Source: an uncultured Colwellia sp.
Lineage (GTDB): Bacteria > Pseudomonadota > Gammaproteobacteria > Enterobacterales > Alteromonadaceae
DNA: 64,000 bases
Direction of reading: 5' to 3'
Assembly (NCBI GenBank): GCA_913063325.1
Contig: CAJXYE010000008.1
Span: 1 to 64,000 of the forward strand
The position numbers were made by a program, and so were the translations under genes. Positions within the stretch are counted from its first letter, which is position 1; each line of letters opens with the position of its first letter. Below the pieces are notes generated by a model. It saw only the letters and a list, made by a program, of their open reading frames with translations, did no database searches and was not told the DNA's origin. This document shows, one piece after another, positions 1 through 64,000 of the stretch.

Positions 1-546
1 TGTGTTGGTATACATTCGACCCGTGGGTTTAGCTTTGAGGGAAAGTGTTGAAAGGAAATCATTCAGATTACCGACCGAATAGTTTGCGTATCGGTTATTA
101 TCTTCATTGTCAGTGTTCGTTGGGTTTCTAGGTAGTCCGGCAGTGTGGTTGATTAAGTCGAGCAATTTTATTGGCGGTTCAGGTGCGCCGAATACATTTT
201 CAAACTGAGGAATATGATCCGCAATAGCGTCATGTATGCTCATTTTCCCTTTTGTCTCAAGATCAGCTAGCAATGTTGCCGTAAATGTTTTGGTGACAGA
301 AGCAATTTCGAAAATTGAATTTTCATCAGGCTCTGTTTTGTCTGAAAGAGACATCTGACCAAAGCTGTAAAATCTTGTACCGTTTTTATCAATAACACCA
401 ATTACAGTACTAAGATGATAGCCAAGGTCTATGCGTTTTTGAGTTTGAATACGGACATTTTCAGGTAAGTCTTGTTTCCCATACGCCAAGTTTGAAGCGA
501 GAAATATAGAAACGGTCGCAGCTAGTATAAATTGTGTTATTCTCAT
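1..546 (-). CDS. Serine beta-lactamase-family hydrolase, N-terminal part (cut by window edge)
   Basis: This frame stays open from an ATG at 546 to base 1, giving 182 residues; the rest lies outside the window. A signal peptide (about residues 1-22, ending LASNLAYG) suggests export. The catalytic SxxK motif of the beta-lactamase/penicillin-binding-protein-like fold is S83-V-T-K86. An NHTAGLP segment follows, as in class C-type enzymes and esterases, and the YxN motif is Y179-T-N181 just before the edge. The KTG box would be beyond the window. Family members are class C beta-lactamases, D-aminopeptidases and esterases, and the substrate cannot be told from this half. No gene lies directly upstream on the same strand, so it probably has its own promoter. 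Confidence 0.85.
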   Translation of the reverse strand, partial: MRITQFILAATVSIFLASNLAYGKQDLPENVRIQTQKRIDLGYHLSTVIGVIDKNGTRFYSFGQMSLSDKTEPDENSIFEIASVTKTFTATLLADLETKGKMSIHDAIADHIPQFENVFGAPEPPIKLLDLINHTAGLPRNPTNTDNEDNNRYANYSVGNLNDFLSTLSLKAKPTGRMYTNT

Positions 547-1321
547 TTTGTTAACCTTTACTTGTATGGGAATTCCATAATTTTAGACACCAATAATGCT
601 TTAGTGTTAAGTTTTGTTTCATCATAAGCATAGTTGCCCAAACCTATAGTGTATCAGATGTGGGAGAAGCATAACTGAAGTTTGATAAATTGCAAATTAG
701 CGAATATCCAAGGATCGCTTTTGGCTATAAGTGATCATTCAAGACATAGCTTTAGATTTTTAAATTTCCTTATTTTTTGTGACGTTTTTTATAATTTTAT
801 CACTACTTTTGACGTAAAAGTTTCAATTAATTTATCTCAATCTAGCTACAGCCCAGAAAACCCTGCTCAAGAATTCTCGTGATTGGTGACGATCCACGAG
901 GGAAAATCATCGGGAGTGAAAATTTTATCGGTATTATTAGTTAGGAATAAAGTTCTCATATAGCTTCTATAATAAAGATTCGGATAAGACTCGTGATTAT
1001 CAGTAAATGTAACGGTTGTAGATAGCCTACATAGCAAAGTCATAACTTAATGTGGCCAAACATAGCTACTAACTTCAGGTGATAATGGCCGCTAACCCAA
1101 TGTAGCCCAGATATACAGGATGACAATTTTAGTCATTTAATATATTTACAGAGTTTTTATAGTAATTCTGCTACTTTAAGCTTTAGAAATAGTGATTATT
1201 CAATTTAAAGAACATAAGCTAAAAATTAGACATTGCGAAAGGGGAGTTTTAATTTTTTCTTTCTCAGGTAAATATTGTTTTTTCCAAAATTAATCAGTAA
1301 AGGATATTGAAATAGCAGGTT
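547..1321. other. Long intergenic region, no convincing gene
   Basis: This is a 775-base AT-rich gap between the beta-lactamase-family gene and the response regulator. A 66-codon open frame at 682-882 has no ribosome-binding site and overlaps a dispersed repeat (773-893), so I do not call it. The promoters of both flanking genes must lie here, but no sigma-70 site stands out. Confidence 0.6.
773..893 (+). repeat. Dispersed intergenic repeat, copy A
   Basis: This stretch aligns over its whole length with 35611-35728. Shared blocks include GTGACG/GTGAGG-TTTTT at the left, a CTTTTGA-GTAA block, TAGCTA-AG-CC in the middle and AATTCTC followed by GTGACGAT at the right end. By eye the copies agree at roughly two thirds of positions with few gaps. 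No reading frame is conserved between them, so it looks like a non-coding element. Confidence 0.6.
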
Positions 1322-1993
1322 ATGGTAAAAGTTCTAGTTGTTGAAGATGAGAGAGAGATTGCTGCGCAAGTGGCCAAGTATATTATCCGTGAGGGCTACA
1401 AGCCTATTGTCTTAAATTCCGGTGAAATGGTTATCGAGACGGTAAAAGAAGAGTTGCCCGATATTATTCTTTTAGATGTAATGCTTCCCGTTAAAGATGG
1501 CGTTCAGTGCTGTAAAGAAATCAGAGAGTTTTCTGATATACCAATCATTATGTTAACGGCTAAAAAAACAGAGAATGACAGGATTTCTGGCTTGCAAGCT
1601 GGTGTTGATGATTATGTTTGTAAGCCTTTTAGCGCTAAAGAGTTGATGCTTCGTATTCAAGCAATTTTAAAGCGCTCAGGTATCCTAAATAATCAAGAAA
1701 CATCAGGATTGAAATTAGATAAAAATGGTTTCTTTTTAAAGTTTAATAATAAAGAAACCAAGTTAACAAATTTAGAGTTTTCTTTACTTAATCTACTTAT
1801 GCAAAAACCAGGCAGAATATACTCTAGAGAGCAAATAATTGAGCTTGCTTATAAAAATGAACGGGATATTTCAGATAGAGCTATTGATAGTCATATTAAA
1901 AATATCCGAAAGAAGGTTCGTTCACTTAATATTGAAAATAATATTATTGAAACAACTTATGGTGCTGGCTTTCGTTATGTCCCTATCAGCTAA
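1322..1993 (+). CDS. OmpR-family response regulator, BaeR-like, with no kinase gene beside it
   Basis: The protein is 223 residues. Its N-terminal receiver domain (1-118) has the acidic pocket E8-D9-E10, phospho-acceptor D52 (ILLDVMLP), T79 and K101 (CKPF). A winged-helix OmpR DNA-binding domain follows (about 128-222) with the SREQ and DRAIDSHIKNIRKK recognition region. Wording such as IREFSDIPI-MLTAK and DDY-CKP is that of E. coli BaeR. It should bind promoters after phosphorylation. No histidine kinase adjoins it; a converging hydrolase gene overlaps its end by 8 bases. The three BaeS-like kinases at 7395-13736 are plausible partners, but that is an inference. Its ribosome-binding site is weak. 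Confidence 0.9.
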   Translation: MVKVLVVEDEREIAAQVAKYIIREGYKPIVLNSGEMVIETVKEELPDIILLDVMLPVKDGVQCCKEIREFSDIPIIMLTAKKTENDRISGLQAGVDDYVCKPFSAKELMLRIQAILKRSGILNNQETSGLKLDKNGFFLKFNNKETKLTNLEFSLLNLLMQKPGRIYSREQIIELAYKNERDISDRAIDSHIKNIRKKVRSLNIENNIIETTYGAGFRYVPIS

Positions 1994-2831
1994 CATTAGA
2001 TAACAACAGATCGTCCTTGTTCGGTGATAATTCAAATGACTCTATTACATTGAGGACTTTTCTCGAGTGTAATATTTTTTTGTGTCCAAGCTTGTTCGTC
2101 GTTACTAAAGTTGTTTTTGATGACAAAGTGAACTTTTCAATCATAGTAAAGGGAGCAAGGTCATCTTGAGTATCATGAATGATTTTAAGTTGGCCTTCAA
2201 AAGCGTTAAGTTTAGATATTGTGCAAAGCTCTGCTATAGGCATTCTTTCTCGTTTAGAGATATCACTAATGGATTGATTTAATAACTTTTCATCAAACCC
2301 TGAATGGTATGCTCGGTTTTGCAGAAATTGATAGATATCTAAAATAGGGGATATCAATAAAAGATCTTTATTATAACTTTTGAACCATTTACTGTTAGCT
2401 ATTGCTGATGCGCCAATACCATGAGCGATAACCATGTTTGGTGCAAAAAGATTAGCAGAAACATCATCAAATACCTTAATCATTTGTTGTAAATTACTAA
2501 ATTTTCCTTGGCTATTGCCGTGGGCTGGGAAATCAAAACATATTGTTGAATAACCTCGCTCAGCAAGTTTTTGCATCAGCGGCCAAAAATCAAAGGCACT
2601 GCCAGACCATCCGTGTACTAACCAAATACATTTACCTTCACCATATCGGTACGCATTTAGTTGCCCATAACGTGTTTTAACGTCAAATTTCTTAACATGC
2701 TTTGGCCAATTAGAAGGCTGTTTCTTCGGTTTAAATAGAGCATTTTTTGCTACTTTTAAAGCTAAATTAGGAACTAAAATCCTCAGGGTTTTAGTGCTTG
2801 CTTTTGTCCAAAATACTTTTAGTTTCTTCAT
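1986..2831 (-). CDS. Alpha/beta hydrolase-fold protein with the nucleophile replaced
   Basis: The protein is 281 residues. The fold is shown by the HGWSG oxyanion-type turn near residue 74, the FDFPAHG segment and a C-terminal acid/histidine region (HDTQDD, then NKLGHKK). At the nucleophile elbow, where the family has G-x-S-x-G, this protein reads A-H-G-I-G, so the serine is a glycine. It may be inactive as a hydrolase, use another residue, or act as a binding protein. There is no signal peptide, so it is probably cytoplasmic. The gene converges on the BaeR-like regulator with an 8-base overlap, so the two would make antisense ends if transcribed past their stops. Confidence 0.8.
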   Translation of the reverse strand: MKKLKVFWTKASTKTLRILVPNLALKVAKNALFKPKKQPSNWPKHVKKFDVKTRYGQLNAYRYGEGKCIWLVHGWSGSAFDFWPLMQKLAERGYSTICFDFPAHGNSQGKFSNLQQMIKVFDDVSANLFAPNMVIAHGIGASAIANSKWFKSYNKDLLLISPILDIYQFLQNRAYHSGFDEKLLNQSISDISKRERMPIAELCTISKLNAFEGQLKIIHDTQDDLAPFTMIEKFTLSSKTTLVTTNKLGHKKILHSRKVLNVIESFELSPNKDDLLLSNVS

Positions 2832-3255
2832 TATTTAATCTTTGATTCCATCTAAGTATTGATCTAGTTTACAAAGGAAATGTGAATTAAATAAGGATAA
2901 AACAAATAAAGAATTTCATTAGTCTCCATCAAAAATCCTCATTTGTTTTTTATCATTTACTTTGAATATTTAGATTTGATGGCAATGATTAGGTCAATAG
3001 TGATGTATCTTTTATGGAAGAAGGGCACAATTATTTTAACGACTTTGGTTTGCTTTTCTACACTTAGCCTTACCAGCTTGATTATTATTTAACATCATGT
3101 TTCATCGTGGCAATATGCTTTCACTCATGTTTTTCCAGTGAATCAATCAGTGCTATAGTTGATTTTTTTAGGAAAGGTTAACGGTATCACGACACTTTCT
3201 TTTAGGAAGTAACCTGCTACGCTCTTTTGTACTATTTTATTGATATGAGATAAAA
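2832..3255. other. Intergenic region between divergent genes
   Basis: These 424 bases separate the divergent hydrolase and deaminase genes and must hold both promoters. A 37-codon frame at 2979-3092 (+) would encode a single hydrophobic helix, but it lacks a ribosome-binding site and is not called. No strong hairpin or repeat is visible. Confidence 0.5.
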
Positions 3256-3840
3256 ATGACGCCTCTTTTTAATGAACAAACAGATAAAAATGAAGCCGTT
3301 CTAAATGCTATTGCACATATGCCTACCCAAAGTTTATCTACTTTGATGGGTAGTGATTTTACTCTAGAACTCACCGATATCGACTTTATGCGCATCGCCG
3401 TATTGCTTGCGAAAAAAAGTTATGATGAAGGTGGTTGCCCTATTGGTGCGGTTATTATTGATAACAAGACCAGAAATATTGTAGGTAAAGGCCATAATAC
3501 GCTTATTCAAGAAGACCACCCTTACAACCATGGTGAAACTTCAGCTATGCGCGATGCTGGTAGGATAGACTTTAGCCGAACTTCATTATTTACTACCCTT
3601 AGCCCTTGTGATGTTTGTGCAACATTATTATATATGAGAGGAGTAAATCGCGTGGTAGTCGGCGACATAACCAATGCATCAGGTAATGAAGCACTTTTGC
3701 GTGATAAAGGTGTTCAAGTTGATATCTTAGAGGATCAACAAGGCATCTCACTCTACAGTCAATTTCGTCGAGAAAAGCCAGATCAAGATTTAGAGGATTG
3801 GCAAGGGCTAAGTGCCTTGTGCAATCATATAATCGTATAG
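3256..3840 (+). CDS. Cytosine deaminase-like zinc enzyme (yeast FCY1 type)
   Basis: This 194-residue protein belongs to the cytidine/deoxycytidylate deaminase fold. The zinc site is H92-G-E94, with E94 as proton shuttle, and P117-C118-D-V-C121. The GHNTLIQ segment, the TTLSPCDVC block and a C-terminal stretch around EDW resemble fungal cytosine deaminase, which converts cytosine to uracil. It is unrelated in fold to E. coli CodA. Relatives also act on guanine or other nucleobases, so the substrate is tentative. It is about 35 residues longer at the N-terminus than FCY1; an internal start (M31 or M45) is possible. The TGAGAT upstream of 3256 is a weak ribosome-binding site. It looks monocistronic. 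Confidence 0.82.
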   Translation: MTPLFNEQTDKNEAVLNAIAHMPTQSLSTLMGSDFTLELTDIDFMRIAVLLAKKSYDEGGCPIGAVIIDNKTRNIVGKGHNTLIQEDHPYNHGETSAMRDAGRIDFSRTSLFTTLSPCDVCATLLYMRGVNRVVVGDITNASGNEALLRDKGVQVDILEDQQGISLYSQFRREKPDQDLEDWQGLSALCNHIIV

Positions 3841-4094
3841 GTAACTAGGTAGTAGCTTTCGTGAGTAAACTAAAATAGCAACAACATTTATTTCAGAAAA
3901 TAAGCATATTGTCCATTAGCGACATTGTCTTTATTTTAATCATTTTCTTATTCCCATCTAATATTTTTATCCTCAGTGCATGCACAATGATCAGTTATTA
4001 ATTAGTGGTGTTTCCGCAGGTGAAACGATTATTTTAAAATGCGAGTTTAGTAAAGTATTTAACGAAGTAAAGCTAACAGTAAAGGGTAATTATA

Positions 4095-6443
4095 ATGAAA
4101 TTCTTTGCAGGAAAACTAACCATATTACCAATAATAATATGTTTAATGATGGTTTTATATTCCACTGTGAGTATTTCTCATACACAGGATAAAAATGGTA
4201 AAACATTAACCGAACATAATGCCCTGTTTCATAAAATAGGAGCACACCCGAATTATCCTTATTTTGATAAAAATTTGATTTGCCCTGATGGGGAGTTAAC
4301 AGATAAAGAAGAAAATAATTATCAAGCAATGCTACCTACAGGCTCAGTAATTAGCAGTCAACGAGAGAAGCTTGCTTCTTTACTTGATAGTCACAATTTA
4401 GGTGATGTGCCCCCTGCGCCTATCGTTCGAGATAGTTTGGTTAAGTTGGGCCGTTATTTGGCCTTTGATAAATTACTCAGTGGTAATCGTGATATAGCTT
4501 GCATGAGTTGTCACCATCCTAATGTATTTACGGGGGATGAACGTATGCTTGGTTTTGGTACTGGGGCACATTCGACACCCGAAGCAAAAGAGAGAGGGCG
4601 TATAGCATTAGGCTTAAAAATTAATGAGGCAAATGAATTTTCAGATCGCTTGTTATCATTGGGTACCGATAGAACCGGATATCTAGATACGGTCATTTCA
4701 CGGCATACTCCGCCTTTATATAATTTACATGCTTATGATAATTTATTTTGGGATGGCCGAATTGAATACCAAGTAGCTACTGAAGTATCAACAGGTCCCT
4801 TTTATGCAAGAGATAGCAGTCAGCTCATGCGCCGTGTAAGTAGTGTTTCTGTTGATGGCTATGCCAATAATGGCAATATAAAAATATTTAATGAATACCG
4901 CTCGAAAGGCACTGTAGCTTCACCGGTTTGGAAAAATAATCAGCTAATTGATAGCGATGTCGTTACTGTACTAGGAGAGCTTAAGTTTTTAGGAGAAATT
5001 GAGCAGGTAAGTGACAATGCTACTTTATATGAAGTGAGTACGCCTGCAGGTGATGAGCTAAAAACAATATCATCAACGCTTGAGTTTGGTATTGTCTCAG
5101 CTTTACCACTTTTTCCTATGCTTTCACATGTTGAGATGATTGGTAAAAACCTAACAGGGTATGAGTACCCAAAAGATGGAAGTTGTCCTTCGTCGAGTGA
5201 AAATGACATTGCTGCAAGCTCGAACGAACCGGGAAGTGAAACCCTAAATGTATGGACTGCTCTGATTAAACGTTTAAGTTGTGAGGCACCAGACTACTTA
5301 GTTCATTTATCTGGCGCCTACCCAGATGTTGATGATTGGACTGATGTCAATGCGGGTCATATTGCTAATGCTATAGCAGGTTACATGATTGATGAGTTTA
5401 GCTCTTCTAACACACCTTTAAGTGAGTTTAGAAAAGCAGTGAAAGCTGATATCCCTTATCAAGATATTGATGTGCTTACTCGGGGCCAAGTATTAGGTGC
5501 AATCCGCTTTATAGAGGTAGGTTGTGCAAATTGCCATTCTGGGCCTTTATTCTCTGATTTTGATTTTCATAATACAGGCTTAGCGCAATTGGGCCCTGGA
5601 AAAATTGATGATATAGAAACCATGAATGCAATGCTTACTCCTCAAAATAGCAATGCCCCGAATGATGGCAATAATCTCTTTACTGGGGACTTAGGTCGTA
5701 AGCACCATCAAGCAACGGCAGGAAAGTTTACCTTTAGGACTTCACCTTTGATAAATGTTGCTGAAACTTGGACTCGTGGTCATGCAGGACAATATTTAAA
5801 GCTAGATGATTTTATTGAGCATTATCGTGATCCAATTACAGCATATGTGAATTATGGGCAATGTTTTAGCGGTCCCTTAGGTGGGCAGGTAGGCGGTGCA
5901 ACAACAAATGGTAGTGATAGTTATGGATTTGCTGCAGCCAATGGTGTTGGTAGTGAGCTCCTAGCTATGCACTGGGATTCTGAAGGCAAGTATAATGAGC
6001 AAAATCCACATGATGATGAGATCATTACTACACTTGATGTAGAGGTAAAAAACCTAACCAATACCCATAATGGTACTGTGATGACGCGTCTAGATGTGAA
6101 GGCTATCTCTCAATTTTTGAACGCATTAACGAGTAAAGAGGTATGTGATAACTCTTGGCCATTAAGCTCGGATGGTCGTAGAGATGTATCTAACGACCCA
6201 ACTAATGCTAGTGATCCTTATTATCATTATCAGCAAGCAGTAGTTAGCCCGCCAATAATGAAACGTATTAAAAAAGTCGGTTCAAGTGGTGACGGTAGTA
6301 GCGTTTTGTTCAATAGAAATTCGGTTAAGGATATTCCAAGAATTGAGACAAAAAACAATAGTTATAGTTATATAGACTTATCCCACCCTATTAGTGGTTT
6401 GCCAGTCGATTGGTTTTATCGTGTTGCATGTGCGGCAAATTAG
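4095..6443 (+). CDS. Di-heme cytochrome c peroxidase/MauG-family protein, enlarged
   Basis: The protein is 782 residues. An N-terminal hydrophobic signal (about 1-28) sends it to the periplasm. Two haem c attachment sites are visible: C136-M-S-C139-H140 and C477-A-N-C480-H481. Around them are the usual family segments, such as LGRYLAFDKLLS before the first site, FWDGR after it, SGPLFSDFDFHNTGL after the second, and LINVAETWTRGHAG nearer the C-terminus. Classical bacterial cytochrome c peroxidases are about 320-350 residues with their two sites roughly 150 apart. Here the sites are 341 residues apart, so a large insertion separates them. Members reduce hydrogen peroxide or carry out MauG-like oxidations; the substrate is unknown. 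AAAGGG lies 9 bases before the ATG. Confidence 0.85.
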   Translation: MKFFAGKLTILPIIICLMMVLYSTVSISHTQDKNGKTLTEHNALFHKIGAHPNYPYFDKNLICPDGELTDKEENNYQAMLPTGSVISSQREKLASLLDSHNLGDVPPAPIVRDSLVKLGRYLAFDKLLSGNRDIACMSCHHPNVFTGDERMLGFGTGAHSTPEAKERGRIALGLKINEANEFSDRLLSLGTDRTGYLDTVISRHTPPLYNLHAYDNLFWDGRIEYQVATEVSTGPFYARDSSQLMRRVSSVSVDGYANNGNIKIFNEYRSKGTVASPVWKNNQLIDSDVVTVLGELKFLGEIEQVSDNATLYEVSTPAGDELKTISSTLEFGIVSALPLFPMLSHVEMIGKNLTGYEYPKDGSCPSSSENDIAASSNEPGSETLNVWTALIKRLSCEAPDYLVHLSGAYPDVDDWTDVNAGHIANAIAGYMIDEFSSSNTPLSEFRKAVKADIPYQDIDVLTRGQVLGAIRFIEVGCANCHSGPLFSDFDFHNTGLAQLGPGKIDDIETMNAMLTPQNSNAPNDGNNLFTGDLGRKHHQATAGKFTFRTSPLINVAETWTRGHAGQYLKLDDFIEHYRDPITAYVNYGQCFSGPLGGQVGGATTNGSDSYGFAAANGVGSELLAMHWDSEGKYNEQNPHDDEIITTLDVEVKNLTNTHNGTVMTRLDVKAISQFLNALTSKEVCDNSWPLSSDGRRDVSNDPTNASDPYYHYQQAVVSPPIMKRIKKVGSSGDGSSVLFNRNSVKDIPRIETKNNSYSYIDLSHPISGLPVDWFYRVACAAN

Positions 6444-6482
6444 AGTATTCAATTGGTTAAGAGAAAATATGGGAGAGGTTTA

Positions 6483-6516
6483 AGAGCATAACGAGTGTTT
6501 GCTATGCTCTATTTTA
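6483..6516 (+). terminator. Stem-loop terminator after the di-heme cytochrome gene
   Basis: An 8-base stem (AGAGCATA / TATGCTCT) with a 12-base loop is followed by ATTTT. It lies between two converging genes and suits the plus-strand cytochrome transcript. Confidence 0.5.
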
Positions 6517-6560
6517 CTGATAGATACTTGCTAATTATTTCTTTTGTATTGGGTAAGCGT

Positions 6561-7193
6561 TTAATTTCTCAATAGATTCGTTACTTTACTCTTTCGGCGC
6601 AAGGCAATTAATCCAGCAAATCCAAATAATAATGCACTTGTTGGCTCTGGCACACTAATAGGATCATTTTCAGGTAAGGGATCTGGGTAGAAAGCATCAT
6701 CATATGGGTGCTGGTTAAAAGCAACATTGGTAATGGTATTTACATGACTTAGGTTCAACTCACCTTCAGAATACTTTGCCGCTGAGTCTGTAAAGCTTAT
6801 ATCTGTTTCACTAAAGTGATAGTCGCCAGTAAGCATATAAAAGCCAAATACATCGCCATTTAAATAGTTATAATCAATTATCTGCTCGCCATTCCAACTA
6901 TAAATTACGTCTTTTGGGGTGTTGTAAAACATGTCAGCATAAAATACATCATTTCTTAATATTTCAGTACGTTCAGGCACTAAAGTATAAAGTGTCTTTA
7001 AACCCCAAGAGTTTTTAAAGTAAATGCCAAAGTCTGATATTGTTCCAAAAGTACTGGTTATTTTCATGTAAGTACGGTCTCTACTATCTAGTGCAAATAG
7101 CCCATCCCCTGTGTGTATTAACCCTGCACTTACAAAGCCTATATGTGAGGTTGCTGCTAATAATAGCGCAGGTAATTTAATCCCTATCTTCAT
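6561..7193 (-). CDS. PEP-CTERM sorting-domain protein
   Basis: This 210-residue exported protein has a signal peptide (about 1-23, ending GFVSAG). Its C-terminal tripartite sorting signal reads VPEPTSALLFGFAGLIALRR, that is a PEP motif, a hydrophobic helix and basic residues. Such tails are cleaved by exosortase (EpsH/XrtA family) and usually go with exopolysaccharide production; no exosortase is in this window. The central part (about 25-175) has no motif I recognise. The ribosome-binding site AAGGAAA sits 6 bases before the ATG. The gene is transcribed toward the cytochrome gene and is followed upstream by a 200-base gap that should carry its promoter. Confidence 0.88.
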   Translation of the reverse strand: MKIGIKLPALLLAATSHIGFVSAGLIHTGDGLFALDSRDRTYMKITSTFGTISDFGIYFKNSWGLKTLYTLVPERTEILRNDVFYADMFYNTPKDVIYSWNGEQIIDYNYLNGDVFGFYMLTGDYHFSETDISFTDSAAKYSEGELNLSHVNTITNVAFNQHPYDDAFYPDPLPENDPISVPEPTSALLFGFAGLIALRRKSKVTNLLRN

Positions 7194-7394
7194 GGCGTTT
7201 CCTTTTTAAATGACGAAGTAAATATTCAGGGAAAGTCAGTGTCGCTCTATTGCTTTTCTAATTGCAATATTTTGCATAAATTGAAATTTCCCTGTTTAAC
7301 TTTGGCAATTTTAGGAAAAGAGTAAGGATAAAATATGGAGTAATTCAAGGTATACACATTTATACAGCTTTATTATTAAGTATTAGAGATACCT

Positions 7395-9407
7395 TTAAAC
7401 AGGTAAGGTTATAACAACCTTAAGACCACCTAAATTTGACTGTTCAGCAAATATTGTTCCGCCATGCTCTTTAATTAAGCTCTTACAGATTGCTAATCCT
7501 AATCCTGAGCCACCAGTTTCTCTGCTGCGTGAACTTTCTACACGATATAAGCGTTCAAAAATAGACACTAAATCTTTATCAAGTACTGCAGGTGCACTAT
7601 CTTCTATTGATAAATAAAGAGTATTGTCTTTCACTCTCGAAGATAATTTAACTTGTCCTGGTTTATCTGTGTATTTAATACTATTGCTGAGTAAGTTAAT
7701 AAACACCTGCTTAATTCTATCTTTATCGTAGTTAACAACTAAGTTACTGGGTATATTTTTATCTATTTCAAAGGTAAGTTTGTTTTTATTAACAAATTGT
7801 TTTAACTCACATTCCCAAAGATCCAAGGTGCTATTAAGCTCAAAAGGTTCAACATTTAGTTGTAAGGCACCAACATCTGATTGCGCTAATTGATGAATAT
7901 CATCAATTAGGTGTTGAATATCAATGATTTTATTATCTAAAGCGTCATAACTTGCTTGTACATCTTCTTCTAGATCGTCTTTAAGTGATTCAACTTGAAG
8001 TTTCAATACCGTAAGGGGAGTGCTAAGTTCATGGGAAACGTCAGCAAGTAGTTTATTTTTTTTAGTTAACAGTTCATCCATGAAATGATTTTCTTTGATG
8101 ACTAATTTTTTTCGTTGTATTTGTAAATAGGAAAACCCAAGTAAGAACACCACGATAAAAAGGGTTGTTCCTAGAACTATGGCCAGTTTCTGCTCTAAAA
8201 TTATATTATCTAGTTGTTTTAAATTATTATCAAAAATTTGCGCAGCTTGTATCGTAGATTGTTTAACAAAGTTGTTTTTAGACTGCCTTTCTTTATCAAT
8301 TAATTTAAATGCCGATTTAGTAATATTCGTCGGCTTATTATTCATAAGACCAGAAATCAGTAATACTTCTTTTTTAATCGGTTTCTTATTAGGAAATAGT
8401 TGTTCCACTTTTTTCAATATTTGATAGCTTTGTTCTATCTTTCCTACTCTGAAATAAGCGATGCTGAGTAACTCATAAGTAGCTTGAATATAGGAAATAT
8501 TTTGACTGTTTGTTGTTTCTTTTAACCCGGCCTCTAAAAATATAATACTTTGTGGCCAATCCTCTTCTAGTTGTGCCACTTTGGCCGATAAGTAGTAGAA
8601 TTTAAGCATTGCACCAATGTATTTAGGCTGCTCTTTAGAAAACTCCTTAAGTTCAACTAAATGTTGCTTAGCTAAATCGAGATCTACTAATGCAGTGCTG
8701 TAATGGATAGCATTGATAATCGAGGCGTACACACTATTCATGTCATTAGTGGCTGCAAATGACTGGTGAGCAAGTGCATTATATTCATATGCTTTATCAT
8801 AAATTAATGCGCGAAAAGAAAGGCTTGCTGCTTGGTTGTAAATAATTTGTTTAATGATTGGTTCAAGTTTTTGATTTTTTGCAATATCAAAAGCTTCATC
8901 AAATAACTTAAGGCTCTTTGATATGCCTTGTTCTTTATTTTGTAAACATTTGGCGTAATAGGCGATAGACTTTGCGATTAGACTAGGTTGAGCTATTTCC
9001 CTTGAGATCAATAAAGCCCGCTCTCTATCTTCACAAGGAGTGGCATTGTAATAATCAATACTGCCAGCGGCTATAGAGCGTTCAATAAGTAATTTAACCA
9101 ATAACTCAGAGGCTGGTAATTTATGTTCTTTATGGAGTTCAATGCCCTTAGTAAAGGCTATTACAGCATCGTTAAGTTGACGTTGCTCTTCATGATTTTC
9201 GCCTCGTAAAAACCAGTACAGGCTTTGTTCCGAGTAGCTAAAGTGCTTTAATTGAGTTTCTGCCTCTTGTAAAAAACTTAATTCATCAAGGTTATTACTT
9301 GCCAGTTTAAGTTGGTTTTTAAACTCAATAAAAGACTGTCCAAACGATGCTGAACTCACAAAGAGTACTGAACAAAGGATTATTTTAATAAGGAGTAAAA
9401 TGTTCAA
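7395..9407 (-). CDS. TPR-type membrane sensor histidine kinase with BaeS-like core (paralogue 1)
   Basis: The protein is 670 residues. It has a signal peptide or first helix (1-24), a long helical TPR-like sensor (about 25-400) outside the membrane, one transmembrane helix (about 408-428), a short coiled coil and the kinase core. The phospho-acceptor is H459 in ADVSHELSTPL. The ATPase domain has the N box NLLSNSIKYTD, the IEDSAP turn, the FERLYRVE segment and the G2 loop GGSGLGLAI. DSAP and FERxYR are hallmarks of BaeS. The start is TTG at 9407, with AGAGAG 5 bases upstream and no nearby ATG. It is separated by 270 bases from paralogue 2 and has no regulator gene next to it. Confidence 0.9.
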   Translation of the reverse strand: MNILLLIKIILCSVLFVSSASFGQSFIEFKNQLKLASNNLDELSFLQEAETQLKHFSYSEQSLYWFLRGENHEEQRQLNDAVIAFTKGIELHKEHKLPASELLVKLLIERSIAAGSIDYYNATPCEDRERALLISREIAQPSLIAKSIAYYAKCLQNKEQGISKSLKLFDEAFDIAKNQKLEPIIKQIIYNQAASLSFRALIYDKAYEYNALAHQSFAATNDMNSVYASIINAIHYSTALVDLDLAKQHLVELKEFSKEQPKYIGAMLKFYYLSAKVAQLEEDWPQSIIFLEAGLKETTNSQNISYIQATYELLSIAYFRVGKIEQSYQILKKVEQLFPNKKPIKKEVLLISGLMNNKPTNITKSAFKLIDKERQSKNNFVKQSTIQAAQIFDNNLKQLDNIILEQKLAIVLGTTLFIVVFLLGFSYLQIQRKKLVIKENHFMDELLTKKNKLLADVSHELSTPLTVLKLQVESLKDDLEEDVQASYDALDNKIIDIQHLIDDIHQLAQSDVGALQLNVEPFELNSTLDLWECELKQFVNKNKLTFEIDKNIPSNLVVNYDKDRIKQVFINLLSNSIKYTDKPGQVKLSSRVKDNTLYLSIEDSAPAVLDKDLVSIFERLYRVESSRSRETGGSGLGLAICKSLIKEHGGTIFAEQSNLGGLKVVITLPV

Positions 9408-9679
9408 CGGGACTCTCTTAACGCTAAAAACATTGATGCGGCTTTAGCTATCACTAGTGGTTATTCCTGAAGCCTGCAGAACGATAAAATACAGTGAATT
9501 TATTTAATTAGCCGTGGACATTAACATAAATGTTCCTATTTTTCTCTGCAATTTCTCGCAAGGCTATTAGCTGCGAGGAAGGGCGGTTTACGGTTAGTTT
9601 ACAGCAAGAGCATTTCTAGACTATTTGGTCACATGCAGTTGATTGAGGGTAACTCTTTCGACTGTGTGTGTTAAGTAAA

Positions 9680-11698
9680 TTAATTTACAGGCAACTTTAT
9701 TACAATTTTTAGACCTCCTAAGCTTGAATGCTGGGCGTATATGCTACCACGATGTTCGGTAATCAAACTTTTGCAAATTGCCAAACCTAAGCCTGAGCCG
9801 CCAGTTGTTCGGCTCCTTGAGTTTTCAATGCGGTATAATCGTTCAAATATATTGCTTAAATCTTCATCGGAGACACTTGGTGAGCTATCTTCGATGGAAA
9901 TATTTATAATGTCCTCTTGAAGTGTAGCACTGAGTCTAATTTTTCCTGGTTTATCAGTATATTTTATACTGTTATTGAGTAAATTGGCGAAGATCTGTTT
10001 TATTCTGCCTCTATCCCAGTGCACTATTAGCTGCTTGGGTAACTCTTTATTAATTTCAAATGATAATTTATTTTGGATAACAAACTGTGTTAATTCGCTC
10101 TGCCACTTTTCAAGTGTCTCATTTAGCTCAAAAGAGTCAAAATTAAGCTGTAATGCGCCAACATCGGACTGTGCCAATTGATGAATATCATCAATGAGAT
10201 GTTGTATATCATCTAATTTACTATCTAATGCATCATAGCTAACTTGTACATCATCTTCTAAATCATCTTTTAGTGATTCAACTTGAAGCTTTAGCACAGT
10301 AAGTGGTGTACTAAGTTCATGTGAAACATCAGCTAAGAGCTGGTTTTTTCTACTGAGTAAGTCATCGGTTAATTGCTTTTCTTTGTTGGCGAGTTGTTTA
10401 CGTTGCTGCTGAAAGTACGCATAAGTGCCTAAACTGATGGCAATAAAAAACGCTATGAGCACGCTATATATAAAACGCTGTTTTAGTTGGAAGTTTTCTA
10501 GTTGCTCAAGCTTGTGATCATTTTCTTGGGCGATATAAGCGGTAGACGATTTAATAAAGTGACGCTTATTGTTTCTTTCCTTATCAAGTAAAGCAAAGGC
10601 TGAATTTAGGGCTTGTTGTTTCTTGTTATCTTCAAGTGTTGCTATAGCGATAATTTCTTTTTTTATCGCTGGATTACCTGGGAACTTCTCTTTAAGTTCG
10701 AGTAGTACGCGTTTACTTTCGGTAAACTTATTAGCTCTAAAATAAGCAATGGCGAGTAATTCATAGTTTGCTTGAATATAAGCCGGTCTATTCATATTCG
10801 CTTGCTCGGTAACAGCTAATTCAAAGAACTTAATACTTCTTAACCAATCACCTTGTATATAAGCCAATTTACCTGATTGGTAATGTGCGCTAAATAGCGC
10901 ATCTTTATAGTCAGTATGCTCTGTGGCAAACTGATACAAGCTATCTAAATGTTGTTGGGCTAGCTCGAACTCGCCCATATTACTCGCATTAACGACTACG
11001 CTAGATAGCATATACTGTATACCTAAGTGATTGCCTTCTTCTTGCCACTTATGAAGGGCTAATAAATTATACTTATAAGCTTTGTTGGCAATTGAAGCTT
11101 TAGAGTACAAAAGCGCCGCACGATTATAAATGGTTGCTTGTTGATCGAGTGTTAATAATGAATTTTGTGCAATAGTGGTTGCTTCTTCAAGTAAGGGGAT
11201 TGCCAATGCCAGTCCTTTATTTGAGCTATATAAGCATTGAGCATTTGAGGCGAGTACTTCGGCTAACCTTGCTTCATTATTGCTAAGTTGTCGCTCAACT
11301 GCCAGCGATCGTGCGGTATCTACACAATAGTCGTTATTGCCTGGATCATGGTTATATATACTTGAAGATCTTTCATTATATATCGCGGCGAGTAAGATTG
11401 AGGGGACTGTCGTGTGAGCTGTTAATAGTTCAAGTGCTTCGGTCTGAGAGTGAATAGACTTTTCCACTAAGCCTAAACTAAGCTGTACCTTACCAACAAG
11501 GTAAAAATAATGTGCTTTGTCAACGGCTGAAAAATGCTTAACTTGCGCTGAAGACTGTTCTAACAGTTGCAGTTTTTTAACCGAACTTTTAGTTATAGCA
11601 AGTCGCTGCTCTAAGGTTTCAAAAGTAGAAGCTTGTGCTACGTTAAGCAAGGTTAAACCTAGCAGTAGTGATAGTATTATGGGCAGTGATCTTGTCAT
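9680..11698 (-). CDS. TPR-type membrane sensor histidine kinase with BaeS-like core (paralogue 2)
   Basis: I choose the ATG at 11698 (672 residues). The stop of paralogue 3 ends one base before it, which suggests translational coupling, and a clean signal peptide (MTRSLPIILSLLLGL, ending VAQA) then begins at residue 1. A TTG at 11716 would add six residues and has no ribosome-binding site. The architecture matches its neighbours: exported helical TPR-like sensor (about 22-395), one membrane helix (near 405-425), phospho-acceptor H460 in ADVSHELSTPL, N box NLLNNSIKYTD, IEDSSP turn and GGSGLGLAI. The kinase core is almost identical to paralogues 1 and 3, while the sensor has diverged widely, so the three probably read different cues. 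Confidence 0.9.
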   Translation of the reverse strand: MTRSLPIILSLLLGLTLLNVAQASTFETLEQRLAITKSSVKKLQLLEQSSAQVKHFSAVDKAHYFYLVGKVQLSLGLVEKSIHSQTEALELLTAHTTVPSILLAAIYNERSSSIYNHDPGNNDYCVDTARSLAVERQLSNNEARLAEVLASNAQCLYSSNKGLALAIPLLEEATTIAQNSLLTLDQQATIYNRAALLYSKASIANKAYKYNLLALHKWQEEGNHLGIQYMLSSVVVNASNMGEFELAQQHLDSLYQFATEHTDYKDALFSAHYQSGKLAYIQGDWLRSIKFFELAVTEQANMNRPAYIQANYELLAIAYFRANKFTESKRVLLELKEKFPGNPAIKKEIIAIATLEDNKKQQALNSAFALLDKERNNKRHFIKSSTAYIAQENDHKLEQLENFQLKQRFIYSVLIAFFIAISLGTYAYFQQQRKQLANKEKQLTDDLLSRKNQLLADVSHELSTPLTVLKLQVESLKDDLEDDVQVSYDALDSKLDDIQHLIDDIHQLAQSDVGALQLNFDSFELNETLEKWQSELTQFVIQNKLSFEINKELPKQLIVHWDRGRIKQIFANLLNNSIKYTDKPGKIRLSATLQEDIINISIEDSSPSVSDEDLSNIFERLYRIENSRSRTTGGSGLGLAICKSLITEHRGSIYAQHSSLGGLKIVIKLPVN

Positions 11699-11699
11699 G

Positions 11700-13736
11700 C
11701 TAATGATTATGCTCAAAGTGAGGAGCGAGAAGGGGGATTTGTATAATAACTTTCAAGCCGCCTAAGTCTGAATGTTCAGCATAAATTTCACCACCATGAG
11801 CCTCAATTAAACTTTTACAAATAGCTAAACCTAACCCTGAGCCACCTTTGTCCCTGCTTCGTGAACCTTCAACACGGTATAAACGTTCAAATATGTTTGT
11901 TAAATCATCCTCAGATACACTCGGTGCACTATCTTCAATTGATAACAATAGTATGTTCTTTTTAGCTTTGGCTATTAATTTAACTTCTCCCGGTTTATCT
12001 GTATATTTGATACTATTAGTGAGTAAGTTAGTAAAAATTTGTTTGATCCGCTCTTTGTCCAAGTTTACGATTAAACTAGTCGGTAACTCTCTATTTATCT
12101 CAAATTCAAGTTTGTTTTTATTAACGAACTTAGTTAGTTCTTCTTGCCAACAATCGAGTGTTTCATTTAGCTCAAACGGCTCAATATTAAGCTGTAAAGC
12201 ACCCACGTCCGACTGGGCTAGCTGATGAATATCATCAATAAGATGTTGAATATCATCTAGTTTATTGTCTAAGGCATTGTAAGTAACATGTACATCTTCT
12301 TCTAAGTCATCCTTGAGTGACTCAACTTGAAGTTTTAATACCGTAAGTGGCGTGCTTAGTTCGTGAGATACATCGGCCAGTATTTGATTTTTTTTACTTA
12401 GTAATAAAGCTGCAGCCTCTTTTTCATGCTTTAATAATTTGCGTCGTTTGAATTGAATATACAAGAAAAGGAGCAAAAGGGTTATGATCAGAATGGCAAT
12501 AACAGCTAAGTAGTTAAATCTTTGTTTTAACAATAAGTTATCAAGTTGTTTTAAGTTATCATTATGAATTTGAGCTGCGGTTGCAGTTGATTTTTTTACA
12601 AAATCTTTCTTTTTTGATTCTGACTGTTCAAGCAACTTATAACTATGATTAAGTGCAGCTTGCACTTGGCCATTTTTTACCATTATTAAGGGAGTAACTT
12701 CTTTTTTAATGGGAGGTAAACCAGGAAATTCTTGTTCGAGTAATGACAATACTTGGAAACTTTTTGTTGGTTGATTATTTCGATAATGCATTAAACTGAG
12801 CTGTTCGTACGCTGCTCTTATATATCCAGTGTTGGATGTTAAATTTTTAAATTCGAGAGTTTTTTCAAATAATAATATTGCTTTCAACCACTTGTTTTGT
12901 GATCTTGCTAAGACAGCTGAATGGTAATTTATATAAAAAGGGGAGTCACTAAACTCTGAATGTTGCTGAGCAAATATTGATAATTCATCGATATGCTGTT
13001 GAGCTAGTTCGTATTTGGCCATATCAGTTGCAGCAACAATCAGGTTTCTTAACATAAAGTAAACACCTTGATAGTCTTTTGCTAGCAGCCATTTATCCTT
13101 TGCAATGAGGTTATATTGATAAGCTTTATCAAAAATAGCCAGTTTTCGGTATATCAGTGCTGTTTCATTATAAATTGTTGCCTGCTCTTGATCTTCTAGT
13201 TGATTCTTCTGAGCTAAAGATATCGCATGATCTAATACTGCTAAGGCCTTTGGAATGTTGTTAGTTTTTTCATATATACATGTACTTTGTTGACTTAGAG
13301 TAGTCGCAAGCCTTGCAGTTTCATTCTTTAGATTGCTAAGTAATTTGACGGCTTTTTCAATGTCGTCACAATACGTTAGTTGTGATGATTCAACTTTGTA
13401 AATACTGTTTGAACGTACAATGTAGCTTTGGGCCAAAAGACGAGGGAGTTTTGCACTATTATTTTCTATGATCGCTATTGCTTGGGTTGCAGAGTCGATA
13501 GACGCTTGAAATAAACTATTTTCTTGTTGGGTCAAAGATAATAAACGCCAGTATTTTGCTTGCTCAGCAATTGGGGCTGTGTCAAATGTTAGCTGCGCTT
13601 TTTCAAGTGTAGCTAGTTTTACTTTTACATCAGATTCATTCTGAATTAATTTTTCTAATGCTGTAAACGATTGAGCTATTGCAACATTTCCAAATAAAAT
13701 AAAAAAAACTAACAAACTGCAAAAAAAGTTAATCAT
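11700..13736 (-). CDS. TPR-type membrane sensor histidine kinase with BaeS-like core (paralogue 3)
   Basis: The start at 13736 gives 678 residues and puts the signal peptide (MINFFCSLLVFFILFG, ending VAIA) at the N-terminus, matching the two paralogues. A longer frame begins with TTG at 13784, about 11 bases after AGGAG, or ATG at 13775, and cannot be excluded. Order: signal peptide, helical TPR-like sensor (about 22-395), membrane helix (near 400-422), H458 in ADVSHELSTPL, N box NLLTNSIKYTD, IEDSAPSV, GGSGLGLAI. It is the first gene of the likely two-gene operon with paralogue 2. The 287-base gap to the divergent gene at 14024 should carry its promoter. Confidence 0.88.
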   Translation of the reverse strand: MINFFCSLLVFFILFGNVAIAQSFTALEKLIQNESDVKVKLATLEKAQLTFDTAPIAEQAKYWRLLSLTQQENSLFQASIDSATQAIAIIENNSAKLPRLLAQSYIVRSNSIYKVESSQLTYCDDIEKAVKLLSNLKNETARLATTLSQQSTCIYEKTNNIPKALAVLDHAISLAQKNQLEDQEQATIYNETALIYRKLAIFDKAYQYNLIAKDKWLLAKDYQGVYFMLRNLIVAATDMAKYELAQQHIDELSIFAQQHSEFSDSPFYINYHSAVLARSQNKWLKAILLFEKTLEFKNLTSNTGYIRAAYEQLSLMHYRNNQPTKSFQVLSLLEQEFPGLPPIKKEVTPLIMVKNGQVQAALNHSYKLLEQSESKKKDFVKKSTATAAQIHNDNLKQLDNLLLKQRFNYLAVIAILIITLLLLFLYIQFKRRKLLKHEKEAAALLLSKKNQILADVSHELSTPLTVLKLQVESLKDDLEEDVHVTYNALDNKLDDIQHLIDDIHQLAQSDVGALQLNIEPFELNETLDCWQEELTKFVNKNKLEFEINRELPTSLIVNLDKERIKQIFTNLLTNSIKYTDKPGEVKLIAKAKKNILLLSIEDSAPSVSEDDLTNIFERLYRVEGSRSRDKGGSGLGLAICKSLIEAHGGEIYAEHSDLGGLKVIIQIPLLAPHFEHNH

Positions 13737-14023
13737 CGGATTGCCTAATGGGGTGGAATAATTCGTTTTTAACATGACTGGCAATTTGATAATTACTCCT
13801 AATCATTGATTTTGGTTTGTTCGTGAACTGCATTAAAGACAAACACTCTATAAAAATGGCTACGCTAATAGGTAAAACTATAAACCAATTCTCTTCAATT
13901 AAATATTTTCATTTACATAAACTCCACAATTTCTCCTCAATGTTTTGTTAATTTTCACATTCGCTAAATGTTTATAAAATAAGCGTTTTAAATTTAATTA
14001 ATCAAATATGAGAGGTAATGCAT

Positions 14024-14536
14024 ATGTTAAAGTTTTTTATAATAATATTTTCTGTAGCGTTTAGTTCTGCTGCATTAGCGGATGCTATTGAGTGGCGTTA
14101 TGACAGTTCAAAACCTTCAAACTGTAGAATTTGGGCTGGGTATATTGATGGAGATAAGCTTCGTGAAACGTGTAAAGTACAAGACTATGGCACCTATAGA
14201 GCAGCTGGCACAACGGTGCGAATGAACTGTGAAAGCAGTGGTCAAGTAGGTCACCTGAGTGATGGTAGTTCTTCTATTACACTTCTTGCTAATTGTGACG
14301 GAATCAAAATAAAAGAAGCGAGAGCGTATAAAACACGCGGCAAAAACAAAAGTAAAGGCACCTCATTATTTGGTCGTAGAAAAAATAGTGACGCTATCAG
14401 TCATGAATTATCAGGCAATACCCAATGGGATGATTGCTTTAAAAGAGTGGATATCTCAGGAGACGAAATAAGAATTTTAGTAAATTCCAAGCATCAGAGC
14501 AACAGCAGTTGTAAACGAGTAGTCTATAACGATTAG
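14024..14536 (+). CDS. Exported six-cysteine protein of unknown function
   Basis: The start is set at the ATG at 14024 (170 residues) because AGAGG ends 8 bases before it; the ATG at 14018 is only 2 bases from that site. A signal peptide (MLKFFIIIFSVAFSSAALA) is followed by a mature part of about 150 residues. It has six cysteines (in NCRIW, ETCKV, MNCES, ANCDG, DDCFK and SCKRV), an even number that would suit three disulphides in the periplasm. A basic linker (KTRGKNKSKG) sits near residue 110. I do not recognise the family. It is divergent from the kinase array and shares its 287-base regulatory gap, so it may be a target or partner of that system; this is inference only. Confidence 0.7.
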   Translation: MLKFFIIIFSVAFSSAALADAIEWRYDSSKPSNCRIWAGYIDGDKLRETCKVQDYGTYRAAGTTVRMNCESSGQVGHLSDGSSSITLLANCDGIKIKEARAYKTRGKNKSKGTSLFGRRKNSDAISHELSGNTQWDDCFKRVDISGDEIRILVNSKHQSNSSCKRVVYND

Positions 14537-14554
14537 TCTGCTGACAATAAATAA

Positions 14555-14583
14555 TACAGTAGAGCGTAATACGCTCTACTGTA
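14555..14583 (+). terminator. Perfect inverted repeat after the six-cysteine gene
   Basis: TACAGTAGAGCGTA is followed after one base by its exact reverse complement. The hairpin starts 18 bases after the stop codon. No T-run follows, so it may be a weak terminator or an RNA-stabilising 3' hairpin. Confidence 0.55.
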
Positions 14584-14601
14584 ATTTGGTCTGTTATCAT
14601 T

Positions 14602-15354
14602 ATGAGAAATATTAAGTCATTATTCATTGCATTTATTCTGGGTAATATTTCCTGTTTTTTAGCTATAAAAGTTTTACTGTTAGATGAATCGAATAATGTT
14701 AATTCATCTCCTCAACAAACTAGGGTTATTGAATGCCGTGACACTATCATTCCTTCGAATACAGAAAACGCTCTTAAAAATAGAGTGAAAGTCGTCAATG
14801 AAATGGCAGCTGTTGAAGATAAATCTTCAATAAGCTTATTAGCAGACCAAGATGAAACTCCTGAAAATACTCATATGCTTAACTATTTAATTGAGCAGCA
14901 GGTGATAGATAAAAGTGACTCTATTGACCAAGTTCGACAACTTCTTTTAGATAACTATCAAGATATCACTTCTGAATTTAACGAGCGTTTAGATAGTATT
15001 TCAATGTATAGCCAACTTAATAACCTTCAAATTCCTGATGATACTGTTGAATTGTTGATTTCTGAATTAGAAAACCTTAACGAAGCTCATGACAGTGACC
15101 AAATAATTCAAGTCGTTAACTTGTTAAATAACAATATTTCTGACTATCAACTACCTAGCTTATCGGCATATTTAGACTCTGAAGACCCCTACATTCAAGC
15201 GAGTATTATACAAACCATTGGTCATACCGATACGCACCATGAATACCAAGACCAAATACTACAACTCTGGCGTAACAGTCCTTCTCAGCAAGTGCGAGAG
15301 CGTGCTTACTTTACCTTAAAAAATCGTTATGAATATAACTTCACTGTTGAGTGA
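14602..15354 (+). CDS. Membrane-anchored protein with a C-terminal HEAT-like region
   Basis: The protein is 250 residues. One N-terminal hydrophobic helix (about 5-27) is followed by a charged linker and a helical domain. The C-terminal part (about 170-240) carries helix pairs of the type LPSLSAYLDSEDPYIQASII and QQVRERAYFTLKNR, which resemble HEAT repeats (PBS-lyase-like helix pairs with a central D-P/R pattern). I do not recognise the family and give no function. The start has no obvious ribosome-binding site. It lies 18 bases beyond the hairpin that ends the upstream gene. Confidence 0.65.
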   Translation: MRNIKSLFIAFILGNISCFLAIKVLLLDESNNVNSSPQQTRVIECRDTIIPSNTENALKNRVKVVNEMAAVEDKSSISLLADQDETPENTHMLNYLIEQQVIDKSDSIDQVRQLLLDNYQDITSEFNERLDSISMYSQLNNLQIPDDTVELLISELENLNEAHDSDQIIQVVNLLNNNISDYQLPSLSAYLDSEDPYIQASIIQTIGHTDTHHEYQDQILQLWRNSPSQQVRERAYFTLKNRYEYNFTVE

Positions 15355-15687
15355 ATTGCTGAAAGTGAGGCTTTTCGTTTCAATATACCTATTTGTCATA
15401 CAAAGAGAGTTTGATATAAAATTTAACACCTCCTCGTTTAGAATGCTCAGTCCTGATATCACCTAGGATGCATTCAACAAGGCTAAAGAATAAATAACAA
15501 AAGTACTCCTCCTATTTCAGAGTTCCTGACATGAATTTATGGAGGGTACTTTTTCTTAAAGTCTTATTTCTCCACAAATCCTCCTAACTCTTTCGTTATC
15601 TTAATAGTAATAGCTGGTAATTGCCTCTGTGTTATGGATAACAGGGGCTTGTTGTACAAAAGGAATTGATATGTATGGTTGGTGTAT
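15355..15687. other. Intergenic region with a decayed kinase stub and a hairpin
   Basis: This gap of about 330 bases contains the kinase remnant 15389-15484. It also has an imperfect inverted repeat with arms AAAGTACTCCTCC and GGAGGGTACTTTTT at about 15499-15555 that could act as a terminator. The start region of the giant gene, with a six-codon leader frame, is at its right end. Confidence 0.5.
15389..15484 (-). pseudogene. Decayed C-terminal stub of a fourth BaeS-like kinase
   Basis: Read on the minus strand, 31 codons and a stop translate to SLVECILGDIRTEHS followed by KRGGVKFYIKL. This lines up without gaps with the end of the kinases at 7395-13736, for example SLIEAHGGEIYAEHSDLGG in paralogue 3, with about half the positions identical. 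Nothing upstream of the SLVE segment can be aligned with confidence, so the G2 loop and the rest of the protein are lost. It has the same strand as the three intact paralogues and lies just beyond two plus-strand genes. This suggests that the array once had four members. Confidence 0.6.
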
Positions 15688-15691
15688 ATGA
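15671..15691 (+). CDS. Possible six-codon leader peptide overlapping the giant gene start
   Basis: The frame ATG TAT GGT TGG TGT ATA TGA encodes MYGWCI. AAGGA lies 6 bases before it, the only good ribosome-binding site here. Its TGA overlaps the ATG at 15688 (ATGA), an arrangement typical of translational coupling. Chance is possible for so short a frame. Confidence 0.35.
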   Translation: MYGWCI

Positions 15692-18600
15692 AAAAGTTAA
15701 TGGCTAGACTAATTTTATCTTGTGGTGTTTTTATTCAAAAACTTATCAAAATCAGTTTGTTAAGTATCATCCCAATAGCTACAGCATCAGCCGCTCCTAC
15801 AGATAGCGGTTTAATTTACCACCAATTTAATATTTTATTTGCTTATGCACCTGGCTCTGGCTGTGTAGGTAACGCAAATAGGTTGAGTGATGTTAATTTA
15901 ACATCATTATCCGATATAAAATTTGACAGTATTTCTCCTGTTAAATCTCAATCTACTGATTTCTCTATTGGCAACCGTCCTAGTGAAAGTTGTGATACTT
16001 ATTTTGCTGATTATTTTGCTGGTGAAGTTTATATCCCCGCAGATGAAACCGTTACTTTTTATTTGAACTCGGGTGACGGTAGTAAATTATGGATTGATGA
16101 AAACGAGGTTGTTGATAATGACTTTGTCGGTGGCACCAAAGAAGTCAATGGCAGCATTTATTTAACTGAAGGTTGGCATTATATCGAGGTTAAGTACTTC
16201 AATCGTAATGGTAGCGAACAATTAACGGTTAGTTATGACTCAACTACACTTGGCGGAAAACAAGAAATCCCCAACTCAGCACTTCGTATAGGTGGTGCTT
16301 TAGACCCTGATGATGATGGTGTTGTAAATTATTATGATGTCGATAATGACGGCGATGGTTTAATTGAAATATCAACGTTGGCTGAATTGGATGAAGTTCG
16401 AAATAACTTAACGGGGACCGCGTTATTTGGCAATAGCACAGGTTGTGACTCAGGCTGTACAGGTTTTGAACTAACAAACAATTTAGATTTTGATACTTCT
16501 GGTGATGGCATTGTTGATGTTAATGATGCCAATGGTGCTTTCTGGAATGCCGGTGATGGCTGGTTACCTATTGGTCGTACAAGTAGTAATGCTTTTAAAA
16601 CGACTTTTGAAGGTAATAATTTTACTGTTAATAATTTAACCATTAACCGCAGTATAGAAGATGGCGTTGGTTTTTTTGGTTTTACTAGAGCTGGCTCTAT
16701 AATCAATAATTTTGGTTTAACTCATACACGAGTGGAAGGTAATAATGGTGTTGGTGCGTTAATTGGTAAGGCTGATAATTCGGTTGTTAATAATGTTTAT
16801 AGCACTGGTAAAGTTAGCGGTAACTATGAAATAGGTGGTCTAATCGGTTGGGCAAACACTGTGTCGATTACTACTGCTCGTCATATTGGCTATATTACAG
16901 GTGTTGATGAATTTGTTGGTGGCATTGTAGGCCGTGCGGGTATCAATAGCGCTATTGAAAATGCTTTTAATATAGGAAGTGTTGTCGGTGGTGGTCGTGT
17001 TGGTGGCATAGCTGGTACAAGTGATAGCGACATAAGTGATGTTTATGTTGCTGGTTATGTTAATGGCGATCAGCGCGTAGGTGGTATTACTTCGGGTATA
17101 AACTCGGCCCATTTAGAGCGGTCTTATGTGGTTGCGCAAGTAACAGGTAACTTTGATACGGGGGCTATTCTCGGTTCAATTTTTGCACCTGATGCGGGTA
17201 TTTCGAGTAGCTACTGGTTAACTGGCATTGCAGAAACAGCCGTTTATTATAACCGAAATGTCCCTACTGAAATTACAGAGGTAAACTTAGCTGATTTAAC
17301 CTGTCCAGTTAGTGCTGGAGATAATGCTTGTAATGAAATCTTTTATGCTGATTGGGATGACTCAACGCCAATTTGGCAATTTGGTACTAACAATCAACTT
17401 CCGGCATTAATGCAAAATGCCTCAGCTTACTTTCTAGCTGATTTTGATGGCGATGGCGTTAGTGACCAAGTAGATGCTTTTCCAAGCATAACTATTGGCG
17501 CTTTGTTAGATAATGATAATGATGGTATTCCTGATGACTGTGATGCCAATTGCTTATCTACTGGCTTAGAAACTGATACCGATGATGATAATGACGGTGT
17601 TGACGATGATAGTGATGCATTTCCATTTGACCCTACCGAATCTGCTGATAATGATTTAGATGGTACTGGTGATAACGCCGATTTAGATGATGACAATGAT
17701 GGCGTTAATGATGACCAAGATGAATTCCCCTTTGATGCTGCAGAGTCCTCGGATACTGACGGAGATGGAGTTGGTGATAACGCCGATGTAGATGATGATA
17801 ATGATGGCTATATCGACAGTCAAGATAGTGCCCCTTTAAATTCTCTGTTACCTGGTTTAACTCCGATTCGCCAGCAAAGTGGTGATAATGCGGATACTCG
17901 ATTTGGCCAAGCAATCGCAAATATTGGTGATGTTGATGGTGATGGCGTTAATGATTTAGCAATTAGTGCCCACGAAGACGACAGTAACGGTTTTGATAAT
18001 AGCGGCTCTGTTCATGTGATGTCAGTCAAAACAGGGCAAATACTTTATAAAATCTATGGTGATGGTGAAGACGATAAACTCGCGGAAGAGATGATATCGG
18101 CACCTGATATGGATGGCGACAATATTGCTGATTTTTTAGTACGTAGGCAAGGCACAAATGGCGATAATATTGAATATGTTGAACTTTTTTCAAGTAAGGC
18201 GGGCACTTCCTTATTTAGCATTGTTATACCGAACAATTTAAATGTAAATAAGCTGGCTTTTATAGATGATCTCAACAGTGATGGTATTGCTGATATCTTA
18301 GTGACCTTACCAAGCTTTGATAATGTGCAAGATAATATTGGTGCGGTATTTATTTACTCAGGTGCAGACGGTAGTGAATTAAGTCATATCGAAGGCGAAG
18401 GCGGTTCTTTTGGTGATGAAATTGCGATATTAGGCGATATTAATGGTGACCTAATTACTGACTTTATTGTAAGTGCGAGCAGCTTTGATGGTCAAAATAA
18501 TAGAGCAGGGCGAATTTACGCATACTCAGGTGCTGACAATAAGTTTTTGTTTCAAATAGATGGACAAGAAACTAACCAAGAAATTGGTGACGAGATGGTT

Positions 18601-21600
18601 GCAATTGGCGATATCGATAATGATGGCATCAATGATTTTGCTTATTCAAATAGCACAAAATTAACCGTAAACGGTGAAGAACGACACTTTATCACTTTCG
18701 CTTCAGGCAAAAACGGTAATCAAATTGATCAGCTAATAGCTGATAATTATTCGTTAGGTGGTTTTGGTGATCAACTTTATTCCATCCCTGACATTGATGG
18801 TGATGGCAGTATTGAATTGGTGATCACCGATGAAGGCGATGATGGCTCAGGATCCATACGCGATATTATTTTTTATTCAACAAGTAAAAAACACATTATT
18901 GGCCGAATAAATAATAAAAATATTTTGAGTCGAGGCAGTTTTGCTGAAAGGTTAGTTGTGATTGACGATATTACTGGTGATAACTTTCCAGAAATTGTCG
19001 TTGGCGACTATTTACATGATGGCCAAGCGTCTAATGCCGGAGCTATTTTTACCTACTCATTCGGCGACTTTGTCGTTGATACTGATAATGATGGCACTGT
19101 AAATGGTGATGATGCTGATATTGATAACGATGGTGTAACTAATTTTAATGATGCTTACCCTTATATTAGTGCGGCGGGTTTAACTGATACCGATTTAGAT
19201 GGTATACCGGATAGTTGTGATAGCGTTTGTCAACAAAGCGGTATGGTTGCTGACAACTATATCAATGGCATCATTTATGTTGATAGTAGTTCAAGTTGTA
19301 ATGCAGAAAATGAAATGTGTGGCCAATCATGGCAAAACGCATTTCGTACTTTGCAAGATGCCTTAGTCGTTGCCAATACCAATCAACAAATTTGGTTAGC
19401 GCAAGGACTATATTACCCAAATGAAAGTGATAATAACCCTTATAACAACGACCTTGTTGCTTTTAAATTACCTAGTAACGTTTCTTTGTATGGTGGTTTT
19501 AATGCCGCTGCAAATCCAACAATATTAACTGAGGCTGATCCCCAACAATTTAAAACGATTTTAAGTGGTGATCTTGATCATTTAAGCAGCCCAGATTTAA
19601 CCGATAATTTAGGTATTACCCAAACTGTTACAGATATTATTGGTGATAATGCAAGTGTGATTATTTTTACTGCGTTAGGTAGCCAAGATTATACCATTTC
19701 TGGACTTACCTTAACGGGTGTATCGCGAATGCAAAGTAATCAATATGCACTTAATATTAGTAGTGGTAACGCGACAGTAAAATATATTGATATTATTGGC
19801 AGTAAATCGTCGATTAATTTACGAGAAAATATTGATTGCCAAATTGATATGAATAATATTAATTTGATCAATATTACGACGGGCTCACCGTTAGTAAAAA
19901 TATTTGATACTCAATGTCAAAAAATAACTATTTCTGATCTTACTACCACAAACGCTTATACCGATGACAGTATGTTTGAGGTACGTTATGGCGATAATAA
20001 TATTGAATTTAATCGCATCTCAGTTGTTAATGATAATCCCTCAAGTGAACGTCTTTTATATACGACGTCAGATCATCCGAATTTGACCGTAACCATAAAT
20101 GATTCTGTCTTTAAAAACATTGGAGAAATAAAATCCCAAAGTATTTTAAATGTTAATAACTCAATATTTATGCAAACTCACGGCATTAACCAAAGTGCTG
20201 ACTTCCCACTAACAGTTAAACATTCAACTTTCATTAACAACAACTCAAGTAATGATGCCGGCGCTATTAGCTCGGTTAGTAAAAATAACAATTTAGGTTC
20301 TAATTTATTTGTTGGTAATACCGGCACCAAGGCCAATAATATTTATGTTGCAAATAACGTGACTGATTTGGGTTATAACCTTGTTGGCGCCAATAATATT
20401 GATGGTTTTGTCAGTCAAGCAGGTTTAAGTTTTGTACAAGCCTTTGACTCAGCTACAAGCTTTACTTCGGTACTAACAATTGAACAAATTACCGAACAAA
20501 CTTTGACTGACAATGGCGGTGATATGTTAACGGTATTACCTATTTCGCAAGGCCCTGTGGTTGATGTTATCCCTGAAGGTGACTGCCAGCTAGAGTTTGA
20601 TATGAGAGGGATAAGCCGTCCTCAACAAAGCTTTTGTGATATTGGCGCTGTTGAATTAAGTATCAGTGATCTAGATACTGATGGTGACGGTGTTGATGAT
20701 GGCAGTGATGCTTTTCCACTCGATGGGAACGAAACCACGGACACCGATGGAGATGGTACAGGTAATAATGCAGATACCGATGATGATGGCGATGGTATCT
20801 TAGATGAAAATGATAGTAATCCATTAAACCAATTATTGGGGGGAGAAGCCCCTCTCTTTTCTGATTTAGCCCTTGAAACTGGTTTGTCTATTTCAGGTAA
20901 TAATACAACAGATATCAAATTCTCAGACATTGACAATGATGGTGATATGGACATTGTTGCTGTGAACGAAAGAGATCAATTCGATAAGATATTTTTAAAT
21001 AATGGTCTTGGAGATTTTCAGTATGCGGGGATCGCTTTTGAAAGTAATCAAGAGCTTTCAGAAGGCATATTATTACTCGATATTGATAACGATAATGATC
21101 AAGATATGATTGTTATTACTTACGGTAATACCAATAAATTGTATTTAAATGATGGTGCCGGTAACTTTTCTGAAACACCCATAGAGATTGGTGATAATGA
21201 CGCAATCAGTTTTGATTTAGTATTAGGTGACGTTGATCGGGATAATGATCTAGATTTGATTGTCGCGAATGATTTTAGTGCAAATAAGCTCTATATAAAT
21301 ATTGGGGGCGGCACATTTGCTAGTGGAATTGATATTGGTAGTGAAACTGGTGGTACTTATGGTGTAGTACTAGGAGATGTAAACGGCGATTTGTATCCTG
21401 ATTTAATTACCGGAGAAACGGATGATCAAGGTGCTGTCAATCGACTTTACCTTAACGATGGTTCAGGTGGCTTTAGTGATACAGGTACAGCCATAGGTAA
21501 TGAAACTGACTTCAGTGGTTCAGTTGATTTAGGTGATGTTGATGGTGATTTAGATCTGGATTTAATTGTTGCCAATGAAGGAAGTACCAATAAACTATAT

Positions 21601-24600
21601 CTTAATGATGGTACAGGTAACTTTAGTCAAACAGGTATCGATATTGGCAGTGAAACACACATCACATCTGATATTAAATTTGTTGATATTGATGATGATG
21701 ATGATTTAGATATTGTTACTGCCAATAGCTTAGCGACTAACAAGTATTATCTTAATGATGGACATGGTAATTTTAGTGGGCAAGGTATTGATTTAGGAAC
21801 AGAGGTTAAACGTACCAGGGCATTAAGCATTGCAGATGTTGATTTTGACGGTGATTTAGATATTGTTTTTGCTAATAGACTTGGATCTAATTCTCTATTT
21901 TTGAATAATACCCATGATGACTTAGACACTGACGGTGACGGTGACGTAGATTTAACAGATGTTGATGATGATAACGATGGTTACAGTGATCTTGATGAGG
22001 CGGCAAATGGGGTCTCATTTAAAGATGCTGAACAAACACCAGAGGACTTTGACCATGATTTTATTTCTGACTTAAATGACACTGATGATGATAATGATGG
22101 TTATTCAGATGTTAGTGATGATTTTCCTTTGGACTCTACAGAATGGTTAGATACCGATAATGATGGCACAGGAAACAATGCAGATACCGATGATGATGGT
22201 GATGGTATTCCTGACGAGAAAGATGGTTCACCACTGGATGACAATATAGGTGATATTGCTGCACCTATTATTAATTTGATTGGTAATTCATCCATTAATT
22301 TAGTGGTAAATCAGGACTATGTTGATCCAGGTTTTAGTGCGCTAGATAACGTTGATGGTGACTTATCTGCCAGTGTTGAGGTTAGTGGCACAGTTGATAC
22401 CTCAAGCGTAGGTACCTACATTATTAGCTATAACGTGAGTGATGCTGCAAGTAACCAGGCTATTACTAAAACACGTCAAGTGACGATACAAGATGTCTTT
22501 GCGCCAGTTGTTATTGCGCCAAACAATATCATCATTGCTGCGATTGATGCCTCGGGTACACCTATTTCAAATGCAGAAATAAATGCATTTCTTATTTCAG
22601 CTAATGCCAATGATGATATTGATGGCAGTGTCGATGTTGTTTATGACGCACCAGATATGTTTGAGCTTGGTGTAACCACTGTGTATTTCACCGCGATTGA
22701 TTCGGCTAATAATGTTGGTAGCGCCCAAGCAACAGTAACGGTTGTTGATCAAAGCATTCCAGTGATTAATCTCCTTGGCAATACATCCTTTACTTTAAGC
22801 GTTAATGACAGTTATGTTGAACCTGGCTATCATGCGCTCGATAATGTCGATGGTGATATTACCGCCAGTATTATTGTTGTTGGAGTTGTTGATACCTCGA
22901 CAGTTGGTACTTACACCCTAAGTTATAATGTCTCTGATTCGGCCCGAAACGCAGCACAAGCTAAGATGCGTCAAATTACGGTGCAAGATGCTCAGGCCCC
23001 CGCTATTGTGGCACCAAATAATATTACGGTAGCAGCGACAGATGCTAATGGTACCTTAGCAAACCAAAGTTCAATCTCTGCTTTCTTAGCTTCAGCTAAC
23101 GCGAGTGATGATGTTGATGTATTTGTTACGGTTGCTAATGATGCCCCCAGTACTTTTCCACTAGGCACAACTACCGTAATGTTCAGTGCAAAAGATTCTT
23201 CGGGCAATGTTGGCAGTGCTCAAGCAATCGTGACGGTTGTTGATCAAAAATCACCGGTAATTAATTTACTTGGCAATACGTCACTGACATTGAGTATTAA
23301 TGACAGCTATGTTGAACCTGGTTTTAGCGCTAATGATAATGTTGAAGGGGATATCACTGCGAACGTTATTGTTACTGGCGTTGTTGATACCTCAGCTATT
23401 GGCATTTACACCTTAAGCTATAACGTCAGTGACTTAGAAGGTAATGTCGCAGCGACAAAAACTCGCCAAATAGCCGTACAAGATGTTTCTGCACCAGTCG
23501 TTATCGCACCTAATAATATTACGGTTGCAGCAGTTGATGTGAACGGTACATCAAATACTGATACTGCTATTACAGCATTCTTAAATGCAGCTAATGTTAG
23601 CGATGATGTTGATGGAATTGTTACGCTAATTGATGACTCACCGAATATTTTCTCTATCGGTGTAACAACAGTCACCTTTAGTGCCACTGATAGCTCAGGT
23701 AATGTTGGTAGTGCTCGAGCAACGGTAACTGTGGAAGATCAAACAGCACCAGTGATTACATTAATTGGCAATACCTCAATAACATTGAACGTGAATGGCA
23801 GCTTCATTGAGCCAGGCTTTAGTGCCTTTGATAATGTTGATGGCGATATCAGCATTAGTGTTGTTGTCGCTGGTACAGTCAATACCAATATAGTGGGGAC
23901 ATACACCTTATCGTATGCTATTAGCGATATTGCAGGTAATACTGCAATTGTTCAGAATCGTCAAGTGACGGTGCAAGATGCTGCTGCTCCAGTAATTATA
24001 TCTCCCATAAATATTACTGTTGCAGCGGCTGACGGCCTAGGTACTCCTATTTCAGACTCAGCAATTCAAACTTTCCTTAATACAGCCAATGCCAGTGATG
24101 ATGTTGATAGTGAATTAAGCATAACCAACGATGCTCCTTCAGTATTTCCGCTAGGTGTAACCCTTGTTACTTTTAGTGCTATTGACAGTACTGGGAATGT
24201 TGGTAGTTCACAATCAGCGGTAAGTGTTGCTGACCAAGGGAAACCCGAAATTACTCTATACGGTAGTACATCAATCACGTTGAGTTTACATGATACTTAT
24301 GCTGAAGCTGGTTTTGATGCATTAGATAACGTTGATGGGGTTATTACTGACAACGTAGTGGTCATAGGGACTATTGATACTCAAGTTATTGGTATTTATA
24401 CCCTAAATTACACTGTGGTTGATGCTGCAGGAAATAGTGGATTAGTGAAAAGCCGGCAAGTGACGGTTCAGGATGCTCAAGCTCCAGTGATTACGGTACC
24501 TAATAATATCGAGGTTGCTGCTGTTGATGCATTTGGTACATCTTCGGCTCATCAAGCAATAAGTACATTTTTACAGGCTGCAACAGTCAGTGATGATGTA

Positions 24601-27366
24601 GATAACAACCTTGTTATTACTAACAATGCGCCGTTAACTTTTCCTCTGGGCTCAACTTCAGTTGTATTTAATGCAATTGATAGCACAGGCAATGTAGGTA
24701 CCGCTCAGGCATTAGTCACAATTGTTGATAATAAGCCACCTGTTATTTACTTAACGGGTGGGGTGCTGCAAACAATCAATTTACTCGATTCATACATAGA
24801 ACAAGGCTTTAGCGCGAGTGATAATATTGATGGTGATATTACTGGTAATGTAACCGCTACTGGTGCAGTTGATAATACTGTTGTAGGGGTTTATACCATT
24901 TCTTATGACGTTAAGGATTTAGCCAAGAATGCTGCTATTACTCAGTTGCGTCACATTACAGTACAGGATTCTGGATTACTCGACTCAGATGAAGATGGTG
25001 TTATTGATCCTCAAGATGCCTTTCCATTAGACCCTAGCGAGTCTATCGATACCGATGGTGATGGTATTGGCAATAATGCAGATAATAATGATGATAATGA
25101 TCTTGCCTTGGACGATGAAGATGCTTTCCCATTAGACCCAAATGAGTCTATCGATACCGATGGTGATGGTACTGGCAATAATGCCGATAAGGATGACGAT
25201 AATGATGGCATTTTAGATGATGAAGATGACGAGCCGTTAGTTGCATCTGTTGATAGCCAAGCACCGGTGTTTTCTAAATTAGAACAACTGATTTTTGAAG
25301 CTACGGGAGAGGTAACTACAATAGTATTACCTTTGCCAGGTGTTGTTGATAATTCATCAGAAATCCCGACAGTGACTTCAGATTTATCCGATAATTTAGC
25401 AATAGGTTCTCATCTAGTTACTTGGACTGCAACCGATGGTACGGGTAATCAAAGCACAGCTTTACAAACGGTAGTTATTAACGACTCAACAGCACCTGTT
25501 TTTACTACAGTAGAAGCAATAACCGTTAATGCTAAAGGTCGCTTAACCGACGTGTATTATTTGATAAATGCTATTGCAGAGGACATTGTTGATGGTGATG
25601 TTTTGGTAACAACGTTTGATAATACCCTACTGCCTTCTGGTTATCATGAAATACTAATTTTAGCAGCTGATATGGTGGGCAATGAAAGTAGCGCGACAGT
25701 GCCTATTACTATCTACCCAGAGGCAAGCATTAGAAACACGTTATTGGTAGAGTCTGGTGGTGCCTATAATCTCGATGTTAACCTAAGTGGTGATGCACCT
25801 AATTACCCAGTAGCGATTAGTTATCAACTATCTTTAAATGGTGAATTGTTTGAGACTGAGTCACTTATTATTGATGAAGGCACCACAGGTAAACTGTCAT
25901 TATTGATACCAGCAGAACTAGAAACAACGGATAACTTGGTGCTCAACTTAGTTGAAGCTGACAATGTCTTTGTGAGTGAGAAAAACCAAAGCCAGTTGAT
26001 AATTGTTGAAAATAATATTGCCCCGCGACTGAGTTTTACTATTAGCCAGAACGATCAGTTGGTGAGTATCGTTGACCCTGATAAGGGTGAAGTAACGTTT
26101 GCTCTACAAATAAGCGACGTTAACTTCAATGATGAACATGACATCACTTGGACAGATACCAGTGGTACATTTTCCGATGCAGTTGATGTGTTAACGTATC
26201 ACATTGATCCAGTCACACTTGAACAAGGATCTTATAGTTTTGAGGTAAATATTGTTGAAAATAATACCGAAGAGCGGTTATCAGTAACTAAGTCAGTGCA
26301 GTTTGTCGTTGAGCAACTAGCAGCTCTAACAAGCGGTAATGATAGTGATAACGACGGTATTAGCGATAGTGATGAAGGTTATAGTGATAGTGATGGTGAC
26401 GGTATTGTTGATTATTTAGATAATGATAGCAATACCACGCGTTTGCCAAGTAGTGAAAATACTGAACCAATGAACGTTGCGCCGGGTTTAACTATATCAC
26501 TAGGTTCATTGGTTTCTTCTCAAGGTGCTACTAGTGATCAAGCGAGTTTAACGGTAGCTGATTTAGCGCAGCTTGTTGGTGATGATGGCGCAGAAACTCA
26601 TGATGAAGATGTGGTTGCTGTTACGCCATTATATAACTTTACTATTGATGGTTTAATTCAGCAGGGTAGCTCAGTTGCTGTGGTTATCCCTATGGCTAAA
26701 GGTACTTTCTTACCTGCTGGCGCCACTTATCGTAAGTACAACGAACGTGATGGTTGGTATACTTTTGTTGTTGATGAGAATAATGCTATTAGCTCAGCCC
26801 ATACTGATATTAATGGTAACTGTCCTGCTGCTAATGGTGAAATCTATACTATTGGCTTAACTATGGGCGATAATTGTTTTCAGTTAATAATAGAAGATGG
26901 TGGTGCTAATGATGCAGACTTTATTGTTAACGGCTCAGTAGAAGATCCTGGGGCTATTGTCGTCGATGCTATTAATCATACTCCAGTCGTCACAATAATC
27001 GCTCCTGAAGATGAATACGCTGAAAGCTCAAATGTTTCGCTAACTGCCCAAGCTAGTGATGAGGATGCTGATGAAATGACTTACCTCTGGCAGCAAGTTT
27101 CAGGGCCTGAAGTCGTTTTTGATGATGTCACTCTTGCAACTGTAAATTTAAGCTTACCTGAAGTGACTTTAGATGGGTTGATTGAGATACAAGTAACAGT
27201 AAGTGATGGAAAGTTATCATCTGTTAGTACCACGAGTTTTAAAGTGGTAAGTCTTATTGATGCTAAAAGTCGCAATGCAGGTGCAACTTTTGGGCTGCTA
27301 ATACTACTTGTACTAGTCAGAATGAAAAAGCAAAAACCTACCCGAGAGCTTCTTAGAAGAAGCTAG
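15688..27366 (+). CDS. Giant multidomain surface protein (PA14, TSP3, FG-GAP, Ig-like, choice-of-anchor U)
   Basis: The protein is 3,892 residues from the ATG at 15688; TTG (15679) and GTG (15682) in frame are alternatives. Order of parts: signal peptide (to about 33), PA14-like carbohydrate-binding domain (38-190), GLUG-type repeats (225-580), thrombospondin type 3 calcium-binding repeats (585-718), FG-GAP propeller (728-1130), probable right-handed beta-helix (1190-1655), TSP3, VCBS/FG-GAP repeats (1723-2073), TSP3, alternating DUF5011 and HYR Ig-like domains (2192-3097), TSP3, another HYR-like region, choice-of-anchor U-like domain (3590-3760), a REJ/PKD-like domain and a C-terminal helix with basic tail (TFGLLILLVLVRMKK). 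The many DxDxDG loops predict strong calcium dependence. Likely a cell-surface adhesin or matrix-binding protein. No secretion gene lies beside it. Confidence 0.88.
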   Translation: MKKLMARLILSCGVFIQKLIKISLLSIIPIATASAAPTDSGLIYHQFNILFAYAPGSGCVGNANRLSDVNLTSLSDIKFDSISPVKSQSTDFSIGNRPSESCDTYFADYFAGEVYIPADETVTFYLNSGDGSKLWIDENEVVDNDFVGGTKEVNGSIYLTEGWHYIEVKYFNRNGSEQLTVSYDSTTLGGKQEIPNSALRIGGALDPDDDGVVNYYDVDNDGDGLIEISTLAELDEVRNNLTGTALFGNSTGCDSGCTGFELTNNLDFDTSGDGIVDVNDANGAFWNAGDGWLPIGRTSSNAFKTTFEGNNFTVNNLTINRSIEDGVGFFGFTRAGSIINNFGLTHTRVEGNNGVGALIGKADNSVVNNVYSTGKVSGNYEIGGLIGWANTVSITTARHIGYITGVDEFVGGIVGRAGINSAIENAFNIGSVVGGGRVGGIAGTSDSDISDVYVAGYVNGDQRVGGITSGINSAHLERSYVVAQVTGNFDTGAILGSIFAPDAGISSSYWLTGIAETAVYYNRNVPTEITEVNLADLTCPVSAGDNACNEIFYADWDDSTPIWQFGTNNQLPALMQNASAYFLADFDGDGVSDQVDAFPSITIGALLDNDNDGIPDDCDANCLSTGLETDTDDDNDGVDDDSDAFPFDPTESADNDLDGTGDNADLDDDNDGVNDDQDEFPFDAAESSDTDGDGVGDNADVDDDNDGYIDSQDSAPLNSLLPGLTPIRQQSGDNADTRFGQAIANIGDVDGDGVNDLAISAHEDDSNGFDNSGSVHVMSVKTGQILYKIYGDGEDDKLAEEMISAPDMDGDNIADFLVRRQGTNGDNIEYVELFSSKAGTSLFSIVIPNNLNVNKLAFIDDLNSDGIADILVTLPSFDNVQDNIGAVFIYSGADGSELSHIEGEGGSFGDEIAILGDINGDLITDFIVSASSFDGQNNRAGRIYAYSGADNKFLFQIDGQETNQEIGDEMVAIGDIDNDGINDFAYSNSTKLTVNGEERHFITFASGKNGNQIDQLIADNYSLGGFGDQLYSIPDIDGDGSIELVITDEGDDGSGSIRDIIFYSTSKKHIIGRINNKNILSRGSFAERLVVIDDITGDNFPEIVVGDYLHDGQASNAGAIFTYSFGDFVVDTDNDGTVNGDDADIDNDGVTNFNDAYPYISAAGLTDTDLDGIPDSCDSVCQQSGMVADNYINGIIYVDSSSSCNAENEMCGQSWQNAFRTLQDALVVANTNQQIWLAQGLYYPNESDNNPYNNDLVAFKLPSNVSLYGGFNAAANPTILTEADPQQFKTILSGDLDHLSSPDLTDNLGITQTVTDIIGDNASVIIFTALGSQDYTISGLTLTGVSRMQSNQYALNISSGNATVKYIDIIGSKSSINLRENIDCQIDMNNINLINITTGSPLVKIFDTQCQKITISDLTTTNAYTDDSMFEVRYGDNNIEFNRISVVNDNPSSERLLYTTSDHPNLTVTINDSVFKNIGEIKSQSILNVNNSIFMQTHGINQSADFPLTVKHSTFINNNSSNDAGAISSVSKNNNLGSNLFVGNTGTKANNIYVANNVTDLGYNLVGANNIDGFVSQAGLSFVQAFDSATSFTSVLTIEQITEQTLTDNGGDMLTVLPISQGPVVDVIPEGDCQLEFDMRGISRPQQSFCDIGAVELSISDLDTDGDGVDDGSDAFPLDGNETTDTDGDGTGNNADTDDDGDGILDENDSNPLNQLLGGEAPLFSDLALETGLSISGNNTTDIKFSDIDNDGDMDIVAVNERDQFDKIFLNNGLGDFQYAGIAFESNQELSEGILLLDIDNDNDQDMIVITYGNTNKLYLNDGAGNFSETPIEIGDNDAISFDLVLGDVDRDNDLDLIVANDFSANKLYINIGGGTFASGIDIGSETGGTYGVVLGDVNGDLYPDLITGETDDQGAVNRLYLNDGSGGFSDTGTAIGNETDFSGSVDLGDVDGDLDLDLIVANEGSTNKLYLNDGTGNFSQTGIDIGSETHITSDIKFVDIDDDDDLDIVTANSLATNKYYLNDGHGNFSGQGIDLGTEVKRTRALSIADVDFDGDLDIVFANRLGSNSLFLNNTHDDLDTDGDGDVDLTDVDDDNDGYSDLDEAANGVSFKDAEQTPEDFDHDFISDLNDTDDDNDGYSDVSDDFPLDSTEWLDTDNDGTGNNADTDDDGDGIPDEKDGSPLDDNIGDIAAPIINLIGNSSINLVVNQDYVDPGFSALDNVDGDLSASVEVSGTVDTSSVGTYIISYNVSDAASNQAITKTRQVTIQDVFAPVVIAPNNIIIAAIDASGTPISNAEINAFLISANANDDIDGSVDVVYDAPDMFELGVTTVYFTAIDSANNVGSAQATVTVVDQSIPVINLLGNTSFTLSVNDSYVEPGYHALDNVDGDITASIIVVGVVDTSTVGTYTLSYNVSDSARNAAQAKMRQITVQDAQAPAIVAPNNITVAATDANGTLANQSSISAFLASANASDDVDVFVTVANDAPSTFPLGTTTVMFSAKDSSGNVGSAQAIVTVVDQKSPVINLLGNTSLTLSINDSYVEPGFSANDNVEGDITANVIVTGVVDTSAIGIYTLSYNVSDLEGNVAATKTRQIAVQDVSAPVVIAPNNITVAAVDVNGTSNTDTAITAFLNAANVSDDVDGIVTLIDDSPNIFSIGVTTVTFSATDSSGNVGSARATVTVEDQTAPVITLIGNTSITLNVNGSFIEPGFSAFDNVDGDISISVVVAGTVNTNIVGTYTLSYAISDIAGNTAIVQNRQVTVQDAAAPVIISPINITVAAADGLGTPISDSAIQTFLNTANASDDVDSELSITNDAPSVFPLGVTLVTFSAIDSTGNVGSSQSAVSVADQGKPEITLYGSTSITLSLHDTYAEAGFDALDNVDGVITDNVVVIGTIDTQVIGIYTLNYTVVDAAGNSGLVKSRQVTVQDAQAPVITVPNNIEVAAVDAFGTSSAHQAISTFLQAATVSDDVDNNLVITNNAPLTFPLGSTSVVFNAIDSTGNVGTAQALVTIVDNKPPVIYLTGGVLQTINLLDSYIEQGFSASDNIDGDITGNVTATGAVDNTVVGVYTISYDVKDLAKNAAITQLRHITVQDSGLLDSDEDGVIDPQDAFPLDPSESIDTDGDGIGNNADNNDDNDLALDDEDAFPLDPNESIDTDGDGTGNNADKDDDNDGILDDEDDEPLVASVDSQAPVFSKLEQLIFEATGEVTTIVLPLPGVVDNSSEIPTVTSDLSDNLAIGSHLVTWTATDGTGNQSTALQTVVINDSTAPVFTTVEAITVNAKGRLTDVYYLINAIAEDIVDGDVLVTTFDNTLLPSGYHEILILAADMVGNESSATVPITIYPEASIRNTLLVESGGAYNLDVNLSGDAPNYPVAISYQLSLNGELFETESLIIDEGTTGKLSLLIPAELETTDNLVLNLVEADNVFVSEKNQSQLIIVENNIAPRLSFTISQNDQLVSIVDPDKGEVTFALQISDVNFNDEHDITWTDTSGTFSDAVDVLTYHIDPVTLEQGSYSFEVNIVENNTEERLSVTKSVQFVVEQLAALTSGNDSDNDGISDSDEGYSDSDGDGIVDYLDNDSNTTRLPSSENTEPMNVAPGLTISLGSLVSSQGATSDQASLTVADLAQLVGDDGAETHDEDVVAVTPLYNFTIDGLIQQGSSVAVVIPMAKGTFLPAGATYRKYNERDGWYTFVVDENNAISSAHTDINGNCPAANGEIYTIGLTMGDNCFQLIIEDGGANDADFIVNGSVEDPGAIVVDAINHTPVVTIIAPEDEYAESSNVSLTAQASDEDADEMTYLWQQVSGPEVVFDDVTLATVNLSLPEVTLDGLIEIQVTVSDGKLSSVSTTSFKVVSLIDAKSRNAGATFGLLILLVLVRMKKQKPTRELLRRS
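22261..24735 (+). repeat. Five tandem 495-base units encoding 165-residue Ig-like pairs
   Basis: Units start at 22261, 22756, 23251, 23746 and 24241, and a sixth partial unit starts at 24736, so the period is exactly 495 bases each time. Each unit encodes a DUF5011-like domain (PVINLLGNTS..., DNVDGDI, GTYTLSYNVSD) followed by a HYR-like domain (APVVIAPNNI, SDDVD, FSATDSSGNVGSA). Sequence between units has diverged, yet no insertion or deletion has been accepted. Confidence 0.9.
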
Positions 27367-27374
27367 AAAATATA

Positions 27375-27413
27375 AAGCATTTAGCCTTATCAACTAAGTG
27401 CTTTTCTTTTTTA
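27375..27413 (+). terminator. Rho-independent terminator after the giant gene
   Basis: Stem AAGCATTTAG / CTAAGTGCTT (one G-T pair) with a 9-base loop runs straight into TTTTCTTTTTT. It starts 9 bases after the stop codon. The next small gene begins right after it, so some read-through could reach that gene. Confidence 0.8.
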
Positions 27414-27423
27414 AGGAGCATTC

Positions 27424-27597
27424 ATGGAAAAATCAAAAAGATTCACTTTAAAATCTCACCCCGACTATGATGCTGTCATCGATGAAGTAATCAGCCTTAA
27501 TTATGACCAAGAGATTATGGCAGAGGCCGTTAAAAGATCAAAAACTGAATCACAAGCAGAAGCGCTATATGTTATGTTGAAGTTACAAAACTCTTAA
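27424..27597 (+). CDS. Small protein of 57 residues, unknown function
   Basis: The frame begins MEKSKRFTLKSHPDYDAVID and ends LYVMLKLQNS. AAGGAG lies 5 bases before the ATG, a near-ideal ribosome-binding site that supports a real gene. The product is charged, soluble and probably helical, without a signal peptide or membrane segment. I do not recognise it. It follows the giant gene's terminator by 10 bases, so it either has its own promoter overlapping that hairpin or depends on read-through. Confidence 0.6.
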   Translation: MEKSKRFTLKSHPDYDAVIDEVISLNYDQEIMAEAVKRSKTESQAEALYVMLKLQNS

Positions 27598-27805
27598 AAT
27601 ATAAATTAACTTAATTAAATAGGAACGTATGAATTTCAGGTCAAACTTTCAATAAAAGTACGGCTGAGTTATACAATTTATTAAGGTTAACTTCCAATTC
27701 TTATTATCGTCAAATTAACCAAGACTAAAGATTATGAGTGAATAGTCGATACTAAGGTAGTACAACTTATTTATTGAGTCATTTTAAACAGCGTAGGGAT
27801 TAAAG

Positions 27806-28129
27806 ATGGATATTTTTACTACTCAACTAACACGTGTAGTTCCTGTACCGATTAAACCAGCAAGCTTAAAAGTTAAAGCACTGCTTAAAGAAGCGGCTAA
27901 CTCGAAACTTAGTCAAGATCCCGATCATCTTGAAAACCACGAATATTATTTTACTAAAGAAGAAGACCAATATCACTCCAAACAGCAAGAAGCTGAACAG
28001 GATACTAAAAAAGAGCAAGAAGCTGTCAAAGCTGATCCTGAATCTAGCGACGATGATAAATCAGCAGAGTCAGATGAAAAGACTGATCAGAAAAATAATA
28101 AACCTAAGCACCTCGATTTATACGCCTAG
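27806..28129 (+). CDS. Small acidic, disordered protein of unknown function
   Basis: The protein is 107 residues. A short N-terminal part (1-35, with VVPVPIKPASLKVKALL) is followed by a highly charged, low-complexity stretch rich in E, D, K and Q (about 40-100), and the protein ends KHLDLYA. No signal peptide or membrane helix is present. TAGGGA lies about 8 bases before the ATG. The composition predicts disorder. Function unknown; the gene precedes the export operon at 28289 but a repeat-filled gap of 160 bases separates them. Confidence 0.6.
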   Translation: MDIFTTQLTRVVPVPIKPASLKVKALLKEAANSKLSQDPDHLENHEYYFTKEEDQYHSKQQEAEQDTKKEQEAVKADPESSDDDKSAESDEKTDQKNNKPKHLDLYA

Positions 28130-28135
28130 GGTATA

Positions 28136-28181
28136 TATACCCAGCAAGATGAATATGCCGGATTCAGCTGGAATTAAAAAC
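28136..28181 (+). repeat. Partial copy of the dispersed repeat element (left end)
   Basis: These 46 bases match the left end of the 265-base element at 58879. Shared are the TATACCC start and a 19-base block GGATTCAGCTGGAATTA(A/T)AA. It stops there and runs into the 28189 inverted repeat. It starts 7 bases after the stop of the preceding gene. Confidence 0.65.
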
Positions 28182-28188
28182 CTATATA

Positions 28189-28232
28189 GCCAAAAGTCAC
28201 CCATCGACGGAGTTAAAATCATTACTTTTGGC
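28189..28232. repeat. Inverted repeat GCCAAAAGT - 26 bases - ACTTTTGGC
   Basis: Nine-base arms are perfectly complementary and separated by 26 bases. The same arms with the same spacer length occur at 35759-35802. It lies 56 bases before the adaptor gene at 28289, so it could be an operator, a hairpin in the leader, or a mobile-element footprint. Confidence 0.6.
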
Positions 28233-28288
28233 ACTGTTTAACTAAACCGACAATTCTTATCATTCTCTTAACTTATTAGGAGAATATA

Positions 28289-29365
28289 ATGCCCCGTAAT
28301 TTAGACATTGAACAACTCACCATTGACCGAAATATTACCCATAACAATACTCTTTTTTCTTCATTAATCGCTAAAGTGCTATTAAGTATTATCTTGCTTG
28401 TTTCATTGTTCGGTGGCGCTTTTGTTATTCAAGCAGCATACCGACCAAGTGATCAAGGGCTAGCGTCAGTAAGTAAAGCGACTCAAGTAGCTGATACGGA
28501 TAAACAGACAGCTAATCTTGTTATCAATACAGGCGAAGACACACAAGCTAATAATCATCTAACCAAATCGATAGACACAATAGTTAACTCTTCAGTACTC
28601 GATGCAAGCGGACATATAGTTGCCCGGCGTATTGCTACAGTGTCTTCACGTGTTACGGGCAAGTTAAACAAGTTAAATATTGAAGAAGGTCAGCGAGTTC
28701 AAAGTGACCAAATAATAGCGGAACTAGATGATAGACAAGCTAAAATTTCTTACCAACTAGCACAAGCTGACTTAACGGCTAATACCGCGCGTTTTCATGA
28801 GCTGAATATAGTGCATCAACATGAATTGCAGCGTCTTGAACGTCAACAGATCCTATTTAACAAATCACTTATTAGTGAGCAGTTTCTTGATGACAGTCGT
28901 TTTACTACTGAAAAAATTGCTGCGCAATTAACTAACAAGAAAGCCTTAATTGATTTAAGTAAGCAAAAAGTCGCTCTCGCTCAATACCAATTAGAGCAGC
29001 ACAAAATCCGCGCGCCGTTTGACGGTGTTGTCATCAGTAAAAATGCTCAGGTAGGAGAGCTTATTTCCTCAGGCTCTTCTGGTGGTGGTTTTATTCGAAC
29101 GGGTGTCGGCACTATTGTTGATATGAGTTCATTAGAAATAGAAGTTGAGGTTGCTGAAAGTTATATCAATCGAGTTCACGCTAATCAAAAAACCATCGCA
29201 ACATTAGACGCATACCCCAATTGGCAGATATCGAGTGAAGTTATTGCCGTTATCCCAACCGCCGATAGGCAAAAAGCCAGTATTAAAGTACGGGTTAAGT
29301 TACATACCACAGACGCAAGAATACTGCCTGATATGGGGGTAAAGGTTAGTTTTTTAAAAGGCTGA
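28289..29365 (+). CDS. Periplasmic adaptor (HlyD/MacA-like) of an ABC export system
   Basis: The protein is 358 residues. It has a cytoplasmic N-terminus, one membrane helix (about 27-49), a lipoyl/biotinyl-like half near GKLNKLNIEEGQRVQ, a helical hairpin (about 155-230), the second lipoyl half with the family motif IRAPFDGVVISKNAQVGE, and a beta-barrel region to the C-terminus. Such adaptors link inner-membrane transporters to an outer-membrane channel. AGGAG lies 7 bases before the ATG. It leads an operon with an ATPase and two FtsX permeases (105 bases, 3 bases and an overlap). No TolC-like gene is included. Substrate unknown. Confidence 0.88.
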   Translation: MPRNLDIEQLTIDRNITHNNTLFSSLIAKVLLSIILLVSLFGGAFVIQAAYRPSDQGLASVSKATQVADTDKQTANLVINTGEDTQANNHLTKSIDTIVNSSVLDASGHIVARRIATVSSRVTGKLNKLNIEEGQRVQSDQIIAELDDRQAKISYQLAQADLTANTARFHELNIVHQHELQRLERQQILFNKSLISEQFLDDSRFTTEKIAAQLTNKKALIDLSKQKVALAQYQLEQHKIRAPFDGVVISKNAQVGELISSGSSGGGFIRTGVGTIVDMSSLEIEVEVAESYINRVHANQKTIATLDAYPNWQISSEVIAVIPTADRQKASIKVRVKLHTTDARILPDMGVKVSFLKG

Positions 29366-29470
29366 TAAAGAGTCTTAAAAATAATAAACGCTGTACCAGA
29401 TAGCTCTTAAGTAACTCATCAAGTTGCTTACAAGCAACCACAAGTAACTCACAAGTCATTAGGGAATATT

Positions 29471-30193
29471 ATGCAAACAGATAATCAAAATAAAATAGCC
29501 ATTGAATTAAAGCAAATAAATAAAAGTTATCAGAAAGGCAGCAACAATGTTGTTGTACATGACAATTTTAATTTATCGATAGCAGAAGGTGAATTTGTTG
29601 CGTTAATGGGGCCATCAGGTTTAGGTAAAAGTACCTTACTGCATTTAATTGGTGGTTTAGATTTACCCACCTCAGGTAGCGTCATTATTGGTGCGCAGCG
29701 AATTGATACCTTATCAGAGGGAAAACTATCAACATGGCGTGCTGAAAATATTGGTTTTGTTTTTCAATCACATCATTTATTACCGGTATTAACCGCGCAA
29801 GGTAATGTTGAGTTACCTTTGTTGTTAACGCCATTAGATAACAAGCAAAGAAAGCAACATGCCAGTTTAGCACTGCGTTTAGTAGGTATGGAGGAGCGTG
29901 CTAAGCACTTACCTAAAGAGCTTTCAGGGGGGCAAGAGCAAAGGGTTGCCATTGCTCGCGCTATTGTCAGTGATCCTAAAATTATTTTGTGCGATGAGCC
30001 TACCGGTAACTTAGATAGAAAAACGGCCGATGAAATTTTGTCATTGCTCACCACGCTTAATAAAGATTATGGCAAAACGATTGTCATGGTGACTCATGAT
30101 TTAAGGGCGAGTGAGTATGCAAGCAGAGTGATTAATTTAGAACAGTACATTGATGCAGGCAAACAAAGCCAATTGTCTGCGGTAGAGGGGTAA
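29471..30193 (+). CDS. ABC transporter ATP-binding protein, MacB/LolD type
   Basis: The protein is 240 residues, a single nucleotide-binding domain. Walker A is G47-PSGLGKS-T55, signature [15 protein letters not shown], Walker [13 protein letters not shown], and the switch histidine is in MVTHD. Walker A has L51 where the family usually has serine, and Walker B has cysteine where alanine is usual; both positions tolerate change. It should energise the two FtsX-type permeases that follow, the first starting 3 bases after its stop. The arrangement resembles MacB-type mechanotransmission exporters, here with separate polypeptides. Confidence 0.92.
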
Positions 30194-30196
30194 CTC

Positions 30197-31357
30197 ATGA
30201 ATATACTTCAGTTAGTTTGGGTTAATAGTTTTCGTAAAAAAACGCGTTTTAGTTTGACCTGTTTGTCGGTAATGATTGCCTTTTTTTTATTCTCAATTTT
30301 AGCAGGCATTAATCATGCGCTAACAAGTAATGTCAGTAGTAATAATCAATATCGACTACTTACCAGTCATAAAATATCCCTTGCCCGTTCTTTACCACTT
30401 AATTACCAGCAAAAAATTTCCGCTCTTGCTGGCGTTGAAAGTGTTAGTTATGTCTCTTGGTTTGGTGGTTTTTTCAAAGATGAAACCAATCAACTGGCCG
30501 TTTTAGCTGTTGATCATAATAATTACTTTGAAATGTTTGATGAATATAACATGCCAGCTGGGCAGCTTGAACAATGGAAGAAAACACGTACAGGACTAGT
30601 TATCGGCCAAGCCATTGCTAATAAGTATGGTTGGAAAGTTGGTGATAGAGTACCACTTAGCTCTTCCATTTGGATGAATAGAGACGGCGTTTTTACTTGG
30701 CAATTTACTGTTGCTGCAATCTATCAAAGTGAAGGTGGCGCGAGTGATGAAAAACAAATGTTTTTTCAACATGCTTACTTTGATAAAGGCCGTGCTTATG
30801 CGCGTAATATGGTGAGCTGGTTAACACCCAAAGTAGATGAGCAAGCAGATGTAGATGAAGTAAGTCAGCGAATCGATAAGTTGTTTGCAAACTCTAATGG
30901 CGCAACCAGAACAACTACCGAGCAAGTTTTCATTAAAGAGCGGGTACAACAGTTTGTAGATATGGCGATGGTTATTAAATTAGTGGTAATTGCGGTATTT
31001 TTTACCTTGTTGTTAATTGTCTGTAATACCATGGTACAGAGTAATCGAGAACGTTTAAATGAAAGTGCCATGATGAAAGCACTGGGTTTTTCTAGTCGAT
31101 TTTTGATTGCTCAAGTGTATTTAGAATCTTTTTTTCTGTTGGCACTAGGGGCACTATTAGGCTGTCTATCTGCGCAGTTATGTTTAGTTTATGTTAGCCA
31201 CTTATTTACTGACTTTCTTCCTGGCATAGCCATTGATAACGTGCATTACTTCGATGTCATTGTACTGGTATTTATTGCCGCGACACTGTGCAGTTTACTA
31301 CCCGCTTTAACCCTAAAGCGTCTAACTATAAGCAATACCTTAGGAGCAAAAGCATAA
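30197..31357 (+). CDS. FtsX/MacB-type permease (first of two)
   Basis: The protein is 386 residues with the MacB/FtsX topology: one N-terminal helix (about 17-40), a large periplasmic domain (about 42-255) and three C-terminal helices (about 258-285, 305-335 and 350-375). The ESAMMKALGFSSRFLIAQVYLES segment after the second helix is the family's coupling-helix motif. AGAGGGG precedes the ATG. Its stop overlaps the start of the second permease (TAATG), so the two are probably translated as a coupled pair and form a heterodimer with two copies of the ATPase. Confidence 0.9.
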   Translation: MNILQLVWVNSFRKKTRFSLTCLSVMIAFFLFSILAGINHALTSNVSSNNQYRLLTSHKISLARSLPLNYQQKISALAGVESVSYVSWFGGFFKDETNQLAVLAVDHNNYFEMFDEYNMPAGQLEQWKKTRTGLVIGQAIANKYGWKVGDRVPLSSSIWMNRDGVFTWQFTVAAIYQSEGGASDEKQMFFQHAYFDKGRAYARNMVSWLTPKVDEQADVDEVSQRIDKLFANSNGATRTTTEQVFIKERVQQFVDMAMVIKLVVIAVFFTLLLIVCNTMVQSNRERLNESAMMKALGFSSRFLIAQVYLESFFLLALGALLGCLSAQLCLVYVSHLFTDFLPGIAIDNVHYFDVIVLVFIAATLCSLLPALTLKRLTISNTLGAKA

Positions 31358-32580
31358 TGGTTCAGTTAATCAATAATAGCCGAGATAAATTAAAGCAAGC
31401 GGTGGCTTTAGCAACAATTAATTTAAAAAGTTTTCCACATAGAGCTATTGCCTCATCGGTAAGTATCTTGAGCATAGGCTGTGTTGCCGCGGTCATTTTA
31501 TCGGTGTTAGCTATGACGCAAGGTATGGTTAAAACGTTAGAGAGAACTGGGCTTGATGATACCTTGATTGTGATGCGCGCCGGTGCCGTGTCAGAATTAC
31601 AAAGTGTTATGTTTCCAGCAGAAGTCAATATTCTAGCAAACAATGCGCAAGTGTTGAAAAATAGTGATAACCAAGCACTTGTTTCTGCTGAAATGTTTGT
31701 TAATGCAGAAATGCTTCATATTGATAAATCAGGTGCAAAGCATATTGAAAAATTAGCATTAAGAGGCATTAATAAAAACACTTACAACTTTCGGCCCAAC
31801 TTTAACATTATCGCTGGCGAAAAATTTAAAACGGGTTTACGACAAGTCATTATTGGCCAAGCAATAGCTCGAAAAATCCCAGAGTTAACCGTAGGTTCTA
31901 CCATTACCCTGGGTGGTGCGCGTTGGCTGATTAGCGGCATATTTACCGATAACAATAGTGTTTTTGAGTCTGAGTTATGGGCAGATATTGGTATGGTACA
32001 AAGTGATTATAAGCGGGGAAATACCTTACAATCTGTTCGATTAGCACTTAAAGCTAATACTGATATAGCGGCACTTAACCAAGCGTGGCAAGATGATCCG
32101 CGTTTGAATGTTCGCATAATGGTTGAAAAACAATTTTTTGCTGACCAAGCTGAAAATTTAACTCGATTAATACGTTGGATTGGTTTTCCTGTGGCATTTA
32201 TTATGGCACTTGGTGCTATGATAGCAGCCTTAAATACCATGTATGCCACTATCGCTAGCCGTAGCAAAGAAATAGCTACGCATAAAGCGATAGGTTTTAG
32301 TGCTTTTGCTATCTCATTTTCTATTCTCACTGAAGCTTTGTTGATTGCTGTCCTTGGTGCGCTACTGGGAATTTTACCCCTGTACTTTATTTTTGATGGT
32401 TGGACAGCATCAACTCAAGATGCCAATAACTTAAGTCAAATGATGTTTAACTTTGAGCTATCCATGGGTCTAATGACTCAAACGTTACTTTTTTCTATAA
32501 CCATTGGTTTATTAGGTGGCATTCTGCCAGCGATTAAAGCTATGCGTCTGCCAGTAACCGTCGCCCTAAGAGACAATTAA
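31357..32580 (+). CDS. FtsX/MacB-type permease (second of two)
   Basis: I start at the ATG at 31357 (407 residues), which overlaps the upstream stop as TAATG and has AGGAG 10 bases before it. A GTG at 31288 would extend the frame by 23 residues into the upstream gene without a ribosome-binding site. Topology: helix near residues 26-50, periplasmic domain (about 52-275), three helices toward the C-terminus, with SRSKEIATHKAIGFSAFAIS as the coupling segment. It is homologous to the first permease but clearly diverged, so the pair is an old duplication. It ends the operon. Confidence 0.9.
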   Translation: MVQLINNSRDKLKQAVALATINLKSFPHRAIASSVSILSIGCVAAVILSVLAMTQGMVKTLERTGLDDTLIVMRAGAVSELQSVMFPAEVNILANNAQVLKNSDNQALVSAEMFVNAEMLHIDKSGAKHIEKLALRGINKNTYNFRPNFNIIAGEKFKTGLRQVIIGQAIARKIPELTVGSTITLGGARWLISGIFTDNNSVFESELWADIGMVQSDYKRGNTLQSVRLALKANTDIAALNQAWQDDPRLNVRIMVEKQFFADQAENLTRLIRWIGFPVAFIMALGAMIAALNTMYATIASRSKEIATHKAIGFSAFAISFSILTEALLIAVLGALLGILPLYFIFDGWTASTQDANNLSQMMFNFELSMGLMTQTLLFSITIGLLGGILPAIKAMRLPVTVALRDN

Positions 32581-33020
32581 CTTGCCATATAGCAACGGCC
32601 TAAATATCTAATAACGTCGTTGCTTCCAATTGAAATAGCTCGGTATCACTCAATCAAACGGCTAATTTTTAATATTTATTCTCAATGTTTATCTTAAAGT
32701 TGAAGCTAAAATCCTAGTTAATCTAATGGGTGAAGTAGCGAGATGTGGATAGTTAAAAATAATGAGTATTGCTTTATCATTGTCCCTAATTTTTGAAATA
32801 AATCTCCCGTATGATCACTAATACCACAAAAGCTGTCTTAATTTTGGTATGAATTTATCACTATAAATAGTCCTTTCCGCCACCACAGCCGTAGTTACAT
32901 AATTGTATTGGTATGACTTCAAAGTGTAAGCAGAAGTGAGTAGTAATAAATTCAGAATTCCGTAGTAGGCACGATAGCAGCTGTTAAAATTGGATTTACA
33001 GAACAGTTGTAACAATTATA
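32581..33020. other. Intergenic region between converging genes, with a repeat fragment
   Basis: The gap lies between converging transcripts (export operon and TonB receptor). It holds the repeat fragment 32613-32655 and, at its left, arms AGCAACG / CGTTGCT that could pair around a 20-base loop but lack a T-run. A minus-strand frame at 32818-33015 has no ribosome-binding site and is not called. Confidence 0.5.
32613..32655 (+). repeat. Fragment of dispersed repeat core
   Basis: These 43 bases align without gaps with 41674-41716. Shared blocks are CGTTGCTT, CAAT, AATAGC and TCAATC at the same spacing. The same core occurs on the other strand in the element at 58879. Confidence 0.6.
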
Positions 33021-35372
33021 TTAAAACCCAACCTCTACAGTTAGCCAGAAAACTCGTGGCTCTTCCAACCAACTACTTACAGGAACAAAACCATAATTTA
33101 TTGATTTTTGTCGTTTATTATCATCAAAGTTAACAAGGTTCTGCCCATAAAGACTAAGTTTAGTGTTGTTTAAATAAGGCACATTCCAAATTATAGATGC
33201 ATTAAGGCGTATAGAGTGTCCAAATGCCTCTTTATCATCAATTACCTTTTGATATTCACTCAACGTTTGTAGACCATTAACATAACTTTCCAAATCGCCA
33301 GAAGATAAAGAGCTTGCATCTACCGCAGCGTAGGCATTGTCATACATAGAATACAAATCATTACCATACGCTAGTTCCCACATGATTCTGGCATCAATAT
33401 GCAAGATAAAGTCATCTCCCAAACGGATATCTGACCATAATTTAGTGGTATTGTCGGACCAAAAGGTGAGGCTATTACCCGTGCTATTTAATGATAGAAA
33501 ACTTCTATTTAGAAAGAAATCAGAGAGACTAATTTTTTGAGATTTTGAACCATTATCTTCCTTAGCAATAAAGTCCCAATCATTAAGCTTTAGATAGGCA
33601 TGATTCATACCAAAAGTAACATTGCTGACTTGATAGACAAGTTCCCATTCTATACCGCTGGATCTTTGTTTACCAACTAGCTCTGACTTGTCGCCACTCC
33701 AGGCAATAATTTCAGCATCGTAAGTATAAAAAGTTAGATTTGTGTGCATTTGAGCATTAAAAATATGGTGGTATGAAAGTTCCAAAGCTTTGATTTCTTC
33801 CGGATCATTTTGATTACCTTCAAGTTCTTCTATATAAAGATCAGTCATGGTATTCATGCGTAACGATTGTTGCCAACTCGCTTTTATAGTGTTGTGCTCG
33901 TCAATGTTGGCAACCACTGCAATGCGAGGAGAAAACATGCTGTCGGTAAAATCATTTTTATCAATTCTAGCTGAAAGTAATGTTTGGATTTCGGGACGTA
34001 AATGATATTTTAATTCTGCCATGAATGAATAAGTGTTAGCCGACCAGCCATCGGTATATTTAACTACATTAGAGTCTTTGAGAGTACCGTTACTACCATC
34101 ACCTCGATACAATGAATCTTCAGAAATAAAATTGCGCCTGCTAGAGCCAGCGCGAAATGTATTCGCCGAGTCCCTCCAAGGTTTGGTTAAATAATCATGG
34201 GAGAATTCAATACCTGTGGTGAATGCATCATCATCATTCCAACTATAAGTGAGTAATGTACGGGCAAACCATTCGTTTTCTGAATAGTTTTTTGTTCTAT
34301 TTAAAATGCCGTTATGATCAATATCCGTTTCTTTGGCGTTAGTCGTATAATAATTAACTGAGTCGAAACTGAGTAAACTCTTTAATTGCCATTGATTATT
34401 TATCTGATAGTTATTATCAAGGTTAAATAAGAGCAGTTCTTCACGAAATTCGTGAGTTGCCTGCTCGCCATTTAAGTAGTCCTTCTTTGTTACCGTACCA
34501 ACGTTACCCGATGAACTATACCGTGTTAATAAATGCCAATTCTCAAAAAGTGCTATATCAAAGGAAATCTTAATTTGCGGTTCGTCATCAGCATCGCTAT
34601 AAAAGTTAGCGACAGTATTGCCATCTGAGCCGCTAAAAACCTCATCATTACCTTTGTAACCATGCTCACCATTAGGAGAAAATTGATAGATGTTAAGATT
34701 TTCATAACCTTCAGTACGCACTATACTCATATGAGTTCGCCATTGAACATCTTCACCGGCATGACCAACATCTATATAAGCGCCTTTGCTTTGGTAATCG
34801 GCGTTATAGGTTAACCCTACTGTTATACCATCATAAGACCCTGCCTTCTTGGTAATAATATTGATAACACCGGAAATAGCACCTGGGCCATGGGTTACTG
34901 AGCCAGGTCCTCTAGCAACTTCTATTCTTTCTATATCATTCATGTCCCAATTATTGAGTGCTGAAAGTGAACCCCGATAAGACTTTTGATTAATAGGTCT
35001 GCCATTAATGAGTAATAGCGTAGTGTAATTTCTCTCGCCAAGCCCACGCATGCGTATATTACCGCCACTTGTCGCGTCATCGAAGAACATCAAACCCGGC
35101 ACATAGATCTCAAGCAAGTCACGAATATTTCTAGCGGGAGTTCGCTCAATTTGTTGTTGGTTAATAATAGTGATACTGGAGGGCGATTGATTTACGGTAC
35201 TTTCGGTAAGGCCGCTAGTACTAACGGTAATCTGTGACAATTCCTCTAGTGACAAACTAAAATAATTCGACATATCTGTATCAAATTCATCGTCACTTGC
35301 AAAGGCAGAAAAAGCTATAATCAGGCTAAAAAAAATGACTGATTGTGCCAAAACTCTACTTTTTATTAACAT
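33021..35372 (-). CDS. TonB-dependent outer-membrane receptor
   Basis: The protein is 783 residues. A signal peptide (1-25, ending AFAS) is followed by the SLEELSQITVSTSG region typical of one receptor subgroup, a plug domain (about 55-175: RNIRDLLEIYVPG, NIRMRGLGERNYTTLLLINGRP, IERIEVARGPGSVTHGPGAISGVINIITKK) and a 22-strand-type barrel ending in the outer-membrane signature residue F. GGAAAG lies before the ATG. It should import a siderophore, haem, vitamin or carbohydrate; the substrate is not clear from sequence. No transporter partner is adjacent. A 548-base gap with two repeats precedes it and also serves the divergent DUF2141 gene. Confidence 0.92.
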   Translation of the reverse strand: MLIKSRVLAQSVIFFSLIIAFSAFASDDEFDTDMSNYFSLSLEELSQITVSTSGLTESTVNQSPSSITIINQQQIERTPARNIRDLLEIYVPGLMFFDDATSGGNIRMRGLGERNYTTLLLINGRPINQKSYRGSLSALNNWDMNDIERIEVARGPGSVTHGPGAISGVINIITKKAGSYDGITVGLTYNADYQSKGAYIDVGHAGEDVQWRTHMSIVRTEGYENLNIYQFSPNGEHGYKGNDEVFSGSDGNTVANFYSDADDEPQIKISFDIALFENWHLLTRYSSSGNVGTVTKKDYLNGEQATHEFREELLLFNLDNNYQINNQWQLKSLLSFDSVNYYTTNAKETDIDHNGILNRTKNYSENEWFARTLLTYSWNDDDAFTTGIEFSHDYLTKPWRDSANTFRAGSSRRNFISEDSLYRGDGSNGTLKDSNVVKYTDGWSANTYSFMAELKYHLRPEIQTLLSARIDKNDFTDSMFSPRIAVVANIDEHNTIKASWQQSLRMNTMTDLYIEELEGNQNDPEEIKALELSYHHIFNAQMHTNLTFYTYDAEIIAWSGDKSELVGKQRSSGIEWELVYQVSNVTFGMNHAYLKLNDWDFIAKEDNGSKSQKISLSDFFLNRSFLSLNSTGNSLTFWSDNTTKLWSDIRLGDDFILHIDARIMWELAYGNDLYSMYDNAYAAVDASSLSSGDLESYVNGLQTLSEYQKVIDDKEAFGHSIRLNASIIWNVPYLNNTKLSLYGQNLVNFDDNKRQKSINYGFVPVSSWLEEPRVFWLTVEVGF

Positions 35373-35610
35373 GACTTTCCGCTTAAGGTTAATTAAATAG
35401 AATTTGTTAAGTATAGTCGCCTTACCGATTTAATATAGTGGACTTGATGAGAAAAAAGTGAGTCTGATGTGTTAAATATTTGTTGTTCTTTGTGGAAAAA
35501 TTAACGTTTTGAAATGCAATCCGACTGTCTGCAATGAGCTTTGAAGCAGACCTTAGCTACAGCAACTCTGAGACTTTCGCTTAGCGCACTTAGTTACTAT
35601 TTTTTCTTGC

Positions 35611-35728
35611 GATTTGTGAGGTTTTTATTATTTTCTCATGACTTTTGATGTAAGAACTTTAAGTGTTTCTACCAAGCTAGCTATAGTCCATAAAATAGTA
35701 TTCAATAATTCTCATCATTTGTGACGAT
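35611..35728 (+). repeat. Dispersed intergenic repeat, copy B
   Basis: It aligns with 773-893 from GTGAGGTTTTTATTATTTTC to GTGACGAT. Both copies lie in long gaps beside genes for exported proteins. No frame is conserved. Confidence 0.6.
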
Positions 35729-35757
35729 TTACAGATAAGTTGTATTTTTTAATGGCA

Positions 35758-35803
35758 TGCCAAAAGTCATGATAACAACGTTATAAAAAGATGACTTTTG
35801 GCA
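35758..35803. repeat. Inverted repeat TGCCAAAAGTCA / TGACTTTTGGCA
   Basis: Twelve-base arms are perfectly complementary around 22 bases. The inner nine bases of each arm match the repeat at 28189-28232, with the same 26-base distance between them. It lies 117 bases before the DUF2141 start. Confidence 0.7.
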
Positions 35804-35920
35804 CCTGTCGCTAAGAGCTATATTACCTATCATTACCTTGTCGAAACAACATAGTTCAGCTTAGCCGCTCTTGACGAGCACAGCTCAAGTTATAACATCA
35901 ATATAATAAAGGAAAACATT

Positions 35921-36373
35921 ATGCTTATTAAAAAAATTATCTCTTTATCAGCAAGTAGCTTAGTACTGGCAGCAATAAACTCGTTAGCGTTAATTGCTGT
36001 GATGAGTCAGCAAGCCCATGCTGCAGATTTAACTGTAAATATTAGTGATGTAAACCAAGGTAAAGGCCATGTGATGGTCGGTTTATACTCAGGAACAGAG
36101 GCATTTAACCAAGGAATAACCAGTTTTGGTTCAAGAGTTAAAGCGGATAATGAACAGGAACAAGTCGTTTTTAAAGATGTTCCTGCAGGTGAATATGCTA
36201 TCAAAATTTATCAAGATGAAAACAGTAACCAAAAACTAGATTTTAATTTTATCGGCATTCCAAAAGAAGGTTATGGTTTTAGTAATAATGTTGGTAGATT
36301 TGGCAGTCCACAGTACCAAGAGGCTAAATTCATGGTAGAAGAAAAAACAGAAATTCAAATAGAATTATTTTAA
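35921..36373 (+). CDS. DUF2141-family exported protein
   Basis: The protein is 150 residues with a signal peptide (about 1-34, ending QQAHA). The mature part is a small beta-sandwich of the DUF2141 family: a start ADLTVNISDVNQGKGHVMVG, the KDVPAGEYAIKIYQDENSNQKLDFN loop, and a GIPKEGYGFSNN turn. The DENSNQKLD loop resembles a calcium-binding site. Function is unknown; relatives are small periplasmic or surface proteins. AAAGGAAA lies before the ATG. A sensor kinase/regulator pair starts 96 bases downstream and may be co-transcribed. Confidence 0.85.
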   Translation: MLIKKIISLSASSLVLAAINSLALIAVMSQQAHAADLTVNISDVNQGKGHVMVGLYSGTEAFNQGITSFGSRVKADNEQEQVVFKDVPAGEYAIKIYQDENSNQKLDFNFIGIPKEGYGFSNNVGRFGSPQYQEAKFMVEEKTEIQIELF

Positions 36374-36469
36374 TATAAAATTAACAGCTATTAACAAACG
36401 CTCTAGTCTTAGTTTTTACTAACACTACAGCGTTTCCTCATTTATAAGTCGGTTCGGTAAAATTTAATT

Positions 36470-37642
36470 ATGTTAAAGTCCTTTATTCCAGAGCATTTAC
36501 ATAAAGACTGGTTATTACACTTTTCTGGTTTTTTGACTTGGTCAGTTATTTGTTTTTTATCGTTAAATAACTTAACTATAGGGCCAGAGTTTGTCCTTAA
36601 ACTAGTAGCCTTTCTTATCTTTTATATGTCTTTTGCTTGGATAATATCTTGTAAGTCTGATGTTTTTCCAAAGCGAGATAAGTTTATCTTGTTATGCCAA
36701 GTGATTTTAGTACTGGTATTAGTTAAGTATGATAACTACGATATTTCCCCTATTTTATTAGTACTTATTGCTACGCAATTGCCATCAAGGTTTAGTCGCC
36801 GTGAAGCTATGTATATAATGATTGCAATTACGGCGGCGCATTTTTGTCTAAAATATGATGGTCATGTTTTAAATGCATTTTTCCATGTGATTATTTATTT
36901 AATGCTGCAAATATTTGGTTTTTCTGCCATTGAAAGTAACTTGCGAGAAGTAAAGGCAAAAGAAGATCTTAGCGCTATTAATCAAGAGTTATTGGCGGCA
37001 CGATTTATGTTAAAGGAATCCTCACAACGTAAAGAACGTTTGAGAATTTCAAGAGACTTACATGATGTTATTGGTCATCAGTTAACCGCTTTAGCGCTAA
37101 ATCTTGAAGTAAGTCGACACAAAGTCCCTGATGAGTTTAAACCTTTGTTAGCACAAAACCTTGCTCAGGCTAAAAACTTACTGTCAGACGTGCGTGAAGT
37201 GGTTAAAGAAATGCGCAGTGAAGAGCAGTTTGATCTAGTAGATAAGTTATCAAGCCTTCTTGAGCAGCTACCTGAATGTCAGCTTAGGGTAGAATCTTCG
37301 CCTGAAATAAATGCACTATCTTTGAAGCAACAATTAATGTTTTGTTTACAAGAAGGGGTGAGCAATGCCATACGCCACGGTAAGGCAAATCAATTTACCT
37401 TATCAGCCGAGAAAAAGGATAAGCAACTAAGCCTATATTTAAGTGATAATGGTGTAGTGAAATCTATAGAGCAATCAACTACTCAGTCAGAGTCTCCATT
37501 AGAAAATAAATCAGAACAGCAGTTAGGTAGTGGACTTATAGGTATGCAAGAACGTTTAGCTGACTTTCAAGGCATAGTTGAACTAATACAAACACCTGCA
37601 GGTTGTACCTTAAAAATTCAAGTGGAAGATAACTATGACTGA
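36470..37642 (+). CDS. Membrane sensor histidine kinase of the NarX/DesK type
   Basis: The protein is 390 residues. Five or six hydrophobic helices occupy about 15-160 with very short loops, so sensing is likely within the membrane. A HisKA_3 dimerisation region follows with phospho-acceptor H198 in SRDLHDVIGHQL, and a C-terminal HATPase domain has the N box LQEGVSNAIRHGKA, a D-N-G turn (LSDNGV) and the GSGLIGMQERL loop. This is the organisation of DesK-like kinases that respond to membrane state. Its end overlaps the regulator start by 8 bases, so translation is coupled and the pair is certain. Confidence 0.92.
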   Translation: MLKSFIPEHLHKDWLLHFSGFLTWSVICFLSLNNLTIGPEFVLKLVAFLIFYMSFAWIISCKSDVFPKRDKFILLCQVILVLVLVKYDNYDISPILLVLIATQLPSRFSRREAMYIMIAITAAHFCLKYDGHVLNAFFHVIIYLMLQIFGFSAIESNLREVKAKEDLSAINQELLAARFMLKESSQRKERLRISRDLHDVIGHQLTALALNLEVSRHKVPDEFKPLLAQNLAQAKNLLSDVREVVKEMRSEEQFDLVDKLSSLLEQLPECQLRVESSPEINALSLKQQLMFCLQEGVSNAIRHGKANQFTLSAEKKDKQLSLYLSDNGVVKSIEQSTTQSESPLENKSEQQLGSGLIGMQERLADFQGIVELIQTPAGCTLKIQVEDNYD

Positions 37643-38318
37643 AAGTAGCATTAAAAATACTCAACAAACAAAGCAAGAAAAAAACAGTACTGATAAAATT
37701 ATTAATGTTGCCTTAGTTGATGATCAACAATTGGTAAGGCAAGGCATTGCCGGTTTATTAACCTTAAGTGATGATATTAATATTATTTGGCAAGCAGAGG
37801 ACGGTGAACAAGCACAGCTAAAACTTAACGAACAACAACCTGATGTACTTTTACTCGATATTCGCATGCCAAAATTATCAGGCATTGAGTTAGTGAAAAT
37901 ATTAAGATCTCAGGGTAACTCATTACCCATTCTAATGCTGACCACTTTTGATGATAGCGAATTATTTATGCAAAGTTTGCAAGCTGGCGCTAATGGTTTT
38001 CTATTGAAAGATGTTTCCCTAGAAAAGTTAGTCAACGCGGTAAAAACACTTGCAGAGGGTGGTTTTGTTGCTGAGCCTGTGGTGATGAAACAAGTAAATA
38101 AAGGTTTTGATACCTCACCTGTATTAGACAAGTTATCAGAAAAAGAAAGTCAGGTTTTAAAATTAATGGCGGGAGGTTTTTCTAATAAAGAAATTGCAGC
38201 AAGTATTTTTTTGGCTGAAGGCACAGTAAAAAATCATGTCTCAAATATTTTGGCAAAATTAAATACCCGAGATAGAACACGTGCGGTATTAACTGCGCTA
38301 AATGAGGGCATTATTTAA
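37635..38318 (+). CDS. NarL/DesR-type response regulator
   Basis: The protein is 227 residues. After a polar N-terminal tail of about 22 residues, the receiver domain has the acidic pocket D29-D30, phospho-acceptor D75 (VLLLDIRMP), the MLTTFDD threonine and the LLKD lysine. A LuxR-type helix-turn-helix lies at about 162-222 (LSEKESQVLKLMAGGFSNKEIA, then GTVKNHVSNILAKL). It is the cognate regulator of the overlapping kinase. Its targets are unknown; the neighbouring DUF2141 gene is a candidate by position. Confidence 0.93.
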   Translation: MTESSIKNTQQTKQEKNSTDKIINVALVDDQQLVRQGIAGLLTLSDDINIIWQAEDGEQAQLKLNEQQPDVLLLDIRMPKLSGIELVKILRSQGNSLPILMLTTFDDSELFMQSLQAGANGFLLKDVSLEKLVNAVKTLAEGGFVAEPVVMKQVNKGFDTSPVLDKLSEKESQVLKLMAGGFSNKEIAASIFLAEGTVKNHVSNILAKLNTRDRTRAVLTALNEGII

Positions 38319-38479
38319 TTTAAGGCGTAGAGCATAATAGTTAACTAAGCATTTTACTCAGCATTTAGCAAAGCGCTAGCAAAGAGGATGAATCTAGGTA
38401 TAATTCTTAGCTATTCCTATTCGCTTAATGATGGTGTGTATACAACGTTAAGCAACGTGCCGATATTTGTTTTATATTC

Positions 38480-40438
38480 ATGACAACCCCAGCTAATAGT
38501 TCAGTTTCTAGTGTAAGCAAAGCCTTTGCCAATGATGGTGCTTTAGCCAAAGCCATTACTGGTTTCTCTCCACGTCAGGCGCAAACTGATATGGCACTTG
38601 ATGTTGCACATGCCATTGATAAAGAATCATCACTTATCGTTGAAGCAGGAACGGGAACAGGAAAAACCTTTGCTTATTTGATCCCTGCCTTTTTAGCGCT
38701 GAATCCAAAAAAGCCTAAAAAAATCGTAGTCTCAACCGGGACTAAGAACTTGCAAGAACAGCTATTCCACAAAGATATTCCTTTAATAAAGAAGGCACTG
38801 GCGAGTAATGCACAAGTTGCTTTATTAAAAGGTCGTGCAAACTATTTATGTAACTACCGTTTAGCGCAATACCAAGATAGTCGTGGCCAACTTGATGCAC
38901 AAATGTTGCAAGACTTGGTTAAAGTCAAAACCTGGGCAAACGGTACGCAAAGTGGCGATATTGGTGAGATAGTTAATGTCAGCGAAGATTCTAGTATTTT
39001 TCCTTTAGTAACTAGCACTTTAGATAATTGTTTGGCAAGAGACTGTCCTGATTATGAAGCATGTCACTTAGTTAGAGCACGCCAAAAAGCCAGTGACGCT
39101 GACATTATTGTAGTAAATCATCATTTGTTTTTTGCTGATATGGCATTAAAAGATACTGGCTTCGGTGAGTTGATCCCTAAAGCGCAGGTAATGATTTTCG
39201 ATGAAGCACACCAAATTGGTGATATCGCTAGTGAGTATTTCGGTGAAGCTTTTTCTAGCAAACAACTTGTTGATTTATGCACCGATGTATTACAAATATA
39301 CCGAAGTAGTTTGACCGATGTTAAGCAACTAGGGCGGGCAGCCGAAAAACTTCAAAAAACCTGTCAGGAGTTTCGTTTATTATTTAATTACGATCCTGAA
39401 CGCGGTAATTGGCGAGAAAAGTACAAACAAGTTCAATTTCAACAAAAATTCGCTAACCTAAAAATTGATTTAGATTTCTTATATCAAGTGATAAAACTGT
39501 GTGTTTCAAGAAATGAAGCGATAGATAATTGTTTTGATCGCGCTGTAAACTTACTTGCTCAGTACGATGTTATGGCAAATGTTGAAGCTTACGGCATGAG
39601 TTTTTGGTATGAAACTACGCCTAGAAGTGTCGTACTGCATCAAACACCATTAACCGTAAGTGACAAATTTAGTGCCGTAGTGAAAGAGTCTGGGGCTGGT
39701 TGGATTTTTACTTCAGCAACTTTGGCCGTAGATAATAGTTTTGACCACTTTGCTCAGCATTTAGGTTTGCAAAGTGCGAAGAAACTGATGCTTGATAGCC
39801 CATTTGATTATCATGCACAGTCTCAGCTTATTGTTCCACGTTATTTACCTCAAGCAAATGATAAAAATCGCGCGTTAAAACTTGCCGAACTGGCCCAGCC
39901 GCTGATAAAAGCCAGTAAAGGTGCATGTTTTATGCTTTTTACCAGTTATCGGGTTATGCATCAGGTTGCAGAAGCCTTAGCTGAAAGTATTGATAATCCC
40001 TTATTAGTACAAGGAAAAATGGCTAAACGAAAACTACTAGAGCAATTTGTCGAGCAAGACAGCGCGGTACTATTGGCTACGGCAAGCTTCTGGGAAGGAG
40101 TTGATGTTCGCGGCGATAAGCTTACTTGTGTGATTATTGATAAATTACCTTTTGCTTCACCAGATGATCCTTTACTGCAGGCTCGCTGTGAAGATGTAAG
40201 ACGTCAAGGTGGTGAGCCTTTTAGTCAAATTCAATTACCTCAGGCTGTCATCGCTTTAAAACAGGGAGTAGGGCGACTCATTCGTGATGTGAGCGACAAA
40301 GGGGTGCTAGTCATTTGCGATGATAGGTTGGTAAATAAACCGTATGGTGCAACCTTCTTGAAAAGCTTACCGGATATGAAGCGCAGTCGAGATATCAATA
40401 AAGCAGCTAAATTTTTAGAAACCTTATCGGTAATATAG
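38480..40438 (+). CDS. yoaA: DinG-family iron-sulphur DNA helicase YoaA
   Basis: The protein is 652 residues, the usual YoaA length. Superfamily 2 XPD/DinG-like motifs are visible: Walker A A56-GTGTGKT-63, four cysteines between motifs I and II (NYLC, DNC, RDC and EAC) that would hold a 4Fe-4S cluster, the DEAH box at 241-244, GWIFTSATL (motif III), and the C-terminal LATASFWEGVDVRGDKL and QGVGRLIRD segments. YoaA is a 5'-3' helicase that works with the polymerase III chi subunit on damaged forks. The start has no evident ribosome-binding site. It ends at a bidirectional terminator. Confidence 0.92.
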   Translation: MTTPANSSVSSVSKAFANDGALAKAITGFSPRQAQTDMALDVAHAIDKESSLIVEAGTGTGKTFAYLIPAFLALNPKKPKKIVVSTGTKNLQEQLFHKDIPLIKKALASNAQVALLKGRANYLCNYRLAQYQDSRGQLDAQMLQDLVKVKTWANGTQSGDIGEIVNVSEDSSIFPLVTSTLDNCLARDCPDYEACHLVRARQKASDADIIVVNHHLFFADMALKDTGFGELIPKAQVMIFDEAHQIGDIASEYFGEAFSSKQLVDLCTDVLQIYRSSLTDVKQLGRAAEKLQKTCQEFRLLFNYDPERGNWREKYKQVQFQQKFANLKIDLDFLYQVIKLCVSRNEAIDNCFDRAVNLLAQYDVMANVEAYGMSFWYETTPRSVVLHQTPLTVSDKFSAVVKESGAGWIFTSATLAVDNSFDHFAQHLGLQSAKKLMLDSPFDYHAQSQLIVPRYLPQANDKNRALKLAELAQPLIKASKGACFMLFTSYRVMHQVAEALAESIDNPLLVQGKMAKRKLLEQFVEQDSAVLLATASFWEGVDVRGDKLTCVIIDKLPFASPDDPLLQARCEDVRRQGGEPFSQIQLPQAVIALKQGVGRLIRDVSDKGVLVICDDRLVNKPYGATFLKSLPDMKRSRDINKAAKFLETLSVI

Positions 40439-40488
40439 TTGAAGAAGAAGCTAATTTATTCAAAGACGATAAAGTGAGCAAATAAAAA

Positions 40489-40515
40489 ACGAGAGCCAAT
40501 GGCTCTCGTTTTTTT
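40489..40515. terminator. Bidirectional terminator between yoaA and the GcvR-like gene
   Basis: Stem ACGAGAGCC / GGCTCTCGT with a 3-base loop is flanked by an A-run on the left and a T-run on the right. It serves both converging genes. Confidence 0.88.
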
Positions 40516-40560
40516 ATGAGGCTTGCTTTAAGTTGTAGCGCTATTTAATGTTCTCTATTA

Positions 40561-41058
40561 CTAGCGGGAAATATCTACCATCAAGTCATCAGCAATTTGT
40601 TCTAAGGCATTAATAAGATCATCAATTGATTTATCCGCAATGGCAATTTGTACTTTCGCTTTAAAAATTTCTTGGCCGCTATAAGCTGCGCTATCTTGGG
40701 AGCTAACTAGCTTGATTAAATTACCATTTTGATGATGAATAACGGAAGACACTTCTTGGACTATACCCGCTCTATCATTAGCAGTGATGTCGAGTACTAA
40801 GTTGCTAACAACACTAGGTAAGTTAGGCTCTGCCATTTCAATTTGACAGCTTAAACCATTAATTTTTTTTAATTCACTAATTAAGCCTTCACTTTTTTCT
40901 TTTGCTACAGCTACTTCAATAACGCCGGCGAAAAAGCCTGATAAATGATGCAAGCTACTTACTTGCCAGTTACCCTGATGCTTGGAAATAATTTTAGATA
41001 ATTTGTCTACTAGGCCTGTTTGATCAGGGCCAATACAAGAGATTACTAGATGATTCAT
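40561..41058 (-). CDS. GcvR-like protein with two ACT domains
   Basis: The protein is 165 residues. Two ACT domains are seen: 1-75 (LVISCIGPDQTGLVDKLSKII) and about 87-163 (LVLDITANDRAGIVQEVSSVI). This is the architecture of the glycine cleavage repressor GcvR, which binds glycine and controls GcvA. Gene-specific residues cannot be checked here, and no gcv gene is nearby, so a broader ACT-regulator role is possible. It is followed on the minus strand by the yoaA-side terminator and lies 46 bases downstream of the PilZ gene, so the two may be co-transcribed. Confidence 0.78.
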   Translation of the reverse strand: MNHLVISCIGPDQTGLVDKLSKIISKHQGNWQVSSLHHLSGFFAGVIEVAVAKEKSEGLISELKKINGLSCQIEMAEPNLPSVVSNLVLDITANDRAGIVQEVSSVIHHQNGNLIKLVSSQDSAAYSGQEIFKAKVQIAIADKSIDDLINALEQIADDLMVDISR

Positions 41059-41104
41059 TAAGACTCCTAAAAGGTCAATGTGGTTGGTAAGGAAGGTGAA
41101 TAGC

Positions 41105-41467
41105 TTAATTTACACGTGATAACTGACTCAGCTCTTTATTTAGCTGTTGGCTATCACCAAGGTTGAGTTCAACCAAGCGGCGTAAATGAGTCACACTATC
41201 GATATCAATAGCATTACATTGTAAGCCGGTTTCGTCTTTTTCTTCATGGACAACAGCAATGTTCATGGTTACTTCAGACTCTTTGTCTGACAGTAAAAAA
41301 TGTAAAGTTCCTAGTTTTCCTTTCAGTGATTTTTCACTATCAATGGCGGTAACTAAAGCACCGTTAAGTGAAATATCATGAATAGATACAGGGTATGTCT
41401 TCTCTTCAATTTCTATTTCGGCACTAATCGAAAATAAAATGCGAGTAAATTGTCGTCTGTTTTCCAT
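41105..41467 (-). CDS. PilZ-domain protein (cyclic di-GMP binding)
   Basis: I start at the ATG at 41467 (120 residues), which has GGAAAG 7 bases upstream; the longer frame from 41488 adds seven residues without such a site. The c-di-GMP-binding signature is present: RRQFTR near the N-terminus (RxxxR) and D-I-S-L-N-G about 30 residues later (D/NxSxxG). The protein is a single PilZ domain and so a free receptor rather than an enzyme part. It may adjust motility or matrix production. The GcvR-like gene follows on the same strand. Confidence 0.88.
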   Translation of the reverse strand: MENRRQFTRILFSISAEIEIEEKTYPVSIHDISLNGALVTAIDSEKSLKGKLGTLHFLLSDKESEVTMNIAVVHEEKDETGLQCNAIDIDSVTHLRRLVELNLGDSQQLNKELSQLSRVN

Positions 41468-41556
41468 ATCTACTTTCCATTTTGGCAATTAAATTTTGCT
41501 AATGAGTGTCTTTAGCATAGCCCCATTTTATTCAAAAGTAAAAAGTTACTGAACAC

Positions 41557-41594
41557 AAAAAAGCCAGTTAAAATCAAAATTTTAACTGGCTTTT
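41557..41594 (-). terminator. Rho-independent terminator of ettA
   Basis: Stem AAGCCAGTTAAAAT / ATTTTAACTGGCTT (14 pairs) with loop CAAA. On the minus strand it is followed by TTTTTT. It lies about 240 bases after the ettA stop. Confidence 0.88.
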
Positions 41595-41623
41595 AATTAC
41601 TTTAAAATAGGTAAGCTTATTAA

Positions 41624-41780
41624 TACCTATTCCGGTAAATTATTGACCACTTGTACAGGCTAAAATTCTTCATGACTGCGTTGCTTTCAATCCCAATAGC
41701 CAGCTATTGGTCAATCTAGCGCCTTGCCTTGAAATATTTTTACTCCGTACAACAAGATCAGGAACTTATCGGAATTGGTA
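41624..41780. repeat. Dispersed repeat element with terminal inverted repeats (157 bases)
   Basis: The ends TACCTATTCCGGTAA and TTATCGGAATTGGTA are inverted copies (12 of 15 positions). The centre has a perfect small palindrome CAATAGC-CA-GCTATTG. Its core (41674-41730) matches 32613-32655 and, on the other strand, the element at 58879. There is no coding capacity, so it resembles a MITE or structured intergenic repeat. Confidence 0.7.
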
Positions 41781-41826
41781 AAACTAATTATAGTAAGCTT
41801 GCTAAGGTATAAATAATTGTTAGTGA

Positions 41827-43506
41827 TTAACCTATTTTTTTGTATCTAATGCGGTGTGGTTCAGTTGCCGCAGGACCTAAAGTTTTCTTCAACCAAGCTT
41901 CATAATCAGTAAAGTTACCTTCATAGAAGTTAATTTGACCTTCATCACGGTAATCTAATATATGAGTTGCAATGCGATCTAAGAACCAACGGTCATGGGA
42001 AATAACCATGGCACAACCAGGGAACTCTAATATCGCTTCTTCAAGTGCACGCAAAGTTTCAACATCTAAATCGTTGGTTGGTTCATCGAGCAGTAATACG
42101 TTACCGCCTGTTTGCACAAGTTTGGCTAAATGTACTCGGTTACGTTCACCACCGGATAACTCACCAATGATCTTTTGTTGATCGTTACCTTTAAAGTTAA
42201 AGCGTGAACAATAAGCACGGCTTGGGATTTCAAAATTACCAATTTGTAAAATATCATGGCCTTGTGAGATTTCTTGGTAAACGGTTTTGCTGTTATCCAT
42301 GTCATCACGGAATTGATCAACGCTGGCAAGCTTAACTGTATCGCCCAATACTACTTCACCAGAATCTGGTTTTTCCGCACCGGACATCATTTTAAATAGC
42401 GTTGATTTACCCGCGCCGTTTGGTCCGATAATACCTACGATTGCGCCTTTAGGAACGCTAAAGCTTAGGTTATCAATAAGTACTCTATCGCCAAACGATT
42501 TAGTTAAGTTATTAACATCAAGTACTTTGTCACCTAGGCGTGGCCCTGGTGGAATGTAAAGTTCGTTGGTCTCATTACGCTTTTGATGATCTTGGCTATT
42601 AAGCTCTTCAAAACGCGCCATACGGGCTTTGCTTTTTGATTGACGTGCTTTAGGGTTTGAACGTACCCATTCTAGCTCTTGCTTAATAGTTTTTTGTAAT
42701 GCGTTTTCTGTTTTACCTTCACGCTCAAGACGGGCATCTTTTTGCTCAAGCCAATTGGTATAATTACCTTCATATGGAATACCGTGGCCTCTATCAAGCT
42801 CTAATATCCAACCCGCAACATTATCTAAGAAATATCTATCATGGGTGATAGCTACGACAGTACCAGCATAGTCATGTAAGAAGCGCTCTAACCATGCAAC
42901 AGATTCAGCATCTAAATGGTTAGTTGGTTCATCTAGTAATAACATGTCTGGTTTTTCAAGCAATAAGCGACAAAGGGCAACACGACGACGTTCACCACCA
43001 CTTAGTACAGCAATTTTTTGATCCCATTCTGGTAAACGTAAGGCATCAGCAGCACGCTCAAGTACGTTATCAATATTATGACCATCGTTGGCGTTGATTA
43101 TATCTTCTAACTCGCCTTGCTCTTTAGCTAGCTTATCAAAATCAGCGCCTTCTTCAGCATACTCGTTATAAACTTGGTCTAAACGAGCCATAGCGTTTTT
43201 AACTTCCGAAACCGCTTCTTCAACGGCTTCACGCACAGTTTGATTTTCATCAAGCTGTGGCTCTTGTGGCAAATAACCAATTTTAGTACCGGCTAAAGCA
43301 ACGGCGTCACCTTCAAACTCTTTATCAACACCCGCCATAATACGAAGTAGGGTAGATTTACCTGAGCCATTTAAACCTAAAACACCAATTTTTGCGCCAG
43401 GGAAAAATGAAAGAGAAATATCTTTTAAAATAGTACGCTTTGGTGGAACTACTTTGGAAACTCGATTCATCGACATGATGAATTTATCTGGTAACGGCTG
43501 AGCCAT
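41827..43506 (-). CDS. ettA: Energy-dependent translational throttle protein EttA
   Basis: The protein is 559 residues, close to E. coli EttA. This ABC-F protein has two nucleotide-binding domains: Walker A GLNGSGKST and LSGGERRR in the first, then GPNGAGKST and LSGGERNR in the second. The arm insert lies in the first domain and a basic linker (ARQSKSKARMARFEELN) between them. It has no membrane part. EttA binds the ribosomal E site and links initiation to the ADP/ATP ratio. AAAGGT lies 7 bases before the ATG and a sigma-70 promoter is visible at 43547-43575. A diverged copy of this 5' region exists at 45979-46131. Confidence 0.96.
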   Translation of the reverse strand: MAQPLPDKFIMSMNRVSKVVPPKRTILKDISLSFFPGAKIGVLGLNGSGKSTLLRIMAGVDKEFEGDAVALAGTKIGYLPQEPQLDENQTVREAVEEAVSEVKNAMARLDQVYNEYAEEGADFDKLAKEQGELEDIINANDGHNIDNVLERAADALRLPEWDQKIAVLSGGERRRVALCRLLLEKPDMLLLDEPTNHLDAESVAWLERFLHDYAGTVVAITHDRYFLDNVAGWILELDRGHGIPYEGNYTNWLEQKDARLEREGKTENALQKTIKQELEWVRSNPKARQSKSKARMARFEELNSQDHQKRNETNELYIPPGPRLGDKVLDVNNLTKSFGDRVLIDNLSFSVPKGAIVGIIGPNGAGKSTLFKMMSGAEKPDSGEVVLGDTVKLASVDQFRDDMDNSKTVYQEISQGHDILQIGNFEIPSRAYCSRFNFKGNDQQKIIGELSGGERNRVHLAKLVQTGGNVLLLDEPTNDLDVETLRALEEAILEFPGCAMVISHDRWFLDRIATHILDYRDEGQINFYEGNFTDYEAWLKKTLGPAATEPHRIRYKKIG

Positions 43507-43546
43507 GTAGATACCTTTTTATTTAGGGGAAATTACAATTGCGGTT

Positions 43547-43575
43547 ATTTTAGGTGAAAGGGAGTGGGCAAGCAA
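43547..43575 (-). promoter_or_regulatory. Predicted sigma-70 promoter of ettA
   Basis: On the minus strand TTGCTT (43575-43570), 17 bases, TAAAAT (43552-43547). The start codon is about 40 bases further. The same boxes and spacing are kept in the duplicate at 46102-46130, where the -35 reads TTTCTT. Confidence 0.55.
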
Positions 43576-43639
43576 ATTTAGTCTTAATAAGTAGCGTATG
43601 TTTCTAATATGTTAGACTCAACCTAGCAACATCTCATTT

Positions 43640-45766
43640 TTATTTAACCTTTGAGTATTGCTTATAGGCAGGTACTCGTTTGGCAAGGTAATTAATCCAC
43701 TTCCCTTCGTTTAAGTAATACTCTTTCATCTTAGGATGCTCGAGTAATTTTCGGTTGGTATGATGGTAAATCGCTAGGTTGTCAGTGCCTGTCCACCAAT
43801 TGTATTTATTCTTTTCTGCGAGAACAAGCTCTACGGCTCGGTCTAAATCAATATGGGCTAAAGCTCTAAAACCTGACATACCATAAGGATTGTAGTTAGC
43901 ACTGCGGTTATTTAATAATTTGTTTAATAAGTGTTTAGCTTGCTTAGTATTCCCAATAATTTGAAATGCGACTGCCTGGATAGAGTCTATCCGTTCTTGG
44001 AGAAAATTATTGCTATCTGCAAAATGAACGTTAACGATGCGCTTTGCTATTGATATTGTTTTTTCATGTTTTCCTCTGTTTTGATAAATTGTCAATTGAT
44101 TAACATTAAATTGAATATAACTGAGTTTACCTGCAGGGCTAGTAGTTTCTTCAATATTTGATATTGGTAAATCAAGGATTTTTTGCTCACCTGATGGTAA
44201 AATTGAATAAATAAAGTTAGCACCGTAAAATATGTCATCGACAAATACTTCGGTATTATTGGTAGTAAATTTTTCAATTAATGATTCGTCAGCAGTATTT
44301 AAAAATTGCTGATATAAGTTGGCTGTTTTATCATATGAACTTGCCTTACCTAAACTTTTATCAAGGCGCTCAAAAAGCATTTTTACCATTTGTGAATCAT
44401 CTACTAATTCAAAATGATATAACGAACCTCTGATTATTCGTGCATGTAATGGATCTAAAGCAAGAGATTTATTAAATGCTAATTTTGCTTGTTCATTTTG
44501 GCCATCTAAAGAAAACCACCAACCGAGTACATACCAAGAAATTGCATCATCAGGATAAAGAGCAATCGCTTTATCTATATAATTTTTACGCTGTTTTCTA
44601 TAATCAGCAGAGGCCTGTTTTGATTGCAATTCTTCAGCAACAAAATCACTTGCTTGAGCCAGTAGAGTTTCTAAATTGTTAGGTGCTAAAGTCACTGCTT
44701 TGTTTAGCGCATGTTTAGCTTTTATGGTTAATTCTTTTTTTATCGAATGCCAATTATCACCAGCATGCCAATCGGCAATATGCATATTACGAATGATGTG
44801 ATCGTAAACTTCGTTTAATAATCCCCAAGCTTCAACAAAATTTGCATCTATTTGAACTGCTTGTTCTAGAAATGTTTGTTGCTGGGCCATACTTTGTGCA
44901 GATTCAGGTTCACTTCTGTCAATACTGCGAGCTTTGTTATAGAGATCATAAGCTTTCACGCTATGGGTAGGCATATTATCTAATAGCCCTACAGATTCCG
45001 GTTGTAATTCTAAATGTATAGCATTGGTGATTTCTTTGGCGATAACACTTTGCACAGCAAAAACATCGGTCAACTCTCTGTCATAGTTCTGAGCCCATAA
45101 ATGATGATCAGATATAGCATCATTTAATTGCACAGTAACGCGAACAAAATTGTTTACTCGCCTAACAGATCCTTCAAGAATGTATTTTACACCTAACTCG
45201 TTGGCTATCTGAGGTAATGTTTTTCCTGATTTTTGAAAACTAAGTGCTGAGGTTCTAGATGTCACTTTGAAACCTTGGATTTTAGATAAGTTAGTAAGAA
45301 CTTCCTCGTGAATCCCTCCGGCAAAAAAAGTATTGTCAGTATGAGAACTCATATTTTTTAGAGGTAACACTGCTATAGAATGAAGTTGGTGATTAGCTGT
45401 TGATTTAATTGTTTTATCGGGTGAAAGGTAAGTATCAAAAAGTACAATAGATAAGGCAATGACTAATATGGCAATGATAATAAAGTCAATTTTTCGGCCA
45501 GTGATTTCTAAAATTGATTCGCTATGATGGATAGTAGAACTTCGTTTGACTCCTTCAGGAGTTAACTCAAATGCCCAAGCCAGAAATAGTGCAAAAGGGA
45601 AGCCAATAAAACCAAGATAGAAAACGATACCATTTAGCACCGGAGGAAGGTTTAACGCGGGTACAGCTACAGACGTAACTTGAATGACAACCCAACCCAA
45701 AGCTAGATAGGCTATACCCACCTTAAAGACGTTTCTGCGTTTTAGTTCTGCTATTAAATTGGCCAT
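43640..45766 (-). CDS. Membrane-anchored TolB-like/TPR protein
   Basis: The protein is 708 residues. The N-terminus reads ELKRRNVFKVGIAYLALGWVVIQV, a family signature with helices at about 16-36 and 45-70. A third helix lies at about 92-112. A TolB N-terminal-like domain follows (about 125-240: SIAVLPLKNMS, FAGGIHEEVLTNLSKI, YILEGSVRRV, LWAQNYDREL), then TPR-like helices (about 260-680). Relatives often carry a cyclase or winged-helix domain in front; none is present here. Function unknown, possibly scaffolding or signalling at the membrane. AGGAGC lies 5 bases before the ATG. The gene sits between two copies of the ettA 5' region. Confidence 0.85.
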   Translation of the reverse strand: MANLIAELKRRNVFKVGIAYLALGWVVIQVTSVAVPALNLPPVLNGIVFYLGFIGFPFALFLAWAFELTPEGVKRSSTIHHSESILEITGRKIDFIIIAILVIALSIVLFDTYLSPDKTIKSTANHQLHSIAVLPLKNMSSHTDNTFFAGGIHEEVLTNLSKIQGFKVTSRTSALSFQKSGKTLPQIANELGVKYILEGSVRRVNNFVRVTVQLNDAISDHHLWAQNYDRELTDVFAVQSVIAKEITNAIHLELQPESVGLLDNMPTHSVKAYDLYNKARSIDRSEPESAQSMAQQQTFLEQAVQIDANFVEAWGLLNEVYDHIIRNMHIADWHAGDNWHSIKKELTIKAKHALNKAVTLAPNNLETLLAQASDFVAEELQSKQASADYRKQRKNYIDKAIALYPDDAISWYVLGWWFSLDGQNEQAKLAFNKSLALDPLHARIIRGSLYHFELVDDSQMVKMLFERLDKSLGKASSYDKTANLYQQFLNTADESLIEKFTTNNTEVFVDDIFYGANFIYSILPSGEQKILDLPISNIEETTSPAGKLSYIQFNVNQLTIYQNRGKHEKTISIAKRIVNVHFADSNNFLQERIDSIQAVAFQIIGNTKQAKHLLNKLLNNRSANYNPYGMSGFRALAHIDLDRAVELVLAEKNKYNWWTGTDNLAIYHHTNRKLLEHPKMKEYYLNEGKWINYLAKRVPAYKQYSKVK

Positions 45767-46462
45767 AATAAAGCTCCTATAACACCAATAAAGGATAGCA
45801 GTTAATAGCAGCTCGCGTAGGTAAAGAATGCAATGATGAAAATGAGGAACGTTTAGATTAATGGTTGGATAGAAATTCTGACTCTCTTAATAATAGTGAT
45901 TTTCGGCTACTCAGCTCACTTCTTTGGACAACGTTAAATAATAGGAGAATAGAAGGTCACTAAAAGTTATTTAACTCCCTAGCTTGCACGCTTTGGTGGA
46001 GCTACTTTAGAAACGCGGTTCATCGACATGATGAATTTATCTGCTAACGGCTGAGCCATGTTGATACCTTTTTATTTTGAAGGGAAAACTCTATTGTCGA
46101 TATTTTAGGTTAAAGGGGCATGGCAAGAAAATGTGATTGAGAGGATTTCAGTTTTAGATGTACAACTGATATATGTTTTTAAATAGACGCGGTAAAATAG
46201 TAACTCAATTTAGGTTGAGCCTATGACTTGTTATAACTCTATTGGCATTAGATAAAGCTATTTTTTTCTTTGAGTGTTTGCTGACTTATCTCTAAACCCT
46301 CAGTACAGAATTTTCGATGAGGTAATGGCTGAATATTATATTTACATTAATAGCGAGCGCACTTTTAACTTCGGACTCGATTTAAGTATCGCAATGACTA
46401 TCTATGATGATATTTACACACTACAGACCTCTTGCATCTACTCCAATGGTAAAATTTTCATG
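45767..46462. other. Gap with ettA duplicate and no intact gene
   Basis: The first 210 bases are the leader of the TolB-like/TPR gene. 45979-46131 is the ettA duplicate. Beyond it to 46462 I see no supported gene; a 71-codon frame at 46274-46489 starts with GTG, has no ribosome-binding site and overlaps the minus-strand peptide gene. Confidence 0.5.
45979..46131 (-). pseudogene. Duplicated ettA promoter and 5' coding stub
   Basis: Bases 45988-46131 match 43435-43576. Over the first 90 bases I count only about seven differences. The stub starts at 46059, reads MAQPLADKFIMSMNRVSKVA and six further residues, and stops at 45979 (26 codons plus stop); the match to ettA ends around codon 24. The ribosome-binding site AAAGGT and the promoter boxes (46102-46130) are kept. 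Because the TolB-like/TPR gene lies directly downstream, the copied promoter could drive it. The sequence difference shows that the copy is old or came from a related strain. Confidence 0.85.
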
Positions 46463-46573
46463 TTAAATGCTGTTAGTTGCCATAGCTAACGCTGACAAGC
46501 TAAGTAACATGCCAATGACTGAAAAAGATAGTGCTAATACCATTTTGTTAATAGGTGTTGTCATCGAGTTCAT
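46463..46573 (-). CDS. 36-residue hydrophobic peptide
   Basis: The frame reads MNSMTTPINKMVLALSFSVI then GMLLSLSALAMATNSI. AAGGGA lies 6 bases before the ATG, a good ribosome-binding site. The product is essentially one membrane helix or signal peptide ending in an A-L-A-M-A cleavage-like motif. It may be a small membrane protein or a truncated exported protein. Genes of this size are often missed. Confidence 0.5.
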   Translation of the reverse strand: MNSMTTPINKMVLALSFSVIGMLLSLSALAMATNSI

Positions 46574-47000
46574 AATAATCCCTTAATTGTTTTGTTCAAA
46601 TAATTTGTTTAAATAAGTAGTTAAATAGTTATTAACTTAATTCTCTTTTGTATAGTGCCACTTCCGTGCCAATTTGTTTTTTGTGTTTATAACAGTTACT
46701 TATGGTTTTGGGTTCTAATGTGAATATTAGAAAATCCCAATATCAGGAATTTAATGTACTGATATTGGGATTGTTTCAATTATCTTCAACTATCTTCATT
46801 TAAATCATTTGTTCCGAAAACTTTCAGTATTCCATATGCTTACTACAGATCAAGCAACAGTTGTTTACCCTAAGTTTACGAATTAGAACAATTACGTATT
46901 TCAGTATAGGTAGAATAACGTTAAATACCTGCATAGAGTCGAATGGAAAGTAGATAGCCTTTTCGACTCAACGCTTAATAATAAAAATAGACAGTATAAA
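46574..47000. other. Intergenic region with a strong hairpin
   Basis: These 427 bases lie between the 36-residue peptide gene and the lipoprotein pseudogene, which diverge. Apart from the hairpin at 46733-46772 nothing is recognised. The minus-strand frame 46901-47113 is a shadow of the pseudogene. Confidence 0.5.
46733..46772. terminator. Perfect 14-base stem-loop, possible orphan terminator
   Basis: AATCCCAATATCAG and CTGATATTGGGATT are exact inverted copies around a 12-base loop. No gene ends just before it on either strand, so it may be left from a lost gene or may structure the leader of the minus-strand peptide. Confidence 0.5.
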
Positions 47001-47456
47001 ATGAAAACAAGCCTCATTATTCTTATCACCGCTTTATTAACTGGCTGTGGTTCAACGGGTATATACAGAAAGTCATGAAGATACGCAGGTAAGCTTTTCT
47101 GAGTACAGTACAAAGACGGGAAACTATCTTAATCATCAGGCAAACCTTAAAGTTACTCAAACAGGTTTAGTTTCGAGTAATTGCTGCGCAGGGCAGTAGT
47201 TCACGATTCAGCGTAAATGAAGACAACTTCAATGTAACTTATCTTTTATGGATAAATGAGTCTGAAGTTGATGATGTCGAGCTTGCTATTAATAAATACC
47301 GTCACTGGCGCGCTGAAGTCATTCCTTAGCATTTGCTATGAATTTAGTAAGTCAGGGGTATGTACTTTTACTTATATGATTGATGAGAAAAGTGTTGAAC
47401 TTTTATCCGATGATTTAGAAAAATTCAAGCAAAATTTATTTGGCCTCAAAAGTTAG
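47001..47456 (+). pseudogene. Frameshifted lipoprotein gene
   Basis: It begins with a classic lipoprotein signal, MKTSLIILITALLTGC, and soon stops at 47076. Continuing needs three frame changes, each by one base in the same sense: near 47055-47067 (into VYTESHEDTQVSFSEYS), near 47165-47180 (into VIAAQGSSSRFSVNEDNF) and near 47310-47325 (into FLSICYEFSKSG, ending at 47456 with NLFGLKS). Joined, the product would be about 150 residues, a small outer-membrane or periplasmic lipoprotein of unknown family. Three independent shifts argue for decay rather than sequencing error, though assembly error in AT-rich DNA cannot be excluded. Confidence 0.7.
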
Positions 47457-47485
47457 CTTTTATTTTTTGAAATACGTGAACGTTA

Positions 47486-48349
47486 TTAAAAGCTATAAAT
47501 AAGAACTACTGAGGTTTCAGTATTTAGATTTTCTCTATCATCATCTACTTTTGAGTTGTAATCGATAGTAAAGTTGAGTTTTAGTTGAAGAGAGTCGATT
47601 AGCTTACTGGTAATTGAGCTTTCTGCTTTATAAATACTGTTTTGTCCTTTTTCAAACGCATGCTTAATCACAAGTAGTTGTTTAAATTCTATGTGTTCAT
47701 TTAATTTCCTTATATAAAGCGCCTGAGATTGTAAAATAAGAGTATCTTGAGTTTGACTCGCCATTCCTACAGCCCGCTCTTCTTCAGTTACTTGGGTAAC
47801 ATCTCTTTTAAAACCTGGGCCGATATCGGCATCAAAACTTGACGCTTTACTTTCATACCAGCGGCGTCCCCACCCAGTAGACATTGAAGCTTGTGAGTCA
47901 AAGCCAGAGAAGCGATTTTCTTCATAAAATACACTACCATAGAGGTAGTTTTTCTTTATCGGGTCTATGGTGTAGTTAGTTTGCGTTCCAAAGCTCCATT
48001 TTTGATCTGTGGTTTCAAAGTTTTGATTAGTTTCGGTTTCAATTTCAGTTTTTTTCACTAATAAATCAAAGACGAATTTACTACGCCAAAGGCCTCTTTC
48101 GAAACGTAGATCTAAGCCTGTTTTAATATCGGCACTGCGAGTATTACCTGTTAAATAGAGAAAGCCAAGTTGAGCAGAGGCGGTAAACAAAGTGCCAGAT
48201 GACGGTTGTTGTGACTCATCAGCCTTTTCAAGACTAAATAATATATCTGATGCATCAGCAGAGTTAGTCTCTGTTTCTTGGGCGTAAGATAGTACAGGTA
48301 AAGCACAATAAATTGCTAAAATGGGCAGTAGAATAAAGCGAGAAAACAT
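47486..48349 (-). CDS. DUF481-family outer-membrane beta-barrel protein
   Basis: The protein is 287 residues with a signal peptide (about 1-23, ending LSYA). After a polar linker the mature part is a run of amphipathic beta strands with the DUF481 pattern (AQLGFLYLTGNTRSADIKTGLDL near the start, YLYGSVFYEENRFSG in the middle) and a C-terminal aromatic residue (LIYSF), as in outer-membrane barrels. The family resembles E. coli YdiY; function is unknown, with links to acid or salt response in some species. It appears to be a single gene with a terminator region between it and fba. Confidence 0.88.
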   Translation of the reverse strand: MFSRFILLPILAIYCALPVLSYAQETETNSADASDILFSLEKADESQQPSSGTLFTASAQLGFLYLTGNTRSADIKTGLDLRFERGLWRSKFVFDLLVKKTEIETETNQNFETTDQKWSFGTQTNYTIDPIKKNYLYGSVFYEENRFSGFDSQASMSTGWGRRWYESKASSFDADIGPGFKRDVTQVTEEERAVGMASQTQDTLILQSQALYIRKLNEHIEFKQLLVIKHAFEKGQNSIYKAESSITSKLIDSLQLKLNFTIDYNSKVDDDRENLNTETSVVLIYSF

Positions 48350-48427
48350 TTTGAAAAATTACTTAATAGAAATGACCGATTATGATGTGGAGTCAATTAT
48401 ACCTAAGTAGTTGTTTTTTTTCGAGCA

Positions 48428-48453
48428 TAAAAAAAGGGCCAAGGCCCTTTTTT
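48428..48453. terminator. Terminator after fba
   Basis: AAAAAGGGC and GCCCTTTTTT pair around loop CAAG. On the minus strand it ends the fba transcript 24 bases after its stop and is followed by a T-run. Confidence 0.88.
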
Positions 48454-48476
48454 GTAACTACTTTGTACTCGTAATA

Positions 48477-49541
48477 TTACTTGATAATAGCTTTTAATTG
48501 ACCTGATTGGTAAAGGTCAAACATGTTATCAAGGCTTATTGGCTTGATTTTACTCGCATTACCAACAGTATTAAAAGCTTCATAACGGGCTTTACAAATG
48601 TCGTACATAGCATTAGTTGATACTTGTAAGAATTTACGAGGATCAAATTCACTTGGGTTTTGCGCTAAAAAGCGACGAACAGCACCGGTAGCAGCAAGAC
48701 GTAAATCTGTATCTATATTGATTTTACGAACGCCATGTTTAATACCTTGCTGAATTTGTTCAACAGGTACACCGTAAGTCTCAGGGATCTTACCGCCAAA
48801 CTCGTTAATAACAGCTAACCATTCTTGTGGGACAGATGAAGAGCCGTGCATAACTAAATGAGTTTGTGGAATACGCTCGTGAATAGCTTTAATGCGGTCA
48901 ATGGCTAATATGTCGTCAGTTGGCGGACGAGTAAACTTGTAAGCACCGTGAGAGGTACCACAAGCAATAGCTAGTGCATCTACTTGAGTCTTATTAACGA
49001 AATCTGCTGCTTCTTCAGGGTCTGTTAACATTTGTTCTTTAGTTAATACACCTTCAGCGCCAACACCATCTTCTTCACCGGCCATGCCAGTTTCAAGTGA
49101 TCCTAAACAACCTAATTCGCCTTCAACAGAAACACCACACGCATGTGCCATTTCAACAGTACGACGAGTAACGTCAACGTTATATTCGTAGCTGCTTGGT
49201 GTTTTACCATCGTCCATTAATGAGCCATCCATCATTACTGATGAGAAACCTAATTGAATAGAGCGTTGACATATAGTCGGAGAAGTACCGTGATCTTGAT
49301 GCATGACTACGGGAATATGTGGAAACTCTTCAATAGCTGCTAAAATTAAGTGGCGTAAAAAAGGTGCACCGGCGTATTTTCTGGCACCTGCAGAAGCTTG
49401 CATGATAACAGGGCTATCAGTATCACTAGCAGCAAGCATAATTGCACGTACTTGCTCTAAGTTATTTACATTAAATGCTGGAATACCGTATTCAAATTCT
49501 GCCGCATGATCGAGCATTTGGCGCATTGAAATTAAAGCCAT
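48477..49541 (-). CDS. fba: Class II fructose-bisphosphate aldolase
   Basis: The protein is 354 residues, of the subtype with a Calvin-cycle-like signature. Zinc and active-site segments are visible: [10 protein letters not shown] (first zinc histidine), [23 protein letters not shown] and the [12 protein letters not shown] phosphate-binding strand. It cleaves fructose 1,6-bisphosphate to dihydroxyacetone phosphate and glyceraldehyde 3-phosphate in glycolysis and the reverse in gluconeogenesis. AGGAG lies 7 bases before the ATG. A 520-base gap with two extended -10 boxes and a terminator separates it from pgk, so it is transcribed on its own although it sits in the tkt-epd-pgk-fba order. Confidence 0.96.
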
Positions 49542-49600
49542 TTACTTACTCCTAGATAAGTTTTGTTGCTAAGGTTGAAAGTTTTTATTTTGATGACAAA

Positions 49601-49609
49601 ATTATAGCA
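49601..49609 (-). promoter_or_regulatory. Extended -10 box, proximal fba promoter
   Basis: On the minus strand the bases read TGCTATAAT, a consensus extended -10. The -35 is weak. Transcription would start near 49594, giving a leader of about 50 bases. Confidence 0.55.
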
Positions 49610-49766
49610 AATAGTACCCCTGTCTAACAGGTTAATTTAACAAAACTTGTTTTTTAGTCAGAAATTAAGCTTAATGCTGAATTTTGTGCGAATATTACAA
49701 TATATTTATGATTAATAGGCTGTATTAGTACTTTTTTTGAGATTGTGATTGTAAGTTTACTACAAT

Positions 49767-49775
49767 AGTATAGCA
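49767..49775 (-). promoter_or_regulatory. Extended -10 box, distal fba promoter
   Basis: On the minus strand TGCTATACT, again an extended -10, lies just downstream of the A-rich (minus-strand) tract, which could act as an UP element. It would give a leader of over 200 bases. Confidence 0.45.
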
Positions 49776-49979
49776 AGAAGTTTCGACTTTATTTCGATTT
49801 TGTTTCGTTTTGTTAGTTTTATTTGGTTTTTCTGTTTCGTTTTGCTTTCTTTTAATTGCGTCTCTACTTTTTTTATTAATTTTCGGCTTGATGTTATGTG
49901 GTTATCGACGGCGTTATCAGGCGTTTCGAATAGTTAGGTTTAGTGTACAGTTGATTTGTAATTGATATCTTAGGGCATA

Positions 49980-50013
49980 AAAAAACGAGTACCTAGATAA
50001 GGCACTCGTTTTA
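49980..50013 (-). terminator. Terminator of pgk
   Basis: AAAACGAGTACC and GGCACTCGTTTT pair with one mismatch around a 7-base loop. On the minus strand the stem is followed by TTTTTT. It lies about 50 bases after the pgk stop. Confidence 0.85.
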
Positions 50014-50061
50014 ATATTCATTAGCAATTAATTACTAATGAGTAGCTTTGCGTTAGAAAGA

Positions 50062-51237
50062 TTACGCCTTGGCGCGTTGCTCTAAGATCTCTACTGCTGG
50101 TAATTTTTTACCTTCTAGGAACTCTAAGAAAGCACCACCACCTGTTGAGATGTAAGATACTTTATCGGCAATATCATATTTGTCTACTGCTGCTAAAGTA
50201 TCGCCGCCACCAGCAATTGAGAAAGCCTTACTTTCTGCTATTGCCTTTGAGATAACTTCAGTGCCTTTAGCAAAAGCATCCATTTCAAATACGCCAACAG
50301 GGCCATTCCATAAGATAGTGCCAGCAGTTTTAATTATTTCTGCTACTTTTGCTGCTGTTTCAGGGCCGTAGTCAATGATATCATCTTGTGCATCAACGTC
50401 AGAAGCGGATTTTATTTCAGTTGCTGAATCATGTTTCCAGTCACTAAAACCATCGCGAGTCACGGTTACATCATCAGCAAAAATCACTTCAGTTTCTTTA
50501 CATAAGCGTTGTGCTTCTGGAATTAAGTCAGCTTCATAAAGTGAATTACCTACTTCATTACCTGCAGCAGCAACAAAGGTATTTGAAATTCCGCCACCAA
50601 CAACTAAGGTGTCAGCAATTTTTGATAAAGAATCTAATACTGTTAATTTCGTTGATACTTTAGAGCCACCAACAATTGCCACTAATGGGCGGGCTGGGTT
50701 ATCTAAAGCTTTACCTAATGCGTTTAATTCGCCTGTTAATAATGGGCCTGCACAAGCGGTTGTCGCAAACTTAGCTACGCCATGAGTACTTGCATGAGCG
50801 CGATGAGCAGTACCAAAAGCATCCATAACAAATACATCACATAATGCAGCTAATTTTTTAGCTAAGGCGTCATCATTTTTCTTTTCGCCGATATTAAAAC
50901 GAATATTTTCAAAAACTACTAATTCGCCTGCAGAAACTTCAACACCATTTAGGTAATCAGTCACTAAACGTACTGGGTAGTTTAATGCCGCGCTTAAATA
51001 ATCAGTCACAGGTTTAAGTGAGAATGCTTCTTCTGGTTGCCCCTCTGTTGGGCGACCTAAATGAGACATCACCATAACTTTTGCACCAGCTTCTAATGCA
51101 AGTTTAAGTGTTGGTAATGCTGCGCGTAAACGTGCATCTGAAGTGATTTTACCGTCGGCTACGGGTACATTTAAATCTTCACGAATTAACACGCGCTTGT
51201 TAGCTAATGTTAGATCAGCCATTTTGATAATAGACAT
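50062..51237 (-). CDS. pgk: Phosphoglycerate kinase
   Basis: The protein is 391 residues, typical for bacteria. Segments seen: [19 protein letters not shown] at the N-terminus, [11 protein letters not shown] (3-phosphoglycerate site), [30 protein letters not shown], then the nucleotide domain with WNGPVGVFE and the C-terminal [14 protein letters not shown]. It transfers phosphate from 1,3-bisphosphoglycerate to ADP in the cytoplasm. It follows epd on the same strand after 110 bases, the arrangement found in many gammaproteobacteria, and is likely part of that transcript. Confidence 0.97.
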
Positions 51238-51347
51238 GCTTGTCTCCTATATTCACTGTAAGTAAGTTATGAACGCTATAGTTTCCTATAACGTGTTTCT
51301 TTAATATATTTTGAATTCTTTACTTAAATTTTTTCTTAGTACTTTGT

Positions 51348-52367
51348 CTAATTCTTTGCTTGGTGCATTGCCATTGCTGTATCTAACATGCGATTGGCAA
51401 AACCCCACTCATTGTCACACCACACCAGCATTTTAATTAAGCGTTTATGGCTAACACGTGTTTGGCTACCATCAACGATGCATGAGTGTGGGTCGTGATT
51501 AAAATCGACCGATACTAGAGGCTCTTCGGTATAATCTAATACGCCAGATAACTCACTATTTTTAGTTGCTTCTTGTATAGCTTTGTTGATATCACAAATA
51601 CAGGCATCAGTATTTATGATCAGCGTTAAGTCCATGGCGGTAACGTTAATTGTTGGTACCCGTACCGCAATAGCTTCAAAGCGACCTTTAAATTGTGGTA
51701 AGACTCGTTCAATCCCCGCGGCAAGTTTAGTATCAACTGGAATGATAGATTGACTAGCAGCACGAGAGCGACGTAAATCTTTATGGTAAGCATCAATAAC
51801 TTGTTGATCATGCATTGAGGAGTGAATGGTGGTAATACTTCCACTTTCAACACCAAAGGCTTCATCAATCACCTTGATCACCGGTACTATACAGTTGGTG
51901 GTACAAGAGCCGTTAGAAACAATGCGGTCATCAGAGCTTAATGTTTGATGATTAATTCCATAGATAATGGTGGCATCAATATCTTGGCTACCAGGGTGAG
52001 AAAATAATACTTTTTTGGCGCCACGATTAATATGGCTTAAGCCATCAGCCTGACTGCCATATTTTCCCGTACAATCAAGCACAATATCTATATCTTGTTG
52101 CTGCCAAGGCAGGCTATTTAAGTTGCCAATATGGGTTAATGCTATTTCATCGCCATCGATAACTAACTGATTATCAGTTTGACTGACATCAAAAGCGAAT
52201 CGTCCGTGAGTACTATCGTACTTTAATAGGTGGGCTATGCCTGTAGAAGGTGCTAATTCATTAATTGAAACTAGGGTGAACAAGTCTGTTTTGCCACTTT
52301 CATATAGCGCTCTAACGACGCTGCGACCGATGCGGCCAAAGCCATTGATGGCAATTCTTATTGTCAT
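51348..52367 (-). CDS. epd: D-erythrose-4-phosphate dehydrogenase
   Basis: The protein is 339 residues. It is a GAPDH-family enzyme with the NAD-binding start [19 protein letters not shown] and the catalytic cysteine in [12 protein letters not shown]. Segments such as [35 protein letters not shown] and [14 protein letters not shown] match Epd rather than GapA. It oxidises erythrose 4-phosphate to 4-phosphoerythronate for pyridoxal phosphate synthesis, and its place between tkt and pgk is the usual one. The 152-base gap from tkt carries a perfect 17-base hairpin. Confidence 0.95.
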
Positions 52368-52426
52368 AATATTACTGCATTGTTATTGATGATGTACTGA
52401 TTACCGGAGCAATTAACTGAAGGTTG

Positions 52427-52467
52427 ATAATTCTTACCTATAGCAAAAGGCTATAGGTAAGAATTAT
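52427..52467 (-). terminator. Perfect 17-base stem-loop between tkt and epd
   Basis: ATAATTCTTACCTATAG is followed after 7 bases by its exact reverse complement. There is no T-run after it on the minus strand, so it is more likely an RNA processing, stabilising or attenuating hairpin than a plain terminator. Confidence 0.65.
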
Positions 52468-52519
52468 AAAGACCAGCCACGAGTACTACTAATACAAGTG
52501 ACTGGCATTTTTTACAAGC

Positions 52520-54508
52520 TTATAGCTCGTTTACTGTATTTACCACATTGTCTACTGTGAAACCAAAGTGCTCAAGTAATACATTACCAGGCGCTGATTC
52601 ACCAAATGTCGTCATACCAACAACTGCGCCACTTAGGCCAACATATTTAGCCCAAAAATCAACGTGAGCTGCTTCAATTGCAACACGCTTGATTACGCTA
52701 GCAGGTAAGATTGACTCTTTATATTCCTTGCTTTGCTTATCAAACACATTGGTTGATGGCATAGAAACAACACGTACTTTTTTACCTTGCTCAGTTAATG
52801 CTGTTGCAGCATTTACAGCTAAAGCAACTTCAGAGCCCGTAGCCATTAAAATAACATCAGCAGTACCGTCACAATCAACAAGTACATAAGCACCTTTCTC
52901 AATAGCGCTTACTTGCGTTTGAGTACGAGTCATTGCAGGTAAACCTTGGCGAGAGAAGATCAAAGCAGTTGGCGCTTTTTGACTTTGAACAGCAGCTTTC
53001 CAAGCAACAGCAGACTCAGTTGCATCACATGGACGCCAAGTCGTTAAGTTAGGTGTTGTTCTTAAGTTAGTTAATTGCTCGATAGGTTGATGTGTTGGAC
53101 CATCTTCACCTTGACCAATAGAATCATGGGTATAAACAAAGATATTTTGAATACCCATTAATGCAGACATACGTACCGCATTACGTGCATATTCCATAAA
53201 CATCATGAATGTTGCGCCGTAGTTTACAAAGCCGCCATGTAGTGAAATACCGTTCATTATGCTGCTCATACCAAATTCACGTACACCGTAGAAGATGTAG
53301 TTACCAGCAGGATCAGTTTCAATACCTTTAGAGCCAGACCATAACGTTAAGTTAGAGCCAGCTAAATCGGCAGAGCCACCAAGCATTTCAGGTAATATCG
53401 AACCAAAAGCTTCGATAGCATTTTGTGATGCTTTACGCGTAGCAATGTTTTCGCTGCTTTCATGACACTGTTGAATAAAAGCGTTTGCTTTAGCTTCAAA
53501 TTCTGCAGGTAATTCACCTTTAATAACACGACGTTCGTATTCGCTAGCAAGTGCCGGGTGCGCAGCTTGATAAGCGGCAAATTTTTCATTCCAGCTAACT
53601 TGACTCGCTTGGCCTTTTTCTTTTCTATCCCACTGAGAGTAAACATCAGCTGGAATATCAAATGGCGCATGAGACCAGTTTAATTTTTCGCGTGTTGCGG
53701 CAATTTCTTCATCACCTAGTGGTGCGCCGTGACAGTTATGAGTACCTTCTTTATTTGGTGAACCAAAACCAATAATCGTTTTACAACAAATCATACTTGG
53801 CTTATCAGTCACTAATTTAGCTGCTTCAATTGCGTGGGTAATAGCTTGAGCGTCATGACCATCAACACAAATAACATGCCAGCCATAAGACTCAAAACGA
53901 GCAGGAGTATTATCGGTAAACCAACCTTCAACTTCACCATCAATTGAAATGCCGTTGTCATCCCAAAAAGCGATTAACTTGCCTAGGCCTAATGTGCCAG
54001 CAAGAGAACAAGATTCGTGAGATAGACCTTCCATTAAACAACCGTCACCTAAGAAACAGTAAGTGAAATGGTCAACAATGTCGTGATCTTCACGGTTAAA
54101 CTGTGCCGCTAAGGTTTTTTCTGCGATAGCCATACCTACAGCATTAGCAATACCTGCGCCTAATGGACCGGTAGTTGTTTCAACGCCAGGGGTATAACCG
54201 TATTCAGGATGACCTGGTGTTTTTGAATGTAATTGACGGAAATTTTTCAAATCATCAATTGATAAATCGTAACCCGATAAATGCAATAAAGAATAAATAA
54301 GCATTGAGCCGTGACCGTTAGATAAGATAAAGCGATCGCGGTCGGCCCAGTTTGGATCTGTTGGGTTATGTTTTAAAAAGTCACGCCATAATACTTCGGC
54401 AATATCTGCCATACCCATAGGGGCACCAGGGTGTCCTGATTTTGCTTTTTGTACTGCATCCATGCTTAAAACACGGATAGCATTTGCTAGCTCTTGACGC
54501 GATGACAT
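52520..54508 (-). CDS. tkt: Transketolase
   Basis: The protein is 662 residues. It is a thiamine diphosphate enzyme: [18 protein letters not shown] at the N-terminus, the cofactor-binding GDGCLMEG...[19 protein letters not shown] segment, the pyrimidine domain around residues 355-530 ([37 protein letters not shown]) and the C-terminal domain. It moves two-carbon units among sugar phosphates in the pentose phosphate pathway and yields the erythrose 4-phosphate that Epd uses. It is the first gene of the minus-strand cluster; its promoter must lie in the 212-base gap to the divergent kinase-like gene. Confidence 0.97.
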
Positions 54509-54720
54509 AATAGCTCCAGATCTGATAGTCTTGAAAGAATAAAAATTGCGCGTATTTTCGCTTACGAAAGCACGTAGCGCAAACTAAATTGTACAATTTT
54601 TTATATTATTTTGTGCAGCGGTTAAAAATTTAGATAATATAATGCTAGTATCGATGAAACATTACATAAAAAATTACATTTTATTAACAGAACACCTCTG
54701 TTTATTTTGATTCAAACTTT

Positions 54721-57072
54721 ATGATGAAACTTCACTTACCACGACTTTTAATTTCTGCCATTTTACTCCTTACTATTTGCTTGGGTGCAACGTATGTTAT
54801 TAATCCACTGTTGCTTGTAAACTTTGTTGGCCCTTGTGCTGCATTGATGAGTGGTTTACTGCTTATTTGGGGCATTACGCCACTGATTGCGCTATTACTG
54901 ATAAGCCCTGTACTCGCATTTAGTCTCAGTTATTACTTTCAACTCAATACAAACTTGGCAGTGATGACTATTGCTGTGTTAGCTATTATTTTACAAGGGT
55001 TTTGGACAAAGCAGCTTGTGTTCCGTCTTGTCTATTATAAAAAATGGCTGACCTCAAGGAAGCATTTGTTCTTCTTTTTACTGCGAATTGGACCTATTGC
55101 AAGTTTAATCTCTGGCAGTTCTGTATTAGCTATTTCCATGCTTGATAACCAAGTCATGCAAGGTGATTTCTTCTATACTTTTATTTATGCTTGGTCGTCT
55201 AGTATGCTCGTTGCTGTGTTTATTATTCCATTATTGTTGCTGGCTAAAAATGCCGAGCAGTTTAAGTTTACTAAACGATTTTTTGTTAGTTTCACCTCTG
55301 TACTAGGTGCTTTGGCTATTTTATTGCTATTTAAAGCCTATCAACATGAACAGCAAGATCATAGAGAAGCTCTTTTTGAGCAATCCCAAGTCGAGATAGA
55401 ACGCCTAATACTCGATAAAGTTGACGATGTTGTGAGTCAGGTCAACAGCCTATCTGCTTTGTTTAAAGCGAGTGATAACGTTTCCTTGAGAGAGTTTAAT
55501 TTATTTAGCGAAAGTATCCTTAAACAGGAATCAAGTGTGAGGGCGCTAGAGTGGGCACCTATTATTTCTTTTTCTCAAATGAAAAACTTTGAACAAAAAA
55601 GCGCTTCGATATTAAAAAAGAAGTTTACTATTACAGAACTGTTAGCAAACGGAAACCTAATCTTAGCTCAGCCTCGTACTCAATACGCCCCCTTACTTTA
55701 TATTTACCCTGCATATAATAACCAAGCAGCATTAGGCTTAGATGTTTATAGCAACCCTAAGCATATTTTGTCCATGCAAAATGTTGTTGATAGTGAAAGG
55801 GTTATTGCCAGTGCGCCAATTACTCTAGTACAAGATAAGTTAGCAAAACCAGGTATGTTGTTTAGTAAGGCTGTTTTCGCCCCAGCAGAGGAAATGCAAC
55901 CTGCTATTAACCCAGCACAGAATAAATTATCAGGTATTAAAGAAGATAAATTATTAGGTTTTGTTTTATCTGTTGTTCAGTTTGATGATTTTTTTCAAAA
56001 TATAGCCAAGATTAAAGCGAAAGAAGTCAACTTTTCGATTCAAGACATTTCAAGTCGTCAACCTCTTTATATCTTTGGTCAAGCAGTACCTACGGTAAAT
56101 AGACATGTTGAAACGGTAACCCTTGAGGTGTTTTCTCGACTGTGGGAAATTAGTGTCGCGGAAAATCATGCTTGGTTTAGTCAGGTTAAAAGTTGGGACT
56201 CATGGGCTGTGCTCATTGGTGGCACATTGGGTGCCTTTTTATTTCAAATGTTAATATTAATGATGGCTGCTTACTCAAGTGAGTTAGGCCAGCAAGTAGA
56301 TATTAAAACCAGAGCCCTTATTTTAGCGAAAGAAAAGTCAGAGCAAAAAAGTTTAGCTAAAAGTAATTTTTTAAGAAGCTTAAATAAAGAACTGCGTGTG
56401 CCACTTTTAGCGGTCAAATCGTTTGTTGAACAGCTAAAGAAAAAAGGCATTAACAATAAGCAGGTAACAGGTATAAGTCACGCGGGCAGTAATGTTGCAC
56501 TATTACTTGATACCATGATGGATTTATCTGATATCGAATCAGGTAAAATTACAGCGAAAGAAGACTGTTTCGATTTTCATGGTTTTTTACAAAGAACAGA
56601 GTCGGTACTTAAAGCAAGCAATGCTTTTGAAGGGAAGTCAATATCCTTCCTTCTCGATGAGAGTGTGCCTCATTACCTTAATAGTGATGAATTATATATA
56701 CAGAAGTTACTTATAGCATTAATTGACAGTGCGCATGACTTATTGAAAACCGATGCATTACGTTTATCGGTTAAGCTCCACAAACATAAGCTTGCAGAGG
56801 CTAGTTTGTTTTTTACTCTATCGTCATCACTCAACCTTGGTGTAACAGAGTTAGATGAAGAAAATTTTAATCAGCAAAGCCGGGGTGATCTGGGTGATAA
56901 CAGCACGGCATTAGCTATGGCAAATAAGTACAGCCAATTATTGGGGGGTGATACTAATCTAGGGGTTTTAAGTTCAGGTGCGGGGGTCTTAAATGCCTCT
57001 ATTCTAGTCACCATCTCATCAATAGAACAACAAGAGGCTCAGCAAGGATTAACATTTGATTTAATGGGTTAA
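54721..57072 (+). CDS. Degenerate membrane sensor kinase (MASE1-like, CHASE-like, pseudo-HisKA)
   Basis: The protein is 783 residues. Helices cover about 8-200 in a MASE1-like bundle. An extracytoplasmic CHASE-like domain follows (about 215-480, with VRALEWAPIIS and DVYSNP), then a membrane helix (about 497-522), a coiled coil and a HisKA-like region. Where kinases have S-H-E-L-R-T-P, this reads L-N-K-E-L-R-V-P, so the phospho-acceptor is lysine (K556). The ATPase-like part also lacks the N-box asparagine (LLIALIDSAHDLL). It probably cannot autophosphorylate and may act as a regulator of another kinase or as a sensor scaffold. It diverges from tkt, and no regulator gene is adjacent. Confidence 0.82.
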   Translation: MMKLHLPRLLISAILLLTICLGATYVINPLLLVNFVGPCAALMSGLLLIWGITPLIALLLISPVLAFSLSYYFQLNTNLAVMTIAVLAIILQGFWTKQLVFRLVYYKKWLTSRKHLFFFLLRIGPIASLISGSSVLAISMLDNQVMQGDFFYTFIYAWSSSMLVAVFIIPLLLLAKNAEQFKFTKRFFVSFTSVLGALAILLLFKAYQHEQQDHREALFEQSQVEIERLILDKVDDVVSQVNSLSALFKASDNVSLREFNLFSESILKQESSVRALEWAPIISFSQMKNFEQKSASILKKKFTITELLANGNLILAQPRTQYAPLLYIYPAYNNQAALGLDVYSNPKHILSMQNVVDSERVIASAPITLVQDKLAKPGMLFSKAVFAPAEEMQPAINPAQNKLSGIKEDKLLGFVLSVVQFDDFFQNIAKIKAKEVNFSIQDISSRQPLYIFGQAVPTVNRHVETVTLEVFSRLWEISVAENHAWFSQVKSWDSWAVLIGGTLGAFLFQMLILMMAAYSSELGQQVDIKTRALILAKEKSEQKSLAKSNFLRSLNKELRVPLLAVKSFVEQLKKKGINNKQVTGISHAGSNVALLLDTMMDLSDIESGKITAKEDCFDFHGFLQRTESVLKASNAFEGKSISFLLDESVPHYLNSDELYIQKLLIALIDSAHDLLKTDALRLSVKLHKHKLAEASLFFTLSSSLNLGVTELDEENFNQQSRGDLGDNSTALAMANKYSQLLGGDTNLGVLSSGAGVLNASILVTISSIEQQEAQQGLTFDLMG

Positions 57073-57195
57073 TTTTATGTTTAAATTGAAGAATAAGTCT
57101 TGTAAAAAAAAATATAATGGTTTAGTGTCGTTATGCCTGTTCATAAATAGTACAAATTAATAATAAATCAAACAGGCAGTGACAAAGGTAAAACA

Positions 57196-57333
57196 ATGAA
57201 TAATTCATCCTCGCGAGGGTTCAAGTTAACAACAGTGATATTTGCAGTAATTATCATGGCTGTGACAGCAATGCTGAGTGGTAACTCAGTCGCAGATGAC
57301 ATGGATGTAGAGATAACGCAATCAGATGAATAG
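57196..57333 (+). CDS. 45-residue membrane peptide
   Basis: The frame reads MNNSSSRGFKLTTVIFAVII then MAVTAMLSGNSVADDMDVEI and TQSDE. AAAGGT lies 6 bases before the ATG. A basic N-terminus, one hydrophobic helix (about 11-28) and an acidic tail suggest a single-pass membrane or exported peptide. It lies 123 bases after the degenerate kinase gene and ends at its own terminator. Function unknown. Confidence 0.6.
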   Translation: MNNSSSRGFKLTTVIFAVIIMAVTAMLSGNSVADDMDVEITQSDE

Positions 57334-57369
57334 CTAATTAGTTATTAAGTTAATTGCCATGGAAAATTT

Positions 57370-57412
57370 AAGCCTCACTACTGAATAAGTATTGGGGCTT
57401 TTTCTTTTTTCA
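57370..57412 (+). terminator. Terminator after the 45-residue peptide gene
   Basis: AAGCCTCA and TTGGGGCTT pair (with G-T pairs) around a loop of about 14 bases and are followed by TTTTCTTTTTT. Confidence 0.75.
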
Positions 57413-57475
57413 AAATAAAATTTTTAAAAAGTAGGGTGCTGCCAGAAAAAGTATCAGTAAGCTATTTTTGAAAGT

Positions 57476-57551
57476 TGGCGTCTCCACCGGGACTCGAACC
57501 CAGAGCAGCGGCTTAGGAGGCCGCAGTTTTATCCAGTTAAACTATGGAGAC
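57476..57551 (-). tRNA. tRNA-Arg, anticodon CCU
   Basis: The 76-base minus-strand cloverleaf is complete: acceptor GTCTCCA / TGGAGAC, D stem GTTT / AAAC, anticodon stem GCGGC / GCCGC with loop CTCCTAA (anticodon CCT), T arm CTGGG-TTCGAGT-CCCGG, discriminator G and an encoded CCA. It reads AGG codons and corresponds to argW-type tRNAs. Such genes are frequent integration sites, but no integrase or attachment repeat is seen beside it. Confidence 0.97.
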
Positions 57552-57770
57552 ATAGCTGTAACGTCCTATTTTAACCACATTTTTTATCATTTGTTAATTT
57601 TATTTTACTTTATTTTCACTAATTCCGCCTATAAAGATTTATAAATTTATTCCTGGAAGGAATAACGCTATTTTCATACTATTTATTGATCTGTAACGTT
57701 GTTTTTTTAAGCAAGACTTTTACAATGAATAAACGATTCAATCTGATCATTATGAAAAAGGAGTTCAACA

Positions 57771-58772
57771 ATGAAAGCAGCAGTAAATCATCAATTTAAA
57801 GGTAAACTTGAAATTCAGCAACTCGACAAACCAACAATTTCTAGTCAAGAAGTATTAGTTAAGATTCATGCCTGTGGAGTCTGTCATACCGACTTGCATG
57901 CGTGCCATGGTGATTGGCCAGTAAAACCGAAAATGCCATTGGTACCAGGTCATGAAGGTGTTGTTGAAATAGGTGAACAAGTTAAACACCTAAAACTAGG
58001 TGACCGTGTTGGTATTCCTTGGTTATATAGTGCTTGTGGTTTTTGTGACTATTGTTTATCGGGAGATGAAAACTTATGTTTATCGCAACAAAATGCGGGC
58101 TACTCAGTTGATGGTAGTTATGCGGAATACTGCAAAGCCGATGGTAATTATGTGGTTAAAATACCTGATGGTATTGGCTTTGTTGATGCCGCGCCATTAT
58201 TTTGCGCAGGTGTTACAACATATAAAGCACTAAAAGTTTCTACGGCAAAGCCGGGTGAGTGGGTAGCTATTTTTGGTATTGGTGGCTTAGGGCACTTGGC
58301 CGTGCAATATGCTGTTGCCATGGGATTAAATGTGATTGCCGTTGATACCGGGGCTGAAAAGTTACAGCTAGCTAAAAGTCTTGGTGCTAGTCTTTGTTTA
58401 GATTTTAAACAATATGATATTGTCGCGCGAGTGCTCGATGAAACCGGTGGAGTCCATGCAAGTATATGTACAGCGGTCAGTAAAAGCGGATTTGAACAAA
58501 GTTATAAAGTTATTCGCCGCGGTGGTAAGTGTGTTTTAGTGGGGTTACCTGCTGAGGATATGCCTTTACCTATTTTCGATACGGTACTTAACGGCGTTAG
58601 TGTGGTTGGCTCTATTGTTGGTACACGTAAAGACTTAGTTGAATGCTTAGATTTCGCCGCCAAGGGAAAAGTCAAAGCCATTACCATTGAAAAGTCACTT
58701 GAAGATATTAATGATATTTTTGAAGATATGATTAATGGTGACATTACTGGTCGTGTGGTGATGAAATTTTAA
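57771..58772 (+). CDS. Zinc-dependent alcohol dehydrogenase, AdhP-like
   Basis: The protein is 333 residues, medium-chain dehydrogenase family. The catalytic zinc is held by C38 and H61 (GHEG) and probably the cysteine in PLFCAGVT; the structural zinc by C89, C92, C95 and C103. The Rossmann segment is [15 protein letters not shown], followed by VDTG with aspartate for NAD binding. It oxidises ethanol and similar alcohols or reduces aldehydes. AAGGAG lies 7 bases before the ATG. It is a single gene with its own terminator. Confidence 0.93.
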
Positions 58773-58824
58773 TTCCTAAGTGTACAGGAATTAAATATAT
58801 CTATTAGTTCAGAGAACATTTTTG

Positions 58825-58867
58825 AAAAAAGCCCTTTACCGGTTATTGCGGTAAAGGGCTTTTTTTA
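58825..58867 (+). terminator. Terminator of the alcohol dehydrogenase gene
   Basis: AAAAAGCCCTTTACCG and CGGTAAAGGGCTTTTTT form a perfect stem around a short loop, followed by T residues. Confidence 0.92.
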
Positions 58868-58878
58868 TGCGGATGGTT

Positions 58879-59143
58879 TATACCCGTTCCACTTGAAAAT
58901 GCAGGATTCAGCTGGAATTATAAACGTCTTTAGGCAAGGCATTGATTGAAGAGAATGGTTGTTCCCTTGTCGAAATCAATAACGCAGCATAAAGCGTTTA
59001 TAAACCAGCCCTTGGGGGAAAACTGAGCAAAACATACTCGTCGTTACATTTGTTTTTAAGGGAGCACCATTAACAAAAAATGTGCCTCGATTACGATTCG
59101 CTCAGGTTTCCTGAAACGAGCATCTTCAAGCGGTACGGGTATA
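58879..59143. repeat. Dispersed repeat element with 24-base terminal inverted repeats
   Basis: The ends are inverted copies: TATACCCGTTCCACTTGAA on the left, TATACCCGTACCGCTTGAA as the complement of the right, and the match continues to 21 of 24 positions. The inner part shares GGATTCAGCTGGAATTA with 28136-28181 and, on the opposite strand, the GGCAAGGC...CGCAG core with 41624-41780. There is no open frame of note, so it looks like a non-autonomous element. Confidence 0.75.
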
Positions 59144-59327
59144 GTACTTCATTGTCGATGGTAGGCAGTTTGAGAGAGCCAATAAAATTAATATAAAAAT
59201 AAAGTCACTATTTTCAAACTATTTTACTAGCAGGCACTACTTTATAGATGAAGCCAAATAAGAATGAAGATTATGTTGTTAACAATGCATAATAAAGTGG
59301 CAATAATAACTATAAATAGGAGCCTTT

Positions 59328-59897
59328 GTGTTTGAAAAAAGCGATGAAACGCTCATAGCGCAAGCGCTAAAAGGGAAAAAGTCTGCATGGCTAACACTGG
59401 TGAAGCGTTATGAGAAAAATCTCTATAACTACGCTTTACGGATGGTGAATAACCCGACTGATGCCATGGATTTAATGCAAGAAATTTTTATAGCATTATT
59501 TCGAAACTTGGACAAATTTCGAGGTGAATGTCCGTTTAAGAATTGGCTGTTTAAAATTGCACACTACCGTTGCCTAGAATTTTACCGACGAAAGCGACCG
59601 ATGCAATCACTTGATGATGTGCCAGAGCAAGAAGATGAAGACACTGAGTGTTTAGTGAAAAGCTTACAGATTCAACAACAAAGTAGTGCCTTATTAGAGG
59701 CTATGCAGAGTTTACCGGTAAAGCAGAAATTAGTAGTGGAGTTAAAGTTTTTTCAGCAGTGTACTTTTGAAGATATTAGTCAGCAGTTAGGAATATCAAC
59801 TAATACAGCGAAATCGCAACTATATAGTGCGCTCGATAAGTTAAAGCTGCAATTAGCCGATGATTCAATGAGTAAAGAAGGAGTAGAGTATGCCTGA
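59328..59897 (+). CDS. ECF-family RNA polymerase sigma factor
   Basis: The protein is 189 residues with a GTG start; AGGAG lies 6 bases upstream. Sigma region 2 is at about 20-90 (YALRMVNNPTDAMDLMQEIFIALFRNLDKF, then FKNWLFKIAHYRCLEFYRR) and region 4 at about 125-180 (LPVKQKLVVELKFFQQCTFEDISQQLGISTNTAKSQLYSALDKL). It would direct polymerase to a small regulon, probably an envelope response. The next gene overlaps its end by 8 bases and is the likely anti-sigma factor. Confidence 0.93.
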   Translation: MFEKSDETLIAQALKGKKSAWLTLVKRYEKNLYNYALRMVNNPTDAMDLMQEIFIALFRNLDKFRGECPFKNWLFKIAHYRCLEFYRRKRPMQSLDDVPEQEDEDTECLVKSLQIQQQSSALLEAMQSLPVKQKLVVELKFFQQCTFEDISQQLGISTNTAKSQLYSALDKLKLQLADDSMSKEGVEYA

Positions 59898-60588
59898 TAA
59901 AAAATCAGTTAATGCTCAAATGAATGAGCACGACAGAGCAATATTTAGCGATAACCTTGCCCATCAAGCAAGTGTTGAAATAGAACACGAGGTCCCAGAT
60001 TGGCATAGGGCACAAGCATTCGAACAGTATTTTAAAGATGAAAATAGCTCAACTAAAGACAGTGTCATTAATTGGCGGATGTGGTTAGGTGTCCCTACTT
60101 TATCAATGGCGTGTTCAGCCTTTGCAATCGCTATTATCATGACTTTTATGCAGGGTCAGCCTTTTGATCAACAAGCTTATGATAAGCAAGTAACAGCCTT
60201 AATTGACCAACAAGTTCAGCAAGAGGTAGTCGCTTATTTAGCGAATCAAAATAACAGTAGTGTTGAGACCTTAGTCAATCTTAAGTTACGTGAATTTGCG
60301 GCGGAGCAACAAGTAATTTTAGCTAATTACCGTGCAGATATGAGTACGCAGCAGCAAAGTAATAACCTTGCTTTGGCAAGTTATGTTATTGGCGCTTCAA
60401 GAAAAGAACGTAAAGAAGATATGAGTGACTTTATCAGTTTTTTTAATGCGCAGCGCAAAGATGAACAACTAAGCCAAAAAATCAAATTTCAGCAACTTGA
60501 ACGAGAAATTAGCTTTCAAAAAGTTGGTCTAACGCAAAGTAGCGATGCAGAAAATGACGCCACTAAACCGATTAACTATAAAGGTTAG
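59890..60588 (+). CDS. Probable membrane anti-sigma factor, non-canonical
   Basis: The protein is 232 residues with a cytoplasmic N-terminal part (1-63), one membrane helix (about 65-87) and a mostly helical extracytoplasmic part rich in glutamine (about 90-232). Position (8-base overlap after an ECF sigma gene) and topology suggest an anti-sigma factor. The zinc-binding HxxxCxxC motif of the common ZAS class is absent, so the class is unclear. The EVPDWHRAQAFEQYF segment in the cytoplasmic part is a likely sigma contact. Confidence 0.72.
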   Translation: MPDKKSVNAQMNEHDRAIFSDNLAHQASVEIEHEVPDWHRAQAFEQYFKDENSSTKDSVINWRMWLGVPTLSMACSAFAIAIIMTFMQGQPFDQQAYDKQVTALIDQQVQQEVVAYLANQNNSSVETLVNLKLREFAAEQQVILANYRADMSTQQQSNNLALASYVIGASRKERKEDMSDFISFFNAQRKDEQLSQKIKFQQLEREISFQKVGLTQSSDAENDATKPINYKG

Positions 60589-60695
60589 GCTTAAATTTAG
60601 ATGTAGAGAGTTACTACTTAAGAACACAAAGTTGGCGTTGCCTGACTTAAGAAAAGACAGCTGATATCAGCATTATCCATTGAGGGGAATTTATA

Positions 60696-61643
60696 ATGAA
60701 AACCAAACACGTAATAGTAAAGCCAAGTTCGAGAATTGATATCACTAAGATCAAAGCAAAAATAGCCTTAATCAGCTCTGCATTACTATTAGCGTTTAGT
60801 GCTCAAGGTGCAGATAAAAATTACGATAATTTACACAAGCAGTTAGATATTATGAATGACATTATGTTGTCATCAGCTAAAATATCGCAAAACTCAAGGC
60901 AGTCATTAATTCGTTCAATTGATAGTGTTTATTTACAGGGCCAAGGAGCCATCTTTACTATTCATTCTGCTCATAGAGGCTCTGGACATCGTCAGTTTTT
61001 TCCAGCGTTAGCGCCATTACCACCTGTTGCCCCTGTTAATCGTGTAGAAAGAGTTATGATTTCTGATAATGAAGATTTTGTTATTGAATTTGAAGGTCAT
61101 GAAGATGAATTTGAGCATGCGATAGAAATTTTCGAACAGCAACGAGAGGGCGCAAGAGAGCTTCGCAGTGAGCAACGTGATATTGCCTATGAAATACGTG
61201 ATATTGAACGACAACGTAAAGATATTGAGTACCAATTACAACGCGCAGAGAAAAAGATTAAAGATGAGTTAACAGCTGAACTTAAAAACCTTGAAGTAGA
61301 GCGTGTTGCTTTGAATAAAAATAAAACCAAGCTTGAGAACAAAGTTAGCAAGTTAAATAAAAAACGAGAAGTGCAAAAAGTTGCGCAAGCCAAAGCAAGA
61401 AGTGAGCATTTTTCTGCACTTAATAATACCTTAGTGGAGACACTCTGTTTATACGGTAATGGTTTACGAGAAGTACCAAGTAAAGAGCATGTTAGCCTAA
61501 TCATTAAAGGTGCGGGTAAGCAGAAGAATAGAGGTTTTACAGATCAAATAATGGTATTTACTAAAAAAGATATTAACGCGTGTGCGAACAGTAAGTTGAC
61601 AGCTGAAAAATTATTAACGAAAGCTGACAAGTATCAATTTTAA
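60696..61643 (+). CDS. Exported coiled-coil protein of the ECF operon
   Basis: The protein is 315 residues. A membrane signal (about 23-40, LISSALLLAFSAQGA) is followed by a helical region, an aromatic and proline-rich stretch (FFPALAPLPPVAPV) and a long charged coiled coil (about 140-235, rich in R, E, K, Q). A C-terminal domain has two cysteines (ETLCLYG, NACANS). Function unknown. It lies 107 bases after the anti-sigma gene and ahead of a strong terminator, so it is probably the third gene of the operon and perhaps the envelope sensor or target. Confidence 0.7.
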   Translation: MKTKHVIVKPSSRIDITKIKAKIALISSALLLAFSAQGADKNYDNLHKQLDIMNDIMLSSAKISQNSRQSLIRSIDSVYLQGQGAIFTIHSAHRGSGHRQFFPALAPLPPVAPVNRVERVMISDNEDFVIEFEGHEDEFEHAIEIFEQQREGARELRSEQRDIAYEIRDIERQRKDIEYQLQRAEKKIKDELTAELKNLEVERVALNKNKTKLENKVSKLNKKREVQKVAQAKARSEHFSALNNTLVETLCLYGNGLREVPSKEHVSLIIKGAGKQKNRGFTDQIMVFTKKDINACANSKLTAEKLLTKADKYQF

Positions 61644-61721
61644 CTAATATTTTAATTAAGATTTTAAAGTTTAGATATATCAATAGCACTTAGTCAGAGA
61701 ATATAAGTCAGTGCTGAATTT

Positions 61722-61759
61722 AAGCCCCAAATAGTCTATTTACTGTTTGGGGCTTTTTT
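61722..61759 (+). terminator. Terminator of the ECF sigma operon
   Basis: AAGCCCCAAA and TTTGGGGCTT form the stem; a run TTTT follows. Confidence 0.88.
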
Positions 61760-61780
61760 GTTTATCTCGATTGCCAATAT

Positions 61781-61814
61781 CCATTTATATTAATGAGCCA
61801 TTTATATTAATGAG
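61781..61814 (+). repeat. Perfect tandem 17-base repeat upstream of the FKBP gene
   Basis: CCATTTATATTAATGAG occurs twice in direct succession. The first 13 bases occur a third time at 61926-61938, just before the FKBP gene start at 61963. The copies may be binding sites or a slippage product. The rest of 61644-61962 shows only the terminator. Confidence 0.85.
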
Positions 61815-61962
61815 TTAACAACGTAACGTTTGGATATATGTTTTAAGTTCACTATCATCATTAACCGATAGTATTCACCAGAGCAGTCTTTGAACTGGTA
61901 AATTTGTAAGGAATTAAGTAGCATGCCATTTATATTAAACAATTGTATAAGAGTCTTATTAA

Positions 61963-62436
61963 ATGAGTAAATTTATAGTATTAGGCATAATCATCGCAGT
62001 TTTTATCTTTTTTATCATGCGTCAAGGTGGCAACAAAGAAGCGGCCATGCAAAATGTTAAATTAGGTCTTGAGTTTTTAGCGGCTAACAAAGCAGAGGAA
62101 GGGGTAATAGAAACGGCTTCAGGCTTGCAATATAAAGTACTCACTCAAGGAGATGGCACTGAACACCCAAGTGCTTCGTCTAAAGTTAAAGTACATTACC
62201 ATGGTACTTTACTTGATGGCACTGTATTTGATAGCTCGGTAGACAGAGGTGAGCCGATTAGTTTTGGTTTAAATCAAGTCATCAAAGGTTGGACAGAAGG
62301 TGTTCAATTGATGGTTGTTGGTGATAAAGTACGTTTTTATATCCCATCAAAACTAGGTTATGGAAATAGACCTTCAGGTAAGATTGGTGCTGGCGCATTA
62401 TTGATATTTGATGTTGAGCTACTGGTTATTAATTAA
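61963..62436 (+). CDS. Membrane-anchored FKBP-type peptidyl-prolyl isomerase
   Basis: The protein is 157 residues. One N-terminal helix (about 3-20) anchors it in the inner membrane, with the isomerase facing the periplasm. A short linker precedes the FKBP domain (about 52-156): VKVHYHGTLLDGTVFDSS, the V-I-K-G-W-T-EG binding-pocket segment, and YGNRPSGKIGAGALLIFDVEL. Unlike FklB and Mip it lacks the long dimerising helix region. It should speed proline isomerisation in folding proteins. The ribosome-binding site is weak. A bidirectional terminator separates it from cydB. Confidence 0.9.
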   Translation: MSKFIVLGIIIAVFIFFIMRQGGNKEAAMQNVKLGLEFLAANKAEEGVIETASGLQYKVLTQGDGTEHPSASSKVKVHYHGTLLDGTVFDSSVDRGEPISFGLNQVIKGWTEGVQLMVVGDKVRFYIPSKLGYGNRPSGKIGAGALLIFDVELLVIN

Positions 62437-62477
62437 GGCTGATTCCTTTACCAGCAATAACAATCACAACAAAAAAT

Positions 62478-62510
62478 AAAGCCCGTTTAGTTTGACTAAA
62501 CGGGCTTTTT
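62478..62510. terminator. Bidirectional terminator between the FKBP gene and cydB
   Basis: AAAGCCCGTTTAG and CTAAACGGGCTTT are exact inverted copies around a 5-base loop, with A residues to the left and a T-run to the right. It ends both converging transcripts. Confidence 0.92.
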
Positions 62511-62595
62511 ATTCCTAGTGAGATGACTAGGTAATGACTAGTGAATAGCTGGGTAGATGCTAAATTGTTACTAGAACTCTCTTTAAAAAAGTCTA

Positions 62596-63594
62596 CTAAT
62601 GGTATCTTAGCTCCCGTACCTTGCCCCAAAATACTCGGTATGAAAAAAAGGTATAGCTGAAAATAACAGGCACAACGACAATAACTCCCCAGAGAAGAAA
62701 ACTGAGTGACTCTGGTGCTGACGCTGCTTGCCAGATTGTTATTTTCCCCGGCACAATATAAGGGAAAAAACTAAAGGCTAAACCAAAGAAACACAGCGTA
62801 AAAATGATTACCGCGCCAACAAAGGGTTGCCAACAGCCTTTATCATTGACCGCGGGTAAAAGTTTCAACTGCATTTGGCTATAAACAAATAAGGCAAAAC
62901 ACATTACCGGTAAAGGTAAAATGTATAAGGTGGTTGGCCAAGTAAACCATTTTGTTAATACATCAGGGTTAATTAATGGATTGACTGCAGAAACAGCGAT
63001 AACGCCAATAAAACAAATGAGTCCTGCCTTTTTAGCCCAAGCAACCGCTTGCACTTGCAATGCACCTTCAGTTTTCATGATCAACCAGCAAGCACCAATA
63101 TAAGCATAAGCGGCGGCAACACCAAAAGCACTTAGTATACTAAAAGCATAAGCGGCTAATGTATTTTCAAAACCCATTACATACATACCTAACATATAAC
63201 CTTGACTCATTGCCGCGAGCAAGGAGCCTATTTTAAATACTTTGTTCCAGGTAGGTTTGTGGCTAAATGCGGCCTTGGCTCTAAAATCAAAAGCCACTCC
63301 GCGCAACACTAAACTAATTAATAATACCGCGGTAGGTAAATAGAGCTCTTTAAAAATATGACTGTGAGCTGCTGGAAAAGCAATTAATAACAAACCAATG
63401 GCTAACACTAACCAGGTTTCATTGGCATCCCAAAAAGGGCCAATTGAGGCAATCATGGTATCGCTATCATCTTTTTGTGTTAGTGGCAGCAATATACCGA
63501 CACCTAAATCAAAGCCATCTAAAATAGCGTACAACAAGATGGAAAGTCCCATTAACGCCACAAATATTACGGCAAGTGAATCAGCTTCAAACAT
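62596..63594 (-). CDS. cydB: Cytochrome bd-type quinol oxidase subunit II
   Basis: The protein is 332 residues with about eight membrane helices. The start (LSILLYAILDGFDLGVGIL) and WDANETWLVLAIGLLLIAFP, LRGVAFDFR and MSQGYMLGMYVMG are CydB signatures. It pairs with CydA to reduce oxygen to water with electrons from quinol without pumping protons. Its length is nearer that of cyanide-insensitive-type (CioB) than E. coli CydB (about 380), so the short form is likely. It overlaps the cydA stop by 8 bases. No CydX-like small gene follows. Confidence 0.94.
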   Translation of the reverse strand: MFEADSLAVIFVALMGLSILLYAILDGFDLGVGILLPLTQKDDSDTMIASIGPFWDANETWLVLAIGLLLIAFPAAHSHIFKELYLPTAVLLISLVLRGVAFDFRAKAAFSHKPTWNKVFKIGSLLAAMSQGYMLGMYVMGFENTLAAYAFSILSAFGVAAAYAYIGACWLIMKTEGALQVQAVAWAKKAGLICFIGVIAVSAVNPLINPDVLTKWFTWPTTLYILPLPVMCFALFVYSQMQLKLLPAVNDKGCWQPFVGAVIIFTLCFFGLAFSFFPYIVPGKITIWQAASAPESLSFLLWGVIVVVPVIFSYTFFSYRVFWGKVRELRYH

Positions 63595-64000
63595 GATTAT
63601 TCTCCCTATTTATTAACGGCATGCTAACTACAGGTTTCACTTTCTCATCGTCGGTTATTTCTTCAATTTCAACCGCACGGTTTGCCATGGTAAATAATGT
63701 ATGTAAATAGGCAGCCATTATCACAACATATAAAATGAGATACAGAGATAAGGATAAAGCCACATTCCCAGGGGCAATATTAGTCGCGGCATCCTTAACG
63801 GTTAAAATTCCAGTAACTAACCAAGGTTGTCTGCCTATTTCAGTTACGTACCAACCCGCCAGTGTAGCTAACCAGCCAGAAAAACTCATCGCAACTAAAG
63901 CTTTTAATAGCCAAGGTGGTAGTGGCTTATTACGCCAAAGTTGTATTCGGCTGAACCACGAAATGACCAGCATTAGCATACCAACGCCAACCATAATGCG
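63587..64000 (-). CDS. cydA: Cytochrome bd-type quinol oxidase subunit I, C-terminal part (cut by window edge)
   Basis: The frame is open to base 64000 and gives the last 137 residues. FRIMVG-type sequence at the edge, LATLAGWYVTEIGRQPW and the final membrane helices identify CydA. The haem ligands and quinol loop lie outside the window. The wording TEIGRQPWLVTG is closer to cyanide-insensitive CioA-type oxidases than to E. coli CydA. It precedes cydB with an 8-base overlap. Confidence 0.93.
   Translation of the reverse strand, partial: RIMVGVGMLMLVISWFSRIQLWRNKPLPPWLLKALVAMSFSGWLATLAGWYVTEIGRQPWLVTGILTVKDAATNIAPGNVALSLSLYLILYVVIMAAYLHTLFTMANRAVEIEEITDDEKVKPVVSMPLINRENNHV

Follow-up and report, generated by a model that had tools for sequence, protein, structure and literature searches.

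Three histidine kinases with divergent TPR-like sensors and a single BaeR-like regulator: a putative many-to-one two-component network in a Colwellia-like bacterium

The window analyzed here (64,000 nucleotides) carries a BaeR-like response regulator at position 1322 (hereafter RR) and three histidine kinases, HK_A, HK_B and HK_C. In this marine Colwellia-like host, the three kinases have unlike outer halves and nearly the same signalling helices, and they appear to feed the one RR, which may control the kinase genes and adjoining surface-protein genes. The genes of the locus are:

1322..1993, plus strand: RR, BaeR-like OmpR-family regulator and proposed common output; E8/D9, D52, T79 and K101 present
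1986..2831, minus strand: alpha/beta hydrolase, between RR and kinases; adjoins the RR in G010, G016 and G065 too
3256..3840, plus strand: dCMP/cytidine-type deaminase; at the locus also in G008, G016 and G065
4095..6443, plus strand: di-haem cytochrome c peroxidase (MauG-like)
6561..7193, minus strand: PEP-CTERM protein, C-terminus VPEPTSALLFGFAGLIALRRK
7395..9407, minus strand: HK_A, 670 aa, TPR-like sensor, BaeS-type core, His459
9680..11698, minus strand: HK_B, His466; start one nucleotide past the HK_C stop
11700..13736, minus strand: HK_C, His474; first gene of the HK_C-HK_B unit
14018..14536, plus strand: small protein; related proteins (34%, 39%) are encoded at the G016 and G004 loci
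15679..27366, plus strand: giant 3895-aa protein with PA14, FG-GAP, HYR and bacterial surface Ig-like domains

The three tandem kinases on the minus strand are intact. The ORF list gives TTG starts at 11716 (HK_B) and 13784 (HK_C); the ATG starts are at 11698 (MTRSLPI..) and 13736 (MINFFCS..), respectively. Each protein contains HisKA and HATPase_c domains with a phosphoacceptor histidine, as in HisKA-type histidine kinases. Their best NCBIfam match is BaeS (203–211 bits, core only), and the whole-protein scores do not reach the cut-offs of NF007837 (603) or NF012163 (500). The preliminary description had assigned them BaeS hallmarks and a nearly identical core. FERLYR and GGSGLGLAI are indeed found in all three, while DSAP is found in HK_A and HK_C but is replaced by DSSP in HK_B. 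Near identity applies to the DHp (88–90% between pairs; HK_A is 90% identical to HK_B and 88% to HK_C) but not to the ATPase domain (64–70%), and the sensor halves have diverged strongly (29–36%), as had been proposed. Near-identical DHp domains in several kinases, a mark of many-to-one signalling, are thus present.

Core similarity might simply reflect recent duplication or gene conversion, without any functional link. A hint of local exchange is seen between HK_A and G010_682, where pS is 0.43 in the DHp, below the 0.80 of the sensor. Between the window kinases, however, DHp pS is 0.71–0.84 and pN 0.04–0.06, pointing to old divergence under strong constraint. Since synonymous positions have changed almost to saturation in a protein that stays conserved, the likeness does not result from recent copying; this explanation is largely refuted for the three window kinases, and we regard it as highly improbable.

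The designation of the sensors as TPR-like is supported by a model of HK_A predicted with AlphaFold from 7 sequences (mean pLDDT 74.5, pTM 0.47). Residues 31–330 form a solenoid of helical hairpins (block pLDDT 71–94), and its alignment with the TPR proteins LGN/Pins gives TM values by target of 0.66–0.75. A TPR_12 match is present in the 67%-identical relative. On the other hand, no Pfam TPR model matches HK_A, HK_B or HK_C at E≤0.001. BaeS has a PDC sensor, according to PMC8534201; a PDC-type periplasmic sensor was not found in the HK_A model, which has the TPR-like helical solenoid instead. The hydrophobic stretches, judged by eye, suggest that the sensors may be exported and lie outside the membrane.

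The RR, composed of a receiver and a Trans_reg_C domain, is an OmpR/PhoB-family response regulator whose best NCBIfam match among the models listed is BaeR (236 bits, below the NF007982 cut-off of 380). The envelope-stress system BaeS/BaeR thus provides the closest curated models for both the window core and the regulator, with scores far below the family cut-offs for each. The RR had been called the only OmpR-family regulator in the window, and it is the sole Trans_reg_C match (E≤0.001) on the whole 106,694-base contig; a second pair in the window, a HisKA_3 kinase (36470–37642) and a LuxR-type RR (37635–38318), is not OmpR-type. Twelve of the 14 Trans_reg_C genes with a receiver match in the genome have a kinase neighbour (HATPase match within 1.8 kb), the two exceptions being the RR at 1322 and one gene with a sub-threshold receiver. 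A dedicated BaeS-type kinase elsewhere, which the preliminary description had named as evidence against its proposal, was looked for. A canonical-looking BaeS/BaeR pair does exist separately from the locus, on contig C21, but that kinase is paired with its own adjoining RR. The C21 RR is 44% identical to the 1322 RR, and the DHp of the C21 kinase is 31% identical to that of HK_C.

Contig C107 of the same assembly encodes two further kinases. Its 11,322 bases are 99.83% identical to the genome G008 from end to end, and neither kinase protein differs from its G008 counterpart; the window locus, by comparison, is 69–76% identical to G008. A total of five kinases in this genome was therefore rejected; C107 is most likely a mis-binned contig, and the contamination of the assembly is given as 2.22%. 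The G008 kinase rows in our alignment and trees were read from C107, the proteins being identical to those of G008.

Ten kinases of this DHp type, from the window and its relatives (G-numbered genomes), are referred to as locus kinases. Intact copies number three in the window, two each in G008 and G016, and one each in G010, G065 and G261. The RR orthologs in the relatives are 77–92% identical (60% in G261), and their distance to a kinase of the same DHp type ranges from 55 bp to 8.4 kb across five relatives and the window. The separation of RR and kinases noted earlier is thus real in the window, where the nearest kinase is 5.4 kb away, but does not extend to the relatives, where the RR lies close. 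In G008, another BaeR-like RR (53%) is located 7.7 kb from the locus RR, and a kinase of its own touches it. RR (at least 77%) and DHp (at least 85%) co-occur in the same four of 39 genus genomes, and looser cuts (E≤1e-63 for the RR, 1e-12 for the DHp) give the same six of 39. The latter count depends on the cut, as two genomes with 45–46% RRs would join at 1e-60 on the RR side only.

Kinase cores and RRs form matching clades. From the fetched loci, 100 distinct kinases (>60 bits to the HK_C core) were collected, 73 of which (>110 bits) were aligned; the kinase tree contains 53 rows (>185 bits, plus the C21 kinase). Of 64 RRs found, 59 were aligned and 45 placed in the tree. Support is 96 for the RR clade (quick tree, 45 rows), and 83 (quick tree, 53 rows) and 98/98 (careful tree, 17 rows) for the kinase-core clade. 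The arginine of the HELRTP motif (HELRTP or HELRSP-type) is present in 63/63 aligned kinases outside the locus group and replaced by Ser, Gly or Ala in 10/10 locus kinases, while RR position 83 is Thr in 6/6 locus RRs and acidic in 38 of the 53 others. DHp identity is 79–94% over the 45 pairs of locus kinases, as opposed to 8–38% for sensors of different type (37 pairs, propellers included). DHp conservation alone was rejected as proof of a common partner, since pairs outside the locus are about as alike or more so: 0.81–0.90 versus 0.85–0.88 for locus pairs at an ATPase identity of 0.60–0.72 (about alike), and 0.93 versus 0.86 at 0.72–0.80 (locus pairs less alike). It fits a common partner without proving one.

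Linkage, co-occurrence and matching clades together support, at the level of sequence comparison, the earlier proposal that several sensors converge on the 1322 RR. They oppose the notion that the kinases signal mainly via an unlinked regulator and that this RR is a chance neighbour. The genome does offer candidates for such a regulator (104 receiver matches, 33 of them without a HATPase match within 3 kb), and the gap between RR and kinases in the window would be in keeping with it. However, the usual partners of BaeS-type cores are OmpR-type RRs, and among the OmpR-type genes with a receiver match just one besides the 1322 RR is without a kinase neighbour. We regard an unlinked partner as very unlikely.

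Neighbouring genes are conserved to varying degrees. The MauG-like protein has no counterpart among the compared locus ORFs of relatives. The PEP-CTERM protein, which scores 20.0 bits with the PEP-CTERM model (cut-off 20.7), has a counterpart (72.6%) between the two G016 kinases. The 14018 protein has no Pfam match at E≤1. Relatives of the giant protein are found beside these kinases in G008, G016, G010 and G261, with weaker matches in G004 and G006; the ORFs of the G065 region include no relative. Three of the six genomes have efflux-type genes in the vicinity of the locus: HlyD/ABC/MacB at 28289–32580 of the window, HlyD/MacB/ABC by the kinase in G065, and TetR/HlyD/RND beyond the RR in G010.

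Motif discovery in 22 upstream regions from relatives gave an 11-bp direct repeat, TTAGGAGAAAaTaTGGAGAA, resembling the published BaeR box. It contains TTCTCCA, which is common to the window candidate box and the BaeR consensus TTTTTCTCCATDATTGGC, as given in PMC3799227. The log-likelihood of the motif is 112, compared to 57–71 for six shuffled sets run with fewer restarts; at equal restarts it is 108, compared to 62–68 for six Markov sets and 68–79 for six sets of other upstream regions. The three top window sites are all upstream of locus genes, and none of 200 simulated windows had three sites at that score. The repeat was first spotted by eye in a sequence set that included the window, and its sites may be common by descent. 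These BaeR-like direct repeats with a CTNCA/TTCTCCA core are considered candidate sites:

15568..15587, minus strand: candidate box, score 21.6 (best in the window), 111 bp upstream of the giant gene
13920..13939, minus strand: candidate box, score 17.8, 184 bp from the HK_C ATG and 98 bp from the divergent gene 14018
7323..7342, plus strand: candidate box, score 15.9 (third in the window), 130 bp upstream of the PEP-CTERM gene
9542..9561, minus strand: weak candidate box, score 11.0, 3 mismatches, upstream of HK_A

The window scan gave no good box upstream of the RR, the esterase (alpha/beta hydrolase), the deaminase or HK_B, and none upstream of the efflux-type genes (best score 9.5). A genome-wide regulon was rejected, with nine loose-pattern matches in the own genome and four for the reversed control. 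Loose-pattern counts are 4–10 (mean 6.6) in five RR-bearing genomes and 0–8 (mean 3.9) in 21 others, about equal to the reversed control, without clear enrichment in the RR-bearing genomes. Mismatch-free matches number five in five RR-bearing relatives (four within the locus), versus one in 21 others; the sole one in the own genome is on C107. A site with one mismatch (C26:57321) is located 86 bp upstream of a gene for a protein that has a PEP-CTERM-like end and no Pfam match.

The box also bears on whether HK_A alone is the true partner of the RR, with HK_B and HK_C serving another regulator or none. In G010 and G065, the RR has a single intact kinase beside it, which is of the A type, and the HK_A sensor has orthologs in G016, G010 and G065 (75, 60 and 63% identity). 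The HK_B sensor has no close match among the ten locus kinases (best 38%), and the HK_C sensor is 68% identical to G008_673, while a broken kinase relic in G010 is closest to the HK_C type. Yet the better candidate box is at HK_C rather than HK_A, the DHp domains of HK_B and HK_C are nearly those of HK_A, with the clade-specific residues common to all, and the RR persists in G008 and G261 although neither locus has an A-type sensor. An exclusive role for HK_A is thus unlikely.

We consider it likely, from the sequence comparisons, that the locus encodes one local two-component network, in which three sensors act through a single RR on repeat-bearing neighbour genes. HK_A, HK_B and HK_C would be membrane kinases whose outer TPR-like solenoids each sense a different cue, and their common BaeS-type DHp would pass phosphate to Asp52 of the sole RR. 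Phosphorylated RR would bind the repeat between gene 14018 and the divergent HK_C-HK_B unit, as well as those preceding the genes for the giant surface protein and the PEP-CTERM protein, and perhaps weakly that of HK_A. The genes behind the repeat would then be controlled by the RR, presumably through activation rather than repression. Sensors would have been gained, lost and exchanged on a constant core, with the regulator retained. Ligand sensing and a surface location are likewise presumed. The preliminary description is confirmed in part: genes and regulator are intact, whereas core identity and the TPR wording were overstated.

Neither TPR sensors on kinases nor many-to-one signalling is new. 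In a review (PMC12471899), KinA-E acting on Spo0F, and LuxN and LuxP on LuxU in its wording, are many-to-one networks, whose kinases are described as homologous to one another in the phosphotransfer domain. As proposed for the window, several kinases with different inputs have one receiver in these systems. The window kinases differ in lying beside one DNA-binding OmpR-type RR, with their number varying between relatives, and in that unrelated sensor folds are found on the same core at this locus. FimS of the FimS/FimR system (Porphyromonas gingivalis), and VbrK and VxrA (Vibrio), have periplasmic TPR or TPR-like sensors (PMC11053733, PMC8534201); as described in these sources, each system has one kinase, compared to several sensors on a common core here. 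The preliminary description knew of no described system with a BaeS-type core behind a large exported TPR sensor, yet TPR sensor kinases such as FimS and VbrK are known, and TPR sensors with this core are frequent in the family. A family search, with two candidates per genome scored, gave 54 matches; 40 of these were taken as larger regions, and seven already belonged to our data set. TPR_12, HisKA and HATPase_c occur together in 38/38 of the further kinases scanned, the same architecture as at the window locus, with its three kinases. A full-length BaeR-like RR is present within 2.5 kb in 21/40 regions, and lies within 10 bp of the kinase or overlaps it in 18 of these 21, unlike the distant window RR. 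Our search of a limited literature collection for kinase expansion or domain shuffling, Colwellia TPR kinases and shared regulators returned nothing pertinent.

The many-to-one principle being known, it is the mixture of exchanged sensors on one fixed core that is unusual. Sensors on this core in the relatives also include propeller or canonical TPR. G016_1066, G261_1061 and G004_1060 have the sensor type of Reg_prop/Y_Y_Y propeller kinases, which are absent from the window; in G016 and G261, such kinases combine a BaeS-type core with a position beside the same RR clade as the TPR kinases. Grouping the three propeller kinases as one core clade is rejected (AU p 0.0015), while grouping two of them is not (p 0.057); the four A-type kinases as one clade are likewise rejected (AU p 0.027), and HK_C with G008_673 is not (AU p 0.118). 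Because the propeller and A-type kinases are rejected as single core clades, these tests support sensor exchange. The locus might then be a natural cassette for sensor exchange, with the DHp serving as the socket and the RR staying fixed. Recombination would replace entire outer sensors of several kinds, namely three TPR-like types, canonical TPR and beta-propeller, and mixed dimers and a self-regulating box would be further parts of it; taken jointly, these elements form a tentative and rather doubtful proposal. We infer that mixed dimers could combine two sensors in one cell, which is conceivable given that kinases also dimerize through the DHp. If the proposal is true, the sensor set would regulate itself through the RR box, which would also link it to the giant surface protein.

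With the number of kinases accompanying the same RR ranging from one to three, and a single DHp bearing unrelated sensor folds, the locus is a compact natural experiment on adding inputs to one output in bacteria. It opens two questions to study in harmless marine bacteria: what a kinase must hold constant to retain its partner, the joint loss of the HELRTP arginine and the acidic RR residue being part of this question, and whether paralogous kinases of the same DHp form mixed dimers. Y_Y_Y, as found in the propeller kinases, is also present in Bacteroides BT4663.

Comparison with relatives supports, at the level of sequence, a mechanism in which several kinases would signal to one response regulator, as the preliminary description had proposed for the three tandem BaeS-core kinases (HK_A, HK_B, HK_C) and the BaeR-like regulator at 1322. 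The locus lies on contig C8, whose first 64,000 of 106,694 bases make up the window, in a genome of 4.88 Mb (126 contigs, completeness 87.6%), with the nearest of its three intact kinases 5.4 kb from the regulator.

Features of the window locus
1322-1993, plus strand: BaeR-like regulator
between regulator and kinases: alpha/beta hydrolase, deaminase, di-haem peroxidase, PEP-CTERM protein
7323: candidate box upstream of the PEP-CTERM gene
7395-9407, minus strand: HK_A, TTG start (same start found in G016 and G010)
9680-11698, minus strand: HK_B, beginning one nucleotide past the HK_C stop
11700-13736, minus strand: HK_C, head to tail with HK_B and HK_A
13920: candidate box upstream of HK_C and 14018
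14018: small protein, upstream of HK_C
14602: HEAT-like protein, upstream of HK_C
upstream of HK_C: giant 3895-aa protein (PA14, FG-GAP, HYR, surface Ig domains)
15568: candidate box upstream of the giant gene
28289-32580: HlyD/ABC/MacB genes, following the giant gene

A HisKA_3 kinase and a LuxR-type regulator form a separate pair at 36470-38318.

HK_A, HK_B and HK_C all contain HisKA and HATPase_c domains (Pfam), and their best curated models are BaeS, with matches that cover the core only and fall far under the cut-offs. Identity among the three falls from 88–90% in the phosphoacceptor helical domain (DHp) to 64–70% in the ATPase domain, 32–37% in the membrane/linker region and 29–36% in the sensor. 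Synonymous differences per site in the DHp reach 0.71–0.84 and nonsynonymous ones 0.04–0.06; by these sequence measures the divergence is therefore old and the protein constrained. A Pfam search of the three proteins found no TPR. The AlphaFold model of HK_A, built from 7 sequences (mean pLDDT 74.5, pTM 0.47, DHp largely <50), predicts a helical-hairpin solenoid followed by a helix of ~100 residues. Foldseek matches of the solenoid are LGN and Pins, both TPR proteins (TM by target 0.66–0.75); those of the core are HK853, WalK and CpxA, with a large rmsd for the latter.

Related loci, each with a regulator and at least one intact kinase, are present in five other genomes.

Locus in relatives (regulator identity; intact kinases; distance from regulator to nearest kinase)
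G010, Colwellia sp. 75C3: 92%; one; 0.94 kb
G016, C. psychrerythraea GAB14E: 88%; two; 2.66 kb
G065, Colwellia sp. DT_20: 81–82%; one; 2.06 kb
G008, uncultured Colwellia MAG: 77%; two; 8.4 kb
G261: 60%; one; 55 bp

G010 also carries a kinase relic (L135:2570-3542), closest to HK_C, broken over several frames, lacking the phosphoacceptor region and adjoining a relative of the giant gene. In G008 a second regulator, 53% identical, lies 7.7 kb past the locus regulator and directly touches a kinase of its own. Among the ORFs of the 20-kb region of G065 there was no match to either the giant or the PEP-CTERM gene. In G016 and G261 the kinase and the giant gene have sulfotransferase genes between them (L063:3864-4736, L140:13523-14350). 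A contig binned with the window's genome (C107; L053:1-11322) holds another version of the locus, with deaminase, two kinases and part of a giant gene; being 99.83% identical to the G008 genome, it is probably mis-binned.

Among 39 genomes of the genus, a regulator of at least 77% and a DHp of at least 85% identity coincide in four (the window's own, G008, G010 and G016); the next-best matches beyond these are ≤56% for regulators and 74% for the DHp. The chance of this coincidence would be 1.2e-5 if genomes were independent, which they are not. With cuts of E≤1e-63 (regulator) and E≤1e-12 (DHp), chosen post hoc, six genomes have both (adding G004 and G006) and 33 neither; at 1e-60, G015 (3.4e-62) and G011 (1.0e-60) join on the regulator side only, and their regulators adjoin 480-aa kinases with a different core type. 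The six locus regulators fall on one side of a branch in a quick tree of 45 regulators (SH-aLRT 96), as do the ten intact locus kinases (83 in a quick tree of 53 cores, 98/98 in a careful tree of 17), with most forks inside the kinase clade lacking resolution.

Both clades carry diagnostic residues. The position of HK_C residue 477 (HELxTP) is S in seven, G in two and A in one of the locus kinases and R in all 63 other aligned kinases, and regulator position 83, within the segment that follows Thr79, is T in all six locus regulators and mostly E (21) or D (17) in 53 others. Since the locus members on each side form one clade, the changes perhaps represent a single event; loss of a salt bridge through them is a guess.

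The matches listed for the window's genome number 84 for HATPase_c, 104 for the receiver and 24 for Trans_reg_C. Of the 24 Trans_reg_C genes, 14 also match the receiver, and for 12 of these a HATPase match lies no more than 1.8 kb away; the two exceptions are the 1322 regulator and C12:60956, whose receiver (27.8 bits) scores under the Pfam cut-off. For 33 of the 104 receiver matches the nearest 3 kb hold no HATPase match, so the kinases may have unlinked partners of other types. A canonical-looking, adjoining BaeS/BaeR pair on contig C21 is 44% (regulator, to 1322) and 31% (DHp, to HK_C) identical.

The locus kinases carry sensors of differing types. Reg_prop and Y_Y_Y propellers occur in G016_1066 and G261_1061, and also in G004_1060, a more distant kinase; G008_701 has canonical TPRs and the rest a divergent TPR-like sensor. 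The DHp of G016_1066 is 94% identical to those of HK_B and HK_C despite a sensor of different fold. Sensor identity is 49–75% within types (8 pairs) and 8–38% between them (37 pairs). AU tests rejected a single core clade of the three propeller kinases (p 0.0015), not of two (p 0.057); the four kinases with HK_A-like sensors (A-type) as a clade gave p 0.027, and HK_C with G008_673 was not rejected (p 0.118). These tree comparisons favour sensor exchange, short of proof. Caution comes from comparing mean DHp identity (locus/other pairs) within bands of ATPase identity: 0.88/0.78 (0.54–0.60), 0.85/0.81 (0.60–0.66), 0.88/0.90 (0.66–0.72) and 0.86/0.93 (0.72–0.80).

Direct repeats, as candidate regulator sites, were first sought in 32 upstream regions, the window's among them. 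With ≤3 mismatches allowed, TGNGGAGAANNTGNGGAGAA matches the window three times where 0.27 matches would be expected, and none of 100 shuffled versions had as many; the matches precede HK_A, HK_C/14018 and the giant gene. An EM search confined to relatives (22 upstream regions) yielded TTAGGAGAAAaTaTGGAGAA, which consists of two 11-bp units, with a log-likelihood of 112 against 57–71 in six shuffled sets run with fewer restarts. With equal restarts the search arrived at this repeat again, in shifted register and on the opposite strand, scoring 108 against 62–68 (six Markov sets) and 68–79 (six sets sampled from 359 upstream regions elsewhere). The three best window sites are those at 15568, 13920 and 7323; the fourth and fifth are intragenic. 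Three sites reach a score of 15.5, and 200 first-order simulations average 0.27, none with three; 10.7% of the window falls in the 200 bp preceding an ORF of at least 150 aa. HK_A has a weak candidate (11.0), and the window scan found no site above 8.4 upstream of the regulator, esterase, deaminase, peroxidase or HK_B. Within the training set, sites above 19 precede kinases in G065, G008, G261 and G016 (propeller), the esterase in G010, G016 and G065, and the PEP-CTERM gene in G016; A-type kinases score 16.1 (G010) and 12.3 (G016), G008_673 11.5, and relatives' regulators 7.6–14.8. On its opposite strand the unit holds TTCTCCA, which is also present in the BaeR consensus TTTTTCTCCATDATTGGC quoted in PMC3799227. 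Genome-wide searches revealed no wide regulon. A copy of the box with 1 mismatch (L199, G000:C26:57321) precedes, by 86 bp, the gene of a 196-aa protein without Pfam match, whose PEP-CTERM-like end is VPVPTPASVLLFGFALISLVRFKRKK.

BaeR is known for efflux genes (PMC3799227). In three of the six genomes, efflux-type transporter genes of differing types lie to one side of the locus (L139:5867-10345, L064:14128-19200 and the window): HlyD/MacB/ABC genes ahead of the kinase in G065, TetR/HlyD/RND genes past the regulator in G010. No box was found upstream of those near the locus (best 9.5), and they are therefore excluded from the proposed controlled set.

In the wider family, HK_C matches (E≤1e-55, two candidates scored per genome) occur in 37 of 395 genomes and 15 of 52 genera. 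A full-length BaeR-like regulator lies within 2.5 kb in 21 of 40 fetched regions, overlapping or ≤10 bp from the kinase in 18 of these, and all 38 fetched-region kinases outside the locus group have TPR_12. By sequence, TPR-BaeS with a BaeR-like regulator is therefore an ordinary module of this family; what distinguishes the window locus is multiple kinases of differing sensor types with one regulator. Many-to-one signalling is well known (PMC12471899), and TPR sensors have been described in FimS (PMC11053733) and VbrK/VxrA (PMC8534201). Around the TPR-BaeS kinases of L141, L142, L145, L147, L150, L152, L161, L166, L167, L168 and L170, the fetched 18 kb held no receiver ORF of at least 100 aa; these kinases are possibly additional orphans that signal to a regulator farther away. 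A short receiver-only ORF of 121–133 aa lies on the TPR-BaeS kinase's far side from the BaeR-like regulator in L154, L155, L158, L159, L169 and L134, forming a three-gene receiver-kinase-regulator set.
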